Origin: a virus
IMG/VR virus record: IMGVR_UViG_3300047564_005910
Span: 48,317 to 112,316 of that record
Length of the DNA: 64,000 nt
Reading direction: 5' to 3' (one strand)
Shown here: positions 1-64,000 of the stretch, in pieces
Layout of the letters: each line of letters opens with the position of its first letter
Numbering within the stretch: position 1 is the stretch's first letter
Made by a program: the position numbers and the translations under genes
The notes under the pieces: model-generated
The model's database searches: none
The model's input: only the letters and a program-made list of their open reading frames with translations
Told to the model about the DNA's origin: nothing

Positions 1-2736
1 TGCTCTGTTTCCCTCTAAATATACCACATCGTAACTAGGGTTCATGGCAGTAACTCTTTGTATTGTAGTAGCACTGTTAAGTGGGTTAGTAGTAATTGCT
101 GAAGGTCTATTAACCCGGGTGGTCCCGTAACCTAAAGATTTTGGTAAGTAATTGTAAGCTTTTCTTTGTTGTGGTACTTCAATCATTATTCTAGTACCTG
201 CGGTAATATAATCTGTTTCAGTGTTGTATAGACCGGGCCAATACCTATTAATGTATGAAGGTATTGTCATTATTATGTTAGCAGTAATTGGCGGTATTAT
301 GCTTTGGGTTTCAAGAGAAGTAACTACATTAATACCAGAAACAGGTATATGAGCTACAAAGGTAGACAAGAACGGTGTTGTAATAGATGATAATCTCATT
401 ATTTCAAACCTATAATCTACCCCGCGAGCAGTTATATCAGGCATTATAGAACTGAGAGAGCTAACTGGTGATGTACGAGCTGAATACGATACAGAAAATG
501 TATAATTCGTTTTTAAAGACTCCCCGTTAAACGCTTCTCGGTTCCAAGTTTTTGGATACATACCAGCTGGGTAAATTTCTCTTTCTACTACCCAGTTTGT
601 TAAACCTACAAATCTTGTATCTCTCCATCTTAAGGGGGCATTTTTACTAGGACGTAAATTAAACCAGTCCCAATAATGACCGTAACGATCTTGAGACGGT
701 TTTATTAAGTATGGTGTAACGGCTACTGTTAACCAAACGTTATCTTTTCTATCAATATAGATAGAAGTAGGATTATAAATTGTTGGTAAAATAATAGTTG
801 AAAGTAGACTACCCGTTGAACTGTACTTACGAAGCTCATTATATAGGTATTCTGTATGGGTACTCCAAATATTATTTTGGCTGTCCGTATCAATTAAAGA
901 GTAAACTGATAAGTTTCTTTCTTTAAGTGGTTCGCTAACAGGTGGTGCGTCTTTATTAATAGAGGTATGTGCCGTTCTAAATAAAATGTCTCCATCTCTG
1001 TTAAGTTTTATAAGTCTTAGTTCATCATAAAAACTTACCCAAACATCTCTATTTTTATCAAGTTTTACCTGTAAGGGAGCACTACGATCAAACGGTCGTT
1101 TATTCTTGTTAAGATATCTAGGATCCGTATCAAAGTATGACATTAGGCTTATAGCTGTTAGCACTTGATGATCTTTGTTAAGACGATATATATTATTTGT
1201 GTCTGGATCTGCAACCCAATAAATTCGATCGACGGGGTCATACGCAACACTATGAGGGGTATTTAGGGTAGGGTATGCTGTTGTTTTAGAAGTAAAAGTT
1301 TTTTCTAAGTCGGTAGATTCTAACCATTCAGTTTCTAAAACTTTATCATAAATTAGCTTATTATGTACTATACTTTTATTTGTATGTGGTAAATTAAAGT
1401 TTTTATTTACGAGTTTGACCTCCGGGTTATATACATTTAAATACGTCGTATTAAAAAAGCTTGGTTTGTATGATGTTGCAGGTATCATAAGCGTTGCGCT
1501 TAATGTAACTGCTCGCTTTTCCGGTGAATATATTTTTACAGAATCGAAAGCAAACCCCGCTACAGGTAGCCCCTGTATATTGTGCTTATAAAACCGTACA
1601 GGGATGTTTGGATATTCTTCAAGTATAACTTCTTCTTTAATAAAAAAATCAATTTTAACACTGGTTGGCGTAATAGAAGACAAAGAATAATTACCCCAAA
1701 TACCCGTTAAAAACGCGCTAGATGTTTCTGCGGTTTTAATGGCTGATGATGTGTACGTATTAAACGTGTTTGTAACCTTTCTGTTTAAAGATAAGGATGG
1801 TGTATCAGAGTCTGGGTAAGAAAAATTTATTGTATCATTTTGTCGTTTTAAAATGTTAACGGGGTAATAGTCTACATTTTGTGGTGTATTTTTGTTTATT
1901 TTATAACCTTCTCTATTCCAAGCTAATGTTACTAAATACGGAATTTTTATTCCTGACCACTTTGTTTGGTAGATATTACTAATAACCGTTTCTGAAATTT
2001 TTAAGTGTGTTGGTAGGGGTTTATCCGTGTACCAAAATGTTGCTTTTTGTATGGTGTTTTGAGTGCTGTTTAAACGATCGTTTTCTTGAGTGGTAGTTTT
2101 TAATGTAGCAAAAATTACTGTTGGTTGTTCTAAATACGGATCGTTAATACCTATATCTTCAGTAAAATAAAAGTTAACTGAACCTTTATAACCAATTAAT
2201 ATATTTTCAAAATATACAGGGGTATAATTTGTGGCAGTTAATTCTGTTACAACATTACCACTTAAATCATGAAACATCCATCGAGGAATTAATTGGTTCC
2301 AGGTTGGTTTAATTGGTGCATTATACGGGATTGATCTAGAATTATCAGCATATAGGGATATAACAGGGTCTCTTCCAGTTATAGTGGTTGTAAAGCTTAC
2401 CTTTATAGGAGTATCTGTTTTTTGACCCGAACCAACAAAATAATCCGGTATGTGGTCAAAATATATTGTGTCACTTAAAAATTGACGTACACTAACAGTA
2501 ATAGTGGTGCTTTGTTGTTTATTTTCTTCGTCCCAAATAGTTAACCTAACAGTATAGGTACCACTATTAAAAAATTTATGCGTAATTTTAGGGGTATTAT
2601 GATACGAAGTACCGTCACTTATAACCCAAAGATATTTTTGTATAGAAGTATTTGTTACAGAGCGACTTTCAAATACAAATTCTGTAAAATTTGTATAGCC
2701 TGTTCTAAACTTTGTATATATAAGTGCTTGTAACAT
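1..2736 (-). CDS. Large tail/baseplate-associated protein with PKD-like and beta-propeller-like regions (3' end outside window)
   Basis: The frame is open from an ATG at 2736 to the window edge (912 codons), so the C-terminus is missing. Residues about 15-86 look like a PKD/Ig-like beta-sandwich, ending in a GTYTVRLTIWD-type strand. Residues about 480-680 carry at least three NHL/YVTN-like blades of the pattern V-x-D-x(3)-N/R-x-V/I-W-V. The gene starts 5 bases after gp6 and so belongs to the baseplate operon. Position and the adhesive-type domains suggest a virion surface or tail-fibre-attachment protein. The domain calls are by eye and the exact role is unknown. Confidence 0.6.
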   Translation of the reverse strand, partial: MLQALIYTKFRTGYTNFTEFVFESRSVTNTSIQKYLWVISDGTSYHNTPKITHKFFNSGTYTVRLTIWDEENKQQSTTITVSVRQFLSDTIYFDHIPDYFVGSGQKTDTPIKVSFTTTITGRDPVISLYADNSRSIPYNAPIKPTWNQLIPRWMFHDLSGNVVTELTATNYTPVYFENILIGYKGSVNFYFTEDIGINDPYLEQPTVIFATLKTTTQENDRLNSTQNTIQKATFWYTDKPLPTHLKISETVISNIYQTKWSGIKIPYLVTLAWNREGYKINKNTPQNVDYYPVNILKRQNDTINFSYPDSDTPSLSLNRKVTNTFNTYTSSAIKTAETSSAFLTGIWGNYSLSSITPTSVKIDFFIKEEVILEEYPNIPVRFYKHNIQGLPVAGFAFDSVKIYSPEKRAVTLSATLMIPATSYKPSFFNTTYLNVYNPEVKLVNKNFNLPHTNKSIVHNKLIYDKVLETEWLESTDLEKTFTSKTTAYPTLNTPHSVAYDPVDRIYWVADPDTNNIYRLNKDHQVLTAISLMSYFDTDPRYLNKNKRPFDRSAPLQVKLDKNRDVWVSFYDELRLIKLNRDGDILFRTAHTSINKDAPPVSEPLKERNLSVYSLIDTDSQNNIWSTHTEYLYNELRKYSSTGSLLSTIILPTIYNPTSIYIDRKDNVWLTVAVTPYLIKPSQDRYGHYWDWFNLRPSKNAPLRWRDTRFVGLTNWVVEREIYPAGMYPKTWNREAFNGESLKTNYTFSVSYSARTSPVSSLSSIMPDITARGVDYRFEIMRLSSITTPFLSTFVAHIPVSGINVVTSLETQSIIPPITANIIMTIPSYINRYWPGLYNTETDYITAGTRIMIEVPQQRKAYNYLPKSLGYGTTRVNRPSAITTNPLNSATTIQRVTAMNPSYDVVYLEGNRA

Positions 2737-2740
2737 GATT

Positions 2741-4564
2741 CTAGTATTCTAGAACTTGATACGTTATATTTTTTGTTTCAAGCTCAACTTTATTTACAAT
2801 ATAATCAATGTTGTAAAAGTACACAAACTCAAAATCTTTTACTTTATAGTTAGTACTAACAACTTGTTTATCTCTTTCCGGGTATGTTGGGTTCCAAACA
2901 AAAAACGATAAACCTGATGTAATAATTGTTTGTTCGTCTTCTGTTACTCTTTGTGTGTAAACATCAGACACCCCATCGATAGAAACGATATCACTATATA
3001 GCTGTCTTAAGTCGAGCAATTCCCCGAACATTCTACTGGATGTAAAGAAACTTTTAATAACCTCTATTACCCTATTTTTAATATAACTATCATCTATAGC
3101 TACATTTAGATCTCTTTTTATAACTAATTTACAGCTTTGTTCATTTTCTAAGTCAATATCCCCAAAAGTATTTGTTACGCCAAATGTTATAGCTTTATAA
3201 ACAGGGTCTACAAAAACAATTTCTGAGGTTGAAGTTTTACGTTCTTGTAATGCATCGATTATTAATTGTTTTAAACTAGGTTGTACAAAGTTAACTGTAC
3301 CGTTTTGTAGTCTTGGGGCTAATAAGATATAAATGTTGTTAAAATTACATGAATCTGCAAAATAAATTTGATTAAAAAGCGGTCTATCGGTTTTATCTAA
3401 ATCTTGTAACCCGATATCTTTATAGTACTTCAAATACGTTGTTAGGTAGGTCCAGTTGTTTATAACTTTTACATCCGTTAAGAGGTAAGAGTATCTTTCT
3501 CTTATAAAAGATTCATAATCAGTTAGAGAGACAAGTCTGTTAGCAGACCGAAAACTTTTTGGTGCGTTTGTACGAATTTCTTCAACGTCTTCTGCAGATG
3601 AAAATGGAGTCGATCCTTGCGGGTTTGATAGAATAAAGTTATTTGCTAAATTTGAATTTAAGCTATTAAGTTGTTGTTTTTGGGTGTCATTGTATACCTG
3701 ATTAAACAACGGGGTATTAAAGATGTTTAATGATGTTTGGCGTAATGCGTAAGGACCGACCTCACCTAATTTACCGGTGCTTGCTAAATAATAAACCTGT
3801 ACAATATCTCCTTCGTTTAGTTTATTACCGTATATGCTATTACCAAATTTTAATTCTATTTGTTTATATTCGTTTACTCTTGGTTCGAATACCATAGACG
3901 TATTTGTTTCGTAAAAAATGTTAGCAGTACGTTCATATTTTATATATGAATTTTGAGCTTTAGGTTTTATATAAACGTCTAAATTATTGTAATCAACAAT
4001 ATCTTTAGTATTAATTACAAACGTTTCAAAATTTTCCCCTGTAGCTACAAACGCTGGGTGTTCAATCCAAGTACCTTCAAATAAAAGTTTACGTCGGGAT
4101 AAGTCTTCTAAATAAACAACTCCTTCTTGTGGTTTGTAAAAATTTACATCTTCAACAAACGAATAACGAGTACGGTTTGTAAAAACATAACTATAACGAG
4201 GTATAGTGTAGCTACCTATAGGTAAAAAGCTTTTAGCTGATGCTTCAAAAGAAAGAGTTGCTGTCTGATCCCCTACAGGTTTGTAATTAATAAGTTTTAC
4301 AATACGATTTATATTTTCATATAACTCCGCTTCAGAAAACAATGTTTCGGTGGAAGTTTTATTTAGGTAATATATTAATGTATGATAAGAATACGATATG
4401 ATATCAATAATTGAAGCAAGATTACTACCTATATAGTTTTGATCTGTAAAATTACTGTTTTCACTTAATCTGTCTATGATTAACTGTCTTAATGATAGAG
4501 CGTCAAACGCAGCGTAGCCGTTTTTAGGGATTGTAAAGTCTGATTGTATTTGCTGATCTTTCAT
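2741..4564 (-). CDS. 6: Baseplate wedge protein gp6 (baseplate J-like)
   Basis: At 607 residues this is close to T4 gp6 (about 660). It is recognised by its overall gp6/J-like sequence character, including a stretch of the type NRLVSLTDYESFIRERYS near residue 345 that is typical of baseplate J-like proteins, and by lying directly after gp25 as in T4-type phages. In T4, gp6 dimers form the inner ring of the baseplate wedge and help drive the hexagon-to-star change. It starts 5 bases after the gp25 stop and is followed after 4 bases by the PKD/propeller gene, so the three are probably co-transcribed. Confidence 0.85.
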   Translation of the reverse strand: MKDQQIQSDFTIPKNGYAAFDALSLRQLIIDRLSENSNFTDQNYIGSNLASIIDIISYSYHTLIYYLNKTSTETLFSEAELYENINRIVKLINYKPVGDQTATLSFEASAKSFLPIGSYTIPRYSYVFTNRTRYSFVEDVNFYKPQEGVVYLEDLSRRKLLFEGTWIEHPAFVATGENFETFVINTKDIVDYNNLDVYIKPKAQNSYIKYERTANIFYETNTSMVFEPRVNEYKQIELKFGNSIYGNKLNEGDIVQVYYLASTGKLGEVGPYALRQTSLNIFNTPLFNQVYNDTQKQQLNSLNSNLANNFILSNPQGSTPFSSAEDVEEIRTNAPKSFRSANRLVSLTDYESFIRERYSYLLTDVKVINNWTYLTTYLKYYKDIGLQDLDKTDRPLFNQIYFADSCNFNNIYILLAPRLQNGTVNFVQPSLKQLIIDALQERKTSTSEIVFVDPVYKAITFGVTNTFGDIDLENEQSCKLVIKRDLNVAIDDSYIKNRVIEVIKSFFTSSRMFGELLDLRQLYSDIVSIDGVSDVYTQRVTEDEQTIITSGLSFFVWNPTYPERDKQVVSTNYKVKDFEFVYFYNIDYIVNKVELETKNITYQVLEY

Positions 4565-4569
4565 GTTTG

Positions 4570-5067
4570 TTATTTGTTACGAGATGTAGGTATAGAAATT
4601 ATTGATTGACGTTTTAAGTCAAAGTTATAAAGTGTTTCAAAATTGGTTCTAAGTACAGGTATTTCTAAAAATATTGATATTATATAAGCATTTTCATCAG
4701 GCTTACCATCTACTATTATTTTTCTTACAATAACTCTTGGTTCAAATTTTTTAATAGCTGTGTGCATTTTGTTACCTATCATTTGAGCTGTTGTTTCAGT
4801 TATAGGTTCGAACAAAAACTGATATAAATCTAAGCCATATTCCGGAAACAAGAATCTTTGTCCCGGTAGAGTATTGAAAAGATTTGTTAGAGAGTTAATA
4901 ATAGCTTTTGTATCAAAACTAGCTTGAATATCGGAACCAGGAACCGAGTTTTCGAAGCCCGGTTGTATTATTTTTGTTTGAGAAACATCTAAGGTTAAAT
5001 CTTTATAAAAGAAGTCCGTATTGATCTCGGTTGCTATTTTTTCAAGAGTCTGTATTTTGATAGCCAT
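4570..5067 (-). CDS. 25: Baseplate wedge protein gp25
   Basis: This 165-residue protein has the gp25/GPW-like fold signature: a block of the type IINSLTNLFNTLPGQRFLFPEYGLDL (residues about 55-80) followed by a segment on fitting the end of the chain into the sheath-like core. T4 gp25 is 132 residues, and the extra length here is mostly N-terminal. In T4 it joins the wedge and nucleates the tail sheath. It is the first gene of the gp25-gp6 operon. A CTAAATA late-promoter-like box lies 10 bases upstream, back-to-back with the box of the divergent gene at 5115. Confidence 0.85.
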   Translation of the reverse strand: MAIKIQTLEKIATEINTDFFYKDLTLDVSQTKIIQPGFENSVPGSDIQASFDTKAIINSLTNLFNTLPGQRFLFPEYGLDLYQFLFEPITETTAQMIGNKMHTAIKKFEPRVIVRKIIVDGKPDENAYIISIFLEIPVLRTNFETLYNFDLKRQSIISIPTSRNK

Positions 5068-5077
5068 TTTACACTAT

Positions 5078-5084
5078 TATTTAG
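5078..5084 (-). promoter_or_regulatory. Late-promoter-like box upstream of gp25
   Basis: Read on the minus strand the bases are CTAAATA, one mismatch from the T4 late consensus TATAAATA recognised through gp55. The box ends 10 bases before the gp25 start. Its position is seen; its function is inferred from the repeated occurrence of this box before other late genes here. Confidence 0.4.
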
Positions 5085-5095
5085 GGCTAGAACAC

Positions 5096-5102
5096 ATAAA
5101 TA
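5096..5102 (+). promoter_or_regulatory. Late-promoter-like box upstream of the 5115 gene
   Basis: ATAAATA preceded by C. A T4-type late promoter would start transcription about 6 bases downstream, near 5108. This would remove the ATG at 5106 and favours the ATG at 5115. It forms a compact divergent promoter pair with the gp25 box. Confidence 0.5.
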
Positions 5103-5114
5103 ATAATGATTCAC

Positions 5115-5669
5115 ATGGAAACACAATTTAATCTTTTATACGAGAATTTACTAGAACGTTATCAACAAGGTGGGTATCTAATCGGGGATCGTGTTAGATT
5201 TCGCAAAGATTGTCTTAATCTTGAGTTCTTTAAAGGTAAGGCTAAAGGGTTTATTGATTTAATAAGAAGTTGTATGGATGAAAACTTTGATCTTAATTTA
5301 AGAATTAGTGCTCTAAAAAGTATTTACCCTACAACAACCCAAAACTATCGCGGCGGGACTGAATCTCCAGATTGTGTCTACGCTGATGTAATAATAGAGT
5401 ACGCCCCTGGTTTATATCGCAACCCGATGACAGTACCTATTGAATCGTTTGAATTAATGGAAGATGGCGTTAATACAGGGCCAGTACCTGATAGTATTAA
5501 GCGTAAAGGAGATATCGATATTAAACCAGTACCGGTTAGTACAAAAGGTACAGAAAATTTTGAAGTAAATCTCACTAACAAAAATACACAATTGCCAGGG
5601 GGTAGTAGATACAACGATTCAAAGCCATCGGCTAATTGGAAACCTCTTCCAAAGAATAAAAAGCACTAA
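5115..5669 (+). CDS. Unknown late-type protein, possibly head-targeted
   Basis: About 184 residues, no recognised family. An in-frame ATG at 5106 is also possible; 5115 is preferred because the late-promoter box at 5096-5102 would start the transcript near 5108. The N-terminus (METQFNLLYENLLERY) is an amphipathic segment with two L-x-E steps, similar to the capsid-targeting-like leaders of the plus-strand cluster at 53.9-62.2 kb. The middle looks like a compact beta domain with an SH3-like feel (GDRVRFRKD). The C-terminal 50 residues are polar and probably disordered. It faces away from gp25. Confidence 0.6.
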   Translation: METQFNLLYENLLERYQQGGYLIGDRVRFRKDCLNLEFFKGKAKGFIDLIRSCMDENFDLNLRISALKSIYPTTTQNYRGGTESPDCVYADVIIEYAPGLYRNPMTVPIESFELMEDGVNTGPVPDSIKRKGDIDIKPVPVSTKGTENFEVNLTNKNTQLPGGSRYNDSKPSANWKPLPKNKKH

Positions 5670-5724
5670 TATTTGTAGCAATTCTAGCTTTTGTGGCTAA
5701 ACTGGCATAAATTAATTTACATTT

Positions 5725-7713
5725 ATGGCTACATACGTTTCTGATCTTTTACCCGAACCATTTTTAAAGCAGTACCAAGATAAAACACCACCATGGGGTT
5801 TTAATGGGTTAGGTTATATAGTGTATAAAAGAACATACGCTCGTAAATTAGAGGGTACAGATCAAACGGAAGAATGGTGGCAGACAGTGGCTCGTTGTAT
5901 TAATGGAGCACAAGAAATTGGAGCTGATTATACTCAGGCTGAAGCACAAAGGTTATACGACCTTATTTTTAATCTTAAATGCAATTTTGCAGGGCGTATG
6001 CTTTGGCAGCTTGGTACAGAGACTGTAAAAAAGTTTGGTGCTAATTCATTACTGAATTGCTGGTATGTATCTATTAATGACCCAAAGACTTTTCTTTTTA
6101 TATTTGAAAACTTAATGCTTGGTGGTGGTGTTGGCTTCTCTATTCGTAGAGAAGATATTCATGAACTACCTAAGATTAAAAAAGGAGTAACTGTAGAACA
6201 TCAATGTACTAAAGACGCAGATTTTATTGTACCTGATTCTCGTTCAGGGTGGGTTGAATTACTTCGTAAGGTGCTAGAGGCATATTATAATACCGGTAAA
6301 TCATTTTCTTATTCCACTATTCTCATAAGAGGGGCCGGTGAAAGAATAACCGGTTTTGGTGGAACAGCATCTGGACCGGGTATTTTAATTGAAGGTATCG
6401 GTAAAATTTCTCAAATACTTCAACAAAGAGAAGGTAAAAAACTTCGCTCTACCGATGTATTAGATATCTGTAATATAATTGGTTCGATTGTAGTTGCTGG
6501 AAACGTAAGACGCTCAGCACAAATAGCTTTAGGTGACCCTGATGATTATCTCTATCTTAGAGCTAAAAACTGGTCATTAGGTAATATTCCAAACTGGAGA
6601 GCTATGTCTAATAACACGATATATGCCGATGACTTTTCCCATATTTCTAGTGAAATATGGTCTAACGGTTACGTAACTGATAAAGAAACAGGGTTTGCAA
6701 AAGGGGAACCGTATGGATTCTTTAATTTGCCTTTATCTCAAAAATATGGCCGCCTTAAAGACGGGCAAATGAAAAAGTCTAAACTTTATCCTACTGATGA
6801 AGATAATGTTTTGGGTACTAATCCTTGTGCAGAAATTTCATTAAATTCCTATGAATGTTGCAACCTTTCAGAACTTTATCTAAACAATATTACTTCTGCA
6901 GAAGAGTTGGTAGAATGCGCAACACTTCTTTATAAAACACAAAAAGCAACTGCGGCAATGCCGTTTATACACGACGAAACAAATAAAATCGTTCATAAAA
7001 ACATGAGATTGGGTCTCGGTGTTACAGGTATTTGTCAGTGTACTGATGAAAAAATAGAGTGGTTAGACAAAGGGTACGAAGCTTTACGTAAGTTTGATAA
7101 AGAATGGTCTAAACACAAGGGATACCCTGAATCTATTAAGTTAACCACTGTTAAACCTTCAGGTACTCTATCCCTTCTTGCAGGGTCAACACCCGGGGTA
7201 CACCCGGCTTATTCGCCATTTTATATTCGCCGAGTAAGAATGGGATCTGGGGATAAACTTGTAAATATCTGTCGAGATCTTGGGTATCATGTTGAATTTG
7301 TTCGTGGCTTTGATGGTAAAGAAGATCATTCGACCATAGTTGTTGAGTTTCCGTGTTATGCGGGCGGTAATTGTGTTGTAGCTAAAAATATGACCGCAGT
7401 ACAGCAGCTTGACCTTGTTAAAAAACTTCAAACTTACTGGTCTGATAATGCCGTATCAGTAACTGTATATTACAGACAGGATGAACTTGAAGAAATTAAA
7501 GCTTGGTTGGAAGTAAATTATGAAACATCAATAAAATCAGTTTCATTTTTACTACACAACGAACACGGGTTTGCTCAAGCCCCGTACGAAGAAATAACTG
7601 AAGAAGAGTATAATAAGTCTGTTGAGAGGGTTAAATCAATAACTACAATCAATATCGGGCAAGGGGAAATTGAAAGTATGGAATGTGTTGGCGGGGTTTG
7701 CCCTATTAAATAG
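5725..7713 (+). CDS. nrdJ: Class II (adenosylcobalamin-dependent) ribonucleoside-triphosphate reductase
   Basis: This 662-residue protein makes deoxynucleotides from ribonucleotides using a B12-derived radical. It matches the monomeric Lactobacillus leichmannii-type enzyme (739 residues). Visible residues are: active-site C112 in NCW; the radical-site loop NPCAE with C368 and E370; the second redox cysteine C379, at the same 11-residue spacing as in the known enzyme; and a C-terminal C654-x4-C659 pair that would re-reduce the active site. It sits with dUTPase and gp44, consistent with dNTP supply for replication. T4 itself uses class I NrdA/NrdB. The 3' end overlaps the convergent gene at 7706-8209. 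Confidence 0.93.
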   Translation: MATYVSDLLPEPFLKQYQDKTPPWGFNGLGYIVYKRTYARKLEGTDQTEEWWQTVARCINGAQEIGADYTQAEAQRLYDLIFNLKCNFAGRMLWQLGTETVKKFGANSLLNCWYVSINDPKTFLFIFENLMLGGGVGFSIRREDIHELPKIKKGVTVEHQCTKDADFIVPDSRSGWVELLRKVLEAYYNTGKSFSYSTILIRGAGERITGFGGTASGPGILIEGIGKISQILQQREGKKLRSTDVLDICNIIGSIVVAGNVRRSAQIALGDPDDYLYLRAKNWSLGNIPNWRAMSNNTIYADDFSHISSEIWSNGYVTDKETGFAKGEPYGFFNLPLSQKYGRLKDGQMKKSKLYPTDEDNVLGTNPCAEISLNSYECCNLSELYLNNITSAEELVECATLLYKTQKATAAMPFIHDETNKIVHKNMRLGLGVTGICQCTDEKIEWLDKGYEALRKFDKEWSKHKGYPESIKLTTVKPSGTLSLLAGSTPGVHPAYSPFYIRRVRMGSGDKLVNICRDLGYHVEFVRGFDGKEDHSTIVVEFPCYAGGNCVVAKNMTAVQQLDLVKKLQTYWSDNAVSVTVYYRQDELEEIKAWLEVNYETSIKSVSFLLHNEHGFAQAPYEEITEEEYNKSVERVKSITTINIGQGEIESMECVGGVCPIK

Positions 7714-8209
7714 TTTCTTCGCTAATAACTTCACTATCTAAAATAGTTATAGGCTCAACTTCTTTTTCAGCTTCTAATAACTGTTTAATAATTTCTTCCC
7801 GGGAAGCGATTAAAACATTTGTATTATTAGTAACATTATTATTTGGTAACATACCAGCAACCGCTTTACGGCCTGCTATATCAATTTCTTTTAATTCTCT
7901 ATCGGTTTTTGCTTTCTTGTTTTGTAGATTAATACGATTTAACGCTTCCAATGCTTTAGTTGTCGAAGATATAAGTTCTGATAAGGCTGCTATTTCATCA
8001 GGGTTTTGTCCTTGTACTATAAAATCTTTTAAATCTTCTACCGCCCCTAAGCCTGAGTTAATTAACTTACTGGCTTTTTTAAGTATAAATTCGTTTATAT
8101 TTTCGTCTGTTAAATCGTTATTTTGTTCTGCTCTAACAGGTTTTTGAGTATTTGTCGGTAACTGAAAACTAGACAATTCATCTAGTAATGTGTTTAAATC
8201 ATCTGACAT
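7706..8209 (-). CDS. 16: Probable terminase small subunit (gp16-like)
   Basis: A 167-residue, mostly helical, acidic protein. The central part (about residues 40-110) has the pattern of a long helix, an I-N-x-G-L-x-A-V/I-x-x-L segment, then a second long helix ending in L-x-x-I/L-N-x-Q-x-K. This resembles the small-terminase gp16 of marine T4-like phages, which rings the DNA end and regulates gp17. The match is by pattern only. It is 16 kb from gp17, whereas in T4 gene 16 adjoins gene 17. It overlaps the end of nrdJ tail-to-tail by 8 bases. Alternative: an unrelated coiled-coil virion protein. Confidence 0.5.
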   Translation of the reverse strand: MSDDLNTLLDELSSFQLPTNTQKPVRAEQNNDLTDENINEFILKKASKLINSGLGAVEDLKDFIVQGQNPDEIAALSELISSTTKALEALNRINLQNKKAKTDRELKEIDIAGRKAVAGMLPNNNVTNNTNVLIASREEIIKQLLEAEKEVEPITILDSEVISEETI

Positions 8210-8266
8210 AAAATTAATTAAGGTAAAAGTTGAATCTTTTATACAAGGTTGTATAATATATAAATT

Positions 8267-8434
8267 ATGGAAATTATAGTCAACACCTTATATGGTACTT
8301 ATATTGTACCAGCAAGTAAAGCAGATCAATTAGTAGCGTGGCTGCAACAAAACGCTGTGAAGCAAGGTCAGCAACCTATCGGTGAAATAAAACAAGACGG
8401 AAATTACTTAGGTAAACAGCTTATTAATGAATAA
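8267..8434 (+). CDS. 55-residue protein translationally coupled to dUTPase
   Basis: Starts at ATG 8267 and ends with TAA at 8432-8434; the dUTPase ATG at 8427 lies inside its end, so the two are probably translated together. The sequence begins MEIIVNTLYGTYIVPASKAD and looks like a small alpha/beta domain with an amphipathic helix (about residues 16-31). No family recognised. Its overlap with dut, normal codon use and proper start make it a likely real gene. Confidence 0.6.
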   Translation: MEIIVNTLYGTYIVPASKADQLVAWLQQNAVKQGQQPIGEIKQDGNYLGKQLINE

Positions 8435-8930
8435 TTCATTTACAACATATACATCTCCACAATACGATCCTAAATCGTTAGATCTTAGTAGTTGGAAAAT
8501 AAAGTTTTTAAAAACACATACAGACGCTATTTTACCAGAAAGAAAGCATGACGATACGTTTACCGGGGATAGCGGATACGACGTAACAGCGGTAGAAGAT
8601 AAAATTATTCCTGCAAGAGGAGCAGCTATCGTCGAGGTTGGCCTAAAGTTAGCTTATGTTCCTCCTGGTTTGTGGATACGGGTAGAAAGTAGATCCGGGC
8701 TGCAATTTAAACACGGAATATCTGCTTTTAACGGTATTATTGATAACTCATATCGTGGGGATTGCGGTATTCGTTTAATAAACAATAGCGACAAAGACTA
8801 TGAAGTAAAAAAGGGTGACCGTATAGCTCAATTTGTAGTCTATACTTTAGTAGCTCCGCAAACAGACTGGGCAGAAGAAGTACAAGAAACTGTGCGCGGG
8901 GAAAAAGGTTTTGGAAGTAGCGGTCGTTGA
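8427..8930 (+). CDS. dut: dUTP diphosphatase (trimeric)
   Basis: Hydrolyses dUTP to dUMP and pyrophosphate, keeping uracil out of DNA and feeding dTMP synthesis. All five motifs of the trimeric family are visible in 167 residues: DSGYD (48-52), ESRSGL (87-92), GIIDNSYRG (103-111, with the catalytic D), GDRIAQ (130-135) and the glycine-rich C-terminal arm RGEKGFGSSGR (157-167). An N-terminal extension of about 25 residues precedes the core. It overlaps the 55-residue gene and lies 15 bases before gp44. Confidence 0.95.
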   Translation: MNNSFTTYTSPQYDPKSLDLSSWKIKFLKTHTDAILPERKHDDTFTGDSGYDVTAVEDKIIPARGAAIVEVGLKLAYVPPGLWIRVESRSGLQFKHGISAFNGIIDNSYRGDCGIRLINNSDKDYEVKKGDRIAQFVVYTLVAPQTDWAEEVQETVRGEKGFGSSGR

Positions 8931-8945
8931 TAGTATAATACAACT

Positions 8946-9866
8946 ATGTTTGATAACCTGTATATTGAGAGATATCGCCCTAAAACTTTAGACGATATTA
9001 TTTTAACTAAAGAAGAAAAAAATTACTTTCTCTCTTTAAAAGACAAGAAAGAAATACCTCATCTTCTTTTTACAGGTTCGCCCGGGACAGGTAAAACGTC
9101 TTTAGCAAAAATATTGGTAACGGACGTCTTAAATTGTCAATACCTTTACATTAATGCTTCAGATGAGAATGGTATTGATACTATTAGAAGTAAAGTTATA
9201 GGGTTTTCTCAAACAAAGTCCTTTGATGGGGGCTTGAAGGTTGTCTTGTTTGATGAGTGCGATTCTATAACGTTTGATGCACAAAAAGCCTTAAGAAATG
9301 TTATAGAAGAATATTCGTCTAATACTCGTTTTATTTTTACTTGTAACTATCTTTTTAAGATTATACCGGCTTTAAAATCTAGATGTCAAGTTTTTGAATT
9401 TGCACCACCTATAGATTTGATAGTCGGTCGGGTATCTGAGATTCTCAAGACAGAAAAAATAACAGTGCCGGAGACTGAAAAAGGTAAACTAATTGAATTA
9501 GTAAGAAAAAATTACCCAGATATTAGACGTATAATTAACGACGTACAAAAATATTCGTATTCAGGATCTTTACTGATAAAAGAAAAACAAATAACAACTC
9601 TTACAGATAAAATAGTAACTTCAGTTCTTACTAAACAAAACCTATTTAGTTTACGTAAACAGATTATAGAAAATGAAGTTGAGTTTTCGAGTGACTATCA
9701 TTTTCTATTAAAAGAAATGTTTGAGTGTATTTTTAATAAAGAAATCCCGGAAGATAAAAAAACTAATCTTCTTTTAACTATTTCTGAAGCGATGTATCAA
9801 GACGCTCTTGTTGTTGATAAAGAAATAAACTGGTTTAGTTGTTGTTTAAAACTTTCTTCTTACTAG
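8946..9866 (+). CDS. 44: Sliding-clamp loader ATPase subunit gp44
   Basis: A 306-residue AAA+ protein with Walker A GSPGTGKT (44-51), Walker B LFDECD near residue 100 and a sensor/arginine-finger SRC motif near residue 143. In T4 four gp44 plus one gp62 load the gp45 clamp onto primer ends. The length fits T4 gp44 (319). It is on the plus strand, apart from gp45 (27.1 kb) and gp43 (37.2 kb). No gp62-like partner was recognised in this window. Its end overlaps the convergent 68-residue gene by 4 bases. Confidence 0.92.
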   Translation: MFDNLYIERYRPKTLDDIILTKEEKNYFLSLKDKKEIPHLLFTGSPGTGKTSLAKILVTDVLNCQYLYINASDENGIDTIRSKVIGFSQTKSFDGGLKVVLFDECDSITFDAQKALRNVIEEYSSNTRFIFTCNYLFKIIPALKSRCQVFEFAPPIDLIVGRVSEILKTEKITVPETEKGKLIELVRKNYPDIRRIINDVQKYSYSGSLLIKEKQITTLTDKIVTSVLTKQNLFSLRKQIIENEVEFSSDYHFLLKEMFECIFNKEIPEDKKTNLLLTISEAMYQDALVVDKEINWFSCCLKLSSY

Positions 9867-10069
9867 CGGCCACAACATCTACTTGTTGGAGCTGCAGCTT
9901 CTTGAGTAGATGTTTGTGTTTGCTGAGTAATAAACCCTTGTACTGCCGCAGCTGCGGCTTGATGAGAGTCATATAAACCTGTTAAATGTACAGGGGTACC
10001 GGTATTAGAGTCTTTAACAACCCCGCATATTTTATTATTTACAACTTCGTACTCTACAATATATGTCAT
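9863..10069 (-). CDS. Small unknown protein, end of tail operon
   Basis: 68 residues. The first 40 look like a small beta-rich domain (MTYIVEYEVVNNKICGVVKD); the rest is Ala/Gln/Thr-rich and ends in CCGR. It starts 3 bases after the stop of the 830-residue virion gene and so is probably its co-transcribed partner. No family recognised. Confidence 0.5.
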   Translation of the reverse strand: MTYIVEYEVVNNKICGVVKDSNTGTPVHLTGLYDSHQAAAAAVQGFITQQTQTSTQEAAAPTSRCCGR

Positions 10070-10072
10070 GTT

Positions 10073-12565
10073 TTAGTAACCTAATACTGTTTTACGACGT
10101 TGAACACTAAATTCGGCACGTACAGGACGTGGACGGCGGCGATATACTGTTGTCGGCCAGTGTAACTTACCAACGTTTGATACCTGAATAACCGGTTCAC
10201 TGTAAATTATTGTTGGCTGGTAGTTATAAGGTGCACGAGCAGTTGAACCTACGTGCATTTGGAATCCAGCAGAATAAGTTTGACCGAAGTGATTGTATTG
10301 GGAAATACCAATACTTTGAGGTGGGTTTATTGTAATAACCTCATATGCACCAATGCCTCTTCTCATATCTAGAACAGGTACTAATTCTTCATTAACTTTA
10401 GTATGTGCTATATGATTTACAACAGGGTATGTTGTTTTATCACCGAGAATTGTACGGATACGGTCGTTGTTTGTCGGGCCGCTAAATACAATTGCTAAGT
10501 TACGGTATATTTGAGATGTTCTAAGAACATTAGCAGGTATTTGACCTGTTGCGTATGTAATATTAGGTGCATTCTGAGAAGTAAGCGGTGCAGTACGTAC
10601 ATACGTACCTGTTGCTGGTAATGTACCAAGTGTGAATACGTTAAATGCTGGCAAGTATCTATTTGTTGTTTGTATTGCACTGCCGCTCATTGCAACTATT
10701 GGAGTTCTTACTGCAAATCTTGTAGGAGGTATAACAACTCTGGCGTTATACTTTGTCTTGTACTGAGATGTAAGACTTGGCATTTGACTTGCTACGAATG
10801 AACCTGAAGCCCATATAAAGATTGTACCTGAAAGAACACGATCACTGTGTATTGTTTGTGCAATATAATCAGTTACAAAGGTAACGTTTTGTATATCAAG
10901 CGCTGTTAACGGTATACGGCCTGTTGCAGTTAGATCTGTAACAGATATGGTTGTTACAGGAGCTTTATCAATATATGTCTCGTATTTACCGAATTTAGTA
11001 CCTGTATTTACTATTTTGTAATTATCAGGTGTATTAATATTAAGACTAATAGCTGATAATATAACATTTTTAAACGACGATGTTGTAACGAAGTTAGTAG
11101 ACGTTAGTCGACCTGTTTTTGTAAAATGCTCTAAACCAGGAGCTGATGTATAGACTACCCAGGTAGATAGTTCTGGGTGATACATAGTCCAAGAACCGAC
11201 CCGTCTAAAATCAACAGCTACAGGCTGTTTTGTAACAACTACTGTATTGACTGAAGGATCAAAGTTAAACATTTGCAGTGCTGAAACCGGTAGAGAAGAT
11301 AATGTTCTCCAATGGGATAGGTACTTGTTAATAACTGTTGTATATGAACGACGGAAGTGCTTACTCTTTGCGTACGCTACATCAACAGCGGACCAAGCAG
11401 AGGTTTTATCAGCAAAAGTGCGTGTTGGTACACCTTGTATTAAGCTCTGTCTTGATGTAGGTACTTTTGTTAAAAATGCACCGTGGTTACCTACAACGAT
11501 ATCAGCTGGGCCTCTATAAACACCAGCGTGACTTATTGGCATATGCCATCTGTATTTTGTACCCGTTAGTAGATCAAACATTGTTCTTATATCAGCGGTC
11601 TTAGGGTATGGCTTATAAGAATAAAATGCTGATAAGAATTGTTGAGCTGTTTCTCCAGTTGGAAGTGTTTTATTGAAAATACCACTGCTTGATAACACTT
11701 TATGCAGCTGTGTTAAGTAACCTTGTTTCGAATAACTTTCTTGATCCGGTTTTGTTTGTAAAAATGCATCAAGTTCATAAACATCACTAGGAACTAATAC
11801 CGTAGTTGGGTTAGCATACCCTACTAAGTTTGAGCTAACTGCGCCTACTGTGTTTGCGTATATATTGAACTTAGGCTTACTACCGTTTATGCGTTGACCG
11901 GATGACATTTGGGTCATACTGACATACGCTAAAAAGCTTTCTATCCATACGAATGATGTGACTAACGGATTAGTTGTATCTTGACGTATAGTTTTATTAC
12001 TGTACGGTGTTTGTAATTCAATAGCAACACCGGTTGTTGTTGTCCAGAATGTTAGTTTTGGTCTACTTAACTCAATGCCAGCAGGAGAAACGTACCATTC
12101 ATTTATTGGTGTTAATTTTTTAGGAGATTCGTTTGAATATTTTGGGTAATGTATTACAACCGGTATTGGGTTACCTGATGGCGGTACAACATAAAACCAA
12201 AATGGTTGGTTGCGTGTGTTATCAATAAATGATTGACTTATGTATTGGGCACTTGCACCTAAAGTTAAGTTCGACCACGGTACACATTTTCCATATGCTT
12301 CCTGAATATTATTAGGCTGTACGGTTTCAGGATACCCTGAAACTTGACGGTTTGCAGACGATAAATAGTAGCTTTTAGCAGTAGTAAAGCCATCATATGT
12401 TGGATCGAGTAAAAACCATGGATAACCGATGCCGGGTACACTAAATAATGCATCTGTGAACGGTCTGGTTGCGGAAAGTTTTGTTAATCTACCTTCTGTA
12501 AATAATGAGTTATACTCTTTAAGAGAATACTTCGAGGAACTTAATGTAGGTGCTGCTATTGCCAT
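10073..12565 (-). CDS. Large beta-rich putative virion protein, function unknown
   Basis: 830 residues, rich in Thr, Ser, Val, Tyr and Pro with few charged residues until an Arg-rich C-terminus (about residues 808-830, RRRPRP). No signal peptide, membrane segment or enzyme motif was seen. Composition and its place at the end of the tail operon, after the hub gene, suggest a baseplate or fibre-type structural protein. A TTAAATA late-promoter-like box ends 6 bases before the start. No family recognised. Confidence 0.6.
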   Translation of the reverse strand: MAIAAPTLSSSKYSLKEYNSLFTEGRLTKLSATRPFTDALFSVPGIGYPWFLLDPTYDGFTTAKSYYLSSANRQVSGYPETVQPNNIQEAYGKCVPWSNLTLGASAQYISQSFIDNTRNQPFWFYVVPPSGNPIPVVIHYPKYSNESPKKLTPINEWYVSPAGIELSRPKLTFWTTTTGVAIELQTPYSNKTIRQDTTNPLVTSFVWIESFLAYVSMTQMSSGQRINGSKPKFNIYANTVGAVSSNLVGYANPTTVLVPSDVYELDAFLQTKPDQESYSKQGYLTQLHKVLSSSGIFNKTLPTGETAQQFLSAFYSYKPYPKTADIRTMFDLLTGTKYRWHMPISHAGVYRGPADIVVGNHGAFLTKVPTSRQSLIQGVPTRTFADKTSAWSAVDVAYAKSKHFRRSYTTVINKYLSHWRTLSSLPVSALQMFNFDPSVNTVVVTKQPVAVDFRRVGSWTMYHPELSTWVVYTSAPGLEHFTKTGRLTSTNFVTTSSFKNVILSAISLNINTPDNYKIVNTGTKFGKYETYIDKAPVTTISVTDLTATGRIPLTALDIQNVTFVTDYIAQTIHSDRVLSGTIFIWASGSFVASQMPSLTSQYKTKYNARVVIPPTRFAVRTPIVAMSGSAIQTTNRYLPAFNVFTLGTLPATGTYVRTAPLTSQNAPNITYATGQIPANVLRTSQIYRNLAIVFSGPTNNDRIRTILGDKTTYPVVNHIAHTKVNEELVPVLDMRRGIGAYEVITINPPQSIGISQYNHFGQTYSAGFQMHVGSTARAPYNYQPTIIYSEPVIQVSNVGKLHWPTTVYRRRPRPVRAEFSVQRRKTVLGY

Positions 12566-12571
12566 ATAATA

Positions 12572-12578
12572 TATTTAA
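12572..12578 (-). promoter_or_regulatory. Late-promoter-like box upstream of the 830-residue virion gene
   Basis: On the minus strand this reads TTAAATA and lies 6 bases before the ATG at 12565, the same short spacing seen at 55963, 56238 and 60525. Confidence 0.4.
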
Positions 12579-12594
12579 TATTTTTTGTATTATT

Positions 12595-14352
12595 TTATAT
12601 TGTATCTTGAAAGGTTTTTTCGGCTTTTTGAAACCTGTGCAGCTTAACTGCAGTTATGTCATTATAGTAAATTTCAGCTTCAAATATATGTTTTACGTTA
12701 ATTACAAACCATTGCCCGTAAAACTTATTTTGAAAATCGCCGTCTTCAACACCCTCTGTTCTATCAATACCTATAAAACGGCCCGGCTCTCTAAATGTTA
12801 AACCTAAGCACCGGAAGTTAATAGCAGCGTTTTGAAAAAGACCGGTGTATAGTAAGTTATGTAAACCAGATGATTGACGTATTAAAGCGCCTCCATCAGC
12901 CACATTGTCACCGTAGTTAGAAAAAATAGGATTCATATTGTTATGTTCTCTATCTTTATCAATAGTTATTAAAAATAAATCTTCCGCTGTACCGTTTTTA
13001 TAAAGTTTATCGATGTATTTTTTTGACATAAAAGTACGAGCAGCTTTTACGCTATTATTTTGAAACTCTACTTTGTACAATCGTTGATTATAATCAAATG
13101 AATAGACTGGTCTATTAGCAAATTCACGTGTATTTGTATGAGCTGCAATATCTACAAAACGATAGTTAGTAATTTGATTATATTTTAAAGATTTAACGTC
13201 AACCTTATCACTTGTTGAGTTTTTAGAAAGAGGTGCTTTATGTAGTTTAGTTGGTGTGTTTTTATCCCCGGTATACCCTTGTAAGAAAAAGTGTTCTATT
13301 TGGTAATCCCCTGGGTCTTCGGCTCCGTTACCAGCCTTTTCAAAGAAATGAGATACCGGTCTTAGTGTTAGATAACCTTGATCTTTTTCGTTAGGGCCTT
13401 TTTCTTTAATTAAAAGACTAAAATCATTACTTGAACCTTCAGCTACTTGACTAATATGGCGCTCAAGAACGTATTGTAAACTTTCATAAGCTGAAACTTC
13501 TGTTGGGGTTGTGTAAAATATTTTAGCAGGTCCCTCCTCCCACTCTTCTCCTATATCTGCCGTAAAAGAATATGGCATATTTAAATTTGCTTCTGGTGTA
13601 ACTGTGCCTGCAACCGGCATAGTTTTAGTTTCGCTTAACGCTACATCGATAATTTCTTTCATTGCTCGACCCGTGTTTATTAAACCTTGTTGTTCGTAGC
13701 CGGTAGATTTGTCACCTTCTATATTAGCTGAAGAAGATAAAGCTGTAGAATATTCTATAACTGTGTTTGAAAGTTTTTGAAAAATATAATCCCAAAAATA
13801 CAGCTTTAAACATTTAATAGTTGCTGATGCGGCATTTTGTGCACCGGGTGGTAGATCAACGTCCTCCATATCATATACCGAAAATACATGGGATATTGTC
13901 CAGAATTTTTTATCTGAAATAACTAAATCAGGAACAGCTATTTGCCCGGTTATTGCGGAGTTTTGTGCTTGGGTATTTGGAACAATTCTAATGCGAAGCC
14001 TGTCGTTTCCGTCATTTCGAAAGCTATAAAATTGACCAGTGCCAGAATTAAGACCCGTAGCAGCCGAACTTGATTGACCAGTATCGCTATTTGTACTACC
14101 AGCCTCACCTTCAGGGTTAAACATAAACGTTAACGTACCACGAGTAACCCAGTCAGATAAAGTATCTTCTATTGTTAAGTTAACAATAGCGTTAGGGTTA
14201 ATAGTGTACCTATCTGTTAAAGAATTACCGTTTGTATTATCTAGGTATATTTCAACAAGGTGTTTAACTTGGTTATACTTTGTTTCGATTTCTTCATTAT
14301 CTAGCAACGAACTAGTAGTAGATGTAGGGTTTAATGAAAGATTACTAGCCAT
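12595..14352 (-). CDS. Putative baseplate hub protein (gp27-like)
   Basis: 585 residues. The C-terminal part has the pattern of tail hub proteins: a block of the type INFRCLGLTFREPGRFIGIDR (about residues 505-525) followed by FYGQWFVINVKHIF and an ordered beta end, as in phage hub/late-control D-like proteins, where this strand pairing packs against the tube. T4 gp27 is 391 residues, so this one is longer. It follows gp53 by 3 bases, in the order gp48-like, gp53, hub. The gp27 assignment rests on pattern and context, not on a database match. Confidence 0.6.
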   Translation of the reverse strand: MASNLSLNPTSTTSSLLDNEEIETKYNQVKHLVEIYLDNTNGNSLTDRYTINPNAIVNLTIEDTLSDWVTRGTLTFMFNPEGEAGSTNSDTGQSSSAATGLNSGTGQFYSFRNDGNDRLRIRIVPNTQAQNSAITGQIAVPDLVISDKKFWTISHVFSVYDMEDVDLPPGAQNAASATIKCLKLYFWDYIFQKLSNTVIEYSTALSSSANIEGDKSTGYEQQGLINTGRAMKEIIDVALSETKTMPVAGTVTPEANLNMPYSFTADIGEEWEEGPAKIFYTTPTEVSAYESLQYVLERHISQVAEGSSNDFSLLIKEKGPNEKDQGYLTLRPVSHFFEKAGNGAEDPGDYQIEHFFLQGYTGDKNTPTKLHKAPLSKNSTSDKVDVKSLKYNQITNYRFVDIAAHTNTREFANRPVYSFDYNQRLYKVEFQNNSVKAARTFMSKKYIDKLYKNGTAEDLFLITIDKDREHNNMNPIFSNYGDNVADGGALIRQSSGLHNLLYTGLFQNAAINFRCLGLTFREPGRFIGIDRTEGVEDGDFQNKFYGQWFVINVKHIFEAEIYYNDITAVKLHRFQKAEKTFQDTI

Positions 14353-14355
14353 GAC

Positions 14356-14709
14356 TTAGTATTTTGATGTTTGAGTTAATATACTTTGAACAACTTCAAA
14401 TATAGGTACGTCTAAATTTGTACCCGGTTCGAGAAGAGGGATGGGGTTATCGATTTTGTTAAATGTAGTTATTACCCACCACAAGTTCGGGGTATTATAT
14501 ACTTTATACGATATAAACGGGTAGGTATCACCTATTTTTGTAGTATAGGTATAGTAAAAATTTTTAGGTAATCTGTCAGGAAACTTTACTGACTGTAATA
14601 TATTGTAGTAGTAACGATTGTTTTCATCTACGTTAACTGAAAAAATATTTTCGTAATTTTCAGTGCGTAGACGAGGTAAATCTTTAATTTGATTTTGTTT
14701 GCTAATCAT
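14356..14709 (-). CDS. 53: Baseplate wedge protein gp53-like (LysM-like)
   Basis: 117 residues. The segment from about residue 55 to 95 (YYTYTTKIGDTYPFISYKV then NLWWVITTFNKIDNP) is LysM-like and matches the gp53/LysM-type baseplate proteins found across contractile tails. T4 gp53 is 196 residues, so this is a short version. In T4 it clamps neighbouring wedges together. It overlaps the upstream gp48-like gene by 4 bases (start/stop overlap), implying coupled translation. Confidence 0.7.
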   Translation of the reverse strand: MISKQNQIKDLPRLRTENYENIFSVNVDENNRYYYNILQSVKFPDRLPKNFYYTYTTKIGDTYPFISYKVYNTPNLWWVITTFNKIDNPIPLLEPGTNLDVPIFEVVQSILTQTSKY

Positions 14710-15740
14710 GAGTTATCTCCGACAATTATATCTATTACATCCCGTGCCCCTTCAGATAAAGAATCTCCGACCGTGTCAGTTGTTTCTGATCGAGTTGATT
14801 GGGATACTTTTCCTACTACGGTTTGTTCATTTATTGTTTGAAAAAGATTTTTACTAGGCATAACCATATCTGTTAAGGTTATATTAACTTCATAGACGTC
14901 AGGAACGTTACATTTATTACCTGCAGAATCAGTTAATAATCTAACATTGCCGCGGTTATTAACCGTTATATTTGTTACGCATGATGCGTAGCTATAGTGT
15001 TGTCCTGGTACAGTAACTTCGTAGTAAACGGGTGGTATACCGGTAATAAAATCTCTCTTATTAAAAAGATTTTGATTAATAAAAAGAAAGCATAGCTCTC
15101 GGTTTACTTCCCAGTCTTCTGTATAATATTTTGTAGTATTTTGTTTTGTATTAAAGAGAGGAAATTTAATTGTGTAAGATCTAAAATCGTGACTCTCCCA
15201 TAATTTAGGTCGATCCATAATACCTACTTTCGGGTAACCTAACGAGAGCCCTGCTAGTATAGCACCACCAGCAAATTCTTTAGCTTTATCAACAAATTTT
15301 GCAGCTCCTTTTCCCATAACTGTACCTGCAAATCCTTCAACAGCGTTACCGGCGGCTTCTAAAGTATCGAGGGACTTCCATTGCGGGGTGTTTAACTCGA
15401 AATTTATGTCAGTAAAAAACGGCATTCTGTAAACAAACCCTGTTTCTTGATCTCTCGGAAAAAGCTCAGCGTAAGGAGCTAATCTATCCCCACCACCAAC
15501 AAAATTAGCAGCTCCTGCAGTATAAAAAAACAACTGCCGCTTTATTGCGCTTTCATTTACAGCATATTCCTTTAAAACAATATACGGTGCACGCTCTCTT
15601 GCTTTATAACTATAAGTCCAAGGAAACTGGCCATGCACATCAATATAAGCAGAACCACCTGCTGGTACAAACTCATTAGCTAACCCAGCGCTGTTAATAA
15701 ATGATTTTGGCTTACCGCCTTGAGAGTATAGTACTGGCAT
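14706..15740 (-). CDS. Baseplate tail-tube-cap protein (gp48-like)
   Basis: 344 residues (T4 gp48: 364; gp54: 320). The C-terminal third ends in a tube-like strand pattern (VYEVNITLTDMVMPSKNLF, about residues 276-295), and a glycine/alanine-rich segment near residues 130-170 may be an amphipathic linker. Position between the tape-measure candidate and gp53 fits a baseplate-to-tube adaptor. Which of gp48 or gp54 it represents cannot be settled by eye; the shorter gene at 20122 is the other candidate. Confidence 0.55.
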   Translation of the reverse strand: MPVLYSQGGKPKSFINSAGLANEFVPAGGSAYIDVHGQFPWTYSYKARERAPYIVLKEYAVNESAIKRQLFFYTAGAANFVGGGDRLAPYAELFPRDQETGFVYRMPFFTDINFELNTPQWKSLDTLEAAGNAVEGFAGTVMGKGAAKFVDKAKEFAGGAILAGLSLGYPKVGIMDRPKLWESHDFRSYTIKFPLFNTKQNTTKYYTEDWEVNRELCFLFINQNLFNKRDFITGIPPVYYEVTVPGQHYSYASCVTNITVNNRGNVRLLTDSAGNKCNVPDVYEVNITLTDMVMPSKNLFQTINEQTVVGKVSQSTRSETTDTVGDSLSEGARDVIDIIVGDNS

Positions 15741-15751
15741 ATAATTACTTA

Positions 15752-18277
15752 TTAAGCGGTATCAAGGGTAAATTGGGACCTCACGTGCCGTATAGGGTCA
15801 AAATTTGTAGCAGCTGCTCTAGATGCTGATTCATATTCTTGCTGCTGTCCTAATAATACTCTTGGTCCTTGCTGACCATCGGGTAGCATTTTTTTGTCAA
15901 GCACTTGTGTAAACTTATACATTAAACGTATTAGGTTTTCTAAAGACATATGTGTTTTTTCAGTATTATCAGAAATGTCCCTTAAGAACCGTTCATCAAT
16001 AACTGGTGTATCTGTTGCATCTATATTAATTGGTCTTTCGTCTGTTTGCTGAATATTTTCAGCAGTTCTAATTTGATTTGTTTCCGGTTGAACGTTTAAG
16101 TTTTGTTTTGCATTTTCATCTCTTTTATCTATTTCATTAACAGATAAATCTTGAGATTGATTTACAGAACTTGTGTTATTTTGTTCGGTGCCTGTCTTTG
16201 TTGTAGGTATATTAGTTTGTTTAAGTTGTTCGCTAATATCCTCGCTGCCTGACATAAATGAAGTTAATTTTGACCATATGCCACCTACAGAGTCTTTGAT
16301 AAATTTAAAAGTGTTTTTTATAGTATCTTTTACAAAGTTGAAAATTCTTTTTGTAATATTTTCGTGCACCCATTTACCAATATCTGTAACTGTTTCAGTT
16401 ACACTTTTATATGCTTCTGCAAACTTACCGGTTTGATCTTTAACCCAATCTTTACTAACCGAAAATGCTGATGTTACCTTTTCTTTAAATTTTTTTGCAC
16501 CATCAATAGCATTTGTAACCGTTGACTTTGTAAAATTAGTAATTTTGTCGGCCATAGCTTTCACATTCGTAGAAGCCCAATCTTTAACTTTGTCTGCTAT
16601 AACACCTCCGACTTTTTTGAGGTTATCTAAAGGGCTGGTTTCGAGCTTGACTTCTCCCACCGGGGTATCAATACCTTCTAATTTTTCGTTTGCATTGTCT
16701 TCTAAAGACTTAATAACGTTTGCAGGTAAAACTTTTCTTGCTAACCACTTTACCCACGTCCATGTATTTTTCCACCAATTACGGGCTTTTTCAAGTATAG
16801 CATCTTTAATTGCTGTAAACGGGCTCTTCTTAGGGGTCTCTTGTTTAATATCTTTCTTTTCGTCAGATGTTTTAACATCTAACCAATCCATAATCATTCC
16901 TACAAATGGAACGGCACGACCGAGCCAAATTAAACTATCTTTCCACTGACCTGCGAATAAAGCTTGAGAGCTTTTAATCAACGGTCCAATTATCGGTAGG
17001 TTAATAACCTTACTAGCTACCCATTTACCGAAACCGGTAACCCAGTTAGTTGCTTTGGAAATACCACCTTTAATCGATTCTTGAGTTTTACCTTCTGTAA
17101 AATAATCTATAATATCTAATACGGTGCCAACACCTGGTATTGAGCGAACTAAGCTATACATTGCGTCAACCCATTTGCCTTTTGATATGTCTTCGGCCAT
17201 CTGTATTAACGGACCAACAACGGGAATATATTTGACCCCTTTGTAAATCATTTTACCAAGACCCTTGGCCCAGTCTAACAACATACTACCTTTTTTAGCA
17301 GATGCTTCTGCAGAAGAACCGCCTGTTTTAGCATCTAAAACAGCCTGCATTATGTCTACACCAAGACTTAACACCGTACCGAGACCTGGGGCTACTAAAT
17401 CTAGTAATTGTACAGTACCAGATACTAAATCAATAATACCACCAATTGTATCTCCTTTCGAAAATCTTTGAAACGCAAAACCGTAACTTATAAGTGTTCC
17501 AATAATTGGTATTCTTTTAAGAGCACTTTTTAACGTCATTCCAAAAACTTTTTTAGCTAATAGGACTAACCCGCCCTTAATACCTGCTTTGCCGATAAGT
17601 TCAAGTGTTCCTTTAGCACCACCGTCAGTTTTAAACGCCATAACTAACGCAGTTATACCACCTAAAATTAATGCTAAACCACCCCCTAGGCCTTTTACCC
17701 ATCCAGGTATACTGCCTAGTAGGCCACCTTCACTATAATCTTCTTCTTTTTCTTTTTCTTCTTCAGTTTTTTCTTTTGGAAAAATGCCTTTTAATATTTC
17801 AGGTAATTTTTTCTCGAACCCCTCTGTTAAACCCCCTATAATAACCGTTTTAGGTTTTTCATTTACTTCATTTATAACATCAGCTTCAGTTGCAGAAATA
17901 CGCTGAGTAAAGCCTTCATTATCTTTAATAGTTGAAGGTAGCTTTTCTTGGGTTTCTTTAACAGATGGCAACTTAAGAGCATCCGTAGCTTGTTTTACCG
18001 GCTCGGCTTTTTCTTCTTTATTTTTACCAAATCTCTTTTTTAAAGCATCATAACCTACCCCGAGCCAACCTTTATCTTCTAAAGCTTTACCGAAGTTTTC
18101 AAATTTTTTAGTATAACTTTCTTTAGTCTGTAAAGCGGCCTTAGACTTTTTCTCTACTTCAGTCAGTATGGCAGGAAACAAACGGCTTTCAAGTATTACA
18201 CCTATCCTTTCAGAGATAGCTTGTGACAATACTTCTATACCATCATTACTATTAGTAGTTGTAGCAAAATCCGCCAT
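15752..18277 (-). CDS. Putative tape-measure protein
   Basis: 841 residues. The N-terminal 190 residues are charged and helical. Residues about 190-460 hold hydrophobic, glycine-rich helices, including a likely membrane-active segment (GLGGGLALILGGITALVMAF, about 197-216). They include three related modules of the form (K/N)-x-(I/L)-P-(I/V)-(I/V)-G-x-L-I, followed by a helix and a second IPGVGT-type turn. The C-terminal half is Lys/Thr-rich helical, then a Gln/Asn-rich linker. This architecture fits tail tape measures, which fill the tube and may enter the host membrane. T4 gp29 is 590 residues. Two putative chaperone genes lie just upstream, as expected. Confidence 0.6.
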   Translation of the reverse strand: MADFATTTNSNDGIEVLSQAISERIGVILESRLFPAILTEVEKKSKAALQTKESYTKKFENFGKALEDKGWLGVGYDALKKRFGKNKEEKAEPVKQATDALKLPSVKETQEKLPSTIKDNEGFTQRISATEADVINEVNEKPKTVIIGGLTEGFEKKLPEILKGIFPKEKTEEEKEKEEDYSEGGLLGSIPGWVKGLGGGLALILGGITALVMAFKTDGGAKGTLELIGKAGIKGGLVLLAKKVFGMTLKSALKRIPIIGTLISYGFAFQRFSKGDTIGGIIDLVSGTVQLLDLVAPGLGTVLSLGVDIMQAVLDAKTGGSSAEASAKKGSMLLDWAKGLGKMIYKGVKYIPVVGPLIQMAEDISKGKWVDAMYSLVRSIPGVGTVLDIIDYFTEGKTQESIKGGISKATNWVTGFGKWVASKVINLPIIGPLIKSSQALFAGQWKDSLIWLGRAVPFVGMIMDWLDVKTSDEKKDIKQETPKKSPFTAIKDAILEKARNWWKNTWTWVKWLARKVLPANVIKSLEDNANEKLEGIDTPVGEVKLETSPLDNLKKVGGVIADKVKDWASTNVKAMADKITNFTKSTVTNAIDGAKKFKEKVTSAFSVSKDWVKDQTGKFAEAYKSVTETVTDIGKWVHENITKRIFNFVKDTIKNTFKFIKDSVGGIWSKLTSFMSGSEDISEQLKQTNIPTTKTGTEQNNTSSVNQSQDLSVNEIDKRDENAKQNLNVQPETNQIRTAENIQQTDERPINIDATDTPVIDERFLRDISDNTEKTHMSLENLIRLMYKFTQVLDKKMLPDGQQGPRVLLGQQQEYESASRAAATNFDPIRHVRSQFTLDTA

Positions 18278-18281
18278 TTAT

Positions 18282-18303
18282 CTTTCTTAAATATTTAAGA
18301 AAG
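18282..18303. repeat. Perfect 22-bp palindrome in the intergenic gap upstream of the tape-measure gene
   Basis: The two 11-base halves (CTTTCTTAAAT and its reverse complement) match with no mismatch and no spacer. It fills most of the 34-base gap between 18277 and 18312. Both strands contain TTAAATA, so it includes a late-promoter-like box for the tape-measure gene. It has no GC-rich stem or U-run, so it is not a typical terminator. Confidence 0.6.
18292..18298 (-). promoter_or_regulatory. Late-promoter-like box upstream of the tape-measure gene
   Basis: TTAAATA on the minus strand, 14 bases before the start at 18277 and inside the 22-bp palindrome. Weak on its own; supported only by similarity to the other boxes. 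Confidence 0.3.
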
Positions 18304-18311
18304 AAATCTGT

Positions 18312-19154
18312 TTATGTGTTAAAAAACGATGCGTCGTACGGTAATTCTTTTTCTATTATTACCTCTTTTTGCTCTTTATTTTGAACTCTAACTTTAACTT
18401 TTAAAACATCTGCTATATGTTGTTTATAGGTTTCTATGTACTTTAGAACGTTTTTAATAACGTTAGCAGGTAGTTTTTCAACAATTTTAGTTCTATTTTT
18501 AAACGTAAGACTTGCAAAATCGATCACTTGCTCATTAATTTGTACGGATATTATATATTTTGTTATTTCATTAATAAACGTATTACCGACAATCTCTCTA
18601 AGCTCTTCAGGTGTATCAACATTTAATTTAGTTGTTTTATGAAACTCTTTTTCGAGTTTATTTTCGGTCTCTAACTGAGGTACGTTACAAGTAACTGTAC
18701 ACTGTTCATGAGTAAAGCTTTCTTGAGTAAAAGTCTTTACATTTTCGTTTAAGTGCTTATAAACATCACTAATCAGAATTGTTGTTTTTATGTTTTCTTC
18801 TAGATTATTTTGTCTTTTTTCTTCGTCAGTAAAAGTAATAGTGTACTCATCAGATATATTTTCAATACGTGTTTTTAAAAAGATAAAAAGTTTATCGTAA
18901 GAGTTTAAACCACTATACACGCTACTATCAAAACAATTATCTTTTATAATTTTATTAAATGTTAGAACAAACTGTGTGTTATAAATTGGTGTATCGATAA
19001 CCGTCTTTAAGAGCTCTTTTAATTGCTCTGTTGTTAGAACTTTAAATTGTTGCTCGGTATTTTGTGTAGGTATAAAAACATTATACCCGCTACTTTTTTC
19101 TAGTGCCTCGAGAGAAGATAGTATAGCACTAAAACTAGTATTATTAGATTCCAT
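18312..19154 (-). CDS. Putative tape-measure/hub assembly chaperone, copy 2
   Basis: 280 residues, Lys/Glu/Thr-rich, no membrane segment. It shares with the next upstream gene the arrangement (short strand, I-N-x-x-x, L-x-F, then a K-L-P-A-x-V-I-x-N helix, here at about residues 230-240), so the two are probably paralogues. Both sit directly upstream of the tape-measure candidate, where contractile-tail phages encode chaperones; the T4 gp26/gp51 hub-assembly family is the likely relation. The family name is inferred from position and composition. Confidence 0.5.
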   Translation of the reverse strand: MESNNTSFSAILSSLEALEKSSGYNVFIPTQNTEQQFKVLTTEQLKELLKTVIDTPIYNTQFVLTFNKIIKDNCFDSSVYSGLNSYDKLFIFLKTRIENISDEYTITFTDEEKRQNNLEENIKTTILISDVYKHLNENVKTFTQESFTHEQCTVTCNVPQLETENKLEKEFHKTTKLNVDTPEELREIVGNTFINEITKYIISVQINEQVIDFASLTFKNRTKIVEKLPANVIKNVLKYIETYKQHIADVLKVKVRVQNKEQKEVIIEKELPYDASFFNT

Positions 19155-19176
19155 ATATTTTTTAAAACAAAAAAAG

Positions 19177-20103
19177 TCAACTTATAAAGCCGTCGCTAAA
19201 GTTTTTATCATACCCGGTACCACTAGGTGCTTGTTGTTCCGCTTCTTGTTTTTTAGCCATGTATGTTTCTAGTTTGCGACAAAAAATGTAGTATTCCCCT
19301 GGGGTACATTCTTCTATATACTCTGGAGTAAAATTACCAAACTTACATAATAAAAATATATTATCGTAAAGAGACAATAACTGGTCTCCGTATAATAATG
19401 TAATTAGACTTATATAGCTTTTAATATTAAAACTAAAGGGTATAAATTCACTTACCCCTTTAATGTGTTCTAGTAAATTTGTTTTTGAATATATTTCTAG
19501 TAAACTGTATATTTTTTTATAGAGGTTAGATATAACTTTTGCTGGTAGCTTTTGTATTGTTTGTATTTTTTCGTCAGTGTTAAACTTATAAATTTTAAAC
19601 TCTGTACCGTTAATTATTATGCTCTCTATGAAAGGTATACAAAATGTTTCGATATCATTCGTCTGTAATTGAGAGAGTTCGTTTGGTGTGGGTAGTTTAT
19701 ATTTTACTGTAATACCATTTTCTAGTGTATCGTCTTTTAATAGGTTTTTATAATCGATGCTTGATAGTTGTTTTATTATTTCTTCAATATTAATGTTAAG
19801 CTTAACATTTTTTTGTTGGGTGAGTTCTGCATAAACAATATTACCAATACTCATTGAGCGGATGTGGCTTAGTAGAATAAAATAATCAATTAAATTGAGC
19901 TCATTAATTTCTTCTTTAGTAAGGTTAGTAATTTCAGAAAAAATGTTATTAATGTTTAATAACACGATATCACTATCAGGTTCCCCTATTAGGCATTTTT
20001 GTATAATTTTAAGGTGTTTAAGTTTTAATTCTGAATAAGTTACATTTTTAGTATGCAGAAATGTTTTATATAAAAAAGATGCCATGTTAGTATATTTACG
20101 CAA
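19177..20103 (-). CDS. Putative tape-measure/hub assembly chaperone, copy 1
   Basis: 308 residues from the first ATG; an in-frame ATG at 20085 (MASFLYK) is an equally good start. The middle contains the KLPAKVISN segment shared with the gene at 18312. The C-terminus has an acidic/aromatic motif (CTPGEYYIFCRKLETYM) followed by a polar tail, reminiscent of T4-like hub-assembly proteins (gp26/gp51 type). It is 22 bases upstream of its paralogue. Confidence 0.5.
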   Translation of the reverse strand: MRKYTNMASFLYKTFLHTKNVTYSELKLKHLKIIQKCLIGEPDSDIVLLNINNIFSEITNLTKEEINELNLIDYFILLSHIRSMSIGNIVYAELTQQKNVKLNINIEEIIKQLSSIDYKNLLKDDTLENGITVKYKLPTPNELSQLQTNDIETFCIPFIESIIINGTEFKIYKFNTDEKIQTIQKLPAKVISNLYKKIYSLLEIYSKTNLLEHIKGVSEFIPFSFNIKSYISLITLLYGDQLLSLYDNIFLLCKFGNFTPEYIEECTPGEYYIFCRKLETYMAKKQEAEQQAPSGTGYDKNFSDGFIS

Positions 20104-20121
20104 TACAGAGCTAACTAGCCA

Positions 20122-20841
20122 CTATTGTGGCCCGTTAAAGTTTTGTATTGGAAAATCATTTAATACGTCATCTCTGCTTAGAGACTGGTTATCAGTAACT
20201 GAGTCAATAGTGTAGTAATGATATACAAATGTAGTCTCGCGAAGACGAGGGGTTGTTGAAGTAGAATAGTTAAACTCTTCTCCGACAACTGAAACGGGGC
20301 AAGCATCGTAAAAAGTATATTTTTGTGTAACGTGTGGAGGTTCGTCTCTAGAAATAACACCAAGTCTATACAGTGTAAAATTTGTGCGATATTGAGGAAA
20401 TTCTTTTGTGGCGACTAATCCGTAATGAGCAGTTGCAATGACCCAAGGACGAATAACATTGTCTGCAAAACTTACATTGGTATCTAAAAAGACAATCTGT
20501 AAGGGGGTATAAGCATCTCGGCCACCCCCAACTGTCGTACGTAAAAATCCATTGTATTGTAGACCTTCTGGGTTGGCTACCATACTTTCTCCAGGAAGCT
20601 GTATTGCTTGAGCAAAAAGACAGCCTTTTGTATTTTGAAGTCGCTCTTCTGTACATTTTTCAAGAGCTGTTTCAATGTTCCACTGCAATGGTTCAAACTC
20701 TAAAGCCTTTTTAATAGCATTTACAGGGCCAGTGAAATCATCAAACTGTAATACCCATTGAGCACCTTTAGGTATTGCAGTTGCTGGACGAGTTAAAAAC
20801 TCATCTAAAAAGTACGGGATACGGCTTTTAAATTCAGACAT
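20122..20841 (-). CDS. Tail-tube-fold baseplate protein (gp54/gp48-like)
   Basis: 239 residues. The layout resembles gp19: an early segment on choosing the tube axis (LFAQAIQLPGESMV, about 75-88), a central TVGGGRDAYTPLQIVFLD block, and a late FYDACPVSV strand. Proteins of this kind (T4 gp54 and gp48) are tube-like subunits that start tube growth on the baseplate. It directly follows gp19. A TTAAATA box lies 19 bases upstream. The exact T4 counterpart is not certain. Confidence 0.6.
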   Translation of the reverse strand: MSEFKSRIPYFLDEFLTRPATAIPKGAQWVLQFDDFTGPVNAIKKALEFEPLQWNIETALEKCTEERLQNTKGCLFAQAIQLPGESMVANPEGLQYNGFLRTTVGGGRDAYTPLQIVFLDTNVSFADNVIRPWVIATAHYGLVATKEFPQYRTNFTLYRLGVISRDEPPHVTQKYTFYDACPVSVVGEEFNYSTSTTPRLRETTFVYHYYTIDSVTDNQSLSRDDVLNDFPIQNFNGPQ

Positions 20842-20860
20842 ATAAACTAATATATATCTT

Positions 20861-20867
20861 TATTTAA
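20861..20867 (-). promoter_or_regulatory. Possible late-promoter box upstream of the gp54/48-like gene
   Basis: TTAAATA on the minus strand, 19 bases before the start at 20841, in the gap after gp19. The spacing is longer than at the other sites, so support is weak. Confidence 0.3.
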
Positions 20868-20883
20868 GGGTAAATTTATGTTA

Positions 20884-21438
20884 TTAGTTACCAGAAAATA
20901 CTGTTGGAGAAAGACTTGCTTGGGTTACTCTCCAGTATTGATAAGCGAGAACAGCGGGTACTGTTACAATTTGGCCGTTGTCGCCCATATTATATGTCGA
21001 CTCCCCAACACTTTGTACATATGCACCAACTAATGTATAATTACGAATTGGTTGCATTTGAGAATTTAGTAAAGCCATAATAATTGTTGAAGCAGGACCT
21101 GGTGTTTTGTAAGAACCGGTTGATGTAGAATCGTCAAATGTATTAAATGTAGCGTTTTCTAAAGCTATACGAATTTTATAATCAGAATCGCAACGGAATG
21201 TTACGTTATAGGCATCTGAGCCTGGATATGTAGCTGTACCAGGTACGTTAAACTGAAGCCCCATAAAGGGTACCGGGACGTTTGTTACTGCTCTCCCTGG
21301 TAGGTTTGCTGTTTCAAGGTATACCAACTCGTCATCGGTAAAATTAGTATTTGCTAATCTAATTAGACGAAATTGAAACTGACGTGCGAAGTCTTTGTCG
21401 CGCGCTACTCTATAGAAGTCTGAGATGTTTTGTGCCAT
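20884..21438 (-). CDS. 19: Tail tube protein gp19
   Basis: 184 residues, close to T4 gp19 (163). The N-terminus (DFYRVARDKDFARQFQFRL) and the segment ETANLPGRAVTNVPVPFMGL are characteristic of T4-type tube subunits, which stack as hexameric rings to form the DNA channel. It lies directly after gp18 as in T4. An ATAAATA box lies 10 bases before the start, giving it a promoter of its own as well as read-through from gp18. Confidence 0.9.
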   Translation of the reverse strand: MAQNISDFYRVARDKDFARQFQFRLIRLANTNFTDDELVYLETANLPGRAVTNVPVPFMGLQFNVPGTATYPGSDAYNVTFRCDSDYKIRIALENATFNTFDDSTSTGSYKTPGPASTIIMALLNSQMQPIRNYTLVGAYVQSVGESTYNMGDNGQIVTVPAVLAYQYWRVTQASLSPTVFSGN

Positions 21439-21448
21439 ATGTTTTAAT

Positions 21449-21455
21449 TATTTAT
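21449..21455 (-). promoter_or_regulatory. Late-promoter-like box upstream of gp19
   Basis: ATAAATA on the minus strand, preceded by A and 10 bases from the gp19 ATG, within the 20-base gap after gp18. It matches the core of the T4 late promoter. Confidence 0.5.
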
Positions 21456-21458
21456 TCT

Positions 21459-23888
21459 TTAAATCAATTCTTGGAAGTTTTGTCCAGTTCTTGTTGCAAT
21501 GAAGTTGACTAATATAAACTCAGCGGCGCGAACCGGCTTAACGTATATATCTACCGCCATTTCATTACGGTCTATTAAATCAGGTGTATTGTTTCTTTCG
21601 TCACAAACAATTAGGTAATCGTATAAACCTTGTGTTGTTTTTGCTAACTCAAACACTGGTATAATGTCGTTTACTAAACGGGTACGTGTAAATGCTGTAT
21701 TTGGTTCAAATACGTAGTATTTAACTACACTCATTACTGCTTTTTCTAAAACCAAGAACAAGCGACGTACATTAATTCTATCAAATGCTGATGGCTTGTC
21801 TTGTAGTGTTTTTTGCCCGAATACAACAAAACCATCTCCAGAGAAGAATACAACAGGGTTAACACCGATATTGTATAAGAAGTCTCTTTGCTTTTGATTT
21901 GGATTAAACGCTAAATCTATTGCATTATTAACAACGCCGCGGTTTAGGCCAGCTGGAGCAATCCATGGTTGAGTTGCAGCATCGGTACGGGCAATGACAG
22001 CAGCAGCATAAGCCGAGAACGGCATCCAGAATTGCTTGTCGGCATACGGATCATATGCTTTTACCCAGTTGCCATAAGCTACAGAATAGTTTGAATTAAT
22101 TCCAGCGTATAGATTCTTAAGAGGCTTAAAGATGTTAATAGAGAACGTGTTACCTCTGAATGCTAATGTCTTGGCATTTTCCCCGTTGACAAATATTTGT
22201 CTTAGCGGATCTGAAAGGAAGATACAATCTCTACGGGTATTTTCAACAAAGTTATTGAATACATTGAACATCGATCTCCATTTACCGATTAGTTGTGAAT
22301 CAGTTACAAAAAGATCTGATAAGTTTGCTGCTTTTTCATCATTATACCCTGTTGATGCAGATGCATTAGAATAAATTGTTGAAAGACCGGCGTCGCAAAC
22401 TACGTCAATAGCTGCGGTTTCTGTTGATTCAACAAGTGATAAAGCACGTTGAACTTTATCTACTACATTACCAATTTCTTTATTTTGAGTTCTATTAAAT
22501 ACAGGGTTATAAACACTACCTGTGAATAGTGCTTTGCCTTCTTGCTTAATACGTACAGCCGAAGCTGGGGTTGTTGAGTTAGGTACTATCCAATTGTCTT
22601 CAGCTACAGAAGGGTTAACGTATAATTTTAAGTTTGCAGAACGATCGTTAATAATATCTTGAATATAAAACGTACGCTCAATGCCACCTAAATCTGCAGC
22701 TGTTTTTCTATTCTTATTAAATGAACCAATCCATGACTCAGCAAGAGAAGCAGCTAATACTTGTGGTTCGTATATTGAGTTACGAACTTTAAATACAGTG
22801 ATTACGACACTATCGTTATAGTACGGGTTACTAAAGTTAAATTGTGGTATACCTTCAATTGTTTCCGAAATACTATTAGATCCTTGCTTTGTAAAGTCAG
22901 CTGATAAAGCGAAACTTAAGCGATCCTGGGTGACCTGTGCAAATTTGTTGGTACCTGTTAAAGCAAATATTTGAGAAGCAGCTGTAAAATTAGAATCAGG
23001 GCCAAACTCTGAGTTATCAGAGATGTTTACATAATATCCTTCAAATGCTTCATTAATGGTTGTTTGTCTTTGGTTAAGAATTATTAACCCAGCATTTACT
23101 TCGTTAAGATTTGGATCATAATTCGGTGTACCAGCTACCGTTGTTTGTACTGATGATGTACCAATAGAGAACGATACTGATGAATTGTCTGCATCTAAGC
23201 TGTTGATCTGATATGTATTTGGTGTTGGGTCAATTGAAAAGGCGGGTGTGCTGCTTGAAAATACAACAATGTTACTAGGTATTACCCCAGTTAATTGATT
23301 AGCAATTGTTTTGTTTTCATCATTAACTGTAGATGTTGCTGATACCGCAAGGTTAGTTAATGTGTTTTTTATGAAATTGACAACTATACTTGTCGAAGAT
23401 GTTGGTACTGTGACAGATACGTTTTGATACGCTGTTACTGTTGTTGTTGAAGTGGTCGTTGAACCAGTACCAATCCATTTAATATTACCTTGTACAAAGT
23501 TATTATACTCAGTACCGTTCAAGTTAATATGCTTGGGGGCACCGATATTGTATGAACTTACTGACTTAGTAACCGGGTATAGTAGGGCGCTATACTCAGA
23601 TGAAAAAACTTCCCCGGAGCCAGAGCCATAAGGTAAACGAGTTGTTAAAAGAGTTGCTGGAGAATTTAATACTTCTTTACATGAATGATAGAAATATCTT
23701 TCAGCTGCGGTTTGGGGCTGACCGTAAATTTGTTCAAACTCAGAAATTGTTGTAACGAGGTTTACTTCGTCAGTAGGCCCTTGAGCAGCGAAACCCGCTA
23801 TATAGACATTAGTTCCACCACCAACCTGTTGGTTAAATGATAAATCTGTCTCTGTGATCTGTACACCTGGTGAATTTATTACTCGCAT
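21459..23888 (-). CDS. 18: Contractile tail sheath protein gp18
   Basis: 809 residues (T4 gp18: 659). The N-terminus (RVINSPGVQITETDLSF) and the next segment ending in IAGFAAQGPTDEVNLVTT are typical of sheath proteins, and the C-terminal 200 residues contain the conserved sheath core (NPVVFFSGDGFVVFGQKT; then a long helix and FILVNFIATRTGQNFQE). The extra length falls in the protruding domains (residues about 120-340, Ser/Thr-rich). The sheath contracts to drive the tube through the host envelope. It is preceded by an ATAAATA box and followed by gp19. Confidence 0.93.
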   Translation of the reverse strand: MRVINSPGVQITETDLSFNQQVGGGTNVYIAGFAAQGPTDEVNLVTTISEFEQIYGQPQTAAERYFYHSCKEVLNSPATLLTTRLPYGSGSGEVFSSEYSALLYPVTKSVSSYNIGAPKHINLNGTEYNNFVQGNIKWIGTGSTTTSTTTVTAYQNVSVTVPTSSTSIVVNFIKNTLTNLAVSATSTVNDENKTIANQLTGVIPSNIVVFSSSTPAFSIDPTPNTYQINSLDADNSSVSFSIGTSSVQTTVAGTPNYDPNLNEVNAGLIILNQRQTTINEAFEGYYVNISDNSEFGPDSNFTAASQIFALTGTNKFAQVTQDRLSFALSADFTKQGSNSISETIEGIPQFNFSNPYYNDSVVITVFKVRNSIYEPQVLAASLAESWIGSFNKNRKTAADLGGIERTFYIQDIINDRSANLKLYVNPSVAEDNWIVPNSTTPASAVRIKQEGKALFTGSVYNPVFNRTQNKEIGNVVDKVQRALSLVESTETAAIDVVCDAGLSTIYSNASASTGYNDEKAANLSDLFVTDSQLIGKWRSMFNVFNNFVENTRRDCIFLSDPLRQIFVNGENAKTLAFRGNTFSINIFKPLKNLYAGINSNYSVAYGNWVKAYDPYADKQFWMPFSAYAAAVIARTDAATQPWIAPAGLNRGVVNNAIDLAFNPNQKQRDFLYNIGVNPVVFFSGDGFVVFGQKTLQDKPSAFDRINVRRLFLVLEKAVMSVVKYYVFEPNTAFTRTRLVNDIIPVFELAKTTQGLYDYLIVCDERNNTPDLIDRNEMAVDIYVKPVRAAEFILVNFIATRTGQNFQELI

Positions 23889-23901
23889 ATTATTGTAATA
23901 T

Positions 23902-23908
23902 TATTTAT
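23902..23908 (-). promoter_or_regulatory. Late-promoter-like box upstream of gp18
   Basis: ATAAATA on the minus strand (in context GAATAAATAATA), 13 bases before the gp18 ATG. It matches the T4 late-promoter core read by gp55; the predicted mRNA leader would be about 7 bases. Confidence 0.55.
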
Positions 23909-23926
23909 TCTAAATCAGGTACTTTT

Positions 23927-24538
23927 TTAATTCTTTGATAGAAAAACATCTAATTGCCCAAATGTAAACTCAACACTAGACTCTAAAATTTCAGAATCTC
24001 TGTAATTGTAATTAATACCGGCTAAATTAGTTATAAAGGCATTATAATAGCGGAATTCGATTGTTCTTTGATTGTATTCGTTTAAACCTATAACTGAAAG
24101 TATAGTTTGATACTCTGTCAAAAGACCGTTACGGCTCACACTGTCACTATCTAACGGCTTCATTGAAGTTGGTGTTTTAACGTCGTAAATACTTTCTCTA
24201 GGGGTATTCATTAAAGCTAACCATTTCCATAAAACCCAGTAATTTTTAAACTGATTATCAATAATAAAATTAACATTTAGTGGAGGGTACGCCGGACGAG
24301 AATGACTAGATATATTGACACTTTGACCTGCAAAGCGTAGTTCTACAGGGGGCACGCTAATAGGGGGCACGATCCCTCCGTATATACTAAGTTGTACTGA
24401 TTCTAAATCTAAATTTTTATCTGTTATAGCAGCATCTTTAAAAATTTTTGGTAAATTAAAGACTAGTAAAAATTTATCTTTACTCGGGCGGTTAAGATTC
24501 GACTGCAGCGCTGGATTTTCTAAACATTCTTCGGCCAT
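23927..24538 (-). CDS. Tail-tube-fold protein between gp17 and gp18
   Basis: The ATG at 24538 is chosen because it follows the gp17 stop by one base; an upstream in-frame ATG at 24577 would lie inside gp17. The 203-203-residue-range product contains the tube-like order of strands: a VPP-x-G-x-rich pair (residues about 55-75), a PPLNVNFIIDNQFKNYWVLWKWL segment and a closing DSEILESSVEFTFGQLDVF strand. This suggests a gp19-like fold, perhaps a tail terminator or second tube protein. T4 has no gene at this position. The function is inferred. Confidence 0.55.
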   Translation of the reverse strand: MAEECLENPALQSNLNRPSKDKFLLVFNLPKIFKDAAITDKNLDLESVQLSIYGGIVPPISVPPVELRFAGQSVNISSHSRPAYPPLNVNFIIDNQFKNYWVLWKWLALMNTPRESIYDVKTPTSMKPLDSDSVSRNGLLTEYQTILSVIGLNEYNQRTIEFRYYNAFITNLAGINYNYRDSEILESSVEFTFGQLDVFLSKN

Positions 24539-24539
24539 A

Positions 24540-26306
24540 TTATAAAGGTTTAAACCCAAGAGATAATAAATCATCAAAATCGCTTGTGTTGTACATATTA
24601 TTTAATTCTTCTTCACTTATAAGTGGGGTGTAGCCTGTAGGGTCTGTTTCTTGATTTTTATTTTCTAAAACCTTAAAATTGTTTAAGTCTTTTAAAATAT
24701 ATAAACTTGGATCAGGATCGTAAAAATCACCAGGTAGTATTTTTAACGGTTTACCCTGATCGTCAAATTCCTCAACATTAAAATACTGCTGACATAAATC
24801 AGGTTCTAGTATAAAAAGAGCCCAGTTAAGAGCCATAACTCTATCGTCATAAAAATTATCATTCTTTTTTCTATATGTACCGTTTGGGTACCGAACAAAA
24901 GTTTCTAACTCTTTTATTGTTTCAATGTCATGTACAAAAACAGCTTGAATAAAGTTTAACCAATAGCGCATATTTGCAACGCTTGAAAATCTTAAATTGT
25001 TGTGACTGTAAACTCCTAAATGTCTCGTGTTTGCATATGACCCTGTATTGGCTAACTTAGAATAACAGACAATTTTTTCATATTCATGTTTATGAAACAA
25101 AGCATCAATAACTTGAGCGCCACAGTTATTGCGTTCAATTATGATTGGTGGGCGTCCCCAAGAGTTTAATATAACATTTAGTTGGTTGGCAAAATAGTAC
25201 GGTTCAATAATACTAGTACTATAAACACCAACTTGTTTTATATCTGTTAAATCCGTAATATCTAAAATTTGTACAACAGAAGCGGCGCGACCAATCCCCT
25301 CCCCGACATCAACCCCAAAAATGTAAAGTTTTTTTGGATCCGGCATTTCAAAAACTTTATAACTTTTGTTTTCGTTTTCCCAAATGGGTGGCTTACGCTG
25401 CTCTTTAAATCGTTCAATAACTGCAGCGCCAACCGCTGAGCTACCCTCATCTAAAAACGTGTTACCAAATTCTTGTTGAAAGCCTTCTTCAGAACCTAAA
25501 GCAGCTACCATCTGTTTACGCCACTTTTCTGTACGACCAGGTACGTCCCACCAATCAATTCTTTCAGCATGCCATCCGTTTGTGCCCTTTTCAGCGCCAG
25601 AATAAATTTCATAAAACTTATTACCAACACCGTTTGGCGTACTGACCATAAAAATTTTTGTTTTCTTACCAGATGAAATGATCGGTATAACGGATTTCCA
25701 AAACTCGTCCATAAAGTTAGGCTCAATAAACGCAGCTTCGTCAATGATTAGAATTGAAGCTGTGTCGCCACGAGCAGCAGTTGATGTTGTTGTACTAATA
25801 CCAATACTTGAACCGTTTGCAAACGTTACACCTGTTTTACCATATTCTTTAACACCAGGCTTAAGATAGTTGGGTAACATTTCATATGCTAAACGAACAC
25901 GTTTAAAAATATTAATAGCTGTACTTTCTTTGTTGGCAACAATAATAACTCTTTGATCGTCAAAGAAGCATGTGTTCCAAAGTGCGTAGATAGTACTAAT
26001 TGTTGTCTTACCGCATTGACGTGAGGCTAATACGCAAACAAACCTATTCTCAGATAAGCTCTTTAACGCCTTTTTTTGAGCTTTATAAAGTTCAATTTTT
26101 ATTTTACCAAGATCTAAGTTAACTATATAGAAATGATTTTCCGCAAAGTGTACAATATTTTCTTTACACTTCTTTAACTCTTTGACCATTTTCGGAGTCC
26201 ATTTAAACTCCGCATCTTCATTAGGTAAATTTTTATCTCCCCGATAAAAATGTGAATCACTTACTGGGTCGTTAATTATGTCGATGTCTTCTGTATTATC
26301 AGGCAT
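24540..26306 (-). CDS. 17: Terminase large subunit gp17 (DNA-packaging ATPase and nuclease)
   Basis: 588 residues (T4 gp17: 610). The ATPase domain shows Walker A SRQCGKTT (95-102), Walker B ILIIDE (185-190) and the coupling motif STPNG (222-226). The C-terminal RNase H-like nuclease has its first acidic residue in FGVDVGEG (about residue 330) and a late NFYDDRVMAL motif near residue 485. It cuts concatemers and pumps DNA into the prohead through the portal. It follows the 132-residue gene by 10 bases and is followed immediately by the tube-fold gene. Confidence 0.95.
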   Translation of the reverse strand: MPDNTEDIDIINDPVSDSHFYRGDKNLPNEDAEFKWTPKMVKELKKCKENIVHFAENHFYIVNLDLGKIKIELYKAQKKALKSLSENRFVCVLASRQCGKTTISTIYALWNTCFFDDQRVIIVANKESTAINIFKRVRLAYEMLPNYLKPGVKEYGKTGVTFANGSSIGISTTTSTAARGDTASILIIDEAAFIEPNFMDEFWKSVIPIISSGKKTKIFMVSTPNGVGNKFYEIYSGAEKGTNGWHAERIDWWDVPGRTEKWRKQMVAALGSEEGFQQEFGNTFLDEGSSAVGAAVIERFKEQRKPPIWENENKSYKVFEMPDPKKLYIFGVDVGEGIGRAASVVQILDITDLTDIKQVGVYSTSIIEPYYFANQLNVILNSWGRPPIIIERNNCGAQVIDALFHKHEYEKIVCYSKLANTGSYANTRHLGVYSHNNLRFSSVANMRYWLNFIQAVFVHDIETIKELETFVRYPNGTYRKKNDNFYDDRVMALNWALFILEPDLCQQYFNVEEFDDQGKPLKILPGDFYDPDPSLYILKDLNNFKVLENKNQETDPTGYTPLISEEELNNMYNTSDFDDLLSLGFKPL

Positions 26307-26316
26307 GCATAGTTAA

Positions 26317-26715
26317 TTATGAGCCTTGACCACTATTTAACATACCAATAAGTGTAGATCTAATATGCTCTATAAGAGCATCTTTATCGTGATGATTTTT
26401 TGCATGCATAATGTGCACTTTTTCCCCGTTTAAATCGTAACCTAAAATTACATATGCTCTTAAAAACTCTTCGCAAATATTGCTTAAATGTTCAAGATCT
26501 TTTAATTTATTTTGTTTTAAAGTTGTTACGTCGTAAAAACGTAAAAATGCTTGCTTAATAACTTCATCAACGTCCGGGGGTATCGGTATTTGATTTATAT
26601 CTTCAACATTGACAGAACTTAAATTTACACCACTTAATCCAACAGAAATAACTGGCGCCTTTTTTAGGCGAGTTTTTTTCTTTTTTTTCTCGGGTTGTTT
26701 ATCTTGTCGTGGCAT
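26317..26715 (-). CDS. Unknown basic protein at the head of the terminase-tail operon
   Basis: 132 residues. Lys-rich N-terminus (about residues 8-19) followed by a helical domain (about 48-130) containing the pair NHHDKD near residue 107. No family recognised. It is the first gene after an ATAAATA box and lies 10 bases before gp17, the place where T4 has gp16; a role in packaging (small-terminase analogue) is possible, but the gp16 pattern is better in the gene at 7706-8209. Confidence 0.55.
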   Translation of the reverse strand: MPRQDKQPEKKKKKTRLKKAPVISVGLSGVNLSSVNVEDINQIPIPPDVDEVIKQAFLRFYDVTTLKQNKLKDLEHLSNICEEFLRAYVILGYDLNGEKVHIMHAKNHHDKDALIEHIRSTLIGMLNSGQGS

Positions 26716-26722
26716 AAAAAAA

Positions 26723-26729
26723 TATTTAT
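26723..26729 (-). promoter_or_regulatory. Late-promoter-like box upstream of the terminase-tail operon
   Basis: AATAAATA on the minus strand, 7 bases before the ATG at 26715. It sits inside the 11-base gap between an early-type gene and the structural operon, so it marks the probable switch from replication to late genes on this strand. Confidence 0.5.
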
Positions 26730-27052
26730 TTTGTTTTATTTGTGTAACTTTCTGCTTTATTGTTTATGCCAAACTTTACAAGATAACTAATAATGACTTC
26801 TGCAGAGTCTGTTTTAACTTTTAACCGTCCTGGTATAAACTGACCTCCATCATACAACTCTATAGACGACTCTCCGACGTAAGGGTCGTTTAAGTAACAC
26901 GTACAAAATATGGAGGCTCCTTTAGGGTCAATTACAATTGTCCAAACTCGTGAGTCTGCATTACTGTATTCTGTAAAAAGTTTATGAGCGTAGTAACCGC
27001 TATCCCGTAAACGTTTTAGAAAATAACCTAGGGTTGTTATCTTATTTGACAT
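26726..27052 (-). CDS. Conserved-looking small protein downstream of the clamp gene
   Basis: 108 residues. N-terminal helix (TTLGYFLKRLRDSGYYAHKL), then alternating strands with VWTIVIDPKGASIFCTCY (residues about 36-53). This N-terminal helix plus V-D-P-x-G-A-S strand pattern recurs in small proteins of marine T4-like phages, to my memory, without known function. It is the last gene of the replication block, 28 bases after gp45. Confidence 0.55.
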   Translation of the reverse strand: MSNKITTLGYFLKRLRDSGYYAHKLFTEYSNADSRVWTIVIDPKGASIFCTCYLNDPYVGESSIELYDGGQFIPGRLKVKTDSAEVIISYLVKFGINNKAESYTNKTK

Positions 27053-27080
27053 ATATACTATTATCTTATACTACAAGAGT

Positions 27081-27818
27081 TTATTTTACAAGGGCTGATA
27101 TAATAAATTTAGTGTTTATTAAGCTTGTATAATTTTCAAATAACAGTATTTTAAGGTTGTTGTTTATTTTTACTAAAAATTGCTGTTGGCCTAACCCGCT
27201 TAGCACCCGGAAGTTTTCTAAATTTAAAGGTATGTTATCTGTTATCTCTTTACCGTTATATTCATTAGTTATGAGGTATGTAATATTGTTAACGTTTTGT
27301 CTTTGATGGTCGTTAAGCTCTGCGTATACTTTCTCCTCCCGGGTAAAGAAATATAATTTGTCTGTATCAGTAGCTATAGAACTACCTTTTAATATTTCGT
27401 TAAATTTTGTATTTGTTAATTCAAACTGACTATCAAACTCTAACTGTTGTATTTTTTGAGGATTAACAGGACTTTTTTGTATATAACTATCATCAATTAA
27501 GAAGTAGTTAAACTTTAACCCCGCTGTATCATATTTTAAAGAGTTGTTTGTAACAGTTAGTGTAATCTCAGGCTGTTCAACACATTCAAGTAAACGAATA
27601 AACTTCTTTATATCAGGTATGTTTAACTTGGGCACGTTTAAGCTACCTGTTTCAACTTTATACTCAGCGTATAAAACTACACTACCGTCGTTTGAATTAC
27701 ACGTAGTATATATTTTGTTTGTATCAATACAAAGAGAGGCATTATCTGTTAATTTACTAACAGGTAACAAAAATTGCCGTAAAAATATATCTTTACTAAA
27801 TGTTATTTTTTTATCCAC
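27081..27818 (-). CDS. 45: DNA polymerase sliding clamp gp45
   Basis: 245 residues (T4 gp45: 228), with the all-over alternating strand pattern of the clamp fold and a typical start (MDKKITFSKDIFLRQFLLPVSKLTDNASL). T4 gp45 trimers encircle DNA, tether gp43 and, on activated DNA, stimulate late transcription together with gp33 and gp55. The start overlaps the preceding 125-residue gene by 16 bases. The assignment rests on fold pattern and on the surrounding replication genes. Confidence 0.75.
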   Translation of the reverse strand: MDKKITFSKDIFLRQFLLPVSKLTDNASLCIDTNKIYTTCNSNDGSVVLYAEYKVETGSLNVPKLNIPDIKKFIRLLECVEQPEITLTVTNNSLKYDTAGLKFNYFLIDDSYIQKSPVNPQKIQQLEFDSQFELTNTKFNEILKGSSIATDTDKLYFFTREEKVYAELNDHQRQNVNNITYLITNEYNGKEITDNIPLNLENFRVLSGLGQQQFLVKINNNLKILLFENYTSLINTKFIISALVK

Positions 27819-28180
27819 TCTAGAACGCTTTCTGCAATAGTTTTAAGACTTTTATCTATAGATAGTATAGCGTTTTTTATGTCAGTATCTACTAAAGTTT
27901 GAGATACTGCGCTAGTTTGTACAGGTTGTACAGGCTGTGGCTGCACAGGGGTAGGTTCTGGTAGCGGGTAGAGTTGCTCAGCAAGACGATTTTGCTCTTC
28001 TATTATTCGAGCTTGTTTTTGTTGTTGAATTTGTTTAACACCAACTAAAAAGTCTTGAGGGTTAATTCTTGTTGCAGGACCGTTACTGGATTGCTGTACA
28101 GTATATTGATCTACTTCTTTTAAAGTACTTCCTGCTAATTTAGCAACCATAGCGGCTGCAAGTTGTTCGTCAAATGTCAT
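27803..28180 (-). CDS. Unknown protein between folE and the clamp
   Basis: 125 residues: an N-terminal helical part (residues 1-30), a Gln-rich helix (about 45-70), a Pro/Gln/Val linker (about 73-92) and a C-terminal helix (about 98-125). No family recognised. The end overlaps the gp45 start, so the two are probably translationally coupled; it starts 8 bases after folE. Confidence 0.5.
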   Translation of the reverse strand: MTFDEQLAAAMVAKLAGSTLKEVDQYTVQQSSNGPATRINPQDFLVGVKQIQQQKQARIIEEQNRLAEQLYPLPEPTPVQPQPVQPVQTSAVSQTLVDTDIKNAILSIDKSLKTIAESVLEWIKK

Positions 28181-28188
28181 AATTTAAT

Positions 28189-28842
28189 TTAGGCTTTTTT
28201 ATCTTGTTGTGCAAATTCTACAAATTTATAAAACTCAGCACGAGATTGATCGCTTTTATCTAAAAACGCCCCTGACATTCTTGCAGTCCTCATAGTACTG
28301 TCATGCTTAATACCGCGATTCGAACAACAGGTATGATTAGCTTCTATTAATACAGCAACTCCTTTATTCTTTTCGCAGACTTGATCAATATACTGATGAA
28401 TCTGCATTGTAAGATTTTCTTGGACTTGAGGTCTACGTGAAAACCAATCAACGATACGGTTTAGTTTAGACAAACCAATAACCTTACCCGTCTTTGAAGG
28501 AATATAAGCAACGTGTGCTACCCCCATAAACGGTGCGTGGTGATGGGAGCACATCGATACTACCTTAATATTATTTTGACAGACCATACCATCATAACCA
28601 TCTACATTAGCAAAAGCTGTTACTTTGGGCGGAGCAGTATAACACCCCATCGCTAAATCTGTAACAAACGCCTTAGCTACACGACGAGGCGTATCGGCAC
28701 TATTCGGGTCATTACGCCAATCGAAGCCGAGAGCGTCTAAATATTGTTCGTATGCCTGAGCTCCCCTTGATATTAATTCTTCTGTTTCTTCTGGTGTATG
28801 AACTATATTATGATTAGCGTATTGTAGTTTTTTTCTAGACAT
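28189..28842 (-). CDS. folE: GTP cyclohydrolase I, first step of 7-deazaguanine synthesis
   Basis: Converts GTP to dihydroneopterin triphosphate. 217 residues, as in bacterial FolE. Zinc ligands are visible as C98 and H101 (MCSHHHAP) and C172 (HTCCSNRG), at the same spacings as E. coli C110, H113, C181, and the active-site [10 protein letters not shown] block is intact (about 125-134). In this phage its product most likely feeds QueD and QueE (58.5-59.9 kb) for deazaguanine rather than folate, because no folate genes are seen. It lies between gp32 and the clamp, so it is made with the replication proteins. Confidence 0.95.
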
Positions 28843-28845
28843 ATA

Positions 28846-29763
28846 TTAAAGAGAAGCTAAAAGTTCTTTGAGTTTTGCGTCAGTGTCATCAGTAGCTGGT
28901 TTATCTTCAGCTATTTCAGTTTTCGAAATAGCGGGTTCTGCAGTTGATGAACTCTTAATACCTTCAAATATATTTTGGAGTGCTTCGTCTTTAGTTGGCT
29001 TACTAATAGGGGTAATGAGTTCTTCATCATTATCATCTTCAGTATTAACGTCTTGTACACAGAAGAAGTGCTGTTCAAGCATTCTTTGAAGTTCAGCCTG
29101 AGTCTTTGGCTTAAAAAACTTATCAAGCTGATGTACACTGCTATAAATCGTATCTAATTTTTTAGCATCTAAGCCTTCAATCGTTGAAGGAGAAGTAAAT
29201 TTAGAAGATGTGTATGTTGGCAGCCCACCTTTACCTAGTCCGCTGGCAGCACGGGCTTCGCACTTAATTCTTAAGTTACATCCATTAGCTAGATCAAAGA
29301 TCTTGACACCAAACTCTTCGGCATCATCTCCGTCAATTGCACTATTGATAATTTTAGCTAATTCCCGGCCATAGCGAATAATTTTAACCTTACCTTCATT
29401 TTCAGGATTAGTAGGATCGGAAATAACATAAGCGTTTACTAACCAGCTTTCTTTACGAGCAATAGGCTTTACCTTTTCTTTTTCTTCAGCGCTGCCAGTT
29501 CTAAAGTTTTTAATAACATGAGAGTCAATCGGGCAAGATTCTCCGTAAGTAGTCGGACACAAGCACGTAACAAACTGACCTGTGCAAAAACTGTTCCAAC
29601 TATGGTGATAGTAATGGTACAAGGTACGAGCTGGTGCGTCAACATTAGGTACAAGACGAACAATGTAAGTCTTACCTGTTTCAAATTTCATTACGTCCTT
29701 AAACGGACTTTCTGATTTAGTGGATAGAGATGCTTTAATTTCGTTAAAGATATTTTTATTCAT
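28846..29763 (-). CDS. 32: Single-stranded DNA-binding protein gp32
   Basis: 305 residues (T4 gp32: 301). The N-terminal 20 residues form a basic, LAST-like end (KASLSTKSES) for cooperative binding, and the C-terminus is acidic, as needed for contacts with partner proteins. The T4 zinc ligands H64, C77, C87 line up with H54, C67, C77; the fourth position is D80 instead of Cys, but C60 and C69 are close by and might substitute. It precedes folE by 3 bases and follows gp59. Confidence 0.9.
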   Translation of the reverse strand: MNKNIFNEIKASLSTKSESPFKDVMKFETGKTYIVRLVPNVDAPARTLYHYYHHSWNSFCTGQFVTCLCPTTYGESCPIDSHVIKNFRTGSAEEKEKVKPIARKESWLVNAYVISDPTNPENEGKVKIIRYGRELAKIINSAIDGDDAEEFGVKIFDLANGCNLRIKCEARAASGLGKGGLPTYTSSKFTSPSTIEGLDAKKLDTIYSSVHQLDKFFKPKTQAELQRMLEQHFFCVQDVNTEDDNDEELITPISKPTKDEALQNIFEGIKSSSTAEPAISKTEIAEDKPATDDTDAKLKELLASL

Positions 29764-29775
29764 ATTGTTGTTATA

Positions 29776-30441
29776 TTATACTTTGTATTTTTTAGAGTTC
29801 AACTCTCGATCTACAAATAGTTTAACCTTTATAAACGCTTCCTTAAGGAATGGTCTTAGTATTTTGCTACTCATATAACGAGTTCTGTATTCTAAAAAAT
29901 TTGTTCCAAAATTACCTAGTAAGAGTTCTTTTTCTTCGCTCGGTATATCTTGTATTATAGAGTAAATGTTAGGAAACTCCATCATTGTATAAGCATTTAT
30001 TTTTCCGTGTTTAAAATGGTACGTCCATTCCGGTTCTAAATTACTTGCTCTAAAAGTTGAGTAGTCTTCGAAGTTTATTTTATTATCCAAACAAAACTTT
30101 GTAACAACACTTAATGACTCTTTTACGTTATTGAGTTGTGTGTCAGGTTGCGTTTCTATTAACTGTTTTTTATAGATTGTATATGTTTTTACAGCGCGAA
30201 GAGAAGCAAAATACGTTAAATCAAAATATTGAACATCAGTATATAGTTTATAAGGCGCAGAAAAATATATCTGCATATCAACGTCCTTATTACGTGTAAA
30301 AAAATTGTATAGACGTTTTAAAGATAGAGCCTTACTTGGCTCTAGGTTACTAAAATCATTTTTAAGCTTAAAAGGTTTATTGCGGAGGGAACGAGAAACT
30401 GCTAGGTGAGTGTTATATATGCGTTTTTCAAGTTCGGTCAT
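29776..30441 (-). CDS. 59: Replicative helicase loader gp59
   Basis: 221 residues against 217 in T4. The helical composition, the basic patches and the order gp59-gp32 match the T4 arrangement, and segments such as YNFFTRNKDVDMQIYF (about 46-61) fit the family. It binds forks and gp32-coated DNA and loads gp41. It overlaps the preceding 105-residue gene by 14 bases and ends 12 bases before gp32. Confidence 0.8.
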   Translation of the reverse strand: MTELEKRIYNTHLAVSRSLRNKPFKLKNDFSNLEPSKALSLKRLYNFFTRNKDVDMQIYFSAPYKLYTDVQYFDLTYFASLRAVKTYTIYKKQLIETQPDTQLNNVKESLSVVTKFCLDNKINFEDYSTFRASNLEPEWTYHFKHGKINAYTMMEFPNIYSIIQDIPSEEKELLLGNFGTNFLEYRTRYMSSKILRPFLKEAFIKVKLFVDRELNSKKYKV

Positions 30442-30745
30442 TTTTAAGTGATTTCTTAAATAGTCTTTTTGTATTCTTTGATTTTATAAGGGAAGGATAA
30501 AAATGCAATAAATTTAATAAAGATTCTTTTTCACTACTGGTACCTGTTATTTCAACAAACAGCTGTCTTAGAGATAGACTTTCTAAAACTGATGTAAAAA
30601 GAAAAACAGGGTTTATTTTTTTATTATTAATAATACTTAAAAACGAACCAAAGTTTAAAATGTTTAAAGCTACTTCTTTGTTGTAGAGCTGTCTTATAGG
30701 ATCACTTTGCTCTAGAGCATTTAGTACTACTTTATCATTAAGCAT
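30428..30745 (-). CDS. Unknown small helical protein between gp41 and gp59
   Basis: 105 residues, helical, with a hydrophobic first half (ILNFGSFLSIINNKK) and a very basic C-terminal end (KNTKRLFKKSLKND). T4 has the late co-activator gp33 next to gp59, and the size fits (T4 gp33: 112), but no sequence likeness or C-terminal clamp-binding peptide was seen. It might also replace another small replication factor. The end overlaps gp59 by 14 bases. Confidence 0.5.
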   Translation of the reverse strand: MLNDKVVLNALEQSDPIRQLYNKEVALNILNFGSFLSIINNKKINPVFLFTSVLESLSLRQLFVEITGTSSEKESLLNLLHFYPSLIKSKNTKRLFKKSLKNDRT

Positions 30746-30776
30746 ATAAGTTAATTACTTATATACTGAGCTATAA

Positions 30777-32135
30777 TCAAGTATTATTTTTAGTGCCTAA
30801 TTTTTCTAAAGTTGTTTCAGCCTCGTTAATAGTTTTTTCAGAATTTTCAGACGAAAAGTAATCAGGGTTAGTTTCGGTAAGAGTTAGTGTCTCGTATTTT
30901 ACTTTAAATGCACAACTACCGTAGTTAACACCAAAACGATTTTTCTGCATACCTAAATGTATAATACCTAGTTCTTTATCTTCTTCTTCTTGCCACAACG
31001 AACAAATAACGTCACATGTTGCGGCTAAGCCAATACTTTCAGAAATACTTTCCATACCAGGATTCGCTGAATTGAACGCTGGTCTATTAACCTGACTGGC
31101 TGTGACAAACGGTATATTAAACTTAAATGAAAGTGCTCGTAACTGCTCAGCAACTTCTTTTACTGATTCATACGAGTTTAAATTTTTTGTCGAAGGCTTT
31201 AAAAGATTTATATAGTCAATAACAACAATCTCAGGCTTAAAACCCTTACGGGTTAGCTTGGTTATATAACTATCGATGTTTCTTACTGAAACAGTTTTTG
31301 GTGGGTATTCTTTTATAACTAGCTTACTTTCAATTTGTTTCCTTATATGACCGACCTGCTGTTTGAGCTCTTCTGTATAAAGCTTTAATTGGTTATGAGG
31401 TATTTGTGTAAGTTGGGTACTAATACGCTTAGCGTACATAAACTCTGACATCTCTAAAGAGATTAACAAAGTGTTGCGGTTACCCATTACCATATTTGCA
31501 GCTATATTACCCAATACAATACTTTTACCGATATTAACCTGACCAACAAAGCAGGTTAATGTTTTCGGGTAAAGGCCTCCCTCTAACTTTTCGTCTAAAA
31601 ATTTCCAGTTAGTAGGTATCGGGTTATATACAGTTAGTAACTCTCTAATGTGTTCTTCAACATTATCAAAGTACCAATGACCCATGTCTTCAACTAAGTT
31701 AATGCTATAAGCTTTTTCAAACTTTGTAAGTGTCTCTGCAATATCAGCCTTACCCTGAGAGTATTTTTCAGCTGTATCAACAATAATTTTATATAAACTT
31801 CTTTCTTTTAAGAAGAGCTCTGTGTTAGCTATTAACTCTTCTTTGTTAAAATTAGTATCGAATTGTTTAAATGCATTTGCAACACTGTTAAAAGCGTTTT
31901 TTTCTTCTTCAGTTGTTAACCGTGTCTTAACTTCTGTTAAGGTTGGACAGCTACCTCTCTCATTAAAAAATGAAACAATGGTCCCTAACACCGTTTTAAC
32001 CTCTTTATTAGTAAAGAAATTAATATCTATGTGTTCAATAATTGAGGATAGATACTCCTGGCTTAAGAGTGAATTAAACAAGATTACATACTCGTAGTAA
32101 TCTAAATCCAGCTTAGAGGTGTTTGTAGACATCAA
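30777..32135 (-). CDS. 41: Replicative DNA helicase gp41 (DnaB family)
   Basis: 452 residues (T4 gp41: 475). N-terminal helical domain, then a RecA-like ATPase with Walker A GQVNIGKS (about 197-204), Walker B VIDYINLL (about 290-297) and the ASQVNRP motif near 333. It unwinds the fork 5' to 3' and recruits primase gp61. The start codon overlaps the uvsX stop by 4 bases (ATGA type), so the two are co-translated. Confidence 0.92.
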   Translation of the reverse strand: MMSTNTSKLDLDYYEYVILFNSLLSQEYLSSIIEHIDINFFTNKEVKTVLGTIVSFFNERGSCPTLTEVKTRLTTEEEKNAFNSVANAFKQFDTNFNKEELIANTELFLKERSLYKIIVDTAEKYSQGKADIAETLTKFEKAYSINLVEDMGHWYFDNVEEHIRELLTVYNPIPTNWKFLDEKLEGGLYPKTLTCFVGQVNIGKSIVLGNIAANMVMGNRNTLLISLEMSEFMYAKRISTQLTQIPHNQLKLYTEELKQQVGHIRKQIESKLVIKEYPPKTVSVRNIDSYITKLTRKGFKPEIVVIDYINLLKPSTKNLNSYESVKEVAEQLRALSFKFNIPFVTASQVNRPAFNSANPGMESISESIGLAATCDVICSLWQEEEDKELGIIHLGMQKNRFGVNYGSCAFKVKYETLTLTETNPDYFSSENSEKTINEAETTLEKLGTKNNT

Positions 32136-33241
32136 TCGTCGATTTTATCGACTTCTTCTTCAAGTTCAACAGTATTGCTACCACCGTAAGAAAGTTTTTC
32201 TTGTAAAACGTTTTCTAGCTCAGGCATAATCTGTTCCCAGAGAGCGGCATCTTTTTCAATATTTTTCCGATACCCAATACTTTTACCTTGGAAGCTATAA
32301 GTTCTACCTTCTTGTTTAATAACGTCAAACGCAAGAGCAATATCAAACAAACCGGTATGTTTGTCTAAGCCTGATTTAAAGTTTAAATAAAGCTCAGTTT
32401 TTAAGAAGCTAGGTATAAAACGATTTTTTACCGTTAGTGCGCCAAGAGTTACCCCTGTAATATTATGCGCAATAGCAATACCTTCTTCTTCAGGATTCTC
32501 AGAAGCTTTTTCGTTCTTGGTACTAAGTTGTACTAAAATCGATGAAAGATAAACAGGTCCTTTACCTCCTGATTGAGTCTTAACAAGAGTAGGAAACATT
32601 TCCATAGAATCATAAACGTGATTACTAAATAGAATAGGTACTCTAGCTTTTGCAGCTTTATACGTAAGTGTACGCATCATAGATTTAATAGCCTTAGCTC
32701 TTTGACCGACGTCAGATGCATCCTTACCTGCAACAGCATCTCTAATCTCTTTGCCTGACGCTAAGTTACCTAGCGAATCGATAGAGATAATAAATTTTAG
32801 TTCAGGGTTGTCAGCTTTAATAACGTTATCTAAAAACGTTACAATTTGATTACGGCAATCCTCGATGGTTTCAACAGGATAGTACTTCGTCTTAGCTGGA
32901 TCCATACCAATGTTTTCAGCTCCTTTTTTATCAACTGCAACCTCTGAATCCCAAATTACAGCTATATACCCTTTCTTTTGAGCATTAGCCATAATTTTGT
33001 TCATTATAAGTGTTTTACCAGCCATTGACGGTCCAGAAAAACCAGTAATACGACCTGACGGTACACCTTTATGTAGGGAACCAGAAAGAATAGCATTTAA
33101 TGCGTAAGAACCTGTATCAATCCAGTCATCAGCAGTAGACAATGTACTGCTTTCTAGTATTGCGGCGTCTGGATTTAAATCGTCTACAGACTTAAAAATA
33201 TCTTTTAGTGAATCAAGTGAATTAGATGCTTTTTTACCCAT
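32132..33241 (-). CDS. uvsX: RecA-like recombinase UvsX
   Basis: 369 residues (T4 UvsX: 391). Walker A GPSMAGKT at 70-77, Walker B IISIDSLGN near 150 and a conserved SNHVYDSMEMFPT segment near 207-219 match T4-type UvsX. It forms filaments on ssDNA for strand exchange and recombination-dependent replication, with UvsY (53.4 kb) as mediator and gp32 as competitor. The acidic C-terminus (EEEVDKIDD) is typical. It overlaps gp41 by 4 bases. Confidence 0.93.
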   Translation of the reverse strand: MGKKASNSLDSLKDIFKSVDDLNPDAAILESSTLSTADDWIDTGSYALNAILSGSLHKGVPSGRITGFSGPSMAGKTLIMNKIMANAQKKGYIAVIWDSEVAVDKKGAENIGMDPAKTKYYPVETIEDCRNQIVTFLDNVIKADNPELKFIISIDSLGNLASGKEIRDAVAGKDASDVGQRAKAIKSMMRTLTYKAAKARVPILFSNHVYDSMEMFPTLVKTQSGGKGPVYLSSILVQLSTKNEKASENPEEEGIAIAHNITGVTLGALTVKNRFIPSFLKTELYLNFKSGLDKHTGLFDIALAFDVIKQEGRTYSFQGKSIGYRKNIEKDAALWEQIMPELENVLQEKLSYGGSNTVELEEEVDKIDD

Positions 33242-33281
33242 ACCAATATGATCGTTTCTTTTTTAAGAAAATCAACTTTTA

Positions 33282-33884
33282 TTAAAAATGAACAATATAA
33301 TCTATAGAATTTTCTCTAATGAAATTTTCAAAATAATTCAAATTCCAAGGATTATTTTTTCTCATATGAAAGTGCCATTCTATCGCTAAATGCTTCATGT
33401 AATTAAACGTATTGTCTAATAGCATTTTATCTAAAACTTCGCACTCTGCTCCTTCAATATCCATCTTTACATGTATATCATCTTCTTGGCTAAAATTGTT
33501 TTTAACAAAAGTAGAAAAATCAATACATTTTGTTTCCATTTCAACTTTTGGTGGCCATTCAGCCATATGATCTTTTTCTATATACGTGGGTATTAAAAAA
33601 TTTTCATGTAAGATGTTACTAGCACCACCTACCCACTTTTTTTCATACTTACAGAATTCAACATTTAATGTTCTTGATTCATTTTTATCCCAAACAGCAA
33701 CGTTATGAATTTTTATATTTGGGTGGGTGTATTTTTCCTTTAAAATATCAAAACTATTTTTATTGGGTTCAAACATGTGGACTTCAGTATCATCCAACTG
33801 AAGCCCCCAATGCTTGAAGTACAGTTCAAATCCTGAACCGATTTGCGATCCGCAATCTAAAAATACTTTTTTATTCTTCGTCAT
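33282..33884 (-). CDS. FkbM-family SAM-dependent methyltransferase
   Basis: 200 residues. A Rossmann SAM-binding start (VFLDCGSQIGSG, about residues 7-18), an acidic ribose-binding strand (MFEPNK, about 37-42) and a late DIEGAE motif (about 142-147) are the FkbM-family hallmarks. Such enzymes O-methylate sugars or small molecules. Possible targets are glycans made by the gene island at 42.9-50.4 kb, or DNA-base decoration, since it lies between uvsX and the deazaguanine cluster. The target is not shown by the sequence. It overlaps the preceding gene by 14 bases. Confidence 0.75.
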   Translation of the reverse strand: MTKNKKVFLDCGSQIGSGFELYFKHWGLQLDDTEVHMFEPNKNSFDILKEKYTHPNIKIHNVAVWDKNESRTLNVEFCKYEKKWVGGASNILHENFLIPTYIEKDHMAEWPPKVEMETKCIDFSTFVKNNFSQEDDIHVKMDIEGAECEVLDKMLLDNTFNYMKHLAIEWHFHMRKNNPWNLNYFENFIRENSIDYIVHF

Positions 33885-34257
33885 CGAAGAGTTTAACCAC
33901 GTCTTGATCTGCAGGTGCTTGGCCCGGAACAGGTTGTTCAGGCTGAGGCTGGGAAGCTAAACTCATAATTTGCTCATATTGAGCAATAATTTTAAAATCC
34001 AGAACCGGGTCTTTAACAAGAGCGATGCTGTCCTTTGTAAAGGAAACGATTACATCATCTGCTTTATCTGCTAAAAACTCTTTGAAAAAGAGAGGTAGAA
34101 TCTGAAGAGATAACTGACCTGTTTGAGGGTTTGGCTGTAAGTGAAGTACAGCTGGATCTTTTACGGTTAAGGTTTTGTCGTTTGATTCGACTTCTTGACC
34201 GATAATTGTACGGCTAACTGAGTCGAAGAACGCTACGATTTTTTTGTTGTTACTCAT
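33871..34257 (-). CDS. Small protein with Sm-like core and acidic tail
   Basis: 128 residues. The first 65 residues show an LSM-like strand order: FFDSVSRTIIGQEVES, then a short turn, LTVKDPAVLHLQ, and SLQILPLFFKEFL. Proteins of this pattern are common in marine phages and bacteria, to my memory, with no assigned function. A Pro/Gln linker leads to the acidic end KLFDDEE. It is co-transcribed between queF and the FkbM gene. RNA binding is possible but unproven. Confidence 0.5.
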   Translation of the reverse strand: MSNNKKIVAFFDSVSRTIIGQEVESNDKTLTVKDPAVLHLQPNPQTGQLSLQILPLFFKEFLADKADDVIVSFTKDSIALVKDPVLDFKIIAQYEQIMSLASQPQPEQPVPGQAPADQDVVKLFDDEE

Positions 34258-34295
34258 ATGTCTTATATATTATAAAGTTTTTTTATAAAATGCAA

Positions 34296-35243
34296 CTACT
34301 GACCCATAGCTTTTTTAGTGTAATATTTCGGGTTTACTAAAACAGGGGGTAGCATGTCAAAAGATGTAGCTCTACACGGATTAATGTCTAATGAACCACG
34401 ACGTGAGTATAGTAGAGTTACAGCACAAGAATCTACTTCAGGACATTTCATAATTTCTGTATAAAGCTTTTCAGCACAAAACTCGTGAAACTCGTTAACC
34501 TCTCTAAGAGAGACTACCTGTTTAAAAAGTGATTCAGGTTTAAGAACACAACCAAGGGTGTTAATTGAGATATAAGCGGCTCCTGTATCTTTTTGCTTTG
34601 TATGGCGGCAACGAGAGCGTAATGCATTAGTAAAGAATTTATTTGCATAAAGGGCTTTGTTTTCTTTTATACTATAACCAAAGCCCGAATAATTAACACT
34701 TTCAAATTCAAGATGATTTTTTTCTGCATTATAATCAGTAATTTCAATACTCTCAAGATCTTTATCTAAGAAAGATTGTAAATCAATATAACCTGTCATA
34801 GGGAAGATTTCATTAATCTCATCTCCTGACCTAAAAAACTTAACATCAACGGAAGTTTCTAAAGCTTTTTCGAGATCTGTCTTAACTTGTAATTCGTAAT
34901 TTTGAATAGCAGAATCAAGCGACTGGCCCATCTTACACATGTCAAAAGTATTAAGGTAAAGTTTAGCAGACTTCGATTCAACCATATACTTAGAATCGGA
35001 TGAATAGGTGTACTTTAAAGTACCAGCTATAGGTACACCGCTATTAAGAAGAAAAGTAGCTTCATGGCAGTGCCAAGTATCATACCCAACAAATTCATCC
35101 CCTTTAATACCCCATCCATCTCGAGCGAGTTTACGGGGCATCGGGTTAAGAAGAGAGGGATCAAAACGGTCAGTGTAAACAGCATAAGAGGCTGAAGACC
35201 CTAACGATTTTGAAGCGATATCGTTTAAGTTTGTTGTACTCAT
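34296..35243 (-). CDS. queF: NADPH-dependent preQ0 reductase QueF (long form)
   Basis: Reduces 7-cyano-7-deazaguanine (preQ0) to preQ1 (7-aminomethyl-7-deazaguanine). 315 residues, the two-domain E. coli type (282). The catalytic cysteine is C212 with general acid D219, at the same 7-residue spacing as E. coli C190/D197; H253-E254 match the H229/E230 pair; the binding motif VESKS (88-92) and the closing YSRRGSLDINP (279-289) are present. The start overlaps the kinase gene by 4 bases. In this phage preQ1 is the likely base inserted by the neighbouring DpdA. Confidence 0.93.
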   Translation of the reverse strand: MSTTNLNDIASKSLGSSASYAVYTDRFDPSLLNPMPRKLARDGWGIKGDEFVGYDTWHCHEATFLLNSGVPIAGTLKYTYSSDSKYMVESKSAKLYLNTFDMCKMGQSLDSAIQNYELQVKTDLEKALETSVDVKFFRSGDEINEIFPMTGYIDLQSFLDKDLESIEITDYNAEKNHLEFESVNYSGFGYSIKENKALYANKFFTNALRSRCRHTKQKDTGAAYISINTLGCVLKPESLFKQVVSLREVNEFHEFCAEKLYTEIMKCPEVDSCAVTLLYSRRGSLDINPCRATSFDMLPPVLVNPKYYTKKAMGQ

Positions 35244-35788
35244 TGTTTTAAATATTTTTCTATTGTTTTCATTCTTTGCTCAACAGAACCTTTAAGCCGA
35301 ATGACTTTTTCTTTATTCTTCGGAGAAATTTTATACGTAATTAAATCTTCGAACAGAACAATTATATCATCTCTAAATTTAAAATCCACAGAACGTTCTC
35401 CGTCATCGACTAATTTTACATCAGATGGATCTGTATAAAAAACGTAGTCTAACTTATCAAACAGTAAACTAAATACACTATTAAAAGCATGTAAAACATC
35501 TTCTTTTACCTTGCCTTGATTTACTTGATATTTTGTATAAACATAACCATCTAAAATACAACGATCAAGCATTAAATTTTCTTCCGGTTTAAGATGATTC
35601 TTAATATGTTCAGCTAAAATGTATAGTTGAGTTTCTGTACCGCCAATCTCATTAATCTTTACATCATACGTCCGGCGAACATACCTCGTAACCTCATCAA
35701 CAAACTTATAATCTTTATAAGTCTCTTTGCACTTATTTAGTAAGGTAGTTTTACCTGTACTCTGAGCACCTGTAAATGAAACTCTCAT
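35240..35788 (-). CDS. P-loop kinase/ATPase (AAA_28, NadR-kinase-like) in the deazaguanine cluster
   Basis: 182 residues. Walker A GAQSTGKTT (7-15), a D/E pair in FVDEVTRYVRR (about 34-44) and a second-domain motif DRCILDGYVY (about 89-98). This is the AAA_28 layout, related to the kinase part of NadR. The second P-loop protein at 59875-60504 carries the matching motif DRCVIDNIVY, so the two are probable paralogues. It lies between the formyltransferase and QueF, with overlap on the QueF side. The substrate is unknown; a nucleoside, NAD-type precursor or modified base are options. Confidence 0.7.
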   Translation of the reverse strand: MRVSFTGAQSTGKTTLLNKCKETYKDYKFVDEVTRYVRRTYDVKINEIGGTETQLYILAEHIKNHLKPEENLMLDRCILDGYVYTKYQVNQGKVKEDVLHAFNSVFSLLFDKLDYVFYTDPSDVKLVDDGERSVDFKFRDDIIVLFEDLITYKISPKNKEKVIRLKGSVEQRMKTIEKYLKQ

Positions 35789-35795
35789 ATCTTTA

Positions 35796-36332
35796 TTATA
35801 GTCTATATCTTAAAAAATCAACCCATAATTCAGAAGCAGCTTTATGAGTTTTAGTAAAAATTTCATCAAGAGTATTGTTTTTTATATCAACAATATTTTG
35901 TGCTAGTATTGGCCCAGCATCTAATTCAGCAATACATTTGTGTATAGTGTTACCTGAGTATTTCAATTTTTCTTCAAAAGTACGAACTTGCGGGTCTTTA
36001 CCCTTTAGGTGAGGGTACGTAACTAAAGGGGCTGGATGCAAATTATATATTTCGTACAAGTCACATATTTCAGGTGGTATGATACGTAACCAACCGTGTA
36101 GTGTTACAAGAGATCTACTAGGTATAACATTTTTATATTCTTCTACTGTTGGTTTTTTTGGTAGCCAAATAAACTTGTCATGAAATTCATCAAATAATTC
36201 GGGTTTAATTTCTAAAAATTTATCTTTAGTTTTATTTGTAATAATAAAATCAGGTACCCGGTTAAGAGTTTTTATTAAATTAAAGATTTCAGAACCTGTT
36301 TGACTAAACAGTGTTACCCAAGGTCTTTTCAT
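35796..36332 (-). CDS. dpdN: Formyltransferase of the PurN/Fmt fold, candidate dPreQ1 formyltransferase (DpdN-like)
   Basis: 178 residues, the size of a lone formyl-transferase domain. The catalytic set of 10-formyl-THF transferases is visible: N97-L-H99-P (like N106 and H108 of E. coli PurN), a G-K-D-P loop at 111-114, H131 and D138 in ELDAGPI (like D144). It overlaps the dpdA start by 4 bases and follows directly on its transcript. A formyltransferase family (DpdN) has been predicted to turn preQ1 in DNA into fdPreQ1; fold, residues and neighbours fit that, but the equivalence is inferred. Alternatives are a sugar or tRNA formyltransferase. Confidence 0.7.
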   Translation of the reverse strand: MKRPWVTLFSQTGSEIFNLIKTLNRVPDFIITNKTKDKFLEIKPELFDEFHDKFIWLPKKPTVEEYKNVIPSRSLVTLHGWLRIIPPEICDLYEIYNLHPAPLVTYPHLKGKDPQVRTFEEKLKYSGNTIHKCIAELDAGPILAQNIVDIKNNTLDEIFTKTHKAASELWVDFLRYRL

Positions 36333-37159
36333 TTACAGAGATTTCTAAACTGCGTAATATTCCAAAAAGAGTCGTATACTTGCTGACTTGTTAGATTAGC
36401 ATCAATAAAATCAACAAGTTTTACTGACCATTTTTCTGAAAGACCGGGACCCGGTTCATATCTTTTACCAAGAATGCCCGCAACAATTGGATTTGAAGTA
36501 TCAATAGTTTCAATATACTCACTCAAGTAATTATCAGAATATAGAGAAAATTCCCAAGGCAAAGATGCTCCGAGTAGATGATGTGGTTTGTCAACATCTA
36601 AAACGTCATTATCGTAAAGATCGTCAAGAAGCTTTACCCGGCCAATAGCATATTTAAACCATTTATTATCTTCATGGGACTTGACAAATCCCGGTACATT
36701 AATTTGTGACCAGTCACAGTTATCTAGGTAATAAGAATAATCAAACGAAATAGCAATTTTATCAACCTTTGGTGCTACAAAACGATAACAGTCAACAATA
36801 TCCTGATAGGTCTTACCCTGTACAACACCAATTTTACGTCCAGGTAGATCAGAATACTTTGTTAGGAAGTTATCCATTGACATACAAGTACCGGCTGTAT
36901 CCTCTAAAACATCAGGGATAACATACTCGAAGGGTTTAAGTTCTTTGACCCAATACGCAAACTGATCCGGATCAAAAGAGGTTCCTAGCTCAAAAATAGA
37001 GTTATCTAATAGAACTCTGCGACCGTAATCTACGGATCTGAAATAAAATTCTTTGTACGCCTGATTCTCAGGCAATAAATGCACCAAGCAATAATCATAG
37101 TCATTATAACCCCAAGAGTATGGAAGCAACGATACGGGTGTTTCGTGTGAGATTTTCAT
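36329..37159 (-). CDS. dpdA: DNA guanine transglycosylase, DpdA-type (TGT-like)
   Basis: 276 residues. It has the core of tRNA-guanine transglycosylases: LDNSIFELG (51-59, like the LDSGGF block with its catalytic Asp), PDVLED (82-87), VVQG (112-115) and a following KVDKIAIS strand. The zinc-binding C-terminal region of bacterial TGT is not seen, as expected for phage DpdA. DpdA exchanges guanine in DNA for a 7-deazaguanine. With QueF and a formyltransferase next door the incoming base is probably preQ1. The subfamily (DpdA2 or other) is not settled. It starts 15 bases after gp43 and so is expressed with the polymerase. Confidence 0.85.
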   Translation of the reverse strand: MKISHETPVSLLPYSWGYNDYDYCLVHLLPENQAYKEFYFRSVDYGRRVLLDNSIFELGTSFDPDQFAYWVKELKPFEYVIPDVLEDTAGTCMSMDNFLTKYSDLPGRKIGVVQGKTYQDIVDCYRFVAPKVDKIAISFDYSYYLDNCDWSQINVPGFVKSHEDNKWFKYAIGRVKLLDDLYDNDVLDVDKPHHLLGASLPWEFSLYSDNYLSEYIETIDTSNPIVAGILGKRYEPGPGLSEKWSVKLVDFIDANLTSQQVYDSFWNITQFRNLCK

Positions 37160-37174
37160 AGAAGAAATTATATA

Positions 37175-39724
37175 CTAATTACAAAGTAAATCAAATAAAT
37201 CTGTTTGTACTTCTTTACCAATAATAGGTAATCTCCAGCCAATAGCGTCATAAACTTGTTCAATAGGAGGAGCTACAATTTTATTAAACATTTTATCGTA
37301 ATCAATTTTAACATCTAAACTAAACTCTTTCGGGTATTGATTTACAAAACCAATAGCGTCAAGGCCGTATGGGTTTTTTGCGGCATAAAAGTATTTGATC
37401 TTTTGACCTGAATTGATACGTTCATACTTTGTTTCAAGGTTATATTTTTCTAATAAGAGGTTATATGCAATTGCTGCTTTAACATGGCATGGTGTTGCTA
37501 AATTGAATTTTGCTAAAGAGGCGCCACCAGACCATTTGTCGTATTCTTTAACAGCTTTTCGAAACGCTGCATCTTCTACTTTAAGTGTTTTAAACAGTTC
37601 ATAAGCTTCTCTGTATACCTCGTTTGTCTTCTTTACATCTTTAGTTAAGAACGCTGTATTAATAGTTTTTTTAATTAACTCTTTAACTTGTTTAGGTGTT
37701 GTTGAACGTGCTAACTCAACACCAACATATTTAAATTTACTCGTAGGTACACCTTCTTCGTCTAGAATGTGAAGTATGTATCGTTTCTTCTGTAAAAAAG
37801 AACCGACATCAGCTATGGCTTCTCGCTTAAATTCAAATCGCGGATCAGCAGAGTTTAACTCTTTACGAGCCCAAGAAAGAATTTCTGTATTTAAATGTCT
37901 GCCAAGAGCATCAACTATTTTATGAGACTCGGAAGTAATGGCGTCATCTTTTACAAGCGGTAGTTTAAGTTTATTAAGGATAGGTTGTATAGTTGTGTAT
38001 AGGGAGTCGGTGTCCCCAGATAAAATAAGAGATTCATCGACATTAAATTTTTCTTTAGCCCATGCGTCAATAATAGCCCCTCCTGCTTTAGCAACAGCTT
38101 GACCGGTTAACGTGATTGAAGACGCGTTATCAATATCCATAAACGCCGAATGTTTGTTTGCAAACGTTCCGTAAATAGAGTTAAGGAGAATCTTTAACGT
38201 GTACTGTAGAGTATCAAAGTATTGTATTTGGGAAATTGTTTTTGGATCTTTTTGTTTTGTTTTTTTAAGCTCGATCATTTTTTGACGAGCATAGACTCGC
38301 TCATCATAAATGCTATTAATCAGGTTAGGACAAACACCTTTGTATTTTTGAGAGTATAAAACACCTGCTTTAGACAAAGAGACATTTTCTTCGGTTAGAA
38401 ATTTTTTAAGTTTCTTGGTGTTTATTGTAAAAATATTACCATTAACAAGACGTATATCGAGATCTTCATCTCCGTCAACATTACCTGTAACTATTTTACC
38501 TAGTTTAGTTTCTGGTGAAATATTAAGAGTTATGATTGTGTTAGGGTACAGAGAGTTAACGTCAAAACTTACAATAGCTTCTTTAAGACCTCGTTCAGGC
38601 TCCCTTACATAACCACCTTCAAGAGACTCTCTAATAGTATCGTTTTTAAACGTTGGTATGACGTAGCCTTGTTTGTCAGCCTGTAAAGTCATAGCTCCAG
38701 TAACAATAGATACCTTACCGAGAGCTCTTTCGAAATTTGTACAACCTTTATAAGACAATAGACGAATAATTTTAAGGTAGTTAAGTTTTTCTTCTAATTT
38801 ACGAAGCAGATCAACGTCCTGGATGTTATAGTCAACAAAATTTTCCCAGTCAGTGTCAGCTAAAGAGGATAAGTTTGTAGCATTAATAGCAAGCTTACCT
38901 TCCCCTAATTCGTATTCAGCAATATAATTTAACGAAAATGATTCTCGGTCACCTTTTGAATAGGTTTTGTAAATCTCCATGTAGTCTAAACAACTAACAC
39001 CTGAAATATACCAACGACCTACATCTTTACCAAACTTAGCAAAATTTTCTCTATACTGCATTTCACCGATTGGTGATAATTGTTTTATAAAATCTTCTCC
39101 GAGCAGGTTTCTAGCACGGTTAATAATATAAGGAATATCGAACTGCTCAGTATTCCACCCTGTTAAAATATCTGGAGGATCTTTTTTCCAGAACTTAACA
39201 AAGTTATCAAAAAGTTCTTGTTCTGTTTTACATAATATGTATGTAACATTATCGAGTTTAGGTTTATAGTCGTGCTTTAACCCCCAGGTGGTTATCTGGT
39301 TTGTCAGGGTATCATATACCGTAATAAGTACTACAGGGTCCTTAGCTTTATGAGGTACAGGGAACTCATTAGGAGAGTACGTTTCAATATCGATAAAATA
39401 AACTTTTAGTGGAAACTTACTAAACTCTTCTTTATGAACGTCGTCTTTAAACGTTTCAACCAAGAATTGCTGATCGACAGGCAGATTGCCAAATAACCTT
39501 TTAGTACTTGTTTCGTTTACGTACTTGTTTCGTTCAAAACTATTTTTAAAAAAATGTCTTTTTAGTGGTGTTTTAAAGATCGAGACAGCGTCTTTTGATT
39601 TTTCACTCTCTGTATAAAGAAACGGTGTAAACGGAACCTCAGTATCAATTCTATCGCCGTCAGAAGTCCACGTTCTTAGATATACAGTTCCTTCTCGTGG
39701 CCTATAAGTTGCGTTCCTAAACAC
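37175..39724 (-). CDS. 43: DNA polymerase gp43 (family B)
   Basis: 849 residues (T4 gp43: 898), uninterrupted. Visible motifs are the exonuclease DIETYSP near residue 108, polymerase motif A DVNSLYPNTI near 388, motif B LLNSIYGTFAN near 511 and motif C SGDTDSLY near 570. It replicates the genome with clamp gp45 and loader gp44. It is at the head of a long minus-strand block that runs through dpdA, the formyltransferase, queF, uvsX, gp41, gp59, gp32, folE and gp45. Confidence 0.96.
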   Translation of the reverse strand: MFRNATYRPREGTVYLRTWTSDGDRIDTEVPFTPFLYTESEKSKDAVSIFKTPLKRHFFKNSFERNKYVNETSTKRLFGNLPVDQQFLVETFKDDVHKEEFSKFPLKVYFIDIETYSPNEFPVPHKAKDPVVLITVYDTLTNQITTWGLKHDYKPKLDNVTYILCKTEQELFDNFVKFWKKDPPDILTGWNTEQFDIPYIINRARNLLGEDFIKQLSPIGEMQYRENFAKFGKDVGRWYISGVSCLDYMEIYKTYSKGDRESFSLNYIAEYELGEGKLAINATNLSSLADTDWENFVDYNIQDVDLLRKLEEKLNYLKIIRLLSYKGCTNFERALGKVSIVTGAMTLQADKQGYVIPTFKNDTIRESLEGGYVREPERGLKEAIVSFDVNSLYPNTIITLNISPETKLGKIVTGNVDGDEDLDIRLVNGNIFTINTKKLKKFLTEENVSLSKAGVLYSQKYKGVCPNLINSIYDERVYARQKMIELKKTKQKDPKTISQIQYFDTLQYTLKILLNSIYGTFANKHSAFMDIDNASSITLTGQAVAKAGGAIIDAWAKEKFNVDESLILSGDTDSLYTTIQPILNKLKLPLVKDDAITSESHKIVDALGRHLNTEILSWARKELNSADPRFEFKREAIADVGSFLQKKRYILHILDEEGVPTSKFKYVGVELARSTTPKQVKELIKKTINTAFLTKDVKKTNEVYREAYELFKTLKVEDAAFRKAVKEYDKWSGGASLAKFNLATPCHVKAAIAYNLLLEKYNLETKYERINSGQKIKYFYAAKNPYGLDAIGFVNQYPKEFSLDVKIDYDKMFNKIVAPPIEQVYDAIGWRLPIIGKEVQTDLFDLLCN

Positions 39725-39754
39725 AAATTAAGTATAGCTTAAAACGAAAATATA

Positions 39755-40996
39755 TCAATTAACTTGTTTAATATATTTTCGTTCCGAAGAACCATAAGGC
39801 GTGAAATAAGCTTCATGGTGTTTCATAATGTTTTTTTCATCCTCTAGCCAGAAATCTTCTGCGTATTCTCGGGACCTCTTACAAAGGTCAGCATACGTAT
39901 GTTGATTTTTTGTTGCCGTCTTTATACAGTCAATAAATTCTGAACCGTTAGAGTATTTTAATATAGCGTCTTTATATGTGACCATATCGGGACATACACA
40001 CGGTATACCGAGAGCTGCAGCTTCAAGTAATTTAATATTACTCTTTGCTTTGTTGAAGTTATTATCTTGTAATGCTGCAAACGTCAATTGTGTTCCTGAT
40101 TCAGCCATAGCAAGAGGGTAATCCGGAAGTTCAACCCATGGATGGAATGTTATTTCACCTGAATCAATAAAAGGTTTAAGCGGTAACGGGTAGCAGCCAT
40201 AAAACTGCCACTTAAAATCTTTGCGTGCCTTTATTATGTGCTGTACTACTCCCGCAAAGTCATCGTTTTGATTAACTCTGTTTGTTACATCGACGTGAGT
40301 ACCGGACGCAAAAATTGTTACAACTGGTTTCTTTTTATTCTTTTCAAACTTTTTAACCAAGTCTCCTAGGTTGTAGTATCTGTCAAACCACCATTTTAAT
40401 AGATAGTTAGGTATGGTAGTAATATTTTTGTTACCGGTTTTTTCGATATAATAATCCCGCATGAAATCACAAGTTACTGTCATTTCATCCATCATGCTAA
40501 TAATCTCTAAAATACTATCTCTAATTTCGTTTTGTACGAAAGCATCTTTATTACGATTAAAATCAGGTATGTCTTCTCTAAAGACGATATCATCAACTTC
40601 ATAGATGAGTTTGAATTTCATTTCTTCAGATAATTTTTTAAGTTGCTTAACAAATTCTTTTTGCATCGGGGTAGCCTGACGCTGTATTTTAATAGCTTTT
40701 ACCCCCATATAAAAGCGAGGATCAAGAACCATGGTTGTTAATTCAGTTAAAACAGCCTTTTGGTACAGGTTTAACATTAAATTAGGGGACATACACCTGT
40801 ACCAGCTACAGCCTCCGTAATCAGCTAAATAATTTATAGCTCTAGGTAAATTCGCACCTGGTATCTCAGGTGGTGGCAAAGTAGGCATATTAGGTGGCTG
40901 TATTGCAAAATTCTGCGCCCCGGGTATACCTGGCGGTAAGCCAGCAGGAGCTCCGGGTATATTGTAAATGGCCGAATGGATTGGTGCAAAATTCAT
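39755..40996 (-). CDS. GT-B-type glycosyltransferase with a proline-rich N-terminus
   Basis: 413 residues. The first 50 are Pro/Gly/Ala-rich and disordered, with three IPGA repeats. The rest looks like a GT-B/GT4 enzyme: an early YGGCSWYRCMSP strand, a central KLIYEVDDIVF block, a VTIFASGTHVDV start of the second Rossmann domain, and the donor-site pattern NIKLLEAAALGIPCVC (about residues 335-350). It lies between gp43 and gp46 without partners. The acceptor (envelope glycan, virion protein or DNA base) is unknown. Confidence 0.75.
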   Translation of the reverse strand: MNFAPIHSAIYNIPGAPAGLPPGIPGAQNFAIQPPNMPTLPPPEIPGANLPRAINYLADYGGCSWYRCMSPNLMLNLYQKAVLTELTTMVLDPRFYMGVKAIKIQRQATPMQKEFVKQLKKLSEEMKFKLIYEVDDIVFREDIPDFNRNKDAFVQNEIRDSILEIISMMDEMTVTCDFMRDYYIEKTGNKNITTIPNYLLKWWFDRYYNLGDLVKKFEKNKKKPVVTIFASGTHVDVTNRVNQNDDFAGVVQHIIKARKDFKWQFYGCYPLPLKPFIDSGEITFHPWVELPDYPLAMAESGTQLTFAALQDNNFNKAKSNIKLLEAAALGIPCVCPDMVTYKDAILKYSNGSEFIDCIKTATKNQHTYADLCKRSREYAEDFWLEDEKNIMKHHEAYFTPYGSSERKYIKQVN

Positions 40997-41034
40997 ACTT
41001 TTATTTTAATATATAAGTTATTTTTTTGATTATA

Positions 41035-42837
41035 TCAACCGTTGTTTTCTAAGAATGTGAATCCGTTTTTCTTTACAAGGAATAAGAAGTTATTAACTCT
41101 AGTTGTAATAGCAGAACCTCTATGTGTTATTATATAACAGTTTTCGTGATACTTATCAAAACGTTCCTGTAGTATTTCTAAAACTAACTCTACTCCCTTA
41201 TCATCTAAAGATGAATCTAATAGCTCGTCATAAAATACGGTATTAAAATGTATATCGCCTTGCATGCGGCGTATATCCAAAAATGCAAATAAACACGCCA
41301 AATCAATCCGTTTTCTTTCGCCTCCAGAAAAGTTAAAGTATGATTTTTCAGTATTATTTTCGTCAGTTATTTTTTCTTCAAAGTATTCATTAAATTGACA
41401 AATACAGTTTGTATGTAAAGCTTGCAAATAATGTACTAATCTCGCATTAAGAACCTTTAATACTTTTTTAACGATATACGATTTAACACCCTCTTCAGAT
41501 ACAACAAACTTTACACACTCTAAAACAGATATTTCTTTATTAAGACGGTTAACGGTGTCTTGTAAAACAGTTATTTCTTTTTCTTGATCTTGTACAATTT
41601 TTTCTAATGATGTATTCGTTTCTTTTTTAATTTTTTCTTGTTCATTTTTAAAATTAGTTATTTGTTCAGTAATATATTCTATTTTGGACGTGTATAGCTT
41701 ATTGCTATTTTTAATTTCTTGTACTTTTTCTTTTTTGGTTTTTATTTCGTTAAATTCGTCTTTTGTTTTAGTTTGTTGTTCTTTTATATTGTTGATATCG
41801 TTTTGAAGGTTGTTTTCTTTATCTGTTAAATCGGTAAACTTTGCTGTTAGTTCATTCCGTCTATCTTCTTTGTGTTTTTTATGGTCAGTAGTGTACTCTC
41901 TTTGACACGTCGGGCACGCAGAACCTTGCTTTTCAAGTTCTTCAATTTGCTGTAGACAGATTTTTTTCTCGGTACGTATCCCGCTAATTTTTTCTAAGTG
42001 GTTATTATAAATTTCTTGTACATTGTGAATACTATTTTCAATCTTTTTAATTTTTTCTTGTATTAGAGTTTCTAAATCTTGAGGTATAATTTGTATTTGT
42101 TTTTTAAAAGTATCAATGTTGTTTGTATGTTCGACTATTTTATCTTGTATGTCGATAACTCGTTTGTTTTTATTTTCTTCAAAAAGGTCTAACTGCTCTT
42201 TGTTCTGTTTATAACTCTTTTCAACGCTTTCCTTTTTTGTATATGTGACCTCGTAATCTTTTTTAAGATCGTTTAGCTCGTCTCGAGCTCTTAATAACAT
42301 ATCCGAAAAAACCTCTAGATTTAAAACACTTTCAATAAATTTTCTTTTATCAACTTTACTTTGCGCCATGAAGGGCACAGTGTTATTGATTGTCATTACA
42401 ACTGAGTTTTGAAAAACTTTTGGTGTTGATCGAATTATCTTTTGTATAAATTCGTTCGTTTTAGGAAGGGTAGATCTAGTTACATCAATATCGTCCTTAA
42501 AGATAGTGCATTTTGTAGGTTGTAAAGATCTTGTTATATAGTATTTTGTCTTTGTATTACTATTTTGTATAAAAAACTCTAAAGTAACTACACAGTTCTT
42601 TTGATTAACAGAGTTAATAATTTGATCTTTTGTAAGCTCTCTTATTGTAGATCCGAAGAAGGCAAAATGTAATGCGTCGACTACTGTAGATTTACCAACC
42701 CCGTTTTTAGAGTCTTCTTTATCGTAGTTAATGCCTGTAATGCCATTTATACCAGCATTAAAAGTAATGGTTAATGGTGTTTCCCCAACTGATAAAAAGT
42801 TTTGTACAGTAAGTTTGTTTAATACAATTAATTGCAC
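41035..42837 (-). CDS. 46: Recombination endonuclease subunit gp46 (Rad50/SbcC-like)
   Basis: 600 residues (T4 gp46: 560). ABC-type ATPase halves with Walker A NGVGKST (45-51) and signature FSGGERKR in the C-terminal part, joined by a long Lys/Glu coiled coil with the zinc-hook CPTC near residue 300. The start codon appears to be GTG. With gp47 it resects DNA ends for recombination-dependent replication. In T4 the two genes are neighbours; here nine sugar-related genes lie between them. Confidence 0.92.
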   Translation of the reverse strand: MQLIVLNKLTVQNFLSVGETPLTITFNAGINGITGINYDKEDSKNGVGKSTVVDALHFAFFGSTIRELTKDQIINSVNQKNCVVTLEFFIQNSNTKTKYYITRSLQPTKCTIFKDDIDVTRSTLPKTNEFIQKIIRSTPKVFQNSVVMTINNTVPFMAQSKVDKRKFIESVLNLEVFSDMLLRARDELNDLKKDYEVTYTKKESVEKSYKQNKEQLDLFEENKNKRVIDIQDKIVEHTNNIDTFKKQIQIIPQDLETLIQEKIKKIENSIHNVQEIYNNHLEKISGIRTEKKICLQQIEELEKQGSACPTCQREYTTDHKKHKEDRRNELTAKFTDLTDKENNLQNDINNIKEQQTKTKDEFNEIKTKKEKVQEIKNSNKLYTSKIEYITEQITNFKNEQEKIKKETNTSLEKIVQDQEKEITVLQDTVNRLNKEISVLECVKFVVSEEGVKSYIVKKVLKVLNARLVHYLQALHTNCICQFNEYFEEKITDENNTEKSYFNFSGGERKRIDLACLFAFLDIRRMQGDIHFNTVFYDELLDSSLDDKGVELVLEILQERFDKYHENCYIITHRGSAITTRVNNFLFLVKKNGFTFLENNG

Positions 42838-42878
42838 AGACTTATTTTAAAATAAAAAACAAAATTATCAAGAAAGTT

Positions 42879-43910
42879 TTAATTAAAGAGCTTTTTTGTC
42901 CAAGTTTTTGGAGTGTTCTCTGTTTGTATTTCTATTGGAAGATGATAGTTAAAGCAACGTACTGGTTGGGTTTTTATCCATTCTACTGTTTCTTTAATAG
43001 TATCATCGCAGCTGTAAAGTGTTTTGTAATTTAGGATCCCGCTCGCTTTCTGAGTGTCAACCCATGCGTATTTTACTTCTCTCGGTCTATCAGGCATGTG
43101 TTGTATTTTTGGCTCCATATTACAAGCAGCACCTACTTTATGAGCGAGGTCTAAAATAGTAATTTCAGTGCCATCGCTAGGGCCGATATTAAAAACTTCT
43201 TTGCTATTAATAGTATCACGTTTTTCGTATAGAGATACGAACGCGTCAATGCAGTCACTTACGTGAGAAAAACTTCTCTTTTGTAAGCCGTCCCCATAAA
43301 CATAAACAGTTTTATTATTTAAAATAAGGTTAGTAAATATGCTCATAACATTTCTAAAAGGATCCGAATAGCATTGATTCGGGCCAGCGACGTTATGAGG
43401 AACCATATGATATACCTTTATTCCATAAATATCGCTCATTAAGTTTAGGTGTTGTTCAGCATGAAGTTTTGCTAGACCGTACGGGTCAATAGGCTGTGGT
43501 GTTGAATCTTCTACGAATGGTGTAGGTAGATTACCGTATCTAGCCATACTGCTTGTATTTATAAACATTGGTGCACCGCTTGCTATAGCAGCACTACATA
43601 TGTTAACTGTGCCTGCGTAAATATTTTCACATATTGTTTTAGGGCTAAAAACACTTAACCCTTCATGAGCAAGTGCAGCACAATGTATAACTAGATCAGC
43701 TTTTATTTCTTTAAAATGTTCAGCTATCGCTTGAGTATTTAAAATATCGGCCTGTATAAAAGTAAAATTAGTTACGTTAGGTAAATTCGAATAATAACCA
43801 CCTATTAAATTGTCAATCCCGTAAACTTTCCAACCTAAAGATAAAAATTTATATGCCAAATGACTACCTATAAGACCGGCTACTCCTGTTATTATTACTT
43901 TCTTTTGCAT
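42879..43910 (-). CDS. NAD-dependent nucleotide-sugar epimerase/dehydratase
   Basis: 343 residues of the extended short-chain dehydrogenase family: TGVAGLIGSH (8-17, TGxxGxxG), NTSSMARYG with the active-site Ser, and YGLAK (the YxxxK pair, near residue 143). Enzymes with this layout epimerise or dehydrate UDP/GDP-sugars. It is the gene nearest gp46 in the sugar island; on the transcript it comes after the glycosyltransferases. It presumably makes the donor sugar they use. The exact sugar is not deducible. Confidence 0.85.
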   Translation of the reverse strand: MQKKVIITGVAGLIGSHLAYKFLSLGWKVYGIDNLIGGYYSNLPNVTNFTFIQADILNTQAIAEHFKEIKADLVIHCAALAHEGLSVFSPKTICENIYAGTVNICSAAIASGAPMFINTSSMARYGNLPTPFVEDSTPQPIDPYGLAKLHAEQHLNLMSDIYGIKVYHMVPHNVAGPNQCYSDPFRNVMSIFTNLILNNKTVYVYGDGLQKRSFSHVSDCIDAFVSLYEKRDTINSKEVFNIGPSDGTEITILDLAHKVGAACNMEPKIQHMPDRPREVKYAWVDTQKASGILNYKTLYSCDDTIKETVEWIKTQPVRCFNYHLPIEIQTENTPKTWTKKLFN

Positions 43911-43916
43911 TTTTTT

Positions 43917-44651
43917 TTATTTATACCCTTTAATAATAGTTCTACCGTGTAAGAGACTTGAACTTGCTTCCCCGCAATTAGGCTTACCTGCTGCTACATT
44001 TAAAATAGAATTGTCCCACTTTTTCCACGATTCTTTAATCTCGGGCTTATCCCCCCAAATAAAAAGGTCCCAGTGAGGATAACTCTCTTCAGGTATATTG
44101 CGGATTACCCATTTCGGGTGATGTCCGTCCCATTTTTTAAGCCAATGTGGCGTTGAAAGTATAGCACCAGGTTTATTAAGAGGTGATTTCCAGTCTTGAT
44201 CGTAATCTGCTTCGTGACTTTCGTATATAGCCAAGTCAGCCTCTCTTAAGCGCCACACCCACTCTCTATCTTCCCAACCACCATGTACGTATCTTTCATC
44301 CCACCAACCAATATTACGAATTAGTTCTTTAGAAAAAGCAGAAAAACCAATGCCGTACAAACACGTCCAAGCAAAGCCAGACTCTAAATGTTTTATCATT
44401 TTTTTAATCTCATTGGGTTTAGGGTGAGCACGATCATTAATAAAAAAGATCCATTCTGTCGGGGATGTTGCTACAGAGTGATTTAACATTAACGAATATG
44501 ACTCATACATAAACGGATACCGGTCGATACGGTTATTCCAATGTACTTTATATTCTTGTTCTAGTGGTTTAAGCGCTTCAATTTGTTTATTAACAACGTC
44601 CCTGCTACAGCCACAGTGTAGACAAATTGTAAATTCTGTTATTTTAAACAT
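43917..44651 (-). CDS. Glycosyltransferase (GT-A type)
   Basis: 244 residues. An N-terminal strand leading to the FFINDRAHP block (about residues 70-78, in the place of the DxD motif), and a late WWDERYVHGGWEDREWVWR segment (about 118-136) like the catalytic GWEDxE of GT2-type enzymes. It ends 6 bases before the epimerase. Member of the sugar island; acceptor and donor unknown. Confidence 0.7.
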   Translation of the reverse strand: MFKITEFTICLHCGCSRDVVNKQIEALKPLEQEYKVHWNNRIDRYPFMYESYSLMLNHSVATSPTEWIFFINDRAHPKPNEIKKMIKHLESGFAWTCLYGIGFSAFSKELIRNIGWWDERYVHGGWEDREWVWRLREADLAIYESHEADYDQDWKSPLNKPGAILSTPHWLKKWDGHHPKWVIRNIPEESYPHWDLFIWGDKPEIKESWKKWDNSILNVAAGKPNCGEASSSLLHGRTIIKGYK

Positions 44652-44652
44652 A

Positions 44653-45465
44653 TTAAATCGCTGGGTAACGTTTTGTATATTCGTCGACTAACCACGGCTG
44701 ACCACCAGCGAAGTGTCTATATATTACATTATCAGGATTTGCACGCGAAATGTCGTATAGTGCTGGCTTACCAGTTGTCTTATCCCCGGTTTCTTCGTAA
44801 AGATGTGTAACGTTCCATTCCGTAGGAAGTACCTCAACATGTTCAAGTAGTTCATCTAAAGAAAAGATAGTGTGTTCTGTTACTTGAGAATGTAACCCGT
44901 TGTTTGGCAGTTCATAAAATGATTGCCAACTATGTGGTTTAATACCGGCGTTAATATAATAAGCTTGTTGATCTCCGTGGTAAAATGTACATTCTTGATT
45001 ATAATGTTCGTTCCAGAGTTTAAAATCTTTACATTTGTAAAATCTTTCTTTTGAGATTAAGAGATCAACAAGGTTACGAGACCATTCATCAATTTTAAGA
45101 ATAAAAAAGCCAAAGCAGTGGGTATTACCTGAATCAATTGCGTAAGTAAAGCTTTTTGTCGGTGTGTGAATTTTATCCATTTGACAAATAAACGTGTCAG
45201 CGTCAAACTGATAAACCATATCCCCGTCTTGAAGTTTACCTGATGTAAGTAATTTTTTAAAGATATGCCATCTGTTAAAATGAAAATTGTCACCAGGCCC
45301 TAATTCCGGAAAATAAATTTGAGGAGTAAAATCATTCTTAGTAATTTCGACATATTTTAGCCCGTGAATTTCGCAATATCTCTTATTACGTGGGGAAATA
45401 TATTGTTGGAACAATTTTTCTTTCTCGCCGCTATATATAGCTAATGTAACAAAATACTTTTTCAT
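44653..45465 (-). CDS. Putative glycosyltransferase (nucleotide-sugar type)
   Basis: 270 residues. A strand MKKYFVTLAIYSG, then a central DMVYQFDADTFICQMD with a DAD motif (about residues 86-90) fitting GT-A metal binding, and FYHGDQQAYY near 166. Similar in layout to GMA12/MNN10-type galactosyl/mannosyl transferases. It ends one base before the next gene. Substrates are unknown. Confidence 0.6.
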   Translation of the reverse strand: MKKYFVTLAIYSGEKEKLFQQYISPRNKRYCEIHGLKYVEITKNDFTPQIYFPELGPGDNFHFNRWHIFKKLLTSGKLQDGDMVYQFDADTFICQMDKIHTPTKSFTYAIDSGNTHCFGFFILKIDEWSRNLVDLLISKERFYKCKDFKLWNEHYNQECTFYHGDQQAYYINAGIKPHSWQSFYELPNNGLHSQVTEHTIFSLDELLEHVEVLPTEWNVTHLYEETGDKTTGKPALYDISRANPDNVIYRHFAGGQPWLVDEYTKRYPAI

Positions 45466-45483
45466 TAAGATAGTTTATTGTGT

Positions 45484-46275
45484 TTATAGACTTTTTGCAA
45501 GATCTAGTATTGTATCTTTATAGTAATTAAAATCGCATACTGTAGTATCTTTTTGAATTGTTTTTTCGTATTTTGATTCTAATAATTCCTGGGTTATGTC
45601 AGACCATTTATCTATAAACAGTATCGGGCTATTCTTAAACGTATGTAACGGCACACTTTTTAAGCAAATAGGAATTGTACCTACATACATAGACTCCCAT
45701 ATACGGTGACAATCGACGCTATTACCTGGTGGTGAAATTACATATTTGTATGTACTAAGTTTTCTCAAGTAGGTCTCAAAATCTAGTTTCTCTTTTTCAA
45801 AATCAATAAAAGGTATTTCTTTTAATTTTTGTAATGCTAAAAATCTAGCATTATGATTTGTGTTTATATCAAAATTACAGTAACAAAAATTTTTCTTATC
45901 ATTTTTTTCTTTAATAATTTTTATAACAGTGTCTTTATTACCGTGAGGCCAGACTTCATTAGCCATTCCTATTGGTATAGGGAATAATTTTTTATGTATG
46001 GTATGACAGTTCATGCCAAACCACATAACAAGATTTTCGTTATTAAGAATAGAAAGATATTGATTAGTTACAGGGGCGTCGGCATCGTGTGTTATTAGAA
46101 TAAACTTGTAATTAATTTGTGGTAACACCCTCGCCATAAAGACAGGTATGTTATCTGAGTGTAAAAAGAAGATTTTATTTTCTGGTTTTAGTTCGAGTTT
46201 AATCCTGTTTCGTGCAATATAGTTGTTTGCTAAGTCTAAAAAACGGTCAGGGGTTATAATAAAACTGTTTGTCAT
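45484..46275 (-). CDS. Exostosin-like putative glycosyltransferase
   Basis: 263 residues. The C-terminal half has the exostosin/GT47-type pattern YVISPPGNSVDCHRIWESMY followed by GTIPICL (about residues 175-202), where the sugar nucleotide binds. The first half has no clear motif. Its start overlaps the stop of the preceding gene by 4 bases, so it is translated as part of the island operon. Confidence 0.6.
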   Translation of the reverse strand: MTNSFIITPDRFLDLANNYIARNRIKLELKPENKIFFLHSDNIPVFMARVLPQINYKFILITHDADAPVTNQYLSILNNENLVMWFGMNCHTIHKKLFPIPIGMANEVWPHGNKDTVIKIIKEKNDKKNFCYCNFDINTNHNARFLALQKLKEIPFIDFEKEKLDFETYLRKLSTYKYVISPPGNSVDCHRIWESMYVGTIPICLKSVPLHTFKNSPILFIDKWSDITQELLESKYEKTIQKDTTVCDFNYYKDTILDLAKSL

Positions 46276-47216
46276 ATATTTAAAAAGTGTTTAATTTTCT
46301 TTTTATTGTGTACATGTAAATTAAAAATGGGTATATTAATACCCTTGTAAACTATAAAGGGTTCTTTATTAAATTTTACTTCAATATTTTTATCTATTAT
46401 TTCTTTACCAACAAAATGTCGATATTCACAATACCCTTCTGGGTGACCGTTATTAGTGCCTCCTAAAAATTGTCCGTAAGAAGTGGGATCAAATACAGCT
46501 TGAACAGTTTCAAAGTTTTTTGAATACTCCCCGAGCGGTACGCACGGTAACATTTTGTATTGTTTTGAGCCTTTACGGATTAAATCTAAAAACGCCATAT
46601 CGGTTATCCAAGGCGCAAAATGACCAACATACGGGCGTATTACTTGCTCTCCTTTATTCAAAAGTTTTATGTGTAGTTTGTACAAAGTATCCCCTGCTGC
46701 AGCATCTTTAATATATATTAAAGAAGGAGCCGATGAGTTTGGGGCTTCGTTGCACCATCCAAAATCTCCTGCAGAAAATAGACTATTTATTTTTGTAAAA
46801 TCATTAGCAAAAATTATATTATCGGCTTCTATATGAATAGTATTTTCGATATTGAACTTTTTCACTGCTATAGTCAAAACTATAACACGAGCAAAGGTAG
46901 TAAACCAAAACGGATCGATGCGATAACGAGACCATTTAGCATTTAAAACTTCAATGTACTGTTTAAATTCATCAGTAGGTACAATCTCTTGGTCGACATC
47001 GATATAGGTTATATTTGTTTCGCCAAGCGTTTTTTTAATAGTTTCGATCTCTTTACTGTGACTTATTAAATAAGTGTTATCAAATTTTTTTCGGTTATAA
47101 TTTAATGTGTCTAGGTAATATTCAGGTACACTCTGATAACTATACGAGCTCGTTTGAGTTTGTGGTAGTGCACAAAACTTATCGTTTAAAAAGACATAAA
47201 CAAGACTGTTTGACAT
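46272..47216 (-). CDS. Putative glycosyltransferase
   Basis: The start at 47216 (MSNSLVYVFLND) is preferred because it follows the preceding stop by one base; an in-frame ATG at 47240 would overlap that gene. About 314 residues. It contains an ENTIHIEADNIIFAND segment (near residue 130) in which E-A-D stands where a GT-A enzyme has its DxD metal motif. No closer family recognised; grouped by position in the island. Confidence 0.5.
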   Translation of the reverse strand: MSNSLVYVFLNDKFCALPQTQTSSYSYQSVPEYYLDTLNYNRKKFDNTYLISHSKEIETIKKTLGETNITYIDVDQEIVPTDEFKQYIEVLNAKWSRYRIDPFWFTTFARVIVLTIAVKKFNIENTIHIEADNIIFANDFTKINSLFSAGDFGWCNEAPNSSAPSLIYIKDAAAGDTLYKLHIKLLNKGEQVIRPYVGHFAPWITDMAFLDLIRKGSKQYKMLPCVPLGEYSKNFETVQAVFDPTSYGQFLGGTNNGHPEGYCEYRHFVGKEIIDKNIEVKFNKEPFIVYKGINIPIFNLHVHNKKKIKHFLNI

Positions 47217-47217
47217 T

Positions 47218-48006
47218 TTAATCTTTATAGAGTGTTTCAAACATCTGACTTAGTACCGGTCTTTCATTAAACTGATGAACAATAGGGTAGGGTTCGTCGT
47301 TTGAGGCGTACAGTTTAGCATTTTTAACATTATCATTTGTTAATTCATTATCGCTGACATGTGCTAGATGAACAATATAATCGTTACCGTGTGTTAAAAT
47401 TGTTGGTTTAATACTATTAAAAACGTAATATAAAACATTCAATATTACCTGATCATAAGCAAAATAATACTGTCTAGCTAAAACGTTTTGAAGCTCATAA
47501 GCTACCTGTTTTTGATAATCTTTAATACTTTCTTTTGAACCTATTGTAATACCACAGTTTAATATTTTTTTATCTTTTACTTTATCGTAATCAGGGCTAT
47601 ACCCCATATTAAACCAAGTAGTGTTAGTGTCACACTCTGAATATAATTTTTTTTCTTCGCAAATAATAAAAGTATCAGTTTTAACTTTTTCTAAAATTTT
47701 AAACGGATCTTCTTGAAAAATAACGTCAACATCTGTTAAAAGTACGTTACAGTCTTCTTTAAAGTCTTTAAGGAAAAAGTAATATAAAATAGGTTTTAGG
47801 TTAAATGGTGTAAGATTTAAATTAATCTTATACTTTTTTGCCATATCAAAAATATTAACTGTTTTAACTTTTTCGAAGCCTGTAAATTGATCAGGCCTAT
47901 CTGTAATGAGATATAAATCTCCTGACGCATATTTGTTATAACTTTTTAAAAACGGTAAAACGTTTTTACGTCCGTAGTTTATCGATAGGGCTATGGTAAT
48001 GTTCAT
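47218..48006 (-). CDS. Putative nucleotide-diphospho-sugar transferase
   Basis: 262 residues. GT-A layout with NVLLTDVDVIFQEDP (about residues 85-99), where D-V-D forms the metal-binding motif, and a FNMGYSPDYDKV segment later on. Resembles small proteins annotated as nucleotide-diphospho-sugar transferases. It overlaps the next gene upstream by 4 bases. Confidence 0.6.
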   Translation of the reverse strand: MNITIALSINYGRKNVLPFLKSYNKYASGDLYLITDRPDQFTGFEKVKTVNIFDMAKKYKINLNLTPFNLKPILYYFFLKDFKEDCNVLLTDVDVIFQEDPFKILEKVKTDTFIICEEKKLYSECDTNTTWFNMGYSPDYDKVKDKKILNCGITIGSKESIKDYQKQVAYELQNVLARQYYFAYDQVILNVLYYVFNSIKPTILTHGNDYIVHLAHVSDNELTNDNVKNAKLYASNDEPYPIVHQFNERPVLSQMFETLYKD

Positions 48007-48800
48007 GATTTAAAATATTGTTGTTCCAGTTCTTCTTCGTTTTGAAACGGTATATACCATAATATATTATTATGGGTAGGTCTTTTTAGCAAGACGTTTT
48101 GTACATAACCGAACCACTTTAGTCCTAATTGATCTTTATCAGATGCAAACGTGTCTCTGTTATATTCATTCCCGGGGTCGGTTTCCATCGATGAGCTTTT
48201 ATGGTCAAGATGAAATATCGATAGTGGTGGTTTGTTTAAAACTTTACAATCCCCATATATCATACATTTAGCAAAAAAATATGTATCCCAATATGCTCTG
48301 CTTAATAACATTGGTTTAAATTTTTCTTTATTTTGCACCCACCATTCTTTTTTAATACCAAAACCATCAAAACCGTGCACACTAACTGATTGTGGTACAG
48401 AGGTTTTGTCGTGTATAGAATCTAGTTTAGTAAAGTGAAGCTTTGTAGCTGGAAAGCATTCTTTTGTTGGGTTTTGGTTAATTGCTTTTATAAATCTATC
48501 TGAAATTGCAACGTCACTGTTTATAAAAATAAAGTAATCGTAATTTAAATGAGCAAGTATGTCAAAAATATCATTTACAAACGGAAGCTTTTTTTTAGCT
48601 AAATCCACATTTGTTCTTTCTAATGCATGTACATTTAAAAACCCATCTAAAACAAAACTTTCGTCTTTATATGTAACACTTACAGCTTCTACTGTATCGT
48701 ATTTTTTACAAATTTCCCGAATAGAGTCAACACACATTTGCTCTCTGTTGTTAAAGTCTTTTTCGTTTTTATATGTGTTAATGCCAATAGCTATTTTCAT
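48003..48800 (-). CDS. Glycosyltransferase, GT2-like
   Basis: 265 residues. The start MKIAIGINTYKNE and the FIFINSDVAISDRFI segment (about residues 93-107) fit the nucleotide and metal sites of family 2 enzymes; HGFDGFGIKKEWW follows. It overlaps the neighbours on both sides by 4 bases (ATGA type). The target is unknown. Confidence 0.65.
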   Translation of the reverse strand: MKIAIGINTYKNEKDFNNREQMCVDSIREICKKYDTVEAVSVTYKDESFVLDGFLNVHALERTNVDLAKKKLPFVNDIFDILAHLNYDYFIFINSDVAISDRFIKAINQNPTKECFPATKLHFTKLDSIHDKTSVPQSVSVHGFDGFGIKKEWWVQNKEKFKPMLLSRAYWDTYFFAKCMIYGDCKVLNKPPLSIFHLDHKSSSMETDPGNEYNRDTFASDKDQLGLKWFGYVQNVLLKRPTHNNILWYIPFQNEEELEQQYFKS

Positions 48801-49582
48801 TTTTTTAACATATTAAGAAGTTTAAGCATATCCTCTCGGGACGTATCAGGTATTTGATTAACCATTAACCCGTGCTTTTCTTTAAAGTACGCCCACTCTT
48901 TTTGTATTCTTTGTTCCCGGGAACCGTCGGGTCGATCGGCCTGTAAGCGGCTTTTTGCATCAGGATTGTTCATAATGTATTCATCTGAATTTGTTATGTC
49001 AGCAAACCACCAAAACGGTGAACTATAGACATGGCCTGATTCTCTATAAGCCATGTCTATATCAAACGGATCTCTAAAATTACCGTCATATAAACCGACT
49101 GACTCAAAACAAGATTTATGATGATATGTAAATTCGTTACACATATTTTTATAAAAAGAAACACTCGAACCATTTTTATATTCGACTGTTAAACGAGGTG
49201 TTCTTTTACCTGGTGTTCCAGATTCCCAAGCTGTACTTACGTAAGAAAAATACTTTAAACCAGAAGCATCTGAAGCGTTTATGTATGCTTCAAAAATATT
49301 AGGGTTTTTAATTAACATATCATCTTCAATAATAAAAATATGTTCGCAATCCCTGTTTAATAGAAACGTTAAACAATCATTTCGGCAAACAGATGGGTAA
49401 AAATTTTTAACATGTTGTACCCAATGTGCACGTTTGTATTCTTTTTCTCGTTCATAACGGTCCCCGCCATTGACTACTACTAACTGATCAATCTTATCAT
49501 GAGGTAGAGTATTATACAGTGAGTAAAAATACTCTTCAGAGTTATATGTAACAATACCTACACCTATATTATTTTTGCTCAT
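48797..49582 (-). CDS. Glycosyltransferase, GT2-like, paralogue A
   Basis: 261 residues. NIGVGIVTYNSEEYF start, IFIIEDDMLIKNPN (DD metal motif, near residue 76) and FWWFADITNS (near 180). The same order IG-x-GI-x-T, IEDD and R/W-WFADITNS occurs in the next gene, so the two arose by tandem duplication. It overlaps the next gene upstream by 14 bases. Confidence 0.7.
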   Translation of the reverse strand: MSKNNIGVGIVTYNSEEYFYSLYNTLPHDKIDQLVVVNGGDRYEREKEYKRAHWVQHVKNFYPSVCRNDCLTFLLNRDCEHIFIIEDDMLIKNPNIFEAYINASDASGLKYFSYVSTAWESGTPGKRTPRLTVEYKNGSSVSFYKNMCNEFTYHHKSCFESVGLYDGNFRDPFDIDMAYRESGHVYSSPFWWFADITNSDEYIMNNPDAKSRLQADRPDGSREQRIQKEWAYFKEKHGLMVNQIPDTSREDMLKLLNMLKK

Positions 49583-50363
49583 ATTGTTTTTTAATTTGTT
49601 TCATTAATGTTATAGTTTCTTCTTTAGAAGCTGTTTTTTCATAAGGGTTTCTAACATCGAAACCGTGCTTATCTACAAAATAATTACACGCCTTATGAAA
49701 ATTTTCTAGCCATTTTTCATCACGGCGAATTTCTGAACCAGTATGACCTCTGTCTATTTCTTCAATATATGCATTACTATTAGTAATATCGGCAAACCAT
49801 CGAAACGGTGGGTGCATTTTTTTATTAATAATACTTTGAGTGTGATCGACATGCTCCATAGCGTTGTAAAAAAATTCGTCCATATTACCAACGGCTTCTA
49901 AACATTTTTTTGTATACATAGAAAAAGCACCGTATAAATTTGGGTACAAACAAACAGAAACTTCAGGGGAGTAGTCAACTTTTAATCTCACGGCAGGGGA
50001 TCCGTCCGGTTTATAGTTGTCCAGACCATGGAACGCAAAATTAAAATGTTGTATACCAGATTTGTTCGAAGCTTCAATATATTTTTCGAAAACTGTTAAG
50101 TCTTTAATGACTATATCATCTTCTATTAAAAAAATATACTCACACTCTTTAAGTTGATTTAGTGCCCGGTTCTTTGCCTTGCCGACTCCTTGTTTAGGAG
50201 GAACGTTGTTGTAAACTGTTAACTTATTACCACCATCAATTTGTTTTAAGCCGTCATTAATAATAACTAACTTAGCACCTTTTAAATCTTTTAAAGAATT
50301 AATTAATTTCTTTAAGTAGTCCGGTCTGTCGCAAGTTATAATACCTATACCTATTTTATTCAT
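49569..50363 (-). CDS. Glycosyltransferase, GT2-like, paralogue B
   Basis: 264 residues, first gene of the sugar island after gp47. KIGIGIITCDRPDYL start, IFLIEDDIVIKDL (metal motif near residue 74) and FRWFADITNS (near 176), shared with paralogue A. The acceptor-side segments differ, so the two copies may use different acceptors. It overlaps the end of gp47 by 8 bases, tying the island to the gp47 transcript. Confidence 0.7.
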   Translation of the reverse strand: MNKIGIGIITCDRPDYLKKLINSLKDLKGAKLVIINDGLKQIDGGNKLTVYNNVPPKQGVGKAKNRALNQLKECEYIFLIEDDIVIKDLTVFEKYIEASNKSGIQHFNFAFHGLDNYKPDGSPAVRLKVDYSPEVSVCLYPNLYGAFSMYTKKCLEAVGNMDEFFYNAMEHVDHTQSIINKKMHPPFRWFADITNSNAYIEEIDRGHTGSEIRRDEKWLENFHKACNYFVDKHGFDVRNPYEKTASKEETITLMKQIKKQYEQK

Positions 50364-51402
50364 TTGTTGCTAATGATAGTTTATAAATTTCAATGCTCTT
50401 ATCGAGTATCTCTTGCTTGGATATATCAGTATCTAGTAATTCGATAAATTCATGCAATGCAGTATCAATATCTATAGATATACCGTCTACTTCCTCTGTC
50501 AGTTGTATTTCGTCAAAAATATTAAATTCTGTCCTTACGTTACACGGGCTATATTGAGACAAGGAGTTTAATAAAGCGTCTAAACGATAAGGATCTATTT
50601 TTTTATCGACATTTAAGTTAATAAAATTATTTGTAAATATTTCAGCCATATATTCTGGTGAAATATTTTGTATAAGATCGGTTAATTTTATCTTTTTATG
50701 TTTAGGTGTTACGTCATTTTTAATAAATTGCGTCTCTAGTGTATCAATAGAAAGTAGTGTTACACCTTTTTCTTGCTCTCTATCCCCGAAATCTAACTCG
50801 TAGGGTGAACCCAAATACAAAATTGATTTATCGTTGTGATATTTACGATGCTCCCGATAATGAAAATGACCTGAAATTATTATTTGAGCTCTATCGAGTA
50901 AAGACTGAGTATCAACACCATGATCACAAATTTTGTGCTGGTTCATTTTAAAGTTTTGTATTTCAAAATGACCAAAAATTATATCACTATTCGGTACGCT
51001 TTCTACCTGTACACCCCACGGGCAAAACGTAATCTTTCTACCAAAAACTTCTACTGTTTTAAGTTCTTCAAAAACAGTTATATTACTATTTTGTAAAATA
51101 GAAATAGAATTAATATCAGATTTATCTCTCAGGTAACAATCATGGTTACCAGTTATTGCAATAATATTATACTTCTCCAGTATTTTAAAAAAGTCATACG
51201 CTGCATGGAGTGTATTAACGCCTATTTCATGACGATTGTGAAATATATCTCCTGATATTACAAGATCTTGTATGTTATGTTTTGTTAGCTGTTCGTCTAG
51301 CCATCGCGCGAAAGATAGTGCAATATTATGCCATCTCTGCGAGTCTTGGTGAACCCCTAAATGTATATCAGAAATACAAGCTATTTGCTTTTGTTTGAAC
51401 AT
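50356..51402 (-). CDS. 47: Recombination endonuclease subunit gp47 (Mre11/SbcD-like)
   Basis: 348 residues (T4 gp47: 339). All phosphoesterase motifs are visible: SDIHLG (11-16), SGDIFHNRH (about 50-58), TGNHDC (near 99), SGHFHYREH (near 180). It forms the nuclease part of the gp46-gp47 end-resection complex. On the minus strand it follows gp55 by 2 bases and overlaps the first glycosyltransferase gene by 8 bases. Confidence 0.94.
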   Translation of the reverse strand: MFKQKQIACISDIHLGVHQDSQRWHNIALSFARWLDEQLTKHNIQDLVISGDIFHNRHEIGVNTLHAAYDFFKILEKYNIIAITGNHDCYLRDKSDINSISILQNSNITVFEELKTVEVFGRKITFCPWGVQVESVPNSDIIFGHFEIQNFKMNQHKICDHGVDTQSLLDRAQIIISGHFHYREHRKYHNDKSILYLGSPYELDFGDREQEKGVTLLSIDTLETQFIKNDVTPKHKKIKLTDLIQNISPEYMAEIFTNNFINLNVDKKIDPYRLDALLNSLSQYSPCNVRTEFNIFDEIQLTEEVDGISIDIDTALHEFIELLDTDISKQEILDKSIEIYKLSLATNE

Positions 51403-51404
51403 TA

Positions 51405-51971
51405 CTAGTCTTCTTGAAAATTACTATACGAAGATTCGTTAGTAAACTCACTGTGAGTATTTTTCTTAGCAGGGAGTTGCCCAGTCTCTGTTAAAAGAGA
51501 GTAAACCTCGTCTTGATATCTATGAATTGTGTCGTGTTCTTTCTTTTCTTTTTTAATGCGATTTTGAAATGCTCTATAAGCAACTTTTGTAAAGTAGGAA
51601 AACGGGTTATAACCTACACTACATTTAAAACGATGACGAGTAAGAGCTGTCATCATTTTTATAATAGCATCTCCGATCATTTCTTCTTTGTATGAGTAGT
51701 TAATAAAGTTTTGTGCAAAACCTAAACGAGTAGCGATTTTTTGTACCATCGATGCTAAATCGTTACTAAGTACACCAGACGCATAATATTCAATAATAAG
51801 CTTTTCCATCTCTAAAGGATCAACATAATTTGGTTTTAATTCCTCTTTGGTGCGGCGGACACGTTTTTTAGGTTTATTGTATTTTATGTTATCTAATACA
51901 AGAGAGTCTAGACCTTCATCTTCTTCGTCTAGAGCTGACTTTGACTTTTTATGTAGCTTTATTTTGGCCAT
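51405..51971 (-). CDS. 55: Late-transcription sigma factor gp55
   Basis: 188 residues (T4 gp55: 185). The middle (YSYKEEMIGDAIIKMMTAL, then YNPFSYFTKVAYRAFQNRIKKEKKEHD, about residues 98-142) is a region-2-like sigma segment as in gp55. T4 gp55 directs host RNA polymerase to TATAAATA late promoters. Fourteen (N)TAAATA-type boxes have been listed here as possible targets. It lies directly upstream of gp47 on this strand. Confidence 0.9.
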   Translation of the reverse strand: MAKIKLHKKSKSALDEEDEGLDSLVLDNIKYNKPKKRVRRTKEELKPNYVDPLEMEKLIIEYYASGVLSNDLASMVQKIATRLGFAQNFINYSYKEEMIGDAIIKMMTALTRHRFKCSVGYNPFSYFTKVAYRAFQNRIKKEKKEHDTIHRYQDEVYSLLTETGQLPAKKNTHSEFTNESSYSNFQED

Positions 51972-52002
51972 AATAACTATAATATAATAAAATTGTAAAA
52001 AT

Positions 52003-53448
52003 TCAAGGCTCTTGTATCTCTTTTATGGTATAAGGTATTTTTTCGTTCTCGTATAATGCCAAACGCTCCATTAAGTGAGAGTTACCATATCTTAAATTGT
52101 CGCCAATATCTAAAATTGTTGCGGTTTTTTTAGTAGAGTGTAAACGGAGACTTCTACCGATAGATTGTATAATTTTAATTTTGGCTTTACCAATAGCAGC
52201 AAAAATAATGTAATGTAAATTTTTAATATTAATGCCTGTGCTAAATATTTTTGATATAGCAACACAAACAATATCATTTTGAGTCTCCATTAAGTTACGG
52301 ATTTTTTCTCGTTCCTCTATATCGACGGAACCCTGTACAAAATAAATTTGTTTATTAGTTTTTTGTTTTAAAAAATCGTACAGCAGTTCACCGTGGCTAA
52401 TTCTATCTACTAGAACAAGAATATTTTTGTCAGCACTTACAACAATCTTACCGATTGTTTCGTTACGGAAACTATTAGTCTGTAAAAAAAGTATTTCTTC
52501 TTCATAACCAGCTGTAGGGGTCTGCATAGTAGGCCTGGTAAAAATAGGTACATTTTTATAATGTAATTTTATTACCCCGACATTTACATCCGATATAAAC
52601 TTTTTTTCTCTTAACTCTACTGAACGCTTATGGTAAATTACCTTTCCTAGCTTACCGAATATATTCCACTGATCAATTTTATTATCAGGTAACGTACCCG
52701 TTAAACCATAGCGAAATACAGCGGGTATTTGATCTATAATCTTATTAATTTTATTACCGTGTCGTAGTTTATGTACTTCATCAATGATGAGCAATTTAAT
52801 ACTCTTTAATAGCGATAGATCCTGTTTTTCAGAGAGTAAAATTTGAGCATTAGATATTATTATTTTAGCATCTTTATTAGGTGTGGTAGAACCAGTCCAT
52901 TTAGTAATTTCACTTTCTTTTAAACCGTATTCAAGAAAATCAGAGTAGGTTTGAGCCACTAATTGTATGTCTGGTACTAATATTAAAGTCTTTACATTGT
53001 GTTGTTGCTGTATAGACTTTACAAGTAAAGCTATTACTAATGTTTTACCTGCAGAAGTAGGCAAAACAATAATACCTGATTTATTTTTTAGAGCCTCTTT
53101 TACAGATTCTTCCTGGTAGTCTCTTGGAGAAAATTTTAAATTAACAAGCTCTTCTTTTAGTGCAGGTACTGTAATAGCATCTCGAAATGAATCTGTTATC
53201 TCGATGTTTAGTTCTATGTCTTGTCCTTGTAAAAATTCAATAATAGAATGTACAAGTCGAGGTTCAAATCTACCCTGGGGGGTAATACAGTACTGACGAG
53301 TTTGGGGCCTGTAACCTACTGCAAACCGTCTTTTAAAGACTTGGCTGCGGTCTTCTATAGAAAAAAATTCTCGTATGTTAGAAAGATAGTCTGAAACTAT
53401 AATTCCTTTTTTTCGAGATGAATCATAATCAAAAATTACATTTACCAT
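52003..53448 (-). CDS. uvsW: Recombination helicase UvsW (superfamily 2)
   Basis: 481 residues (T4 UvsW: 503). N-terminal domain (1-105), then Walker A LPTSAGKT (129-136), DEVH (near 221-224), TGTL motif and a C-terminal SIGRSLRLH motif (near 437-445). In T4 it reverses forks, branch-migrates and dissolves R-loops at origins. It overlaps uvsY by one base, the same pair order as in T4. Confidence 0.92.
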   Translation of the reverse strand: MVNVIFDYDSSRKKGIIVSDYLSNIREFFSIEDRSQVFKRRFAVGYRPQTRQYCITPQGRFEPRLVHSIIEFLQGQDIELNIEITDSFRDAITVPALKEELVNLKFSPRDYQEESVKEALKNKSGIIVLPTSAGKTLVIALLVKSIQQQHNVKTLILVPDIQLVAQTYSDFLEYGLKESEITKWTGSTTPNKDAKIIISNAQILLSEKQDLSLLKSIKLLIIDEVHKLRHGNKINKIIDQIPAVFRYGLTGTLPDNKIDQWNIFGKLGKVIYHKRSVELREKKFISDVNVGVIKLHYKNVPIFTRPTMQTPTAGYEEEILFLQTNSFRNETIGKIVVSADKNILVLVDRISHGELLYDFLKQKTNKQIYFVQGSVDIEEREKIRNLMETQNDIVCVAISKIFSTGINIKNLHYIIFAAIGKAKIKIIQSIGRSLRLHSTKKTATILDIGDNLRYGNSHLMERLALYENEKIPYTIKEIQEP

Positions 53449-53867
53449 TACGTTGTTTCGAGCTTTACTATCTCAATTAAATTTTTAATATCATATGATA
53501 AACTTCGAAAATTATTTTCTACTTTAGAAAGATACTCTACTAGTAAATCCTGCTCCGCTATTTGCTCGTCTATCTTATGTATAACAGGGTGCTCACTTAT
53601 TGTTGCTTCTATTGTTTTTGCCGTTAAGGTTACAGGAGATTCAGCCTCTAACTTTTCTGTAATTTTCTTAATAGCGTCTTTACGGATCTTTTTAAGTTTT
53701 AAGATTTCTTGCTTATGATGCATAAGTCTACCGACCCAGTAATGTCTAGTACCCGGTAGAGACATCTGCACGTCTTTCATATTAAATTCATCAATAACAA
53801 CTTTTTCCTTTATTTCATCACTATATTTTAGAAATAATGCTGCTATACCTTGATCGGAATTTTCCAT
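53448..53867 (-). CDS. uvsY: Recombination mediator UvsY-like
   Basis: 139 residues (T4 UvsY: 137), helical and charged, with a W-containing segment (HYWVGRLMHHKQEILKLKKI, about 42-61) in the place where UvsY has its YSKWLNKHSSIKKEM segment. The size, the composition and the adjacent uvsW fit T4 UvsY, which helps UvsX displace gp32. It starts the gp47-gp55-uvsW-uvsY group on this strand; the next gene is divergent. Confidence 0.75.
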   Translation of the reverse strand: MENSDQGIAALFLKYSDEIKEKVVIDEFNMKDVQMSLPGTRHYWVGRLMHHKQEILKLKKIRKDAIKKITEKLEAESPVTLTAKTIEATISEHPVIHKIDEQIAEQDLLVEYLSKVENNFRSLSYDIKNLIEIVKLETT

Positions 53868-53891
53868 ATTAAAATTCTAGATGCTTTTTTA

Positions 53892-53909
53892 ATAAATACA
53901 ACATAAATA
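53892..53909 (+). promoter_or_regulatory. Tandem late-promoter-like boxes upstream of the frameshift gene
   Basis: Two ATAAATA copies at 53892-53898 and 53903-53909 in the uvsY divergent gap. The second ends 6 bases before the ATG at 53916, so a T4-type start point would fall on or next to the start codon. Confidence 0.5.
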
Positions 53910-53915
53910 TATTAT

Positions 53916-54346
53916 ATGCGTGATTTTAAAGACTATTTTTTAGAAAAACTTGATCCGGTAGGCCGGGAAGATGCTGATGTAAATAACGACAATAAAGAAG
54001 ACGAAACTGACAAATATCTTTTAAAACGTCGGGCGGCAGTTGCAAAAAGTAAGGCAGAAAAAAAAAAGTAGCAACTGAAGCTAAGGAAAAACGTCGGCTA
54101 GATCCTAAATGCTGGAAGGGCTATCGCAAATCCGGTACGAAGTTAAAAGATGGTGTAAGAGTCAATAAATGTGTCAAAGTTAATGAAGTGACAAGTGTTG
54201 GTGCTTTAGGGCCTGCCGCAGGTGGTACGACTCAGTTTTCAAGCGATACATATGCCTCTGGGGACGCAAGGACACCTTATGTAATCGGCAAGACAATAAA
54301 AAGAGCCCCTTTTTTAAAGAAAAAGAAAAGAAAGTCTAGTAAATAA
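53916..54346 (+). CDS. Basic late protein made by a candidate -1 ribosomal frameshift
   Basis: The zero frame runs from ATG 53916 for 51 codons to TAG at 54069-54071. Directly before the stop is A AAA AAG (54062-54068), in the correct phase for -1 slippage. The -1 frame is then open to TAA at 54344-54346 and carries a basic, low-complexity end including [12 protein letters not shown] and [17 protein letters not shown], which resembles the C-terminal half of proteins known to me in marine T4-like phages. The combined product is about 143 residues. The start [10 protein letters not shown] resembles a capsid-targeting leader. A homopolymer (A10) sequencing error is the main alternative. Confidence 0.6.
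54062..54071 (+). other. Slippery heptamer A AAA AAG with adjacent stop
   Basis: Zero-frame codons end ...AAA AAA AAG TAG. The heptamer is the same type as in E. coli dnaX. It lies inside a run of ten A (54058-54067), so transcriptional slippage is a second option. No strong downstream hairpin was checked. Confidence 0.55.
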
Positions 54347-54349
54347 AGT

Positions 54350-54766
54350 ATGCTTGAAACCGGTCATTGGCTTTTAAAAGAGGGGGTCGTCTTGCAACCG
54401 GAAACTTTTGGGTTTATATATCTAATTACAAATCTTGTAAACAACAAAAAATATATTGGAAAAAAGCAGTGTTTTATGAAGATAACGCGAAACCCTTTAA
54501 AGGGGTTTAAGCGTAAACGTATCAGTAGAGCTGAATCGGGCTGGAAAGATTATACTAGTTCATCGAATGAACTGAACGAAGATATTGAAAAGTATGGTAA
54601 AGATAATTTCAAATTTGAAATTTTAAAAACATGCGGCTCAAAATGGGAGCTAGCATATGAAGAAATTAAAGAGCAAATCAAACAAGAGGTACTGCTTCGG
54701 TCTGATTATTATAACGGCATAATCAATGTACGTATTGGCAGACCTCCTAAAAGTTTAAATAAGTAA
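54350..54766 (+). CDS. GIY-YIG-type nuclease-like protein
   Basis: 138 residues. GFIYLITNLVNNKKYIGKKQ (about 21-40) matches the GIY-YIG core with G-F-I-Y and Y-I-G; W49-type spacing then SSSNELNEDIEKYGKDNFKFEIL (about 71-93) fits the family of stand-alone phage nucleases. Whether it is a mobile homing enzyme or a fixed nuclease is not clear; no interrupted target gene was seen next to it. It follows the frameshift gene by 3 bases. Confidence 0.75.
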   Translation: MLETGHWLLKEGVVLQPETFGFIYLITNLVNNKKYIGKKQCFMKITRNPLKGFKRKRISRAESGWKDYTSSSNELNEDIEKYGKDNFKFEILKTCGSKWELAYEEIKEQIKQEVLLRSDYYNGIINVRIGRPPKSLNK

Positions 54767-54771
54767 TTACA

Positions 54772-55401
54772 ATGAGCATGCAATTAATAGATGAAAAAGT
54801 ACCTGTGGGTACGACAAGAGTAAGTAGATGTTTATATTGTAATTCAACATCCTACGGTAAGGGCTGTCGTTACGCCCCAAAGGGTGTACACTTTCATCCA
54901 AGTGACGCTAAAAAGTGCTCGTATTGTGGCTCAACAAATTACGGAAGAGGTTGTAAATTAAATCCTTTTGGAGATATACACCTTCACGGCATAGATTATA
55001 ATATGATGTTTAAAGAAAACGTAGATAAAACCTTAAAAAAACAGTTTCTCTTAAAAGAGCTTACAAAAAAAATATCTGAATTTAATGCTTATAAACTCGG
55101 TATCATAGATATTAATGGCAATAAAATTAAAGAACCGAAAACATTGTTTGAACAGGCGGCGTATTCCCCGGGTGTAAAATTAATCTTAAAAGTAAAAAAG
55201 TTTTTAGGTGCTAAAACCGAGCTTATTAATACAACATCTTTATTGGAAAATAAAAATAAAATTGATTATTCGGCAAATAAATTAAAAACAGTTTTAGAAT
55301 ACGAAGAAAAAATACAGGATATATTTGCACAGTTACATGAAGTAGCTGATAACGCTTTAAGAGATGGCTTGACTATCGAAGAAGTTGAAGCCATGTTATA
55401 G
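54772..55401 (+). CDS. Protein with duplicated zinc-ribbon repeats
   Basis: 209 residues. Two near-copies of a C-x2-C-x8-C-x7/8-H-x-H unit: C20, C23, C32, H40, H42 and C49, C52, C61, H70, H72, each with a Y-G-x-G turn before its last Cys. The rest is helical and charged. This module is common in T4-like phages; function unknown. It lies between the nuclease gene and an unknown gene, with 5- and 2-base gaps. Confidence 0.6.
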   Translation: MSMQLIDEKVPVGTTRVSRCLYCNSTSYGKGCRYAPKGVHFHPSDAKKCSYCGSTNYGRGCKLNPFGDIHLHGIDYNMMFKENVDKTLKKQFLLKELTKKISEFNAYKLGIIDINGNKIKEPKTLFEQAAYSPGVKLILKVKKFLGAKTELINTTSLLENKNKIDYSANKLKTVLEYEEKIQDIFAQLHEVADNALRDGLTIEEVEAML

Positions 55402-55403
55402 GC

Positions 55404-55889
55404 ATGCATTTTAAAGAGTTTCCGGAAAGCCGTATTTGCGTAATAGATTTTAAACCTGTATTATTAAAAGCAATAAAAAACGCTCAAGGTTTTTGTAAAA
55501 AGTCTAATTTAATTTTTGATCTAAAAAATAAAGACATTAAAAAGCTTCTTAGTCATTTTATTATTAATGATTTTTGTAGTGTTTACTCTCGTACTAAGAC
55601 GTCGTATATAAAAATATTTGGAGTATATAAAACTGATATTAACGAAGAATATCAAAAAATATTTGACAAAATATTGTCAGTGTTACCTATACCGTACTGT
55701 GTAATTGAAAACATGGATCACCCAGATACAAAATACGCAGCTATTAACAAAATTAATCAGGATAAAAATAATTACCGGCAGCTTAAGCGTTTTGCAAATA
55801 ATAACGGATTAACTAAACTACAAGAAAATTTAACTAAACAAAATATTTTTTTCGGTGGAACAGTTGATTTTTCACGTTCACTCGAATAA
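55404..55889 (+). CDS. Unknown protein
   Basis: 161 residues, ATG two bases after the previous stop. The mixed alpha/beta pattern (RICVIDFKPVLLKAIKNAQ near the start; YIKIFGVYKTD in the middle) shows no recognised motif, signal peptide or membrane segment. Probably co-transcribed with the zinc-ribbon gene. Confidence 0.5.
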   Translation: MHFKEFPESRICVIDFKPVLLKAIKNAQGFCKKSNLIFDLKNKDIKKLLSHFIINDFCSVYSRTKTSYIKIFGVYKTDINEEYQKIFDKILSVLPIPYCVIENMDHPDTKYAAINKINQDKNNYRQLKRFANNNGLTKLQENLTKQNIFFGGTVDFSRSLE

Positions 55890-55949
55890 AAGTATTAAAG
55901 ACTTTTGAGCCCCCCAATACCATCAGATAACTTTTTACGCTAATAGAGA

Positions 55950-55956
55950 TTAAATA
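55950..55956 (+). promoter_or_regulatory. Late-promoter-like box upstream of the Gln-rich gene
   Basis: TTAAATA ending 6 bases before the ATG at 55963; same spacing as at 53916, 56238 and 60525. Confidence 0.45.
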
Positions 55957-55962
55957 CATTAT

Positions 55963-56211
55963 ATGAAATTTGACGAGCTTTATAAATCTTTAACAGAAGC
56001 CTATCCTATGGCTCCTAATCCAAATCTTCCTAAACAACAACAAGGGCAACCTAATCAGCAACAACCTAATCAGCAGCCTAATCAACAACAGACTCAACAG
56101 CCTAATCAACAACAGGGTGGGGTTGATCAGACAGTATTGGATGAGTTAGCTAAAGCCCAGAATCCGCAAGCTGTATTGCAAATTTTACAACAAAAGCTTG
56201 GGGTTAAGTAG
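55963..56211 (+). CDS. Gln/Asn/Pro-rich small internal-head-type protein
   Basis: 82 residues. The leader MKFDELYKSLTEA ends in L10-T11-E12 then A, a good match to the T4 prohead-protease site (L/I-x-E then A/G/S), so residues 1-12 look like a capsid-targeting sequence. Then a low-complexity Pro-Asn-Gln-Gln tract (about 25-52) and a short C-terminal domain (about 55-82). Small, polar and late: fits an internal head protein, but this is inference. Confidence 0.6.
   Translation: MKFDELYKSLTEAYPMAPNPNLPKQQQGQPNQQQPNQQPNQQQTQQPNQQQGGVDQTVLDELAKAQNPQAVLQILQQKLGVK
56017..56119 (+). repeat. CAA/CAG-rich imperfect repeat tract coding Pro-Asn-Gln-Gln
   Basis: A low-complexity tract of variable CCTAATCAGCAA-type units inside the 82-residue gene. 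The varied codons suggest protein-level selection rather than simple DNA slippage. Confidence 0.5.
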
Positions 56212-56223
56212 TTTTTAGTATAC

Positions 56224-56230
56224 ATAAATA
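56224..56230 (+). promoter_or_regulatory. Late-promoter-like box upstream of the ligase-like gene
   Basis: ATAAATA (preceded by C) 7 bases before the ATG at 56238. Confidence 0.5.
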
Positions 56231-56237
56231 TAAATGT

Positions 56238-57488
56238 ATGCTACTCGAGAAAGCGTTTAATTCTTTCTATAAAGAAAATGTTAACACCTACCTGCTTGAA
56301 AAAGCCGGGATTGTTAAACATTTAACACATCTGGAAGAATTAATACTTACCCAACGAGCAATGGGGGTTGAAGTAGCTGTCAACTTTATAAAGGTTTTAC
56401 TCGATACACTTGAAGGTGGTACTGATCAAAGAGTAATTACCACTATTAAGTACGACGGTGCACCAGCAATAATTGCTGGTATTAATCCAGATAATAATCG
56501 CTTTTTTGTATCTACAAAAAGTATTGCCAATGTAAAGCCAAAAATAAACTATACTGCCCAAGATATTGTTAACAATCACGGAAACGCACCTGGGTTAGCA
56601 GAGAAACTTAAAATGGCCTTACAGTATCTCCCTGAAGTTATAAAACAAGGCATCTACCAATGTGATTTTATGTTTGACCCGGGAACACTTTATACTGTCG
56701 AACATGAAGGTGAGAAACTTTTAGCATTTAAACCGAACACAATTGTTTATACCTTTCCGTATGATAGTGAAGCGGCTCAAGAGATACTCAAAGCAAAAAT
56801 AGGGGTTATTTTTCATACAAAGTATGAAGGTGCACCAAGTCAAGGTCTTACATCAGGTGGTGTTGTTAATGTTAATGAATTTAATAAATCTTCAAACGTT
56901 TGGTTTGACGATGCTCAATTTAAAAACGTCTCCGGTGCTGTTACACTTACAAAAAAAGAAAAGACCGGTATTAATGAAACTCTTAAAAATATAATTTCAA
57001 TTAGCCGCACTGTAAATTGGGATAAGTTACCACCGGATTTTTATAGTAACGCAAATACTTTTATTAATACCCTTATAAGACAAGGTAAGTTTGTTGATGA
57101 CCCGGTGGAAGGGTATGACAGTATTGTTAAATGGATTGGTGAGAGGTATGATAAAGATACGTCAGTACTTAAAACCGACAAGGGCCGGGAACGTAAATTA
57201 CAGCAAAAAGAAGAAGAAATGAAAACCCTTAAGGTACATAAAAAAGATATTTTAAGTATTTTTAGTATAACAAAAAAATTAGCTGAAATAAAAATTCTCT
57301 TTATTCAAAAATATAACGCAGCCATACATACAAGACATTTTATAGCGGAACCTAATGGTGATCTAAAGGTTACCGCTCCGGAGGGCTATGTTGCAATTGA
57401 CCAAGAGGGGAACATGATTAAACTTGTTGACAGGTTAGAATTTTCCCGTGCTAATTTTGCTGTAACAAAAGGAGAAAAGTTTAAGTGA
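56238..57488 (+). CDS. Nucleotidyltransferase/ligase-like protein (KxDG motif, DUF6267-type)
   Basis: 416 residues. The KYDGAPA segment (K71-Y-D-G) resembles motif I of covalent nucleotidyltransferases (DNA/RNA ligases, capping enzymes), with a following FKPNTIVYTFP strand like a later ligase motif. It resembles the phage DUF6267 group, whose chemistry I do not know to be established. The N-terminal 21 residues end in L-L-E then K and look like a capsid-targeting leader. The stop overlaps the GTG start of the next gene. A role as a head-packaged enzyme is possible. Confidence 0.55.
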   Translation: MLLEKAFNSFYKENVNTYLLEKAGIVKHLTHLEELILTQRAMGVEVAVNFIKVLLDTLEGGTDQRVITTIKYDGAPAIIAGINPDNNRFFVSTKSIANVKPKINYTAQDIVNNHGNAPGLAEKLKMALQYLPEVIKQGIYQCDFMFDPGTLYTVEHEGEKLLAFKPNTIVYTFPYDSEAAQEILKAKIGVIFHTKYEGAPSQGLTSGGVVNVNEFNKSSNVWFDDAQFKNVSGAVTLTKKEKTGINETLKNIISISRTVNWDKLPPDFYSNANTFINTLIRQGKFVDDPVEGYDSIVKWIGERYDKDTSVLKTDKGRERKLQQKEEEMKTLKVHKKDILSIFSITKKLAEIKILFIQKYNAAIHTRHFIAEPNGDLKVTAPEGYVAIDQEGNMIKLVDRLEFSRANFAVTKGEKFK

Positions 57489-58111
57489 AATCCTTTTATT
57501 CTTTCTTTTTTGAAAACGAACAAACTGGTAAAACAATAGTTATTTTTCCAGGCGGTTTTCATCCTTTTCATAAAGGGCATAAGAGTATATACGACAATAT
57601 TGTAAAAACATTTCCAAATGCGGACAAGTATATTGCTATTGCTGATTTTACAAAAGATCGTCCATTTACCGCGGACGAAAAAAAGCTTATAATATCTTCA
57701 ACGGGTATTGATCCTAACGCAGTACGAGTTGTAAAAAGCCCGTTTAAAGCAGAAGAAATTTTATCTCGATATAACCCTGAGAAGGATACAGCAATATTTG
57801 CTATGAGCGAAAAAGAAAAGCAAGACCCTAAAAAAGCTTCTTTCTTTAACCCGTTTAAGAAAGACGGATCACCTGCTTATTTTCAGCAGTATCAAACAAG
57901 TACACCATTACAGCCATTCGGTAAGCATGGTTATATATATGTATTCCCAACAATTGATTTTAAGCTTCTCGGTAAATCGTTTCGTAGTGCTAGTGAATTA
58001 AGGCAGTATTATCAAAGCCTTAATGACGAACAAAAAATGTCTCTACTAAAAGACATGTATATAAGCAATCAAGAACAAATTAAGAAAATATTTGACGAAA
58101 GATTGATATAA
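57485..58111 (+). CDS. Nucleotidylyltransferase-like protein (HxGH superfamily, NMNAT/CTP-type)
   Basis: 208 residues, starting at GTG within the overlap GTGA with the ligase-like stop. GGFHPFHKGH (23-32) is the HxGH-type signature of nucleotidylyl transferases, and a SFRSASELRQYY segment in the C-terminal part stands where NMNAT/CCT enzymes have their second motif. This class joins a nucleotide to a phosphate acceptor such as NMN. The leader MKSFYSFFFE resembles the capsid-targeting type. Substrate unknown; related NadR-like kinases (35240, 59875) raise NAD metabolism as one possibility. Confidence 0.6.
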   Translation: MKSFYSFFFENEQTGKTIVIFPGGFHPFHKGHKSIYDNIVKTFPNADKYIAIADFTKDRPFTADEKKLIISSTGIDPNAVRVVKSPFKAEEILSRYNPEKDTAIFAMSEKEKQDPKKASFFNPFKKDGSPAYFQQYQTSTPLQPFGKHGYIYVFPTIDFKLLGKSFRSASELRQYYQSLNDEQKMSLLKDMYISNQEQIKKIFDERLI

Positions 58112-58153
58112 TAGTTGAAATTAGGTATTCCGGAATATATCATATTGGTATAT

Positions 58154-58471
58154 ATGAGTACAACCATTTTATATCCGGCTGACGAAAGTAGTACCAGTCA
58201 GCATTCAATCCCGTTTTCAAAAGATGAAATTAACTTAATTATTGAGTGTTTATTATTTTCATCATCAGTAAACATCGGGGCAGATTGGCAAGAAGATGAT
58301 TTTTTAAAAATGTTAACGCTTGCTAAAAAAATTAAAAAGATTATTAGCAAAATTGATCTTAAAAACCTTATGCTCTATAAAGAAGAAAATTACGAAGATA
58401 ATTGGACTGAAGAGCTATGTAAAGAATTTGGTAAAGATATTCAACAGGAAGTAGAGCTAAATAAAGCCTAA
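58154..58471 (+). CDS. Unknown small protein before queD
   Basis: 105 residues from the ATG at 58154, which is preferred over an in-frame TTG at 58115. Mostly helical and acidic, no known motif or membrane segment. The stop overlaps the queD start by one base, so it is translated with queD and might support the same pathway; this is only a positional hint. Confidence 0.5.
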   Translation: MSTTILYPADESSTSQHSIPFSKDEINLIIECLLFSSSVNIGADWQEDDFLKMLTLAKKIKKIISKIDLKNLMLYKEENYEDNWTEELCKEFGKDIQQEVELNKA

Positions 58472-58917
58472 TGATAACATTCGAATCAACAAAAATAATT
58501 GAGCTAGGCTCATGTGCATTTCGTCAATGGCGAGCAGAAGGTACTCACTGCAAGTATGTACATGGTTATCAATTAAAAGCTAAATTCTGGTTCGGGTGCA
58601 CCGGTTTAGATGATAAAAACTGGGTCATTAATTTTGGTGGCTTAAAAGAAGTTAAAAGGTTATTACAAGATCAGTTTGATCATACGCTCTGTATAGCGGC
58701 AGATGACCCTCTACTTAATATCTTTAAAGATCTTTACGAAAGAGGTGGGTGCCAGCTTCGTATCATGGATGGTGTCGGTATTGAGAAAACTGCTGAGTGG
58801 TGCTATAAAAACGTTGACCCCATGATAAGGTCAATGTCAGTAGGACGTTGCTGGGTTAATAAAGTTGAAGTTTGGGAACACGATTTAAATAGTGCAATTT
58901 ATGAAAGATCAGCTTGA
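58471..58917 (+). CDS. queD: 6-carboxy-tetrahydropterin synthase-like QueD, unusual zinc site
   Basis: 148 residues of the T-fold. It should convert dihydroneopterin triphosphate (FolE product) to carboxytetrahydropterin. The catalytic C27, D70-H71 and E136 line up with E. coli QueD. However, the zinc triad is changed: the AAH histidine is replaced within GSCAFRQW, and the second His of HGH is Y33 (HGY), leaving H31; H26 might compensate. A CAFRQWRA...HGY subgroup exists, to my memory, in proteobacteria and phages. Followed by a membrane protein, queE and a kinase in one transcript. Confidence 0.8.
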   Translation: MITFESTKIIELGSCAFRQWRAEGTHCKYVHGYQLKAKFWFGCTGLDDKNWVINFGGLKEVKRLLQDQFDHTLCIAADDPLLNIFKDLYERGGCQLRIMDGVGIEKTAEWCYKNVDPMIRSMSVGRCWVNKVEVWEHDLNSAIYERSA

Positions 58918-59110
58918 AATTATTAATGCCAAATTTGAAAAGGTGATGCCTAAAAATGATAAGGGCGGATTTTGGGGCGGCTTATGGCAGTTTTTATCTC
59001 TTGTATCTATACTTATCTTTTGCGCTTTTTACGTTCTTTTTTTAAACCCACTTGGATGGCTGAGCATTGTAATAATGTCATTAGTCTATAAATTTATTAT
59101 CGGGAGTTAA
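58901..59110 (+). CDS. Small membrane protein between queD and queE
   Basis: About 69 residues from ATG 58901, inside the queD end; an in-frame GTG at 58892 is possible. After a polar 25-residue start come two hydrophobic segments (about 31-46 and 50-66) rich in Leu, Ile, Val and Phe, so probably two membrane helices joined by a short NPLG turn. No family recognised. It is in the QueD-QueE transcript (3 bases before queE). Confidence 0.5.
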   Translation: MKDQLEIINAKFEKVMPKNDKGGFWGGLWQFLSLVSILIFCAFYVLFLNPLGWLSIVIMSLVYKFIIGS

Positions 59111-59113
59111 TTT

Positions 59114-59872
59114 ATGATAGATAACAATAAAGAAACATTGTTCCTTTCTGACGATTTAGTATTTTATACTATTGAAGGTGAAGGAGAGTTCATTGGGCAG
59201 CCGTCGGTGTTTATGCGATTAGCTATGTGTAATTTGACATGTATTGGTTTTGCGTCGCCTGATTCACCTAACGGTTGTGATTCATTTGTGTCGTGGTCTG
59301 TAAAAAATAAAAAGACATTTACTGAGATCTTTCAAATGATGGAAAATAACAATTACGTAGAACACCTTCGTAATAGAGCAATATTAAAATTAACCGGTGG
59401 GGAGCCCCTTATTCAAGAAAAGCAGCTTCTTAAATTTATTGAAGCCTTTATTGAGAGATATAATTTTACCCCTCGTATTGATTTTGAAACTAACGCAACA
59501 CTGATACCTTCTGAACGGTGGCGCTCAATTTTTAATGCAACGTTTACTACATCCCCTAAGCTGTCCACTAACGGGGACCCAGAAGAGAAGTCTTATAAAC
59601 CGGAAGTACTCCGCTGGCATGTCGAGCATGGTTCGGGGTTTAAGTTTGTTATTACTTCTGATAGAGATATAGAGGAGATTTGGAAAAAGTACGTTGATGA
59701 CGACCAAGGTATAAATGTGCCGTTATTTCGTATATGGTTTATGCCATGTTGCGGCTCACGTAAAGAGCATATTGAAAATGCAGCAGCTGTTGCTGAATAT
59801 GCTAAGTCAATGCACGTGAATTTTTCTCCAAGATTACAGCTAGTAATTTGGGATAAAGCGCTTAAAGTATAA
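59114..59872 (+). CDS. queE: 7-carboxy-7-deazaguanine synthase QueE (radical SAM)
   Basis: 252 residues. Converts carboxytetrahydropterin to CDG with SAM and a 4Fe-4S cluster. The N-terminal YTIEGEGEFIGQPSVFMRL and TGGEP (94-98), plus the TSPKLS motif, fit QueE. The cluster cysteines are C39, C43 and C55: C-x3-C-x11-C, not the usual C-x3-C-x2-C, so the loop has an insertion like that known in some QueE (for example C-x14-C-x2-C). Two bases before the kinase gene. Confidence 0.9.
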   Translation: MIDNNKETLFLSDDLVFYTIEGEGEFIGQPSVFMRLAMCNLTCIGFASPDSPNGCDSFVSWSVKNKKTFTEIFQMMENNNYVEHLRNRAILKLTGGEPLIQEKQLLKFIEAFIERYNFTPRIDFETNATLIPSERWRSIFNATFTTSPKLSTNGDPEEKSYKPEVLRWHVEHGSGFKFVITSDRDIEEIWKKYVDDDQGINVPLFRIWFMPCCGSRKEHIENAAAVAEYAKSMHVNFSPRLQLVIWDKALKV

Positions 59873-59874
59873 TA

Positions 59875-60504
59875 ATGAAAATTGCTTTTATTGGTACACA
59901 TTGTAACGGAAAAACTTCTCTTATAGAAGAATTTTTGCAAAAATGGCCTATGTACAAGCGGCCTGAAAAAACATATAGAGAACTTCTTAAAGAGAAAAAA
60001 GTAACAAATAATAAAGAAGGAACTGAAGAAAGTCAAAAAGCTATTTTAAACGCTCTCATCGATGAAATACAAGAAGCTGTTGCGACCGGGGATAAAGACA
60101 TTGTTTTCGATCGCTGTGTAATCGATAATATCGTTTACTCTCTTTGGTTAAACGAAAATAATAAAGTTAGTGATCAATTTATAATGGATTCAAAATTCTT
60201 AGCATTGCAAAGTTTAAAAATGTTAGATATTATATTTTATTTGCCGTTAAGAGAAGAAATTAAAATTACTGAAAAAGAAACTAGAGAAACTGATCCATCT
60301 TATCGAAAAGAGATTGATAATATTTTTAATGCTTTAGTACAGACATATGAAAAAAATACCGGTGCTTTCTTCCCTCTAGAAGATTGTCCTGCAGTCATAA
60401 GACTTGAAGGTCCTCCTGATTTAAGATGTCAACAAATACAGCTTTATCTAAAAGAAACAGGTCAAGTATATAGCGAAACCGACGGATCCTTACTTTATGT
60501 ATAA
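59875..60504 (+). CDS. P-loop kinase/ATPase (AAA_28, NadR-kinase-like), paired with queE
   Basis: 209 residues. Walker A GTHCNGKTS (7-15), then DRCVIDNIVY (about 82-91), the same motif as DRCILDGYVY in the kinase at 35240-35788. Both are near deazaguanine genes (this one 2 bases after queE), which suggests paralogues with related substrates. Unlike the other copy it is in the QueD-QueE transcript. The substrate is unknown. Confidence 0.7.
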   Translation: MKIAFIGTHCNGKTSLIEEFLQKWPMYKRPEKTYRELLKEKKVTNNKEGTEESQKAILNALIDEIQEAVATGDKDIVFDRCVIDNIVYSLWLNENNKVSDQFIMDSKFLALQSLKMLDIIFYLPLREEIKITEKETRETDPSYRKEIDNIFNALVQTYEKNTGAFFPLEDCPAVIRLEGPPDLRCQQIQLYLKETGQVYSETDGSLLYV

Positions 60505-60510
60505 AAAGCA

Positions 60511-60517
60511 TTAAATA
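60511..60517 (+). promoter_or_regulatory. Late-promoter-like box upstream of the 477-residue gene
   Basis: TTAAATA, 7 bases before the ATG at 60525, in the gap after the kinase gene. Confidence 0.45.
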
Positions 60518-60524
60518 TTATAGA

Positions 60525-61958
60525 ATGTTTAATTTTAATGCCATTGTTGATACAATTATACTTGAAGCGCAAGCAAATACAAAACTCGGACAAGTTATCT
60601 CCAATCCACCTTTTTTAGGGTTATTCGATGTTTATAAAGCTACCTTTGGTATTGATTTGGCAAATGATCCAAATTTAGAAACAGCATTAAACCTTGTTTT
60701 AACTAGTGGTCAGCGTATTGCAAGTAGAGATGTACTTGCACCGGCAATACCTATAATGGATGCTTTTGAAGGAGTACACACGTACCTTGTCGGTCAAAAT
60801 AGTTATAACCTTAAAACAAAAACTGATTTAGATAGTTTTTTAGAAGAAATACAAACTGCTAAAAACAATAGTACAGATTGGTCAAAAATCGAAAGCATTG
60901 TTAATACCGCTATAACAAATATTAAAAACGTACAAACTTCAGACCCGTTAGATTACAGGCCATCGTCCCCGAAAACCGCAGCTGCACATAGAACACTAAC
61001 ATCTGAATTTGACAAACTCTCTCAAACGGCCGTTGAGCAGTTAGGAAGAGACACGATACAAAACGCTATACAAAAAATAATTACAAAACGTGTTTCAGTA
61101 TCGAATAGAATATTAGCTGGTAAAGGTATTCGTAAACCGTTTCAATCAACATTATTAATACCGTTATTTGACTATTATAAAAATTATACAACAGGCGGCG
61201 GTATAATTTATGACAAAATACCGGGAGATTTTAAAGACGCTGTAGATCAATTATCTATAGACAAAATTATAAATGTAGCAATTTTGTCAGGAGAGTATTA
61301 TCTTTCCCTTCTTAGAAAGCAAATGGCTGCAGCTGGTCAACAGCAACAAGTACAGCAAAACAAACAGCAGCAAAATAAAAATATACGTGCAAATGTTGGT
61401 AGAAGTCAGGCAGGTAACCAGTCGAGTGGTTTCAAGGCCTGGGCTCAAAGCCCGCAAGGGCAGGGTCCTACTGTTGCTGCAGCTCCTGCCGGAGCTCCTC
61501 CTTCACCTGTAAATGCTAGCTTATTAACGTTTGATGACTACGCTAGAGAGCTTTTAGGGGAAGCAAACCCACAAAGAGGTCTTACGAAAGATGTTTATGA
61601 CGGTACAGCTCGAGCAATTGGTACCGCCCGCTTATCAGACTTTGTTTTGTTTATTAAAGAAGGTAAATCATTATGGCTACCCGAAACTCAACAACAGCAA
61701 GGTCAACAACAAACTCAACAGCAACAAGGGCAGCAACAAACACAACAACGCCAATCTGGCCCTGTAATTTATAATTTAGAAACTATCAGTAAGGACACAT
61801 CAAAAGAAGCTCAAGCCCTCTATACAGCTCTTAGAAGTATGGCTTATTACACCAGGGAGACATCTGGTTTTGGTTACCGATCTCAACAACTAGGTAAAGC
61901 TATGGGATCATTAGCACAAGTGGGCGGTGCCAAACTTTATGGAGGCCCAGGAACATAA
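60525..61958 (+). CDS. Gln-rich putative internal head protein
   Basis: 477 residues. The leader MFNFNAIVDTIILEAQ contains I12-L13-E14 then A, a good prohead-protease-type site. The body (about 20-265) is helical; about 265-300 and 385-420 are Gln-rich low-complexity tracts (QQQ, GQQQTQQ). No enzyme motif was seen. The leader, the late box and the neighbours suggest a protein packaged in the head. Confidence 0.55.
   Translation: MFNFNAIVDTIILEAQANTKLGQVISNPPFLGLFDVYKATFGIDLANDPNLETALNLVLTSGQRIASRDVLAPAIPIMDAFEGVHTYLVGQNSYNLKTKTDLDSFLEEIQTAKNNSTDWSKIESIVNTAITNIKNVQTSDPLDYRPSSPKTAAAHRTLTSEFDKLSQTAVEQLGRDTIQNAIQKIITKRVSVSNRILAGKGIRKPFQSTLLIPLFDYYKNYTTGGGIIYDKIPGDFKDAVDQLSIDKIINVAILSGEYYLSLLRKQMAAAGQQQQVQQNKQQQNKNIRANVGRSQAGNQSSGFKAWAQSPQGQGPTVAAAPAGAPPSPVNASLLTFDDYARELLGEANPQRGLTKDVYDGTARAIGTARLSDFVLFIKEGKSLWLPETQQQQGQQQTQQQQGQQQTQQRQSGPVIYNLETISKDTSKEAQALYTALRSMAYYTRETSGFGYRSQQLGKAMGSLAQVGGAKLYGGPGT
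61684..61760 (+). repeat. CAA/CAG-rich low-complexity tract (poly-Gln)
   Basis: Imperfect repeats of CAACAACAAG-type units coding the second Gln-rich tract of the 477-residue protein, with mixed CAA and CAG codons. Confidence 0.5.
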
Positions 61959-61972
61959 ATAATAAATAAATA
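61955..61972 (+). promoter_or_regulatory. Overlapping late-promoter-like boxes upstream of the 80-residue gene
   Basis: ATAAATA repeats in ATAAATAATAAATAAATA at 61955-61972; the first box would place the transcript start near the ATG at 61974. Confidence 0.5.
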
Positions 61973-61973
61973 T

Positions 61974-62216
61974 ATGAAATCTCAATTTGATACTCTTATA
62001 GAAGGCTTTCTGCCATCAACCATTCGGGTTGTAACAAGAACTCGTTACCCTAAACAAATTCAGTTTTCTGAAGAGTTTATGACAGCAGTTAAAAAAGAGT
62101 ATGCAAGACTTCAAACTGTTACAGAGAGCGGGGAGGAAGGTCAAGCCCCGGTACCGATTAAAAACTATAAAGAAAAGTTTTTAAAAGCGCTTAACTTCTG
62201 TGTGCACACGTTTTAA
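61974..62216 (+). CDS. Small putative internal head protein
   Basis: 80 residues. The leader MKSQFDTLIEGFL contains L8-I9-E10 then G, a full match to the T4 prohead-protease site. The rest is basic then polar, with no recognised domain. It ends 1 base before the convergent primase gene. Confidence 0.55.
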   Translation: MKSQFDTLIEGFLPSTIRVVTRTRYPKQIQFSEEFMTAVKKEYARLQTVTESGEEGQAPVPIKNYKEKFLKALNFCVHTF

Positions 62217-62217
62217 T

Positions 62218-63222
62218 TTATTTTAAGGCTTTGCGGGTTATAGCCTCTAGACCCTTGTAGCTATTTTGTACAAATAATCTCCACGGTACTTCGTCTAACT
62301 GCAGTTTTGTACACATTTCGTTAATATCTTTAAATTTACTAAATTCCTTAGGCCAAATAAAGACTCTTTTCTTTTCATTAATTGTTCTTTTAATACGTTT
62401 ATCCATTTGTTTGTTATCTTTATCGTTATCGTAAACGTATATTACTTCTTTATCGAAATGCTTTTTAAGGAATATCTCCTGTCTTTCAGTTAAAGATGTA
62501 CCTGCCATAGCTACACCGTTCTGTACAAACATTGAGTCTATCGGGCCTTCAAATAAAAATATATAGGGTATATCAGCCTTTATATTATTTTCACCGTACA
62601 ATGTCTTTTCCCCAAATTTAGTAAGATATTTTGGCTGTTGATCTTTATAAAGAGACCTACTCTGATAACATTCAATTTTATTGTCAGTGGAATAAAACGG
62701 TATTATTAGACGGTTTTTATGTACCTTATCTTGCAAAGATATATAAAATGTTTTAGGTTTATTAATAGCTGTAAACAAGCGTCTTTCCTTGCACACGTTT
62801 AAAGCATCTTCAATTACATTATATGAACTCGTGTTAGCATAATATTGACATTGTCTACTATCAAGTAAATCAATACTATCTTCAGGTATTGGTGGTATAT
62901 CTTTTTGTAAGAGCTTTTCTGAAGAAACAGTATTTGTAACAACTACTCCTTCGTAATTAGAAGCTTCCTGTAGGATGGCATATATTGTCTTTTTTGTTAC
63001 CTCTTGTAACCAGTTTATTTCTTTCCAAGACTTTGAACAATTAAAGCAGTAAAAATATCTTTCTTGAGGAAAATAAAATAATCTTTTCTTTTTACCTGCA
63101 GAGTCTCCTTCATTACAAATACAGCATTCTGCGTTGTAGTTACCTTGAAACTTTTTATAGGCAGGCCTTTTACAATACGAGTACAATTGCTGTATTACGT
63201 AACTTTGCGGTAAACCTTCCAC
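62218..63222 (-). CDS. 61: DNA primase gp61
   Basis: 334 residues (T4 gp61: 342). N-terminal zinc site C33/C36 and C59/C62; Toprim core with FLFEGPIDSMF (about 224-234) and VYDNDKD (about 264-270), which hold the metal-binding residues. It makes RNA primers with helicase gp41. In this window it is apart from gp41 (30.8 kb) and is convergent with the 80-residue gene. Confidence 0.9.
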   Translation of the reverse strand: MEGLPQSYVIQQLYSYCKRPAYKKFQGNYNAECCICNEGDSAGKKKRLFYFPQERYFYCFNCSKSWKEINWLQEVTKKTIYAILQEASNYEGVVVTNTVSSEKLLQKDIPPIPEDSIDLLDSRQCQYYANTSSYNVIEDALNVCKERRLFTAINKPKTFYISLQDKVHKNRLIIPFYSTDNKIECYQSRSLYKDQQPKYLTKFGEKTLYGENNIKADIPYIFLFEGPIDSMFVQNGVAMAGTSLTERQEIFLKKHFDKEVIYVYDNDKDNKQMDKRIKRTINEKKRVFIWPKEFSKFKDINEMCTKLQLDEVPWRLFVQNSYKGLEAITRKALK

Positions 63223-63260
63223 AAAGATATTATACCTGAAATATTATTTTTTACAACAGA

Positions 63261-63707
63261 TTACTGTCCGGTAGCCGCTAAATCTCTTTGCTTTTTAGCA
63301 GAAGTAATAATATATCCCTTTAGTATCTCTACTAAACCAGCTGTAATTTCTGCAATACGAGTAATTTCTGCCGCGGTGTCTTGTGCGATACCAGCAAATA
63401 AACTCTCCGGTCTGTCTAAATCATTAACAAGTTTTAATAGAGATTCGGATTCCATACCATTTAAACTATCGCTAAACTCTTCGAGTTTTACAATTTGTGC
63501 CTTTAAAGCTCCTGCATCTCCACCTGCTACAGGAGCTGCTGTAACAGGGGCTGGCTCGACATCATAATTGTCTGGCTCAGGTACTTCGGTAACATCGTTT
63601 GTTACTTCTCCTGTGGCATCAACTGGCTCTTCTGATGGCTCTAAAGGTAGTTCTAGTTCTTCTTTTTCGTTTAAGAAAACAGCTTGATATAGGGAATCAA
63701 ATTTCAT
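63261..63707 (-). CDS. Acidic putative internal head protein
   Basis: 148 residues, rich in Glu, Pro, Val and Ala. The leader MKFDSLYQAVFLNEKEE contains L12-N13-E14 then K, resembling the capsid-targeting leaders on the plus strand. Then an acidic disordered part (about 15-75) and a helical C-terminal domain (about 68-140). An ATAAATA box is 13 bases upstream. Confidence 0.5.
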   Translation of the reverse strand: MKFDSLYQAVFLNEKEELELPLEPSEEPVDATGEVTNDVTEVPEPDNYDVEPAPVTAAPVAGGDAGALKAQIVKLEEFSDSLNGMESESLLKLVNDLDRPESLFAGIAQDTAAEITRIAEITAGLVEILKGYIITSAKKQRDLAATGQ

Positions 63708-63720
63708 AATTAGTATTAAT

Positions 63721-63727
63721 TATTTAT
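63721..63727 (-). promoter_or_regulatory. Late-promoter-like box upstream of the acidic head-type gene
   Basis: ATAAATA on the minus strand (TATTTAT on the plus), 13 bases before the ATG at 63707 and 7 bases before the divergent ATG at 63735. Confidence 0.5.
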
Positions 63728-63734
63728 TGTACTT

Positions 63735-64000
63735 ATGCTAGAATTTCTATTAATATCGAGTTTTATTATAACAATTCTCATTGTTTGGTTTCAAACAAAC
63801 GCGGTTGCAGAGTATTTAAATGTTTTAGGCTTTAGTTCCCTAATTGAGGGATTCAATAAAGATGAAGAAGCTTCAACTTTAACCGATTACATCATAAAAA
63901 ATAAAGAAAATATTGCTAATAAAAATAAGGTTATTTTATTTTTGTTAAAATTAACAACGTGTGCGTTTTGTTTTAATTTTTGGCTATGTATTTTTGGTGC
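63735..64000 (+). CDS. Membrane protein with CxxC motif (5' part, cut by window end)
   Basis: ATG at 63735; 88 codons seen, no stop before the window edge. An N-terminal hydrophobic helix (about 3-18), a polar part, then VILFLLKLTTCAFCFNFWLC, in which C-A-F-C-F-N-F-W fits a small family of phage membrane proteins with C-x-x-C-x-x-F-W. The function is unknown. Confidence 0.55.
   Translation, partial: MLEFLLISSFIITILIVWFQTNAVAEYLNVLGFSSLIEGFNKDEEASTLTDYIIKNKENIANKNKVILFLLKLTTCAFCFNFWLCIFG

Follow-up and report, generated by a model that had tools for sequence, protein, structure and literature searches.

Leader-bearing genes

The DNA examined belongs to IMG/VR record IMGVR_UViG_3300047564_005910; the window is the whole stretch analysed, 64,000 nucleotides. 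The open reading frame translations of this T4-like phage include at least eight different proteins that begin with a short N-terminal leader of 10–21 residues. The leader cluster lies at 53.9–63.7 kb of the window, with one further gene outside it. The features are as follows (gene names below refer to the leader position; cut sites are predicted).

5096-5102: ATAAATA before the 5115 gene
5115..5669, plus strand: leader protein outside the main cluster; METQFNLLYE, N after the cut site (METKFDVLFE, then N, in a relative)
53903-53909: ATAAATA before the 53916 gene
53916..54071, plus strand: 51-aa leader protein; 53916-53945 is the leader, followed by a short stretch rich in DxNxD; PHROG 4359, E=1.5e-10
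54053..54346, plus strand: open frame after an A10 run (54058-54067); a short module, then a putative gp23 N-arm mimic at 54188-54346
55963..56211, plus strand: 82-aa Q/P-rich protein; leader 55963-55998, MKFDELYKSLTE, A after the cut site
56224..56230, plus strand: ATAAATA, a late-promoter-like motif, upstream of the DUF6267 gene
56238..57488, plus strand: DUF6267 (PF19782) protein, KxDG nucleotidyltransferase/ligase-like; leader 56238-56300, MLLEKAFNSFYKENVNTYLLE, K after the cut site
57485..58111, plus strand: HxGH nucleotidylyltransferase-like protein, GTG start; leader 57485-57514, MKSFYSFFFE, N after the cut site
60525..61958, plus strand: 477-aa Q-rich protein with no recognised fold; leader 60525-60566, MFNFNAIVDTIILE, A after the cut site
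61955-61961: ATAAATA before the 61974 gene
61974..62216, plus strand: 80-aa basic protein; leader 61974-62003, MKSQFDTLIE, G after the cut site
63261..63707, minus strand: 148-aa acidic protein, pI 4.1; leader 63666-63707, MKFDSLYQAVFLNE, K after the cut site
63721-63727: ATAAATA upstream of the minus-strand 63261..63707 gene

All eight leaders were reproduced, in translation and in coordinates, as the first-pass annotation had given them. It had described their ends as L/I-x-E or a near match. Six of the eight have the strict form; the other two (53916 and 57485) end in F-x-E and fall outside the strict T4 rule at P3, although the E is kept in their orthologues.

The bodies behind the leaders are mutually unrelated, and seven of the eight mature bodies are basic (pI 8.4–9.5). 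The leader is retained while the bodies diverge. Relatives of the 60525 protein carry the leaders MFNFKDIVSDILLE, MFSFSEIVNNILVE and MFNFTKIVHLVLE over divergent bodies, and proteins at the 55963 position in relatives retain MSKFDxxxxxIxE or MSKFNALYNQIITE. In relative L013 the same MIAFxRFFTE leader precedes a divergent nucleotidylyltransferase body. Relatives of the 53916 protein start MQSFKQFLAEK or similarly, those of the 61974 protein start MSKFDQLCE, MLKFDQICE or MSKFEQLVE, each followed by S, and those of the minus-strand 63707 protein start MKFDSLFKTVFLTE or MKFDSLFKTVFITE, each followed by Q. Other retained orthologue leaders include MIAFNxFFTE, followed by Q, and MSKFDAVLKRIEE.

The small protein at 54053..54346 appears to copy the N-arm of the major capsid protein gp23. 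Its family profile matches gp23 of a close relative, G001 (E=1.3e-4, next match 0.23), and the pairwise score of 61 between mimic and gp23 was reached by 0 of 1000 shuffles.

Leader pattern and chance expectation

The motif [LI]xE occurs in the first 23 residues of 26 of 116 ORFs (22%) and in 16% of internal windows. This is near background, so the motif alone proves little, and counting it as diagnostic was dropped. A fuller leader pattern was derived from 58 DUF6267 leaders, all of other phages. It matches 11 of the 114 ORFs of the record, compared with 3.4 in shuffles (P=0.001) and with 2.5% of internal windows. At 53.9–63.7 kb it matches five of 17 ORFs where 1.0 is expected (P=0.003), and in a podovirus control (P-SSP7 and HTVC010P) it matches one of 113 proteins. 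The pattern fails on three of the eight leaders (56238, 61974 and 5115), and these therefore rest on conservation in relatives. In DLP_6 there is no leader excess over shuffles (4 versus 3.7). Pattern matches at 7706, 23927 and 41035 (gp46) are likely to be chance or conserved N-termini and were excluded as leaders.

The DUF6267 protein and its neighbour

The 56238 ORF encodes a member of Pfam family DUF6267 (E=1e-92). An [LI]xE leader of the T4 capsid-targeting type is found in 72 of 85 distinct DUF6267 relatives (for example MKFTEFLTE, then A), where it directly precedes a conserved HLEHxED domain; the residue after the E is mostly A, S or G. M1 and E21 of the leader are conserved in the family alignment, and the cultured relatives Melnitz EXVC044M and HTVC008M have a tagged DUF6267. 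In the predicted structure of the 56238 protein, residues 1–26 are the sole segment with pLDDT below 50. Short cyanophage DUF6267 proteins (S-PM2, P-HM1) are without the leader, so the domain functions without it too.

The first-pass annotation had called this a KxDG ligase-like protein. The KYDG motif (K71) is confirmed, and K71, D73, G74, E382, G383, V385 and K395 are invariant across 52 DUF6267 sequences. Motifs I (KxDG), IV (EGxV) and V (K) of the covalent nucleotidyltransferases are thus all conserved, as in the ligase/capping superfamily that includes T4 RNA ligase 1. Unlike that superfamily, DUF6267 has its nucleotidyltransferase motifs separated by a helical insert about 120 residues long, its only Pfam entry is DUF6267, and it has no significant PDB match. 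A PDB sequence search gave no match, Foldseek searches of the PDB returned nothing at E<=0.001, and a ligase family was absent among the matches listed for the DUF6267 alignment against Pfam. The model was built from the 52 sequences; an earlier model from 10 sequences was poor at the catalytic motifs. A BFVD fold search gave strong matches that include DUF6267 proteins and cytidyltransferase fusions. We have kept the superfamily motifs and not adopted the ligase classification, since the motifs are present and a fold or profile match is absent.

The adjoining gene had been described as encoding an HxGH nucleotidylyltransferase-like protein, and this description holds. The protein contains HKGH, an instance of the (H/T)xGH motif, and matches the CTP_transf_like family profile (PF01467) at E=1e-3, just below the cut-off; its relatives match at 1.8e-5, above it. 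The genes of DUF6267 and the nucleotidylyltransferase are adjacent here and fused in S-PM2, which suggests that the two proteins probably act together.

Late-promoter-like motif and head genes

ATAAATA lies just upstream of seven of 11 leader genes and 11 of 103 other genes (P=1.7e-4), and it is common to the tail sheath, tail tube and scaffold genes. This supports late expression of the leader genes, as the first-pass annotation had labelled them. In G001 the link between motif and leaders is weaker (P=0.02 relaxed, 0.31 strict). The exact T4 late promoter, TATAAATA, has two matches only, fewer than in shuffles; we judged it misleading, and the local form ATAAATA informative.

The 112-kb fragment of the record ends before gp21, gp22 and gp23, which are absent from it. 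G001 encodes a gp21-type protease (PF03420, E=3.6e-30). The fuller leader pattern also picks out gp21, gp22 and gp23 in that genome, where gp23 carries LLE followed by N and gp22 starts MDFKSILKEQFKDLITED.

Virion proteomics of related cyanophages

As an independent test, the leader pattern was compared with published virion mass spectrometry of cyanophage S-CREM2 (PMC10665884). It is present on seven of 15 detected non-structural proteins and on four of 126 undetected proteins (P=9e-6); detection alone is not proof of packaging, and the S-CREM2 authors state that carry-over into the virion preparation is possible (PMC10665884). The detected proteins with a leader include a SAM hydrolase, a kinase and a nucleotidylyltransferase. 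The S-SM1 GC190 nucleotidylyltransferase has been reported in purified virions (PMC3037559). It is related to the 57485 enzyme and carries the leader MKKFSAFLNE followed by A. The same leader type is found on the S-SM1, S-SM2 and S-CREM2 members of the virion-associated enzymes.

A proposed capsid-targeting leader on unrelated proteins

In T4, an E-to-D change at the cut site of IPIII permits packaging and blocks the cut. The capsid-targeting sequence (CTS) of IPIII consists of its 10 N-terminal residues, and cleavage is at L/I-x-E (PMC9026906). We hypothesise that the leader proteins are unrelated late proteins sharing a removable N-terminal CTS of the T4 internal-protein type, with the form M-x(1-3)-F/L/Y-x2-F/L/I/Y-...-[LI(F)]-x-E. 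The leader would dock each protein into the prohead core, and a gp21-type prohead protease would cut after the leader E, leaving the mature body in the head with the DNA. DUF6267 and the HxGH nucleotidylyltransferase would be cargo of this route.

For this phage, the inference that the proteins are targeted, cut and packaged is well supported by leader enrichment and conservation, by ATAAATA and by the virion data from S-CREM2 and S-SM1; we put its probability at roughly 0.84. The first-pass annotation had likewise proposed head-carried proteins with T4-type leaders cut at [LI]xE. Leader conservation, the late-promoter motif, gp21, gp22 and gp23 of G001 and the S-CREM2 association strongly support that proposal. 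The 63261 protein is acidic, where an internal protein would be basic, and may belong to the core or scaffold instead of the cargo.

The leader proteins as a whole could instead be head-core or scaffold parts like T4 gp67, gp68 and gp22, targeted and cut, then destroyed or expelled in maturation and never delivered. The acidic, low-complexity 63261 protein would fit this, as would the Q/P-rich, fast-diverging bodies of several others and the MDFKSILKEQFKDLITED start of G001 gp22 itself. We consider it improbable for the set, given that DUF6267 and the nucleotidylyltransferase are predicted to be folded enzymes with conserved catalytic residues and that enzymes with such leaders have been detected in finished virions of S-CREM2 and S-SM1. 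Ordinary N-termini fitting a loose motif by chance, with lysate carry-over accounting for detection in relatives, would agree with the near-background frequency of [LI]xE and with the carry-over conceded for S-CREM2. This is very hard to reconcile with a leader conserved in 72 of 85 DUF6267 relatives, with the enrichment over shuffles and podovirus controls, or with an S-CREM2 association unexpected from random carry-over.

The proteins might also be targeted and packaged but stay behind at infection, aiding DNA condensation or head assembly, a role that the basic pI of seven of the eight mature bodies would suit. T4 internal proteins and Alt, in contrast, are ejected (PMC9026906), and an obvious role for enzymes within the head is lacking; we regard retention as unlikely, though less so than a purely core or chance origin. 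On the CTS reading, DUF6267 and the nucleotidylyltransferase would probably enter the host at infection. Injection of the leader cargo is speculative, and we lean towards it by a modest degree.

Comparison with known systems

The leader proteins resemble T4 IPI, IPII, IPIII and Alt in a leader of about 10–20 residues, its aromatic/hydrophobic spacing and terminal E, late expression, mostly basic bodies and a gp21-type protease, here in the nearest relative. They differ in their bodies, which are unrelated to those of the T4 IPs or Alt (a nucleotidyltransferase-like KxDG protein and a nucleotidylyltransferase with HxGH are among them), and in the F at P3 of some leaders. Several inner-head proteins of the giant phages SPN3US and phiKZ likewise have N-terminal propeptides that a gp21 relative removes by cutting behind an E (PMC5694885). 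Those propeptides are mostly longer than 100 residues, with other cut motifs, compared with 10–21 residues in the T4 manner here.

A close parallel in cargo is with the cyanophage virion enzymes of S-SM1, S-SCSM1 and S-CREM2 (T4-GC190 cytidylyl/NMN-adenylyltransferase, SAM hydrolase, APH-like kinase and Cas9). These share the leader type in their S-SM1, S-SM2 and S-CREM2 members, and a homologous nucleotidylyltransferase adjoining DUF6267. They differ in that the papers give detection alone, with packaging undecided there, and in the leaderless short-form DUF6267 of S-PM2 and P-HM1. In the open-access literature (subscription papers lie outside the search) we found no earlier report of DUF6267, of a gp23 N-arm mimic, or of capsid targeting in cyanophages or marine phages. 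The tag is of a known kind; for T4-like phages of marine and fresh waters, the open literature searched appears to hold no report of enzyme cargo on such a scale.

A broader reading, which we hold tentatively and at less than even odds, is that T4-like phages of marine and fresh waters generally use the T4 leader as a swappable tag for loading proteins. The leader would deliver enzymes into the host ahead of all phage gene expression (ligase-like DUF6267 and the nucleotidylyltransferase here; SAM hydrolase, kinase and perhaps Cas9 in S-CREM2), with the small basic protein from the same locus copying the mature gp23 N-arm and anchoring to the inner capsid lattice.

Cyanophage virion proteomics repeatedly yields enzymes that authors cannot class as packaged or contaminant. 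For each such enzyme, a leader recognisable in the sequence provides a mechanism and a prediction. Two conserved and often adjacent enzymes, DUF6267 and the nucleotidylyltransferase, are singled out, with joint chemistry that can be tested. The tag on at least eight proteins, a ligase-like and a nucleotide-transfer enzyme among them, suggests that they are packed into the virus particle and possibly delivered into the next host. If this is true, many uncharacterised genes of abundant aquatic phages would become candidate host-takeover or anti-defence effectors that act before gene expression.

Leader peptides in the record and its relatives

The IMG/VR record (112,316 bases, of which the window is bases 48317-112316) is from a T4-like myovirus. 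Neither gp21 (prohead protease) nor gp23 (major capsid protein) was found in the 112,316 bases, and the record is therefore a genome fragment. A 103 kb relative (G001) has largely the same gene order and a DUF6267 protein 54% identical to that of the record; its terminal region includes gp21 (PF03420, E=3.6e-30), a gp22-like scaffold gene and gp23.

The first-pass annotation proposed short N-terminal leaders of the T4 capsid-targeting type in eight ORFs, and all eight are found in the sequence:
5115, leader ORF
53916, leader ORF
55963, leader ORF
56238, DUF6267, KxDG protein
57485, HxGH nucleotidylyltransferase-like protein
60525, leader ORF
61974, leader ORF
63707, minus strand, leader ORF

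The [LI]xE motif by itself is poor evidence for leaders, being present at 26 of 116 N-termini versus 16% of internal windows, so a fuller pattern was built from 58 DUF6267 leaders, all from other phages. This matches 11 of 114 ORFs in the record, whereas shuffled N-termini give 3.4 (P=0.001), and 5 of the 17 ORFs at 53.9-63.7 kb, where 1.0 is expected (P=0.003). The matches in G001 (11/121 against 3.6, P=0.0005) include gp21, gp22 and gp23. The excess is clear in HTVC008M and C48C1 and modest in Melnitz; DLP_6 has none, and two marine podoviruses give 1 match in 113. The leaders at 56238, 61974 and 5115 are not matched by the pattern and are supported by conservation.

The 56238 protein belongs to DUF6267 (PF19782, E=1e-92). 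An [LI]xE leader lies directly ahead of the conserved HLEHxED domain in 72 of 85 distinct relatives, typically MKFTEFLTE/A or MQSFKQYLSE/S (slash, predicted cut); six have another P3 residue and seven, short cyanophage forms included, lack the leader. In an alignment of 52 sequences the leader M1 is invariant and E21 is conserved in at least 90%, and residues 1-26 are the sole segment below 50 in the predicted structure (pLDDT 85.8). At the 55963, 60525 and 57485 loci relatives keep the leader and alter the body; at the last of these, a relative (L013) has the same MIAFxRFFTE leader followed by a divergent nucleotidylyltransferase body. The cytidyltransferase of phage C48C1 (OQ984149, 63448-64857) is annotated from too late a start; extending the ORF upstream brings in the leader MIKNFSQYLLEE.

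ATAAATA occurs at 0.16 per kb per strand. Of the 114 ORFs, 18 have it no more than 35 bases upstream, among them the genes for tail sheath and tail tube (21459, 20884). Its presence upstream of 7 of the 11 leader genes (P=1.7e-4) supports, at the sequence level, their late expression. The gp22-like scaffold gene of G001 has the motif before it as well, but in that phage the association with leader genes is less strong (P=0.25 to 0.31 strict, P=0.02 relaxed).

Leaders in virion proteomes

The virion proteome of Synechococcus phage S-CREM2 is published (PMC10665884, Table 3). In two annotated 50-kb stretches the leader pattern, which was trained without this phage, matches 7 of 15 MS-detected non-structural proteins, compared with 4 of the 126 proteins that MS did not detect (Fisher P=9e-6). 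The seven include a SAM hydrolase (MKDFDSFLEE), an APH-like kinase (MKRFDAFLTEE) and a cytidylyltransferase (MKNFSSFLTEAD). The authors of the proteome could not exclude carry-over from lysates (PMC10665884). Purified virions of S-SM1 were reported to include T4-GC190 (PMC3037559), the nucleotidylyltransferase whose gene neighbours that of DUF6267; its N-terminus is MKKFSAFLNE/A.

The virion-detected Cas9 of S-CREM2 (L120 7704-10313) does not match the leader pattern from its annotated start and has no Pfam match at E 0.01. A CTS-like LRFASFMAE/AA lies just inside the N-terminus as provisionally annotated. A packaged Cas9, if true, would be remarkable.

The two enzymes

The invariant residues of DUF6267 (K71-x-D73-G74, E382-G-x-V and K395) are ordered as are motifs I, IV and V in the covalent nucleotidyltransferase superfamily, a helical insert separating the motifs. 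The first-pass description of 56238 as KxDG ligase-like holds for the conserved motifs, but neither sequence nor fold searches gave a PDB relative, and DUF6267 is therefore not assigned as a ligase. The HxGH nucleotidylyltransferase-like description of 57485 is supported by HKGH and by PF01467, whose match falls just short of cut-off in this protein and passes it in relatives.

The two genes adjoin in the record and are near each other in HTVC008M, Melnitz, DLP_6, C48C1 and P-HM1. In S-PM2 they form a single protein of 591 aa (L119 2486-4261; L035), which the older record NC_006820 splits into two genes and LN828717 gives as one, and a fold search gave additional 'cytidyltransferase' fusions. 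Our guess is that the pair might perform a joint nucleotidyl-transfer reaction, perhaps NAD-linked.

GTP cyclohydrolase I, QueF-like, QueD-like (PTPS) and probable QueE genes (28189-28842, 34296-35243, 58471-58917, 59114-59872) make up a 7-deazaguanine pathway, possibly for DNA modification. Glycosyltransferase-like and related genes lie between gp46 and gp47 (43917-50363), a region whose content is very different among relatives.

A mimic of the capsid protein arm

The 54188-54346 segment (frame open from 54053) encodes the end of a small basic protein, of the family MINLEQIVLDVLNEENVAGGA...YAPGDARIPK.... Among all pooled proteins gp23 of G001 is the family's sole match (E=1.3e-4; next 0.23). 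When the N-terminal part of gp23 was compared with its own proteome, the best match was a member of this family in G001 (19801-20022, E=1.3e-5) and gp160, detected in virions, in S-CREM2 (E=3.6e-7); no mimic was found in HTVC008M, DLP_6 or C48C1. The copies resemble gp23 of their own clade, cross-clade comparisons being mostly non-significant, and the copied part is the post-cleavage gp23 N-arm (YAxGDARxPK here, GFTGAAAPxGPxAGYDPxM in S-CREM2). We found no prior report of such a mimic in the open literature.

The reading frame changes at a run of ten A (54058-54067), identical in another contig (L004), and this parts the 53916 leader ORF from the mimic frame; in relatives the counterparts are separate genes, each with its own leader. 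A one-base slip at this run would join the leader, a DxNxD-rich stretch, a further module and the gp23 mimic.

Proposed mechanism

The leader is made as part of the protein, and the ATAAATA motif supports late expression. By analogy with T4 IPIII, in which 10 residues are enough for targeting (PMC9026906), the leader would dock the protein in the prohead core. A gp21-type protease, present in G001, would then cut after E, and the body would be kept in the virion, as S-CREM2 and S-SM1 suggest. Injection, as for Alt and the IPs of T4, is speculative. The tag itself is of an already known kind; what appears new is its reach among marine and freshwater T4-like phages, its enzyme cargo and the link to virion proteomics.
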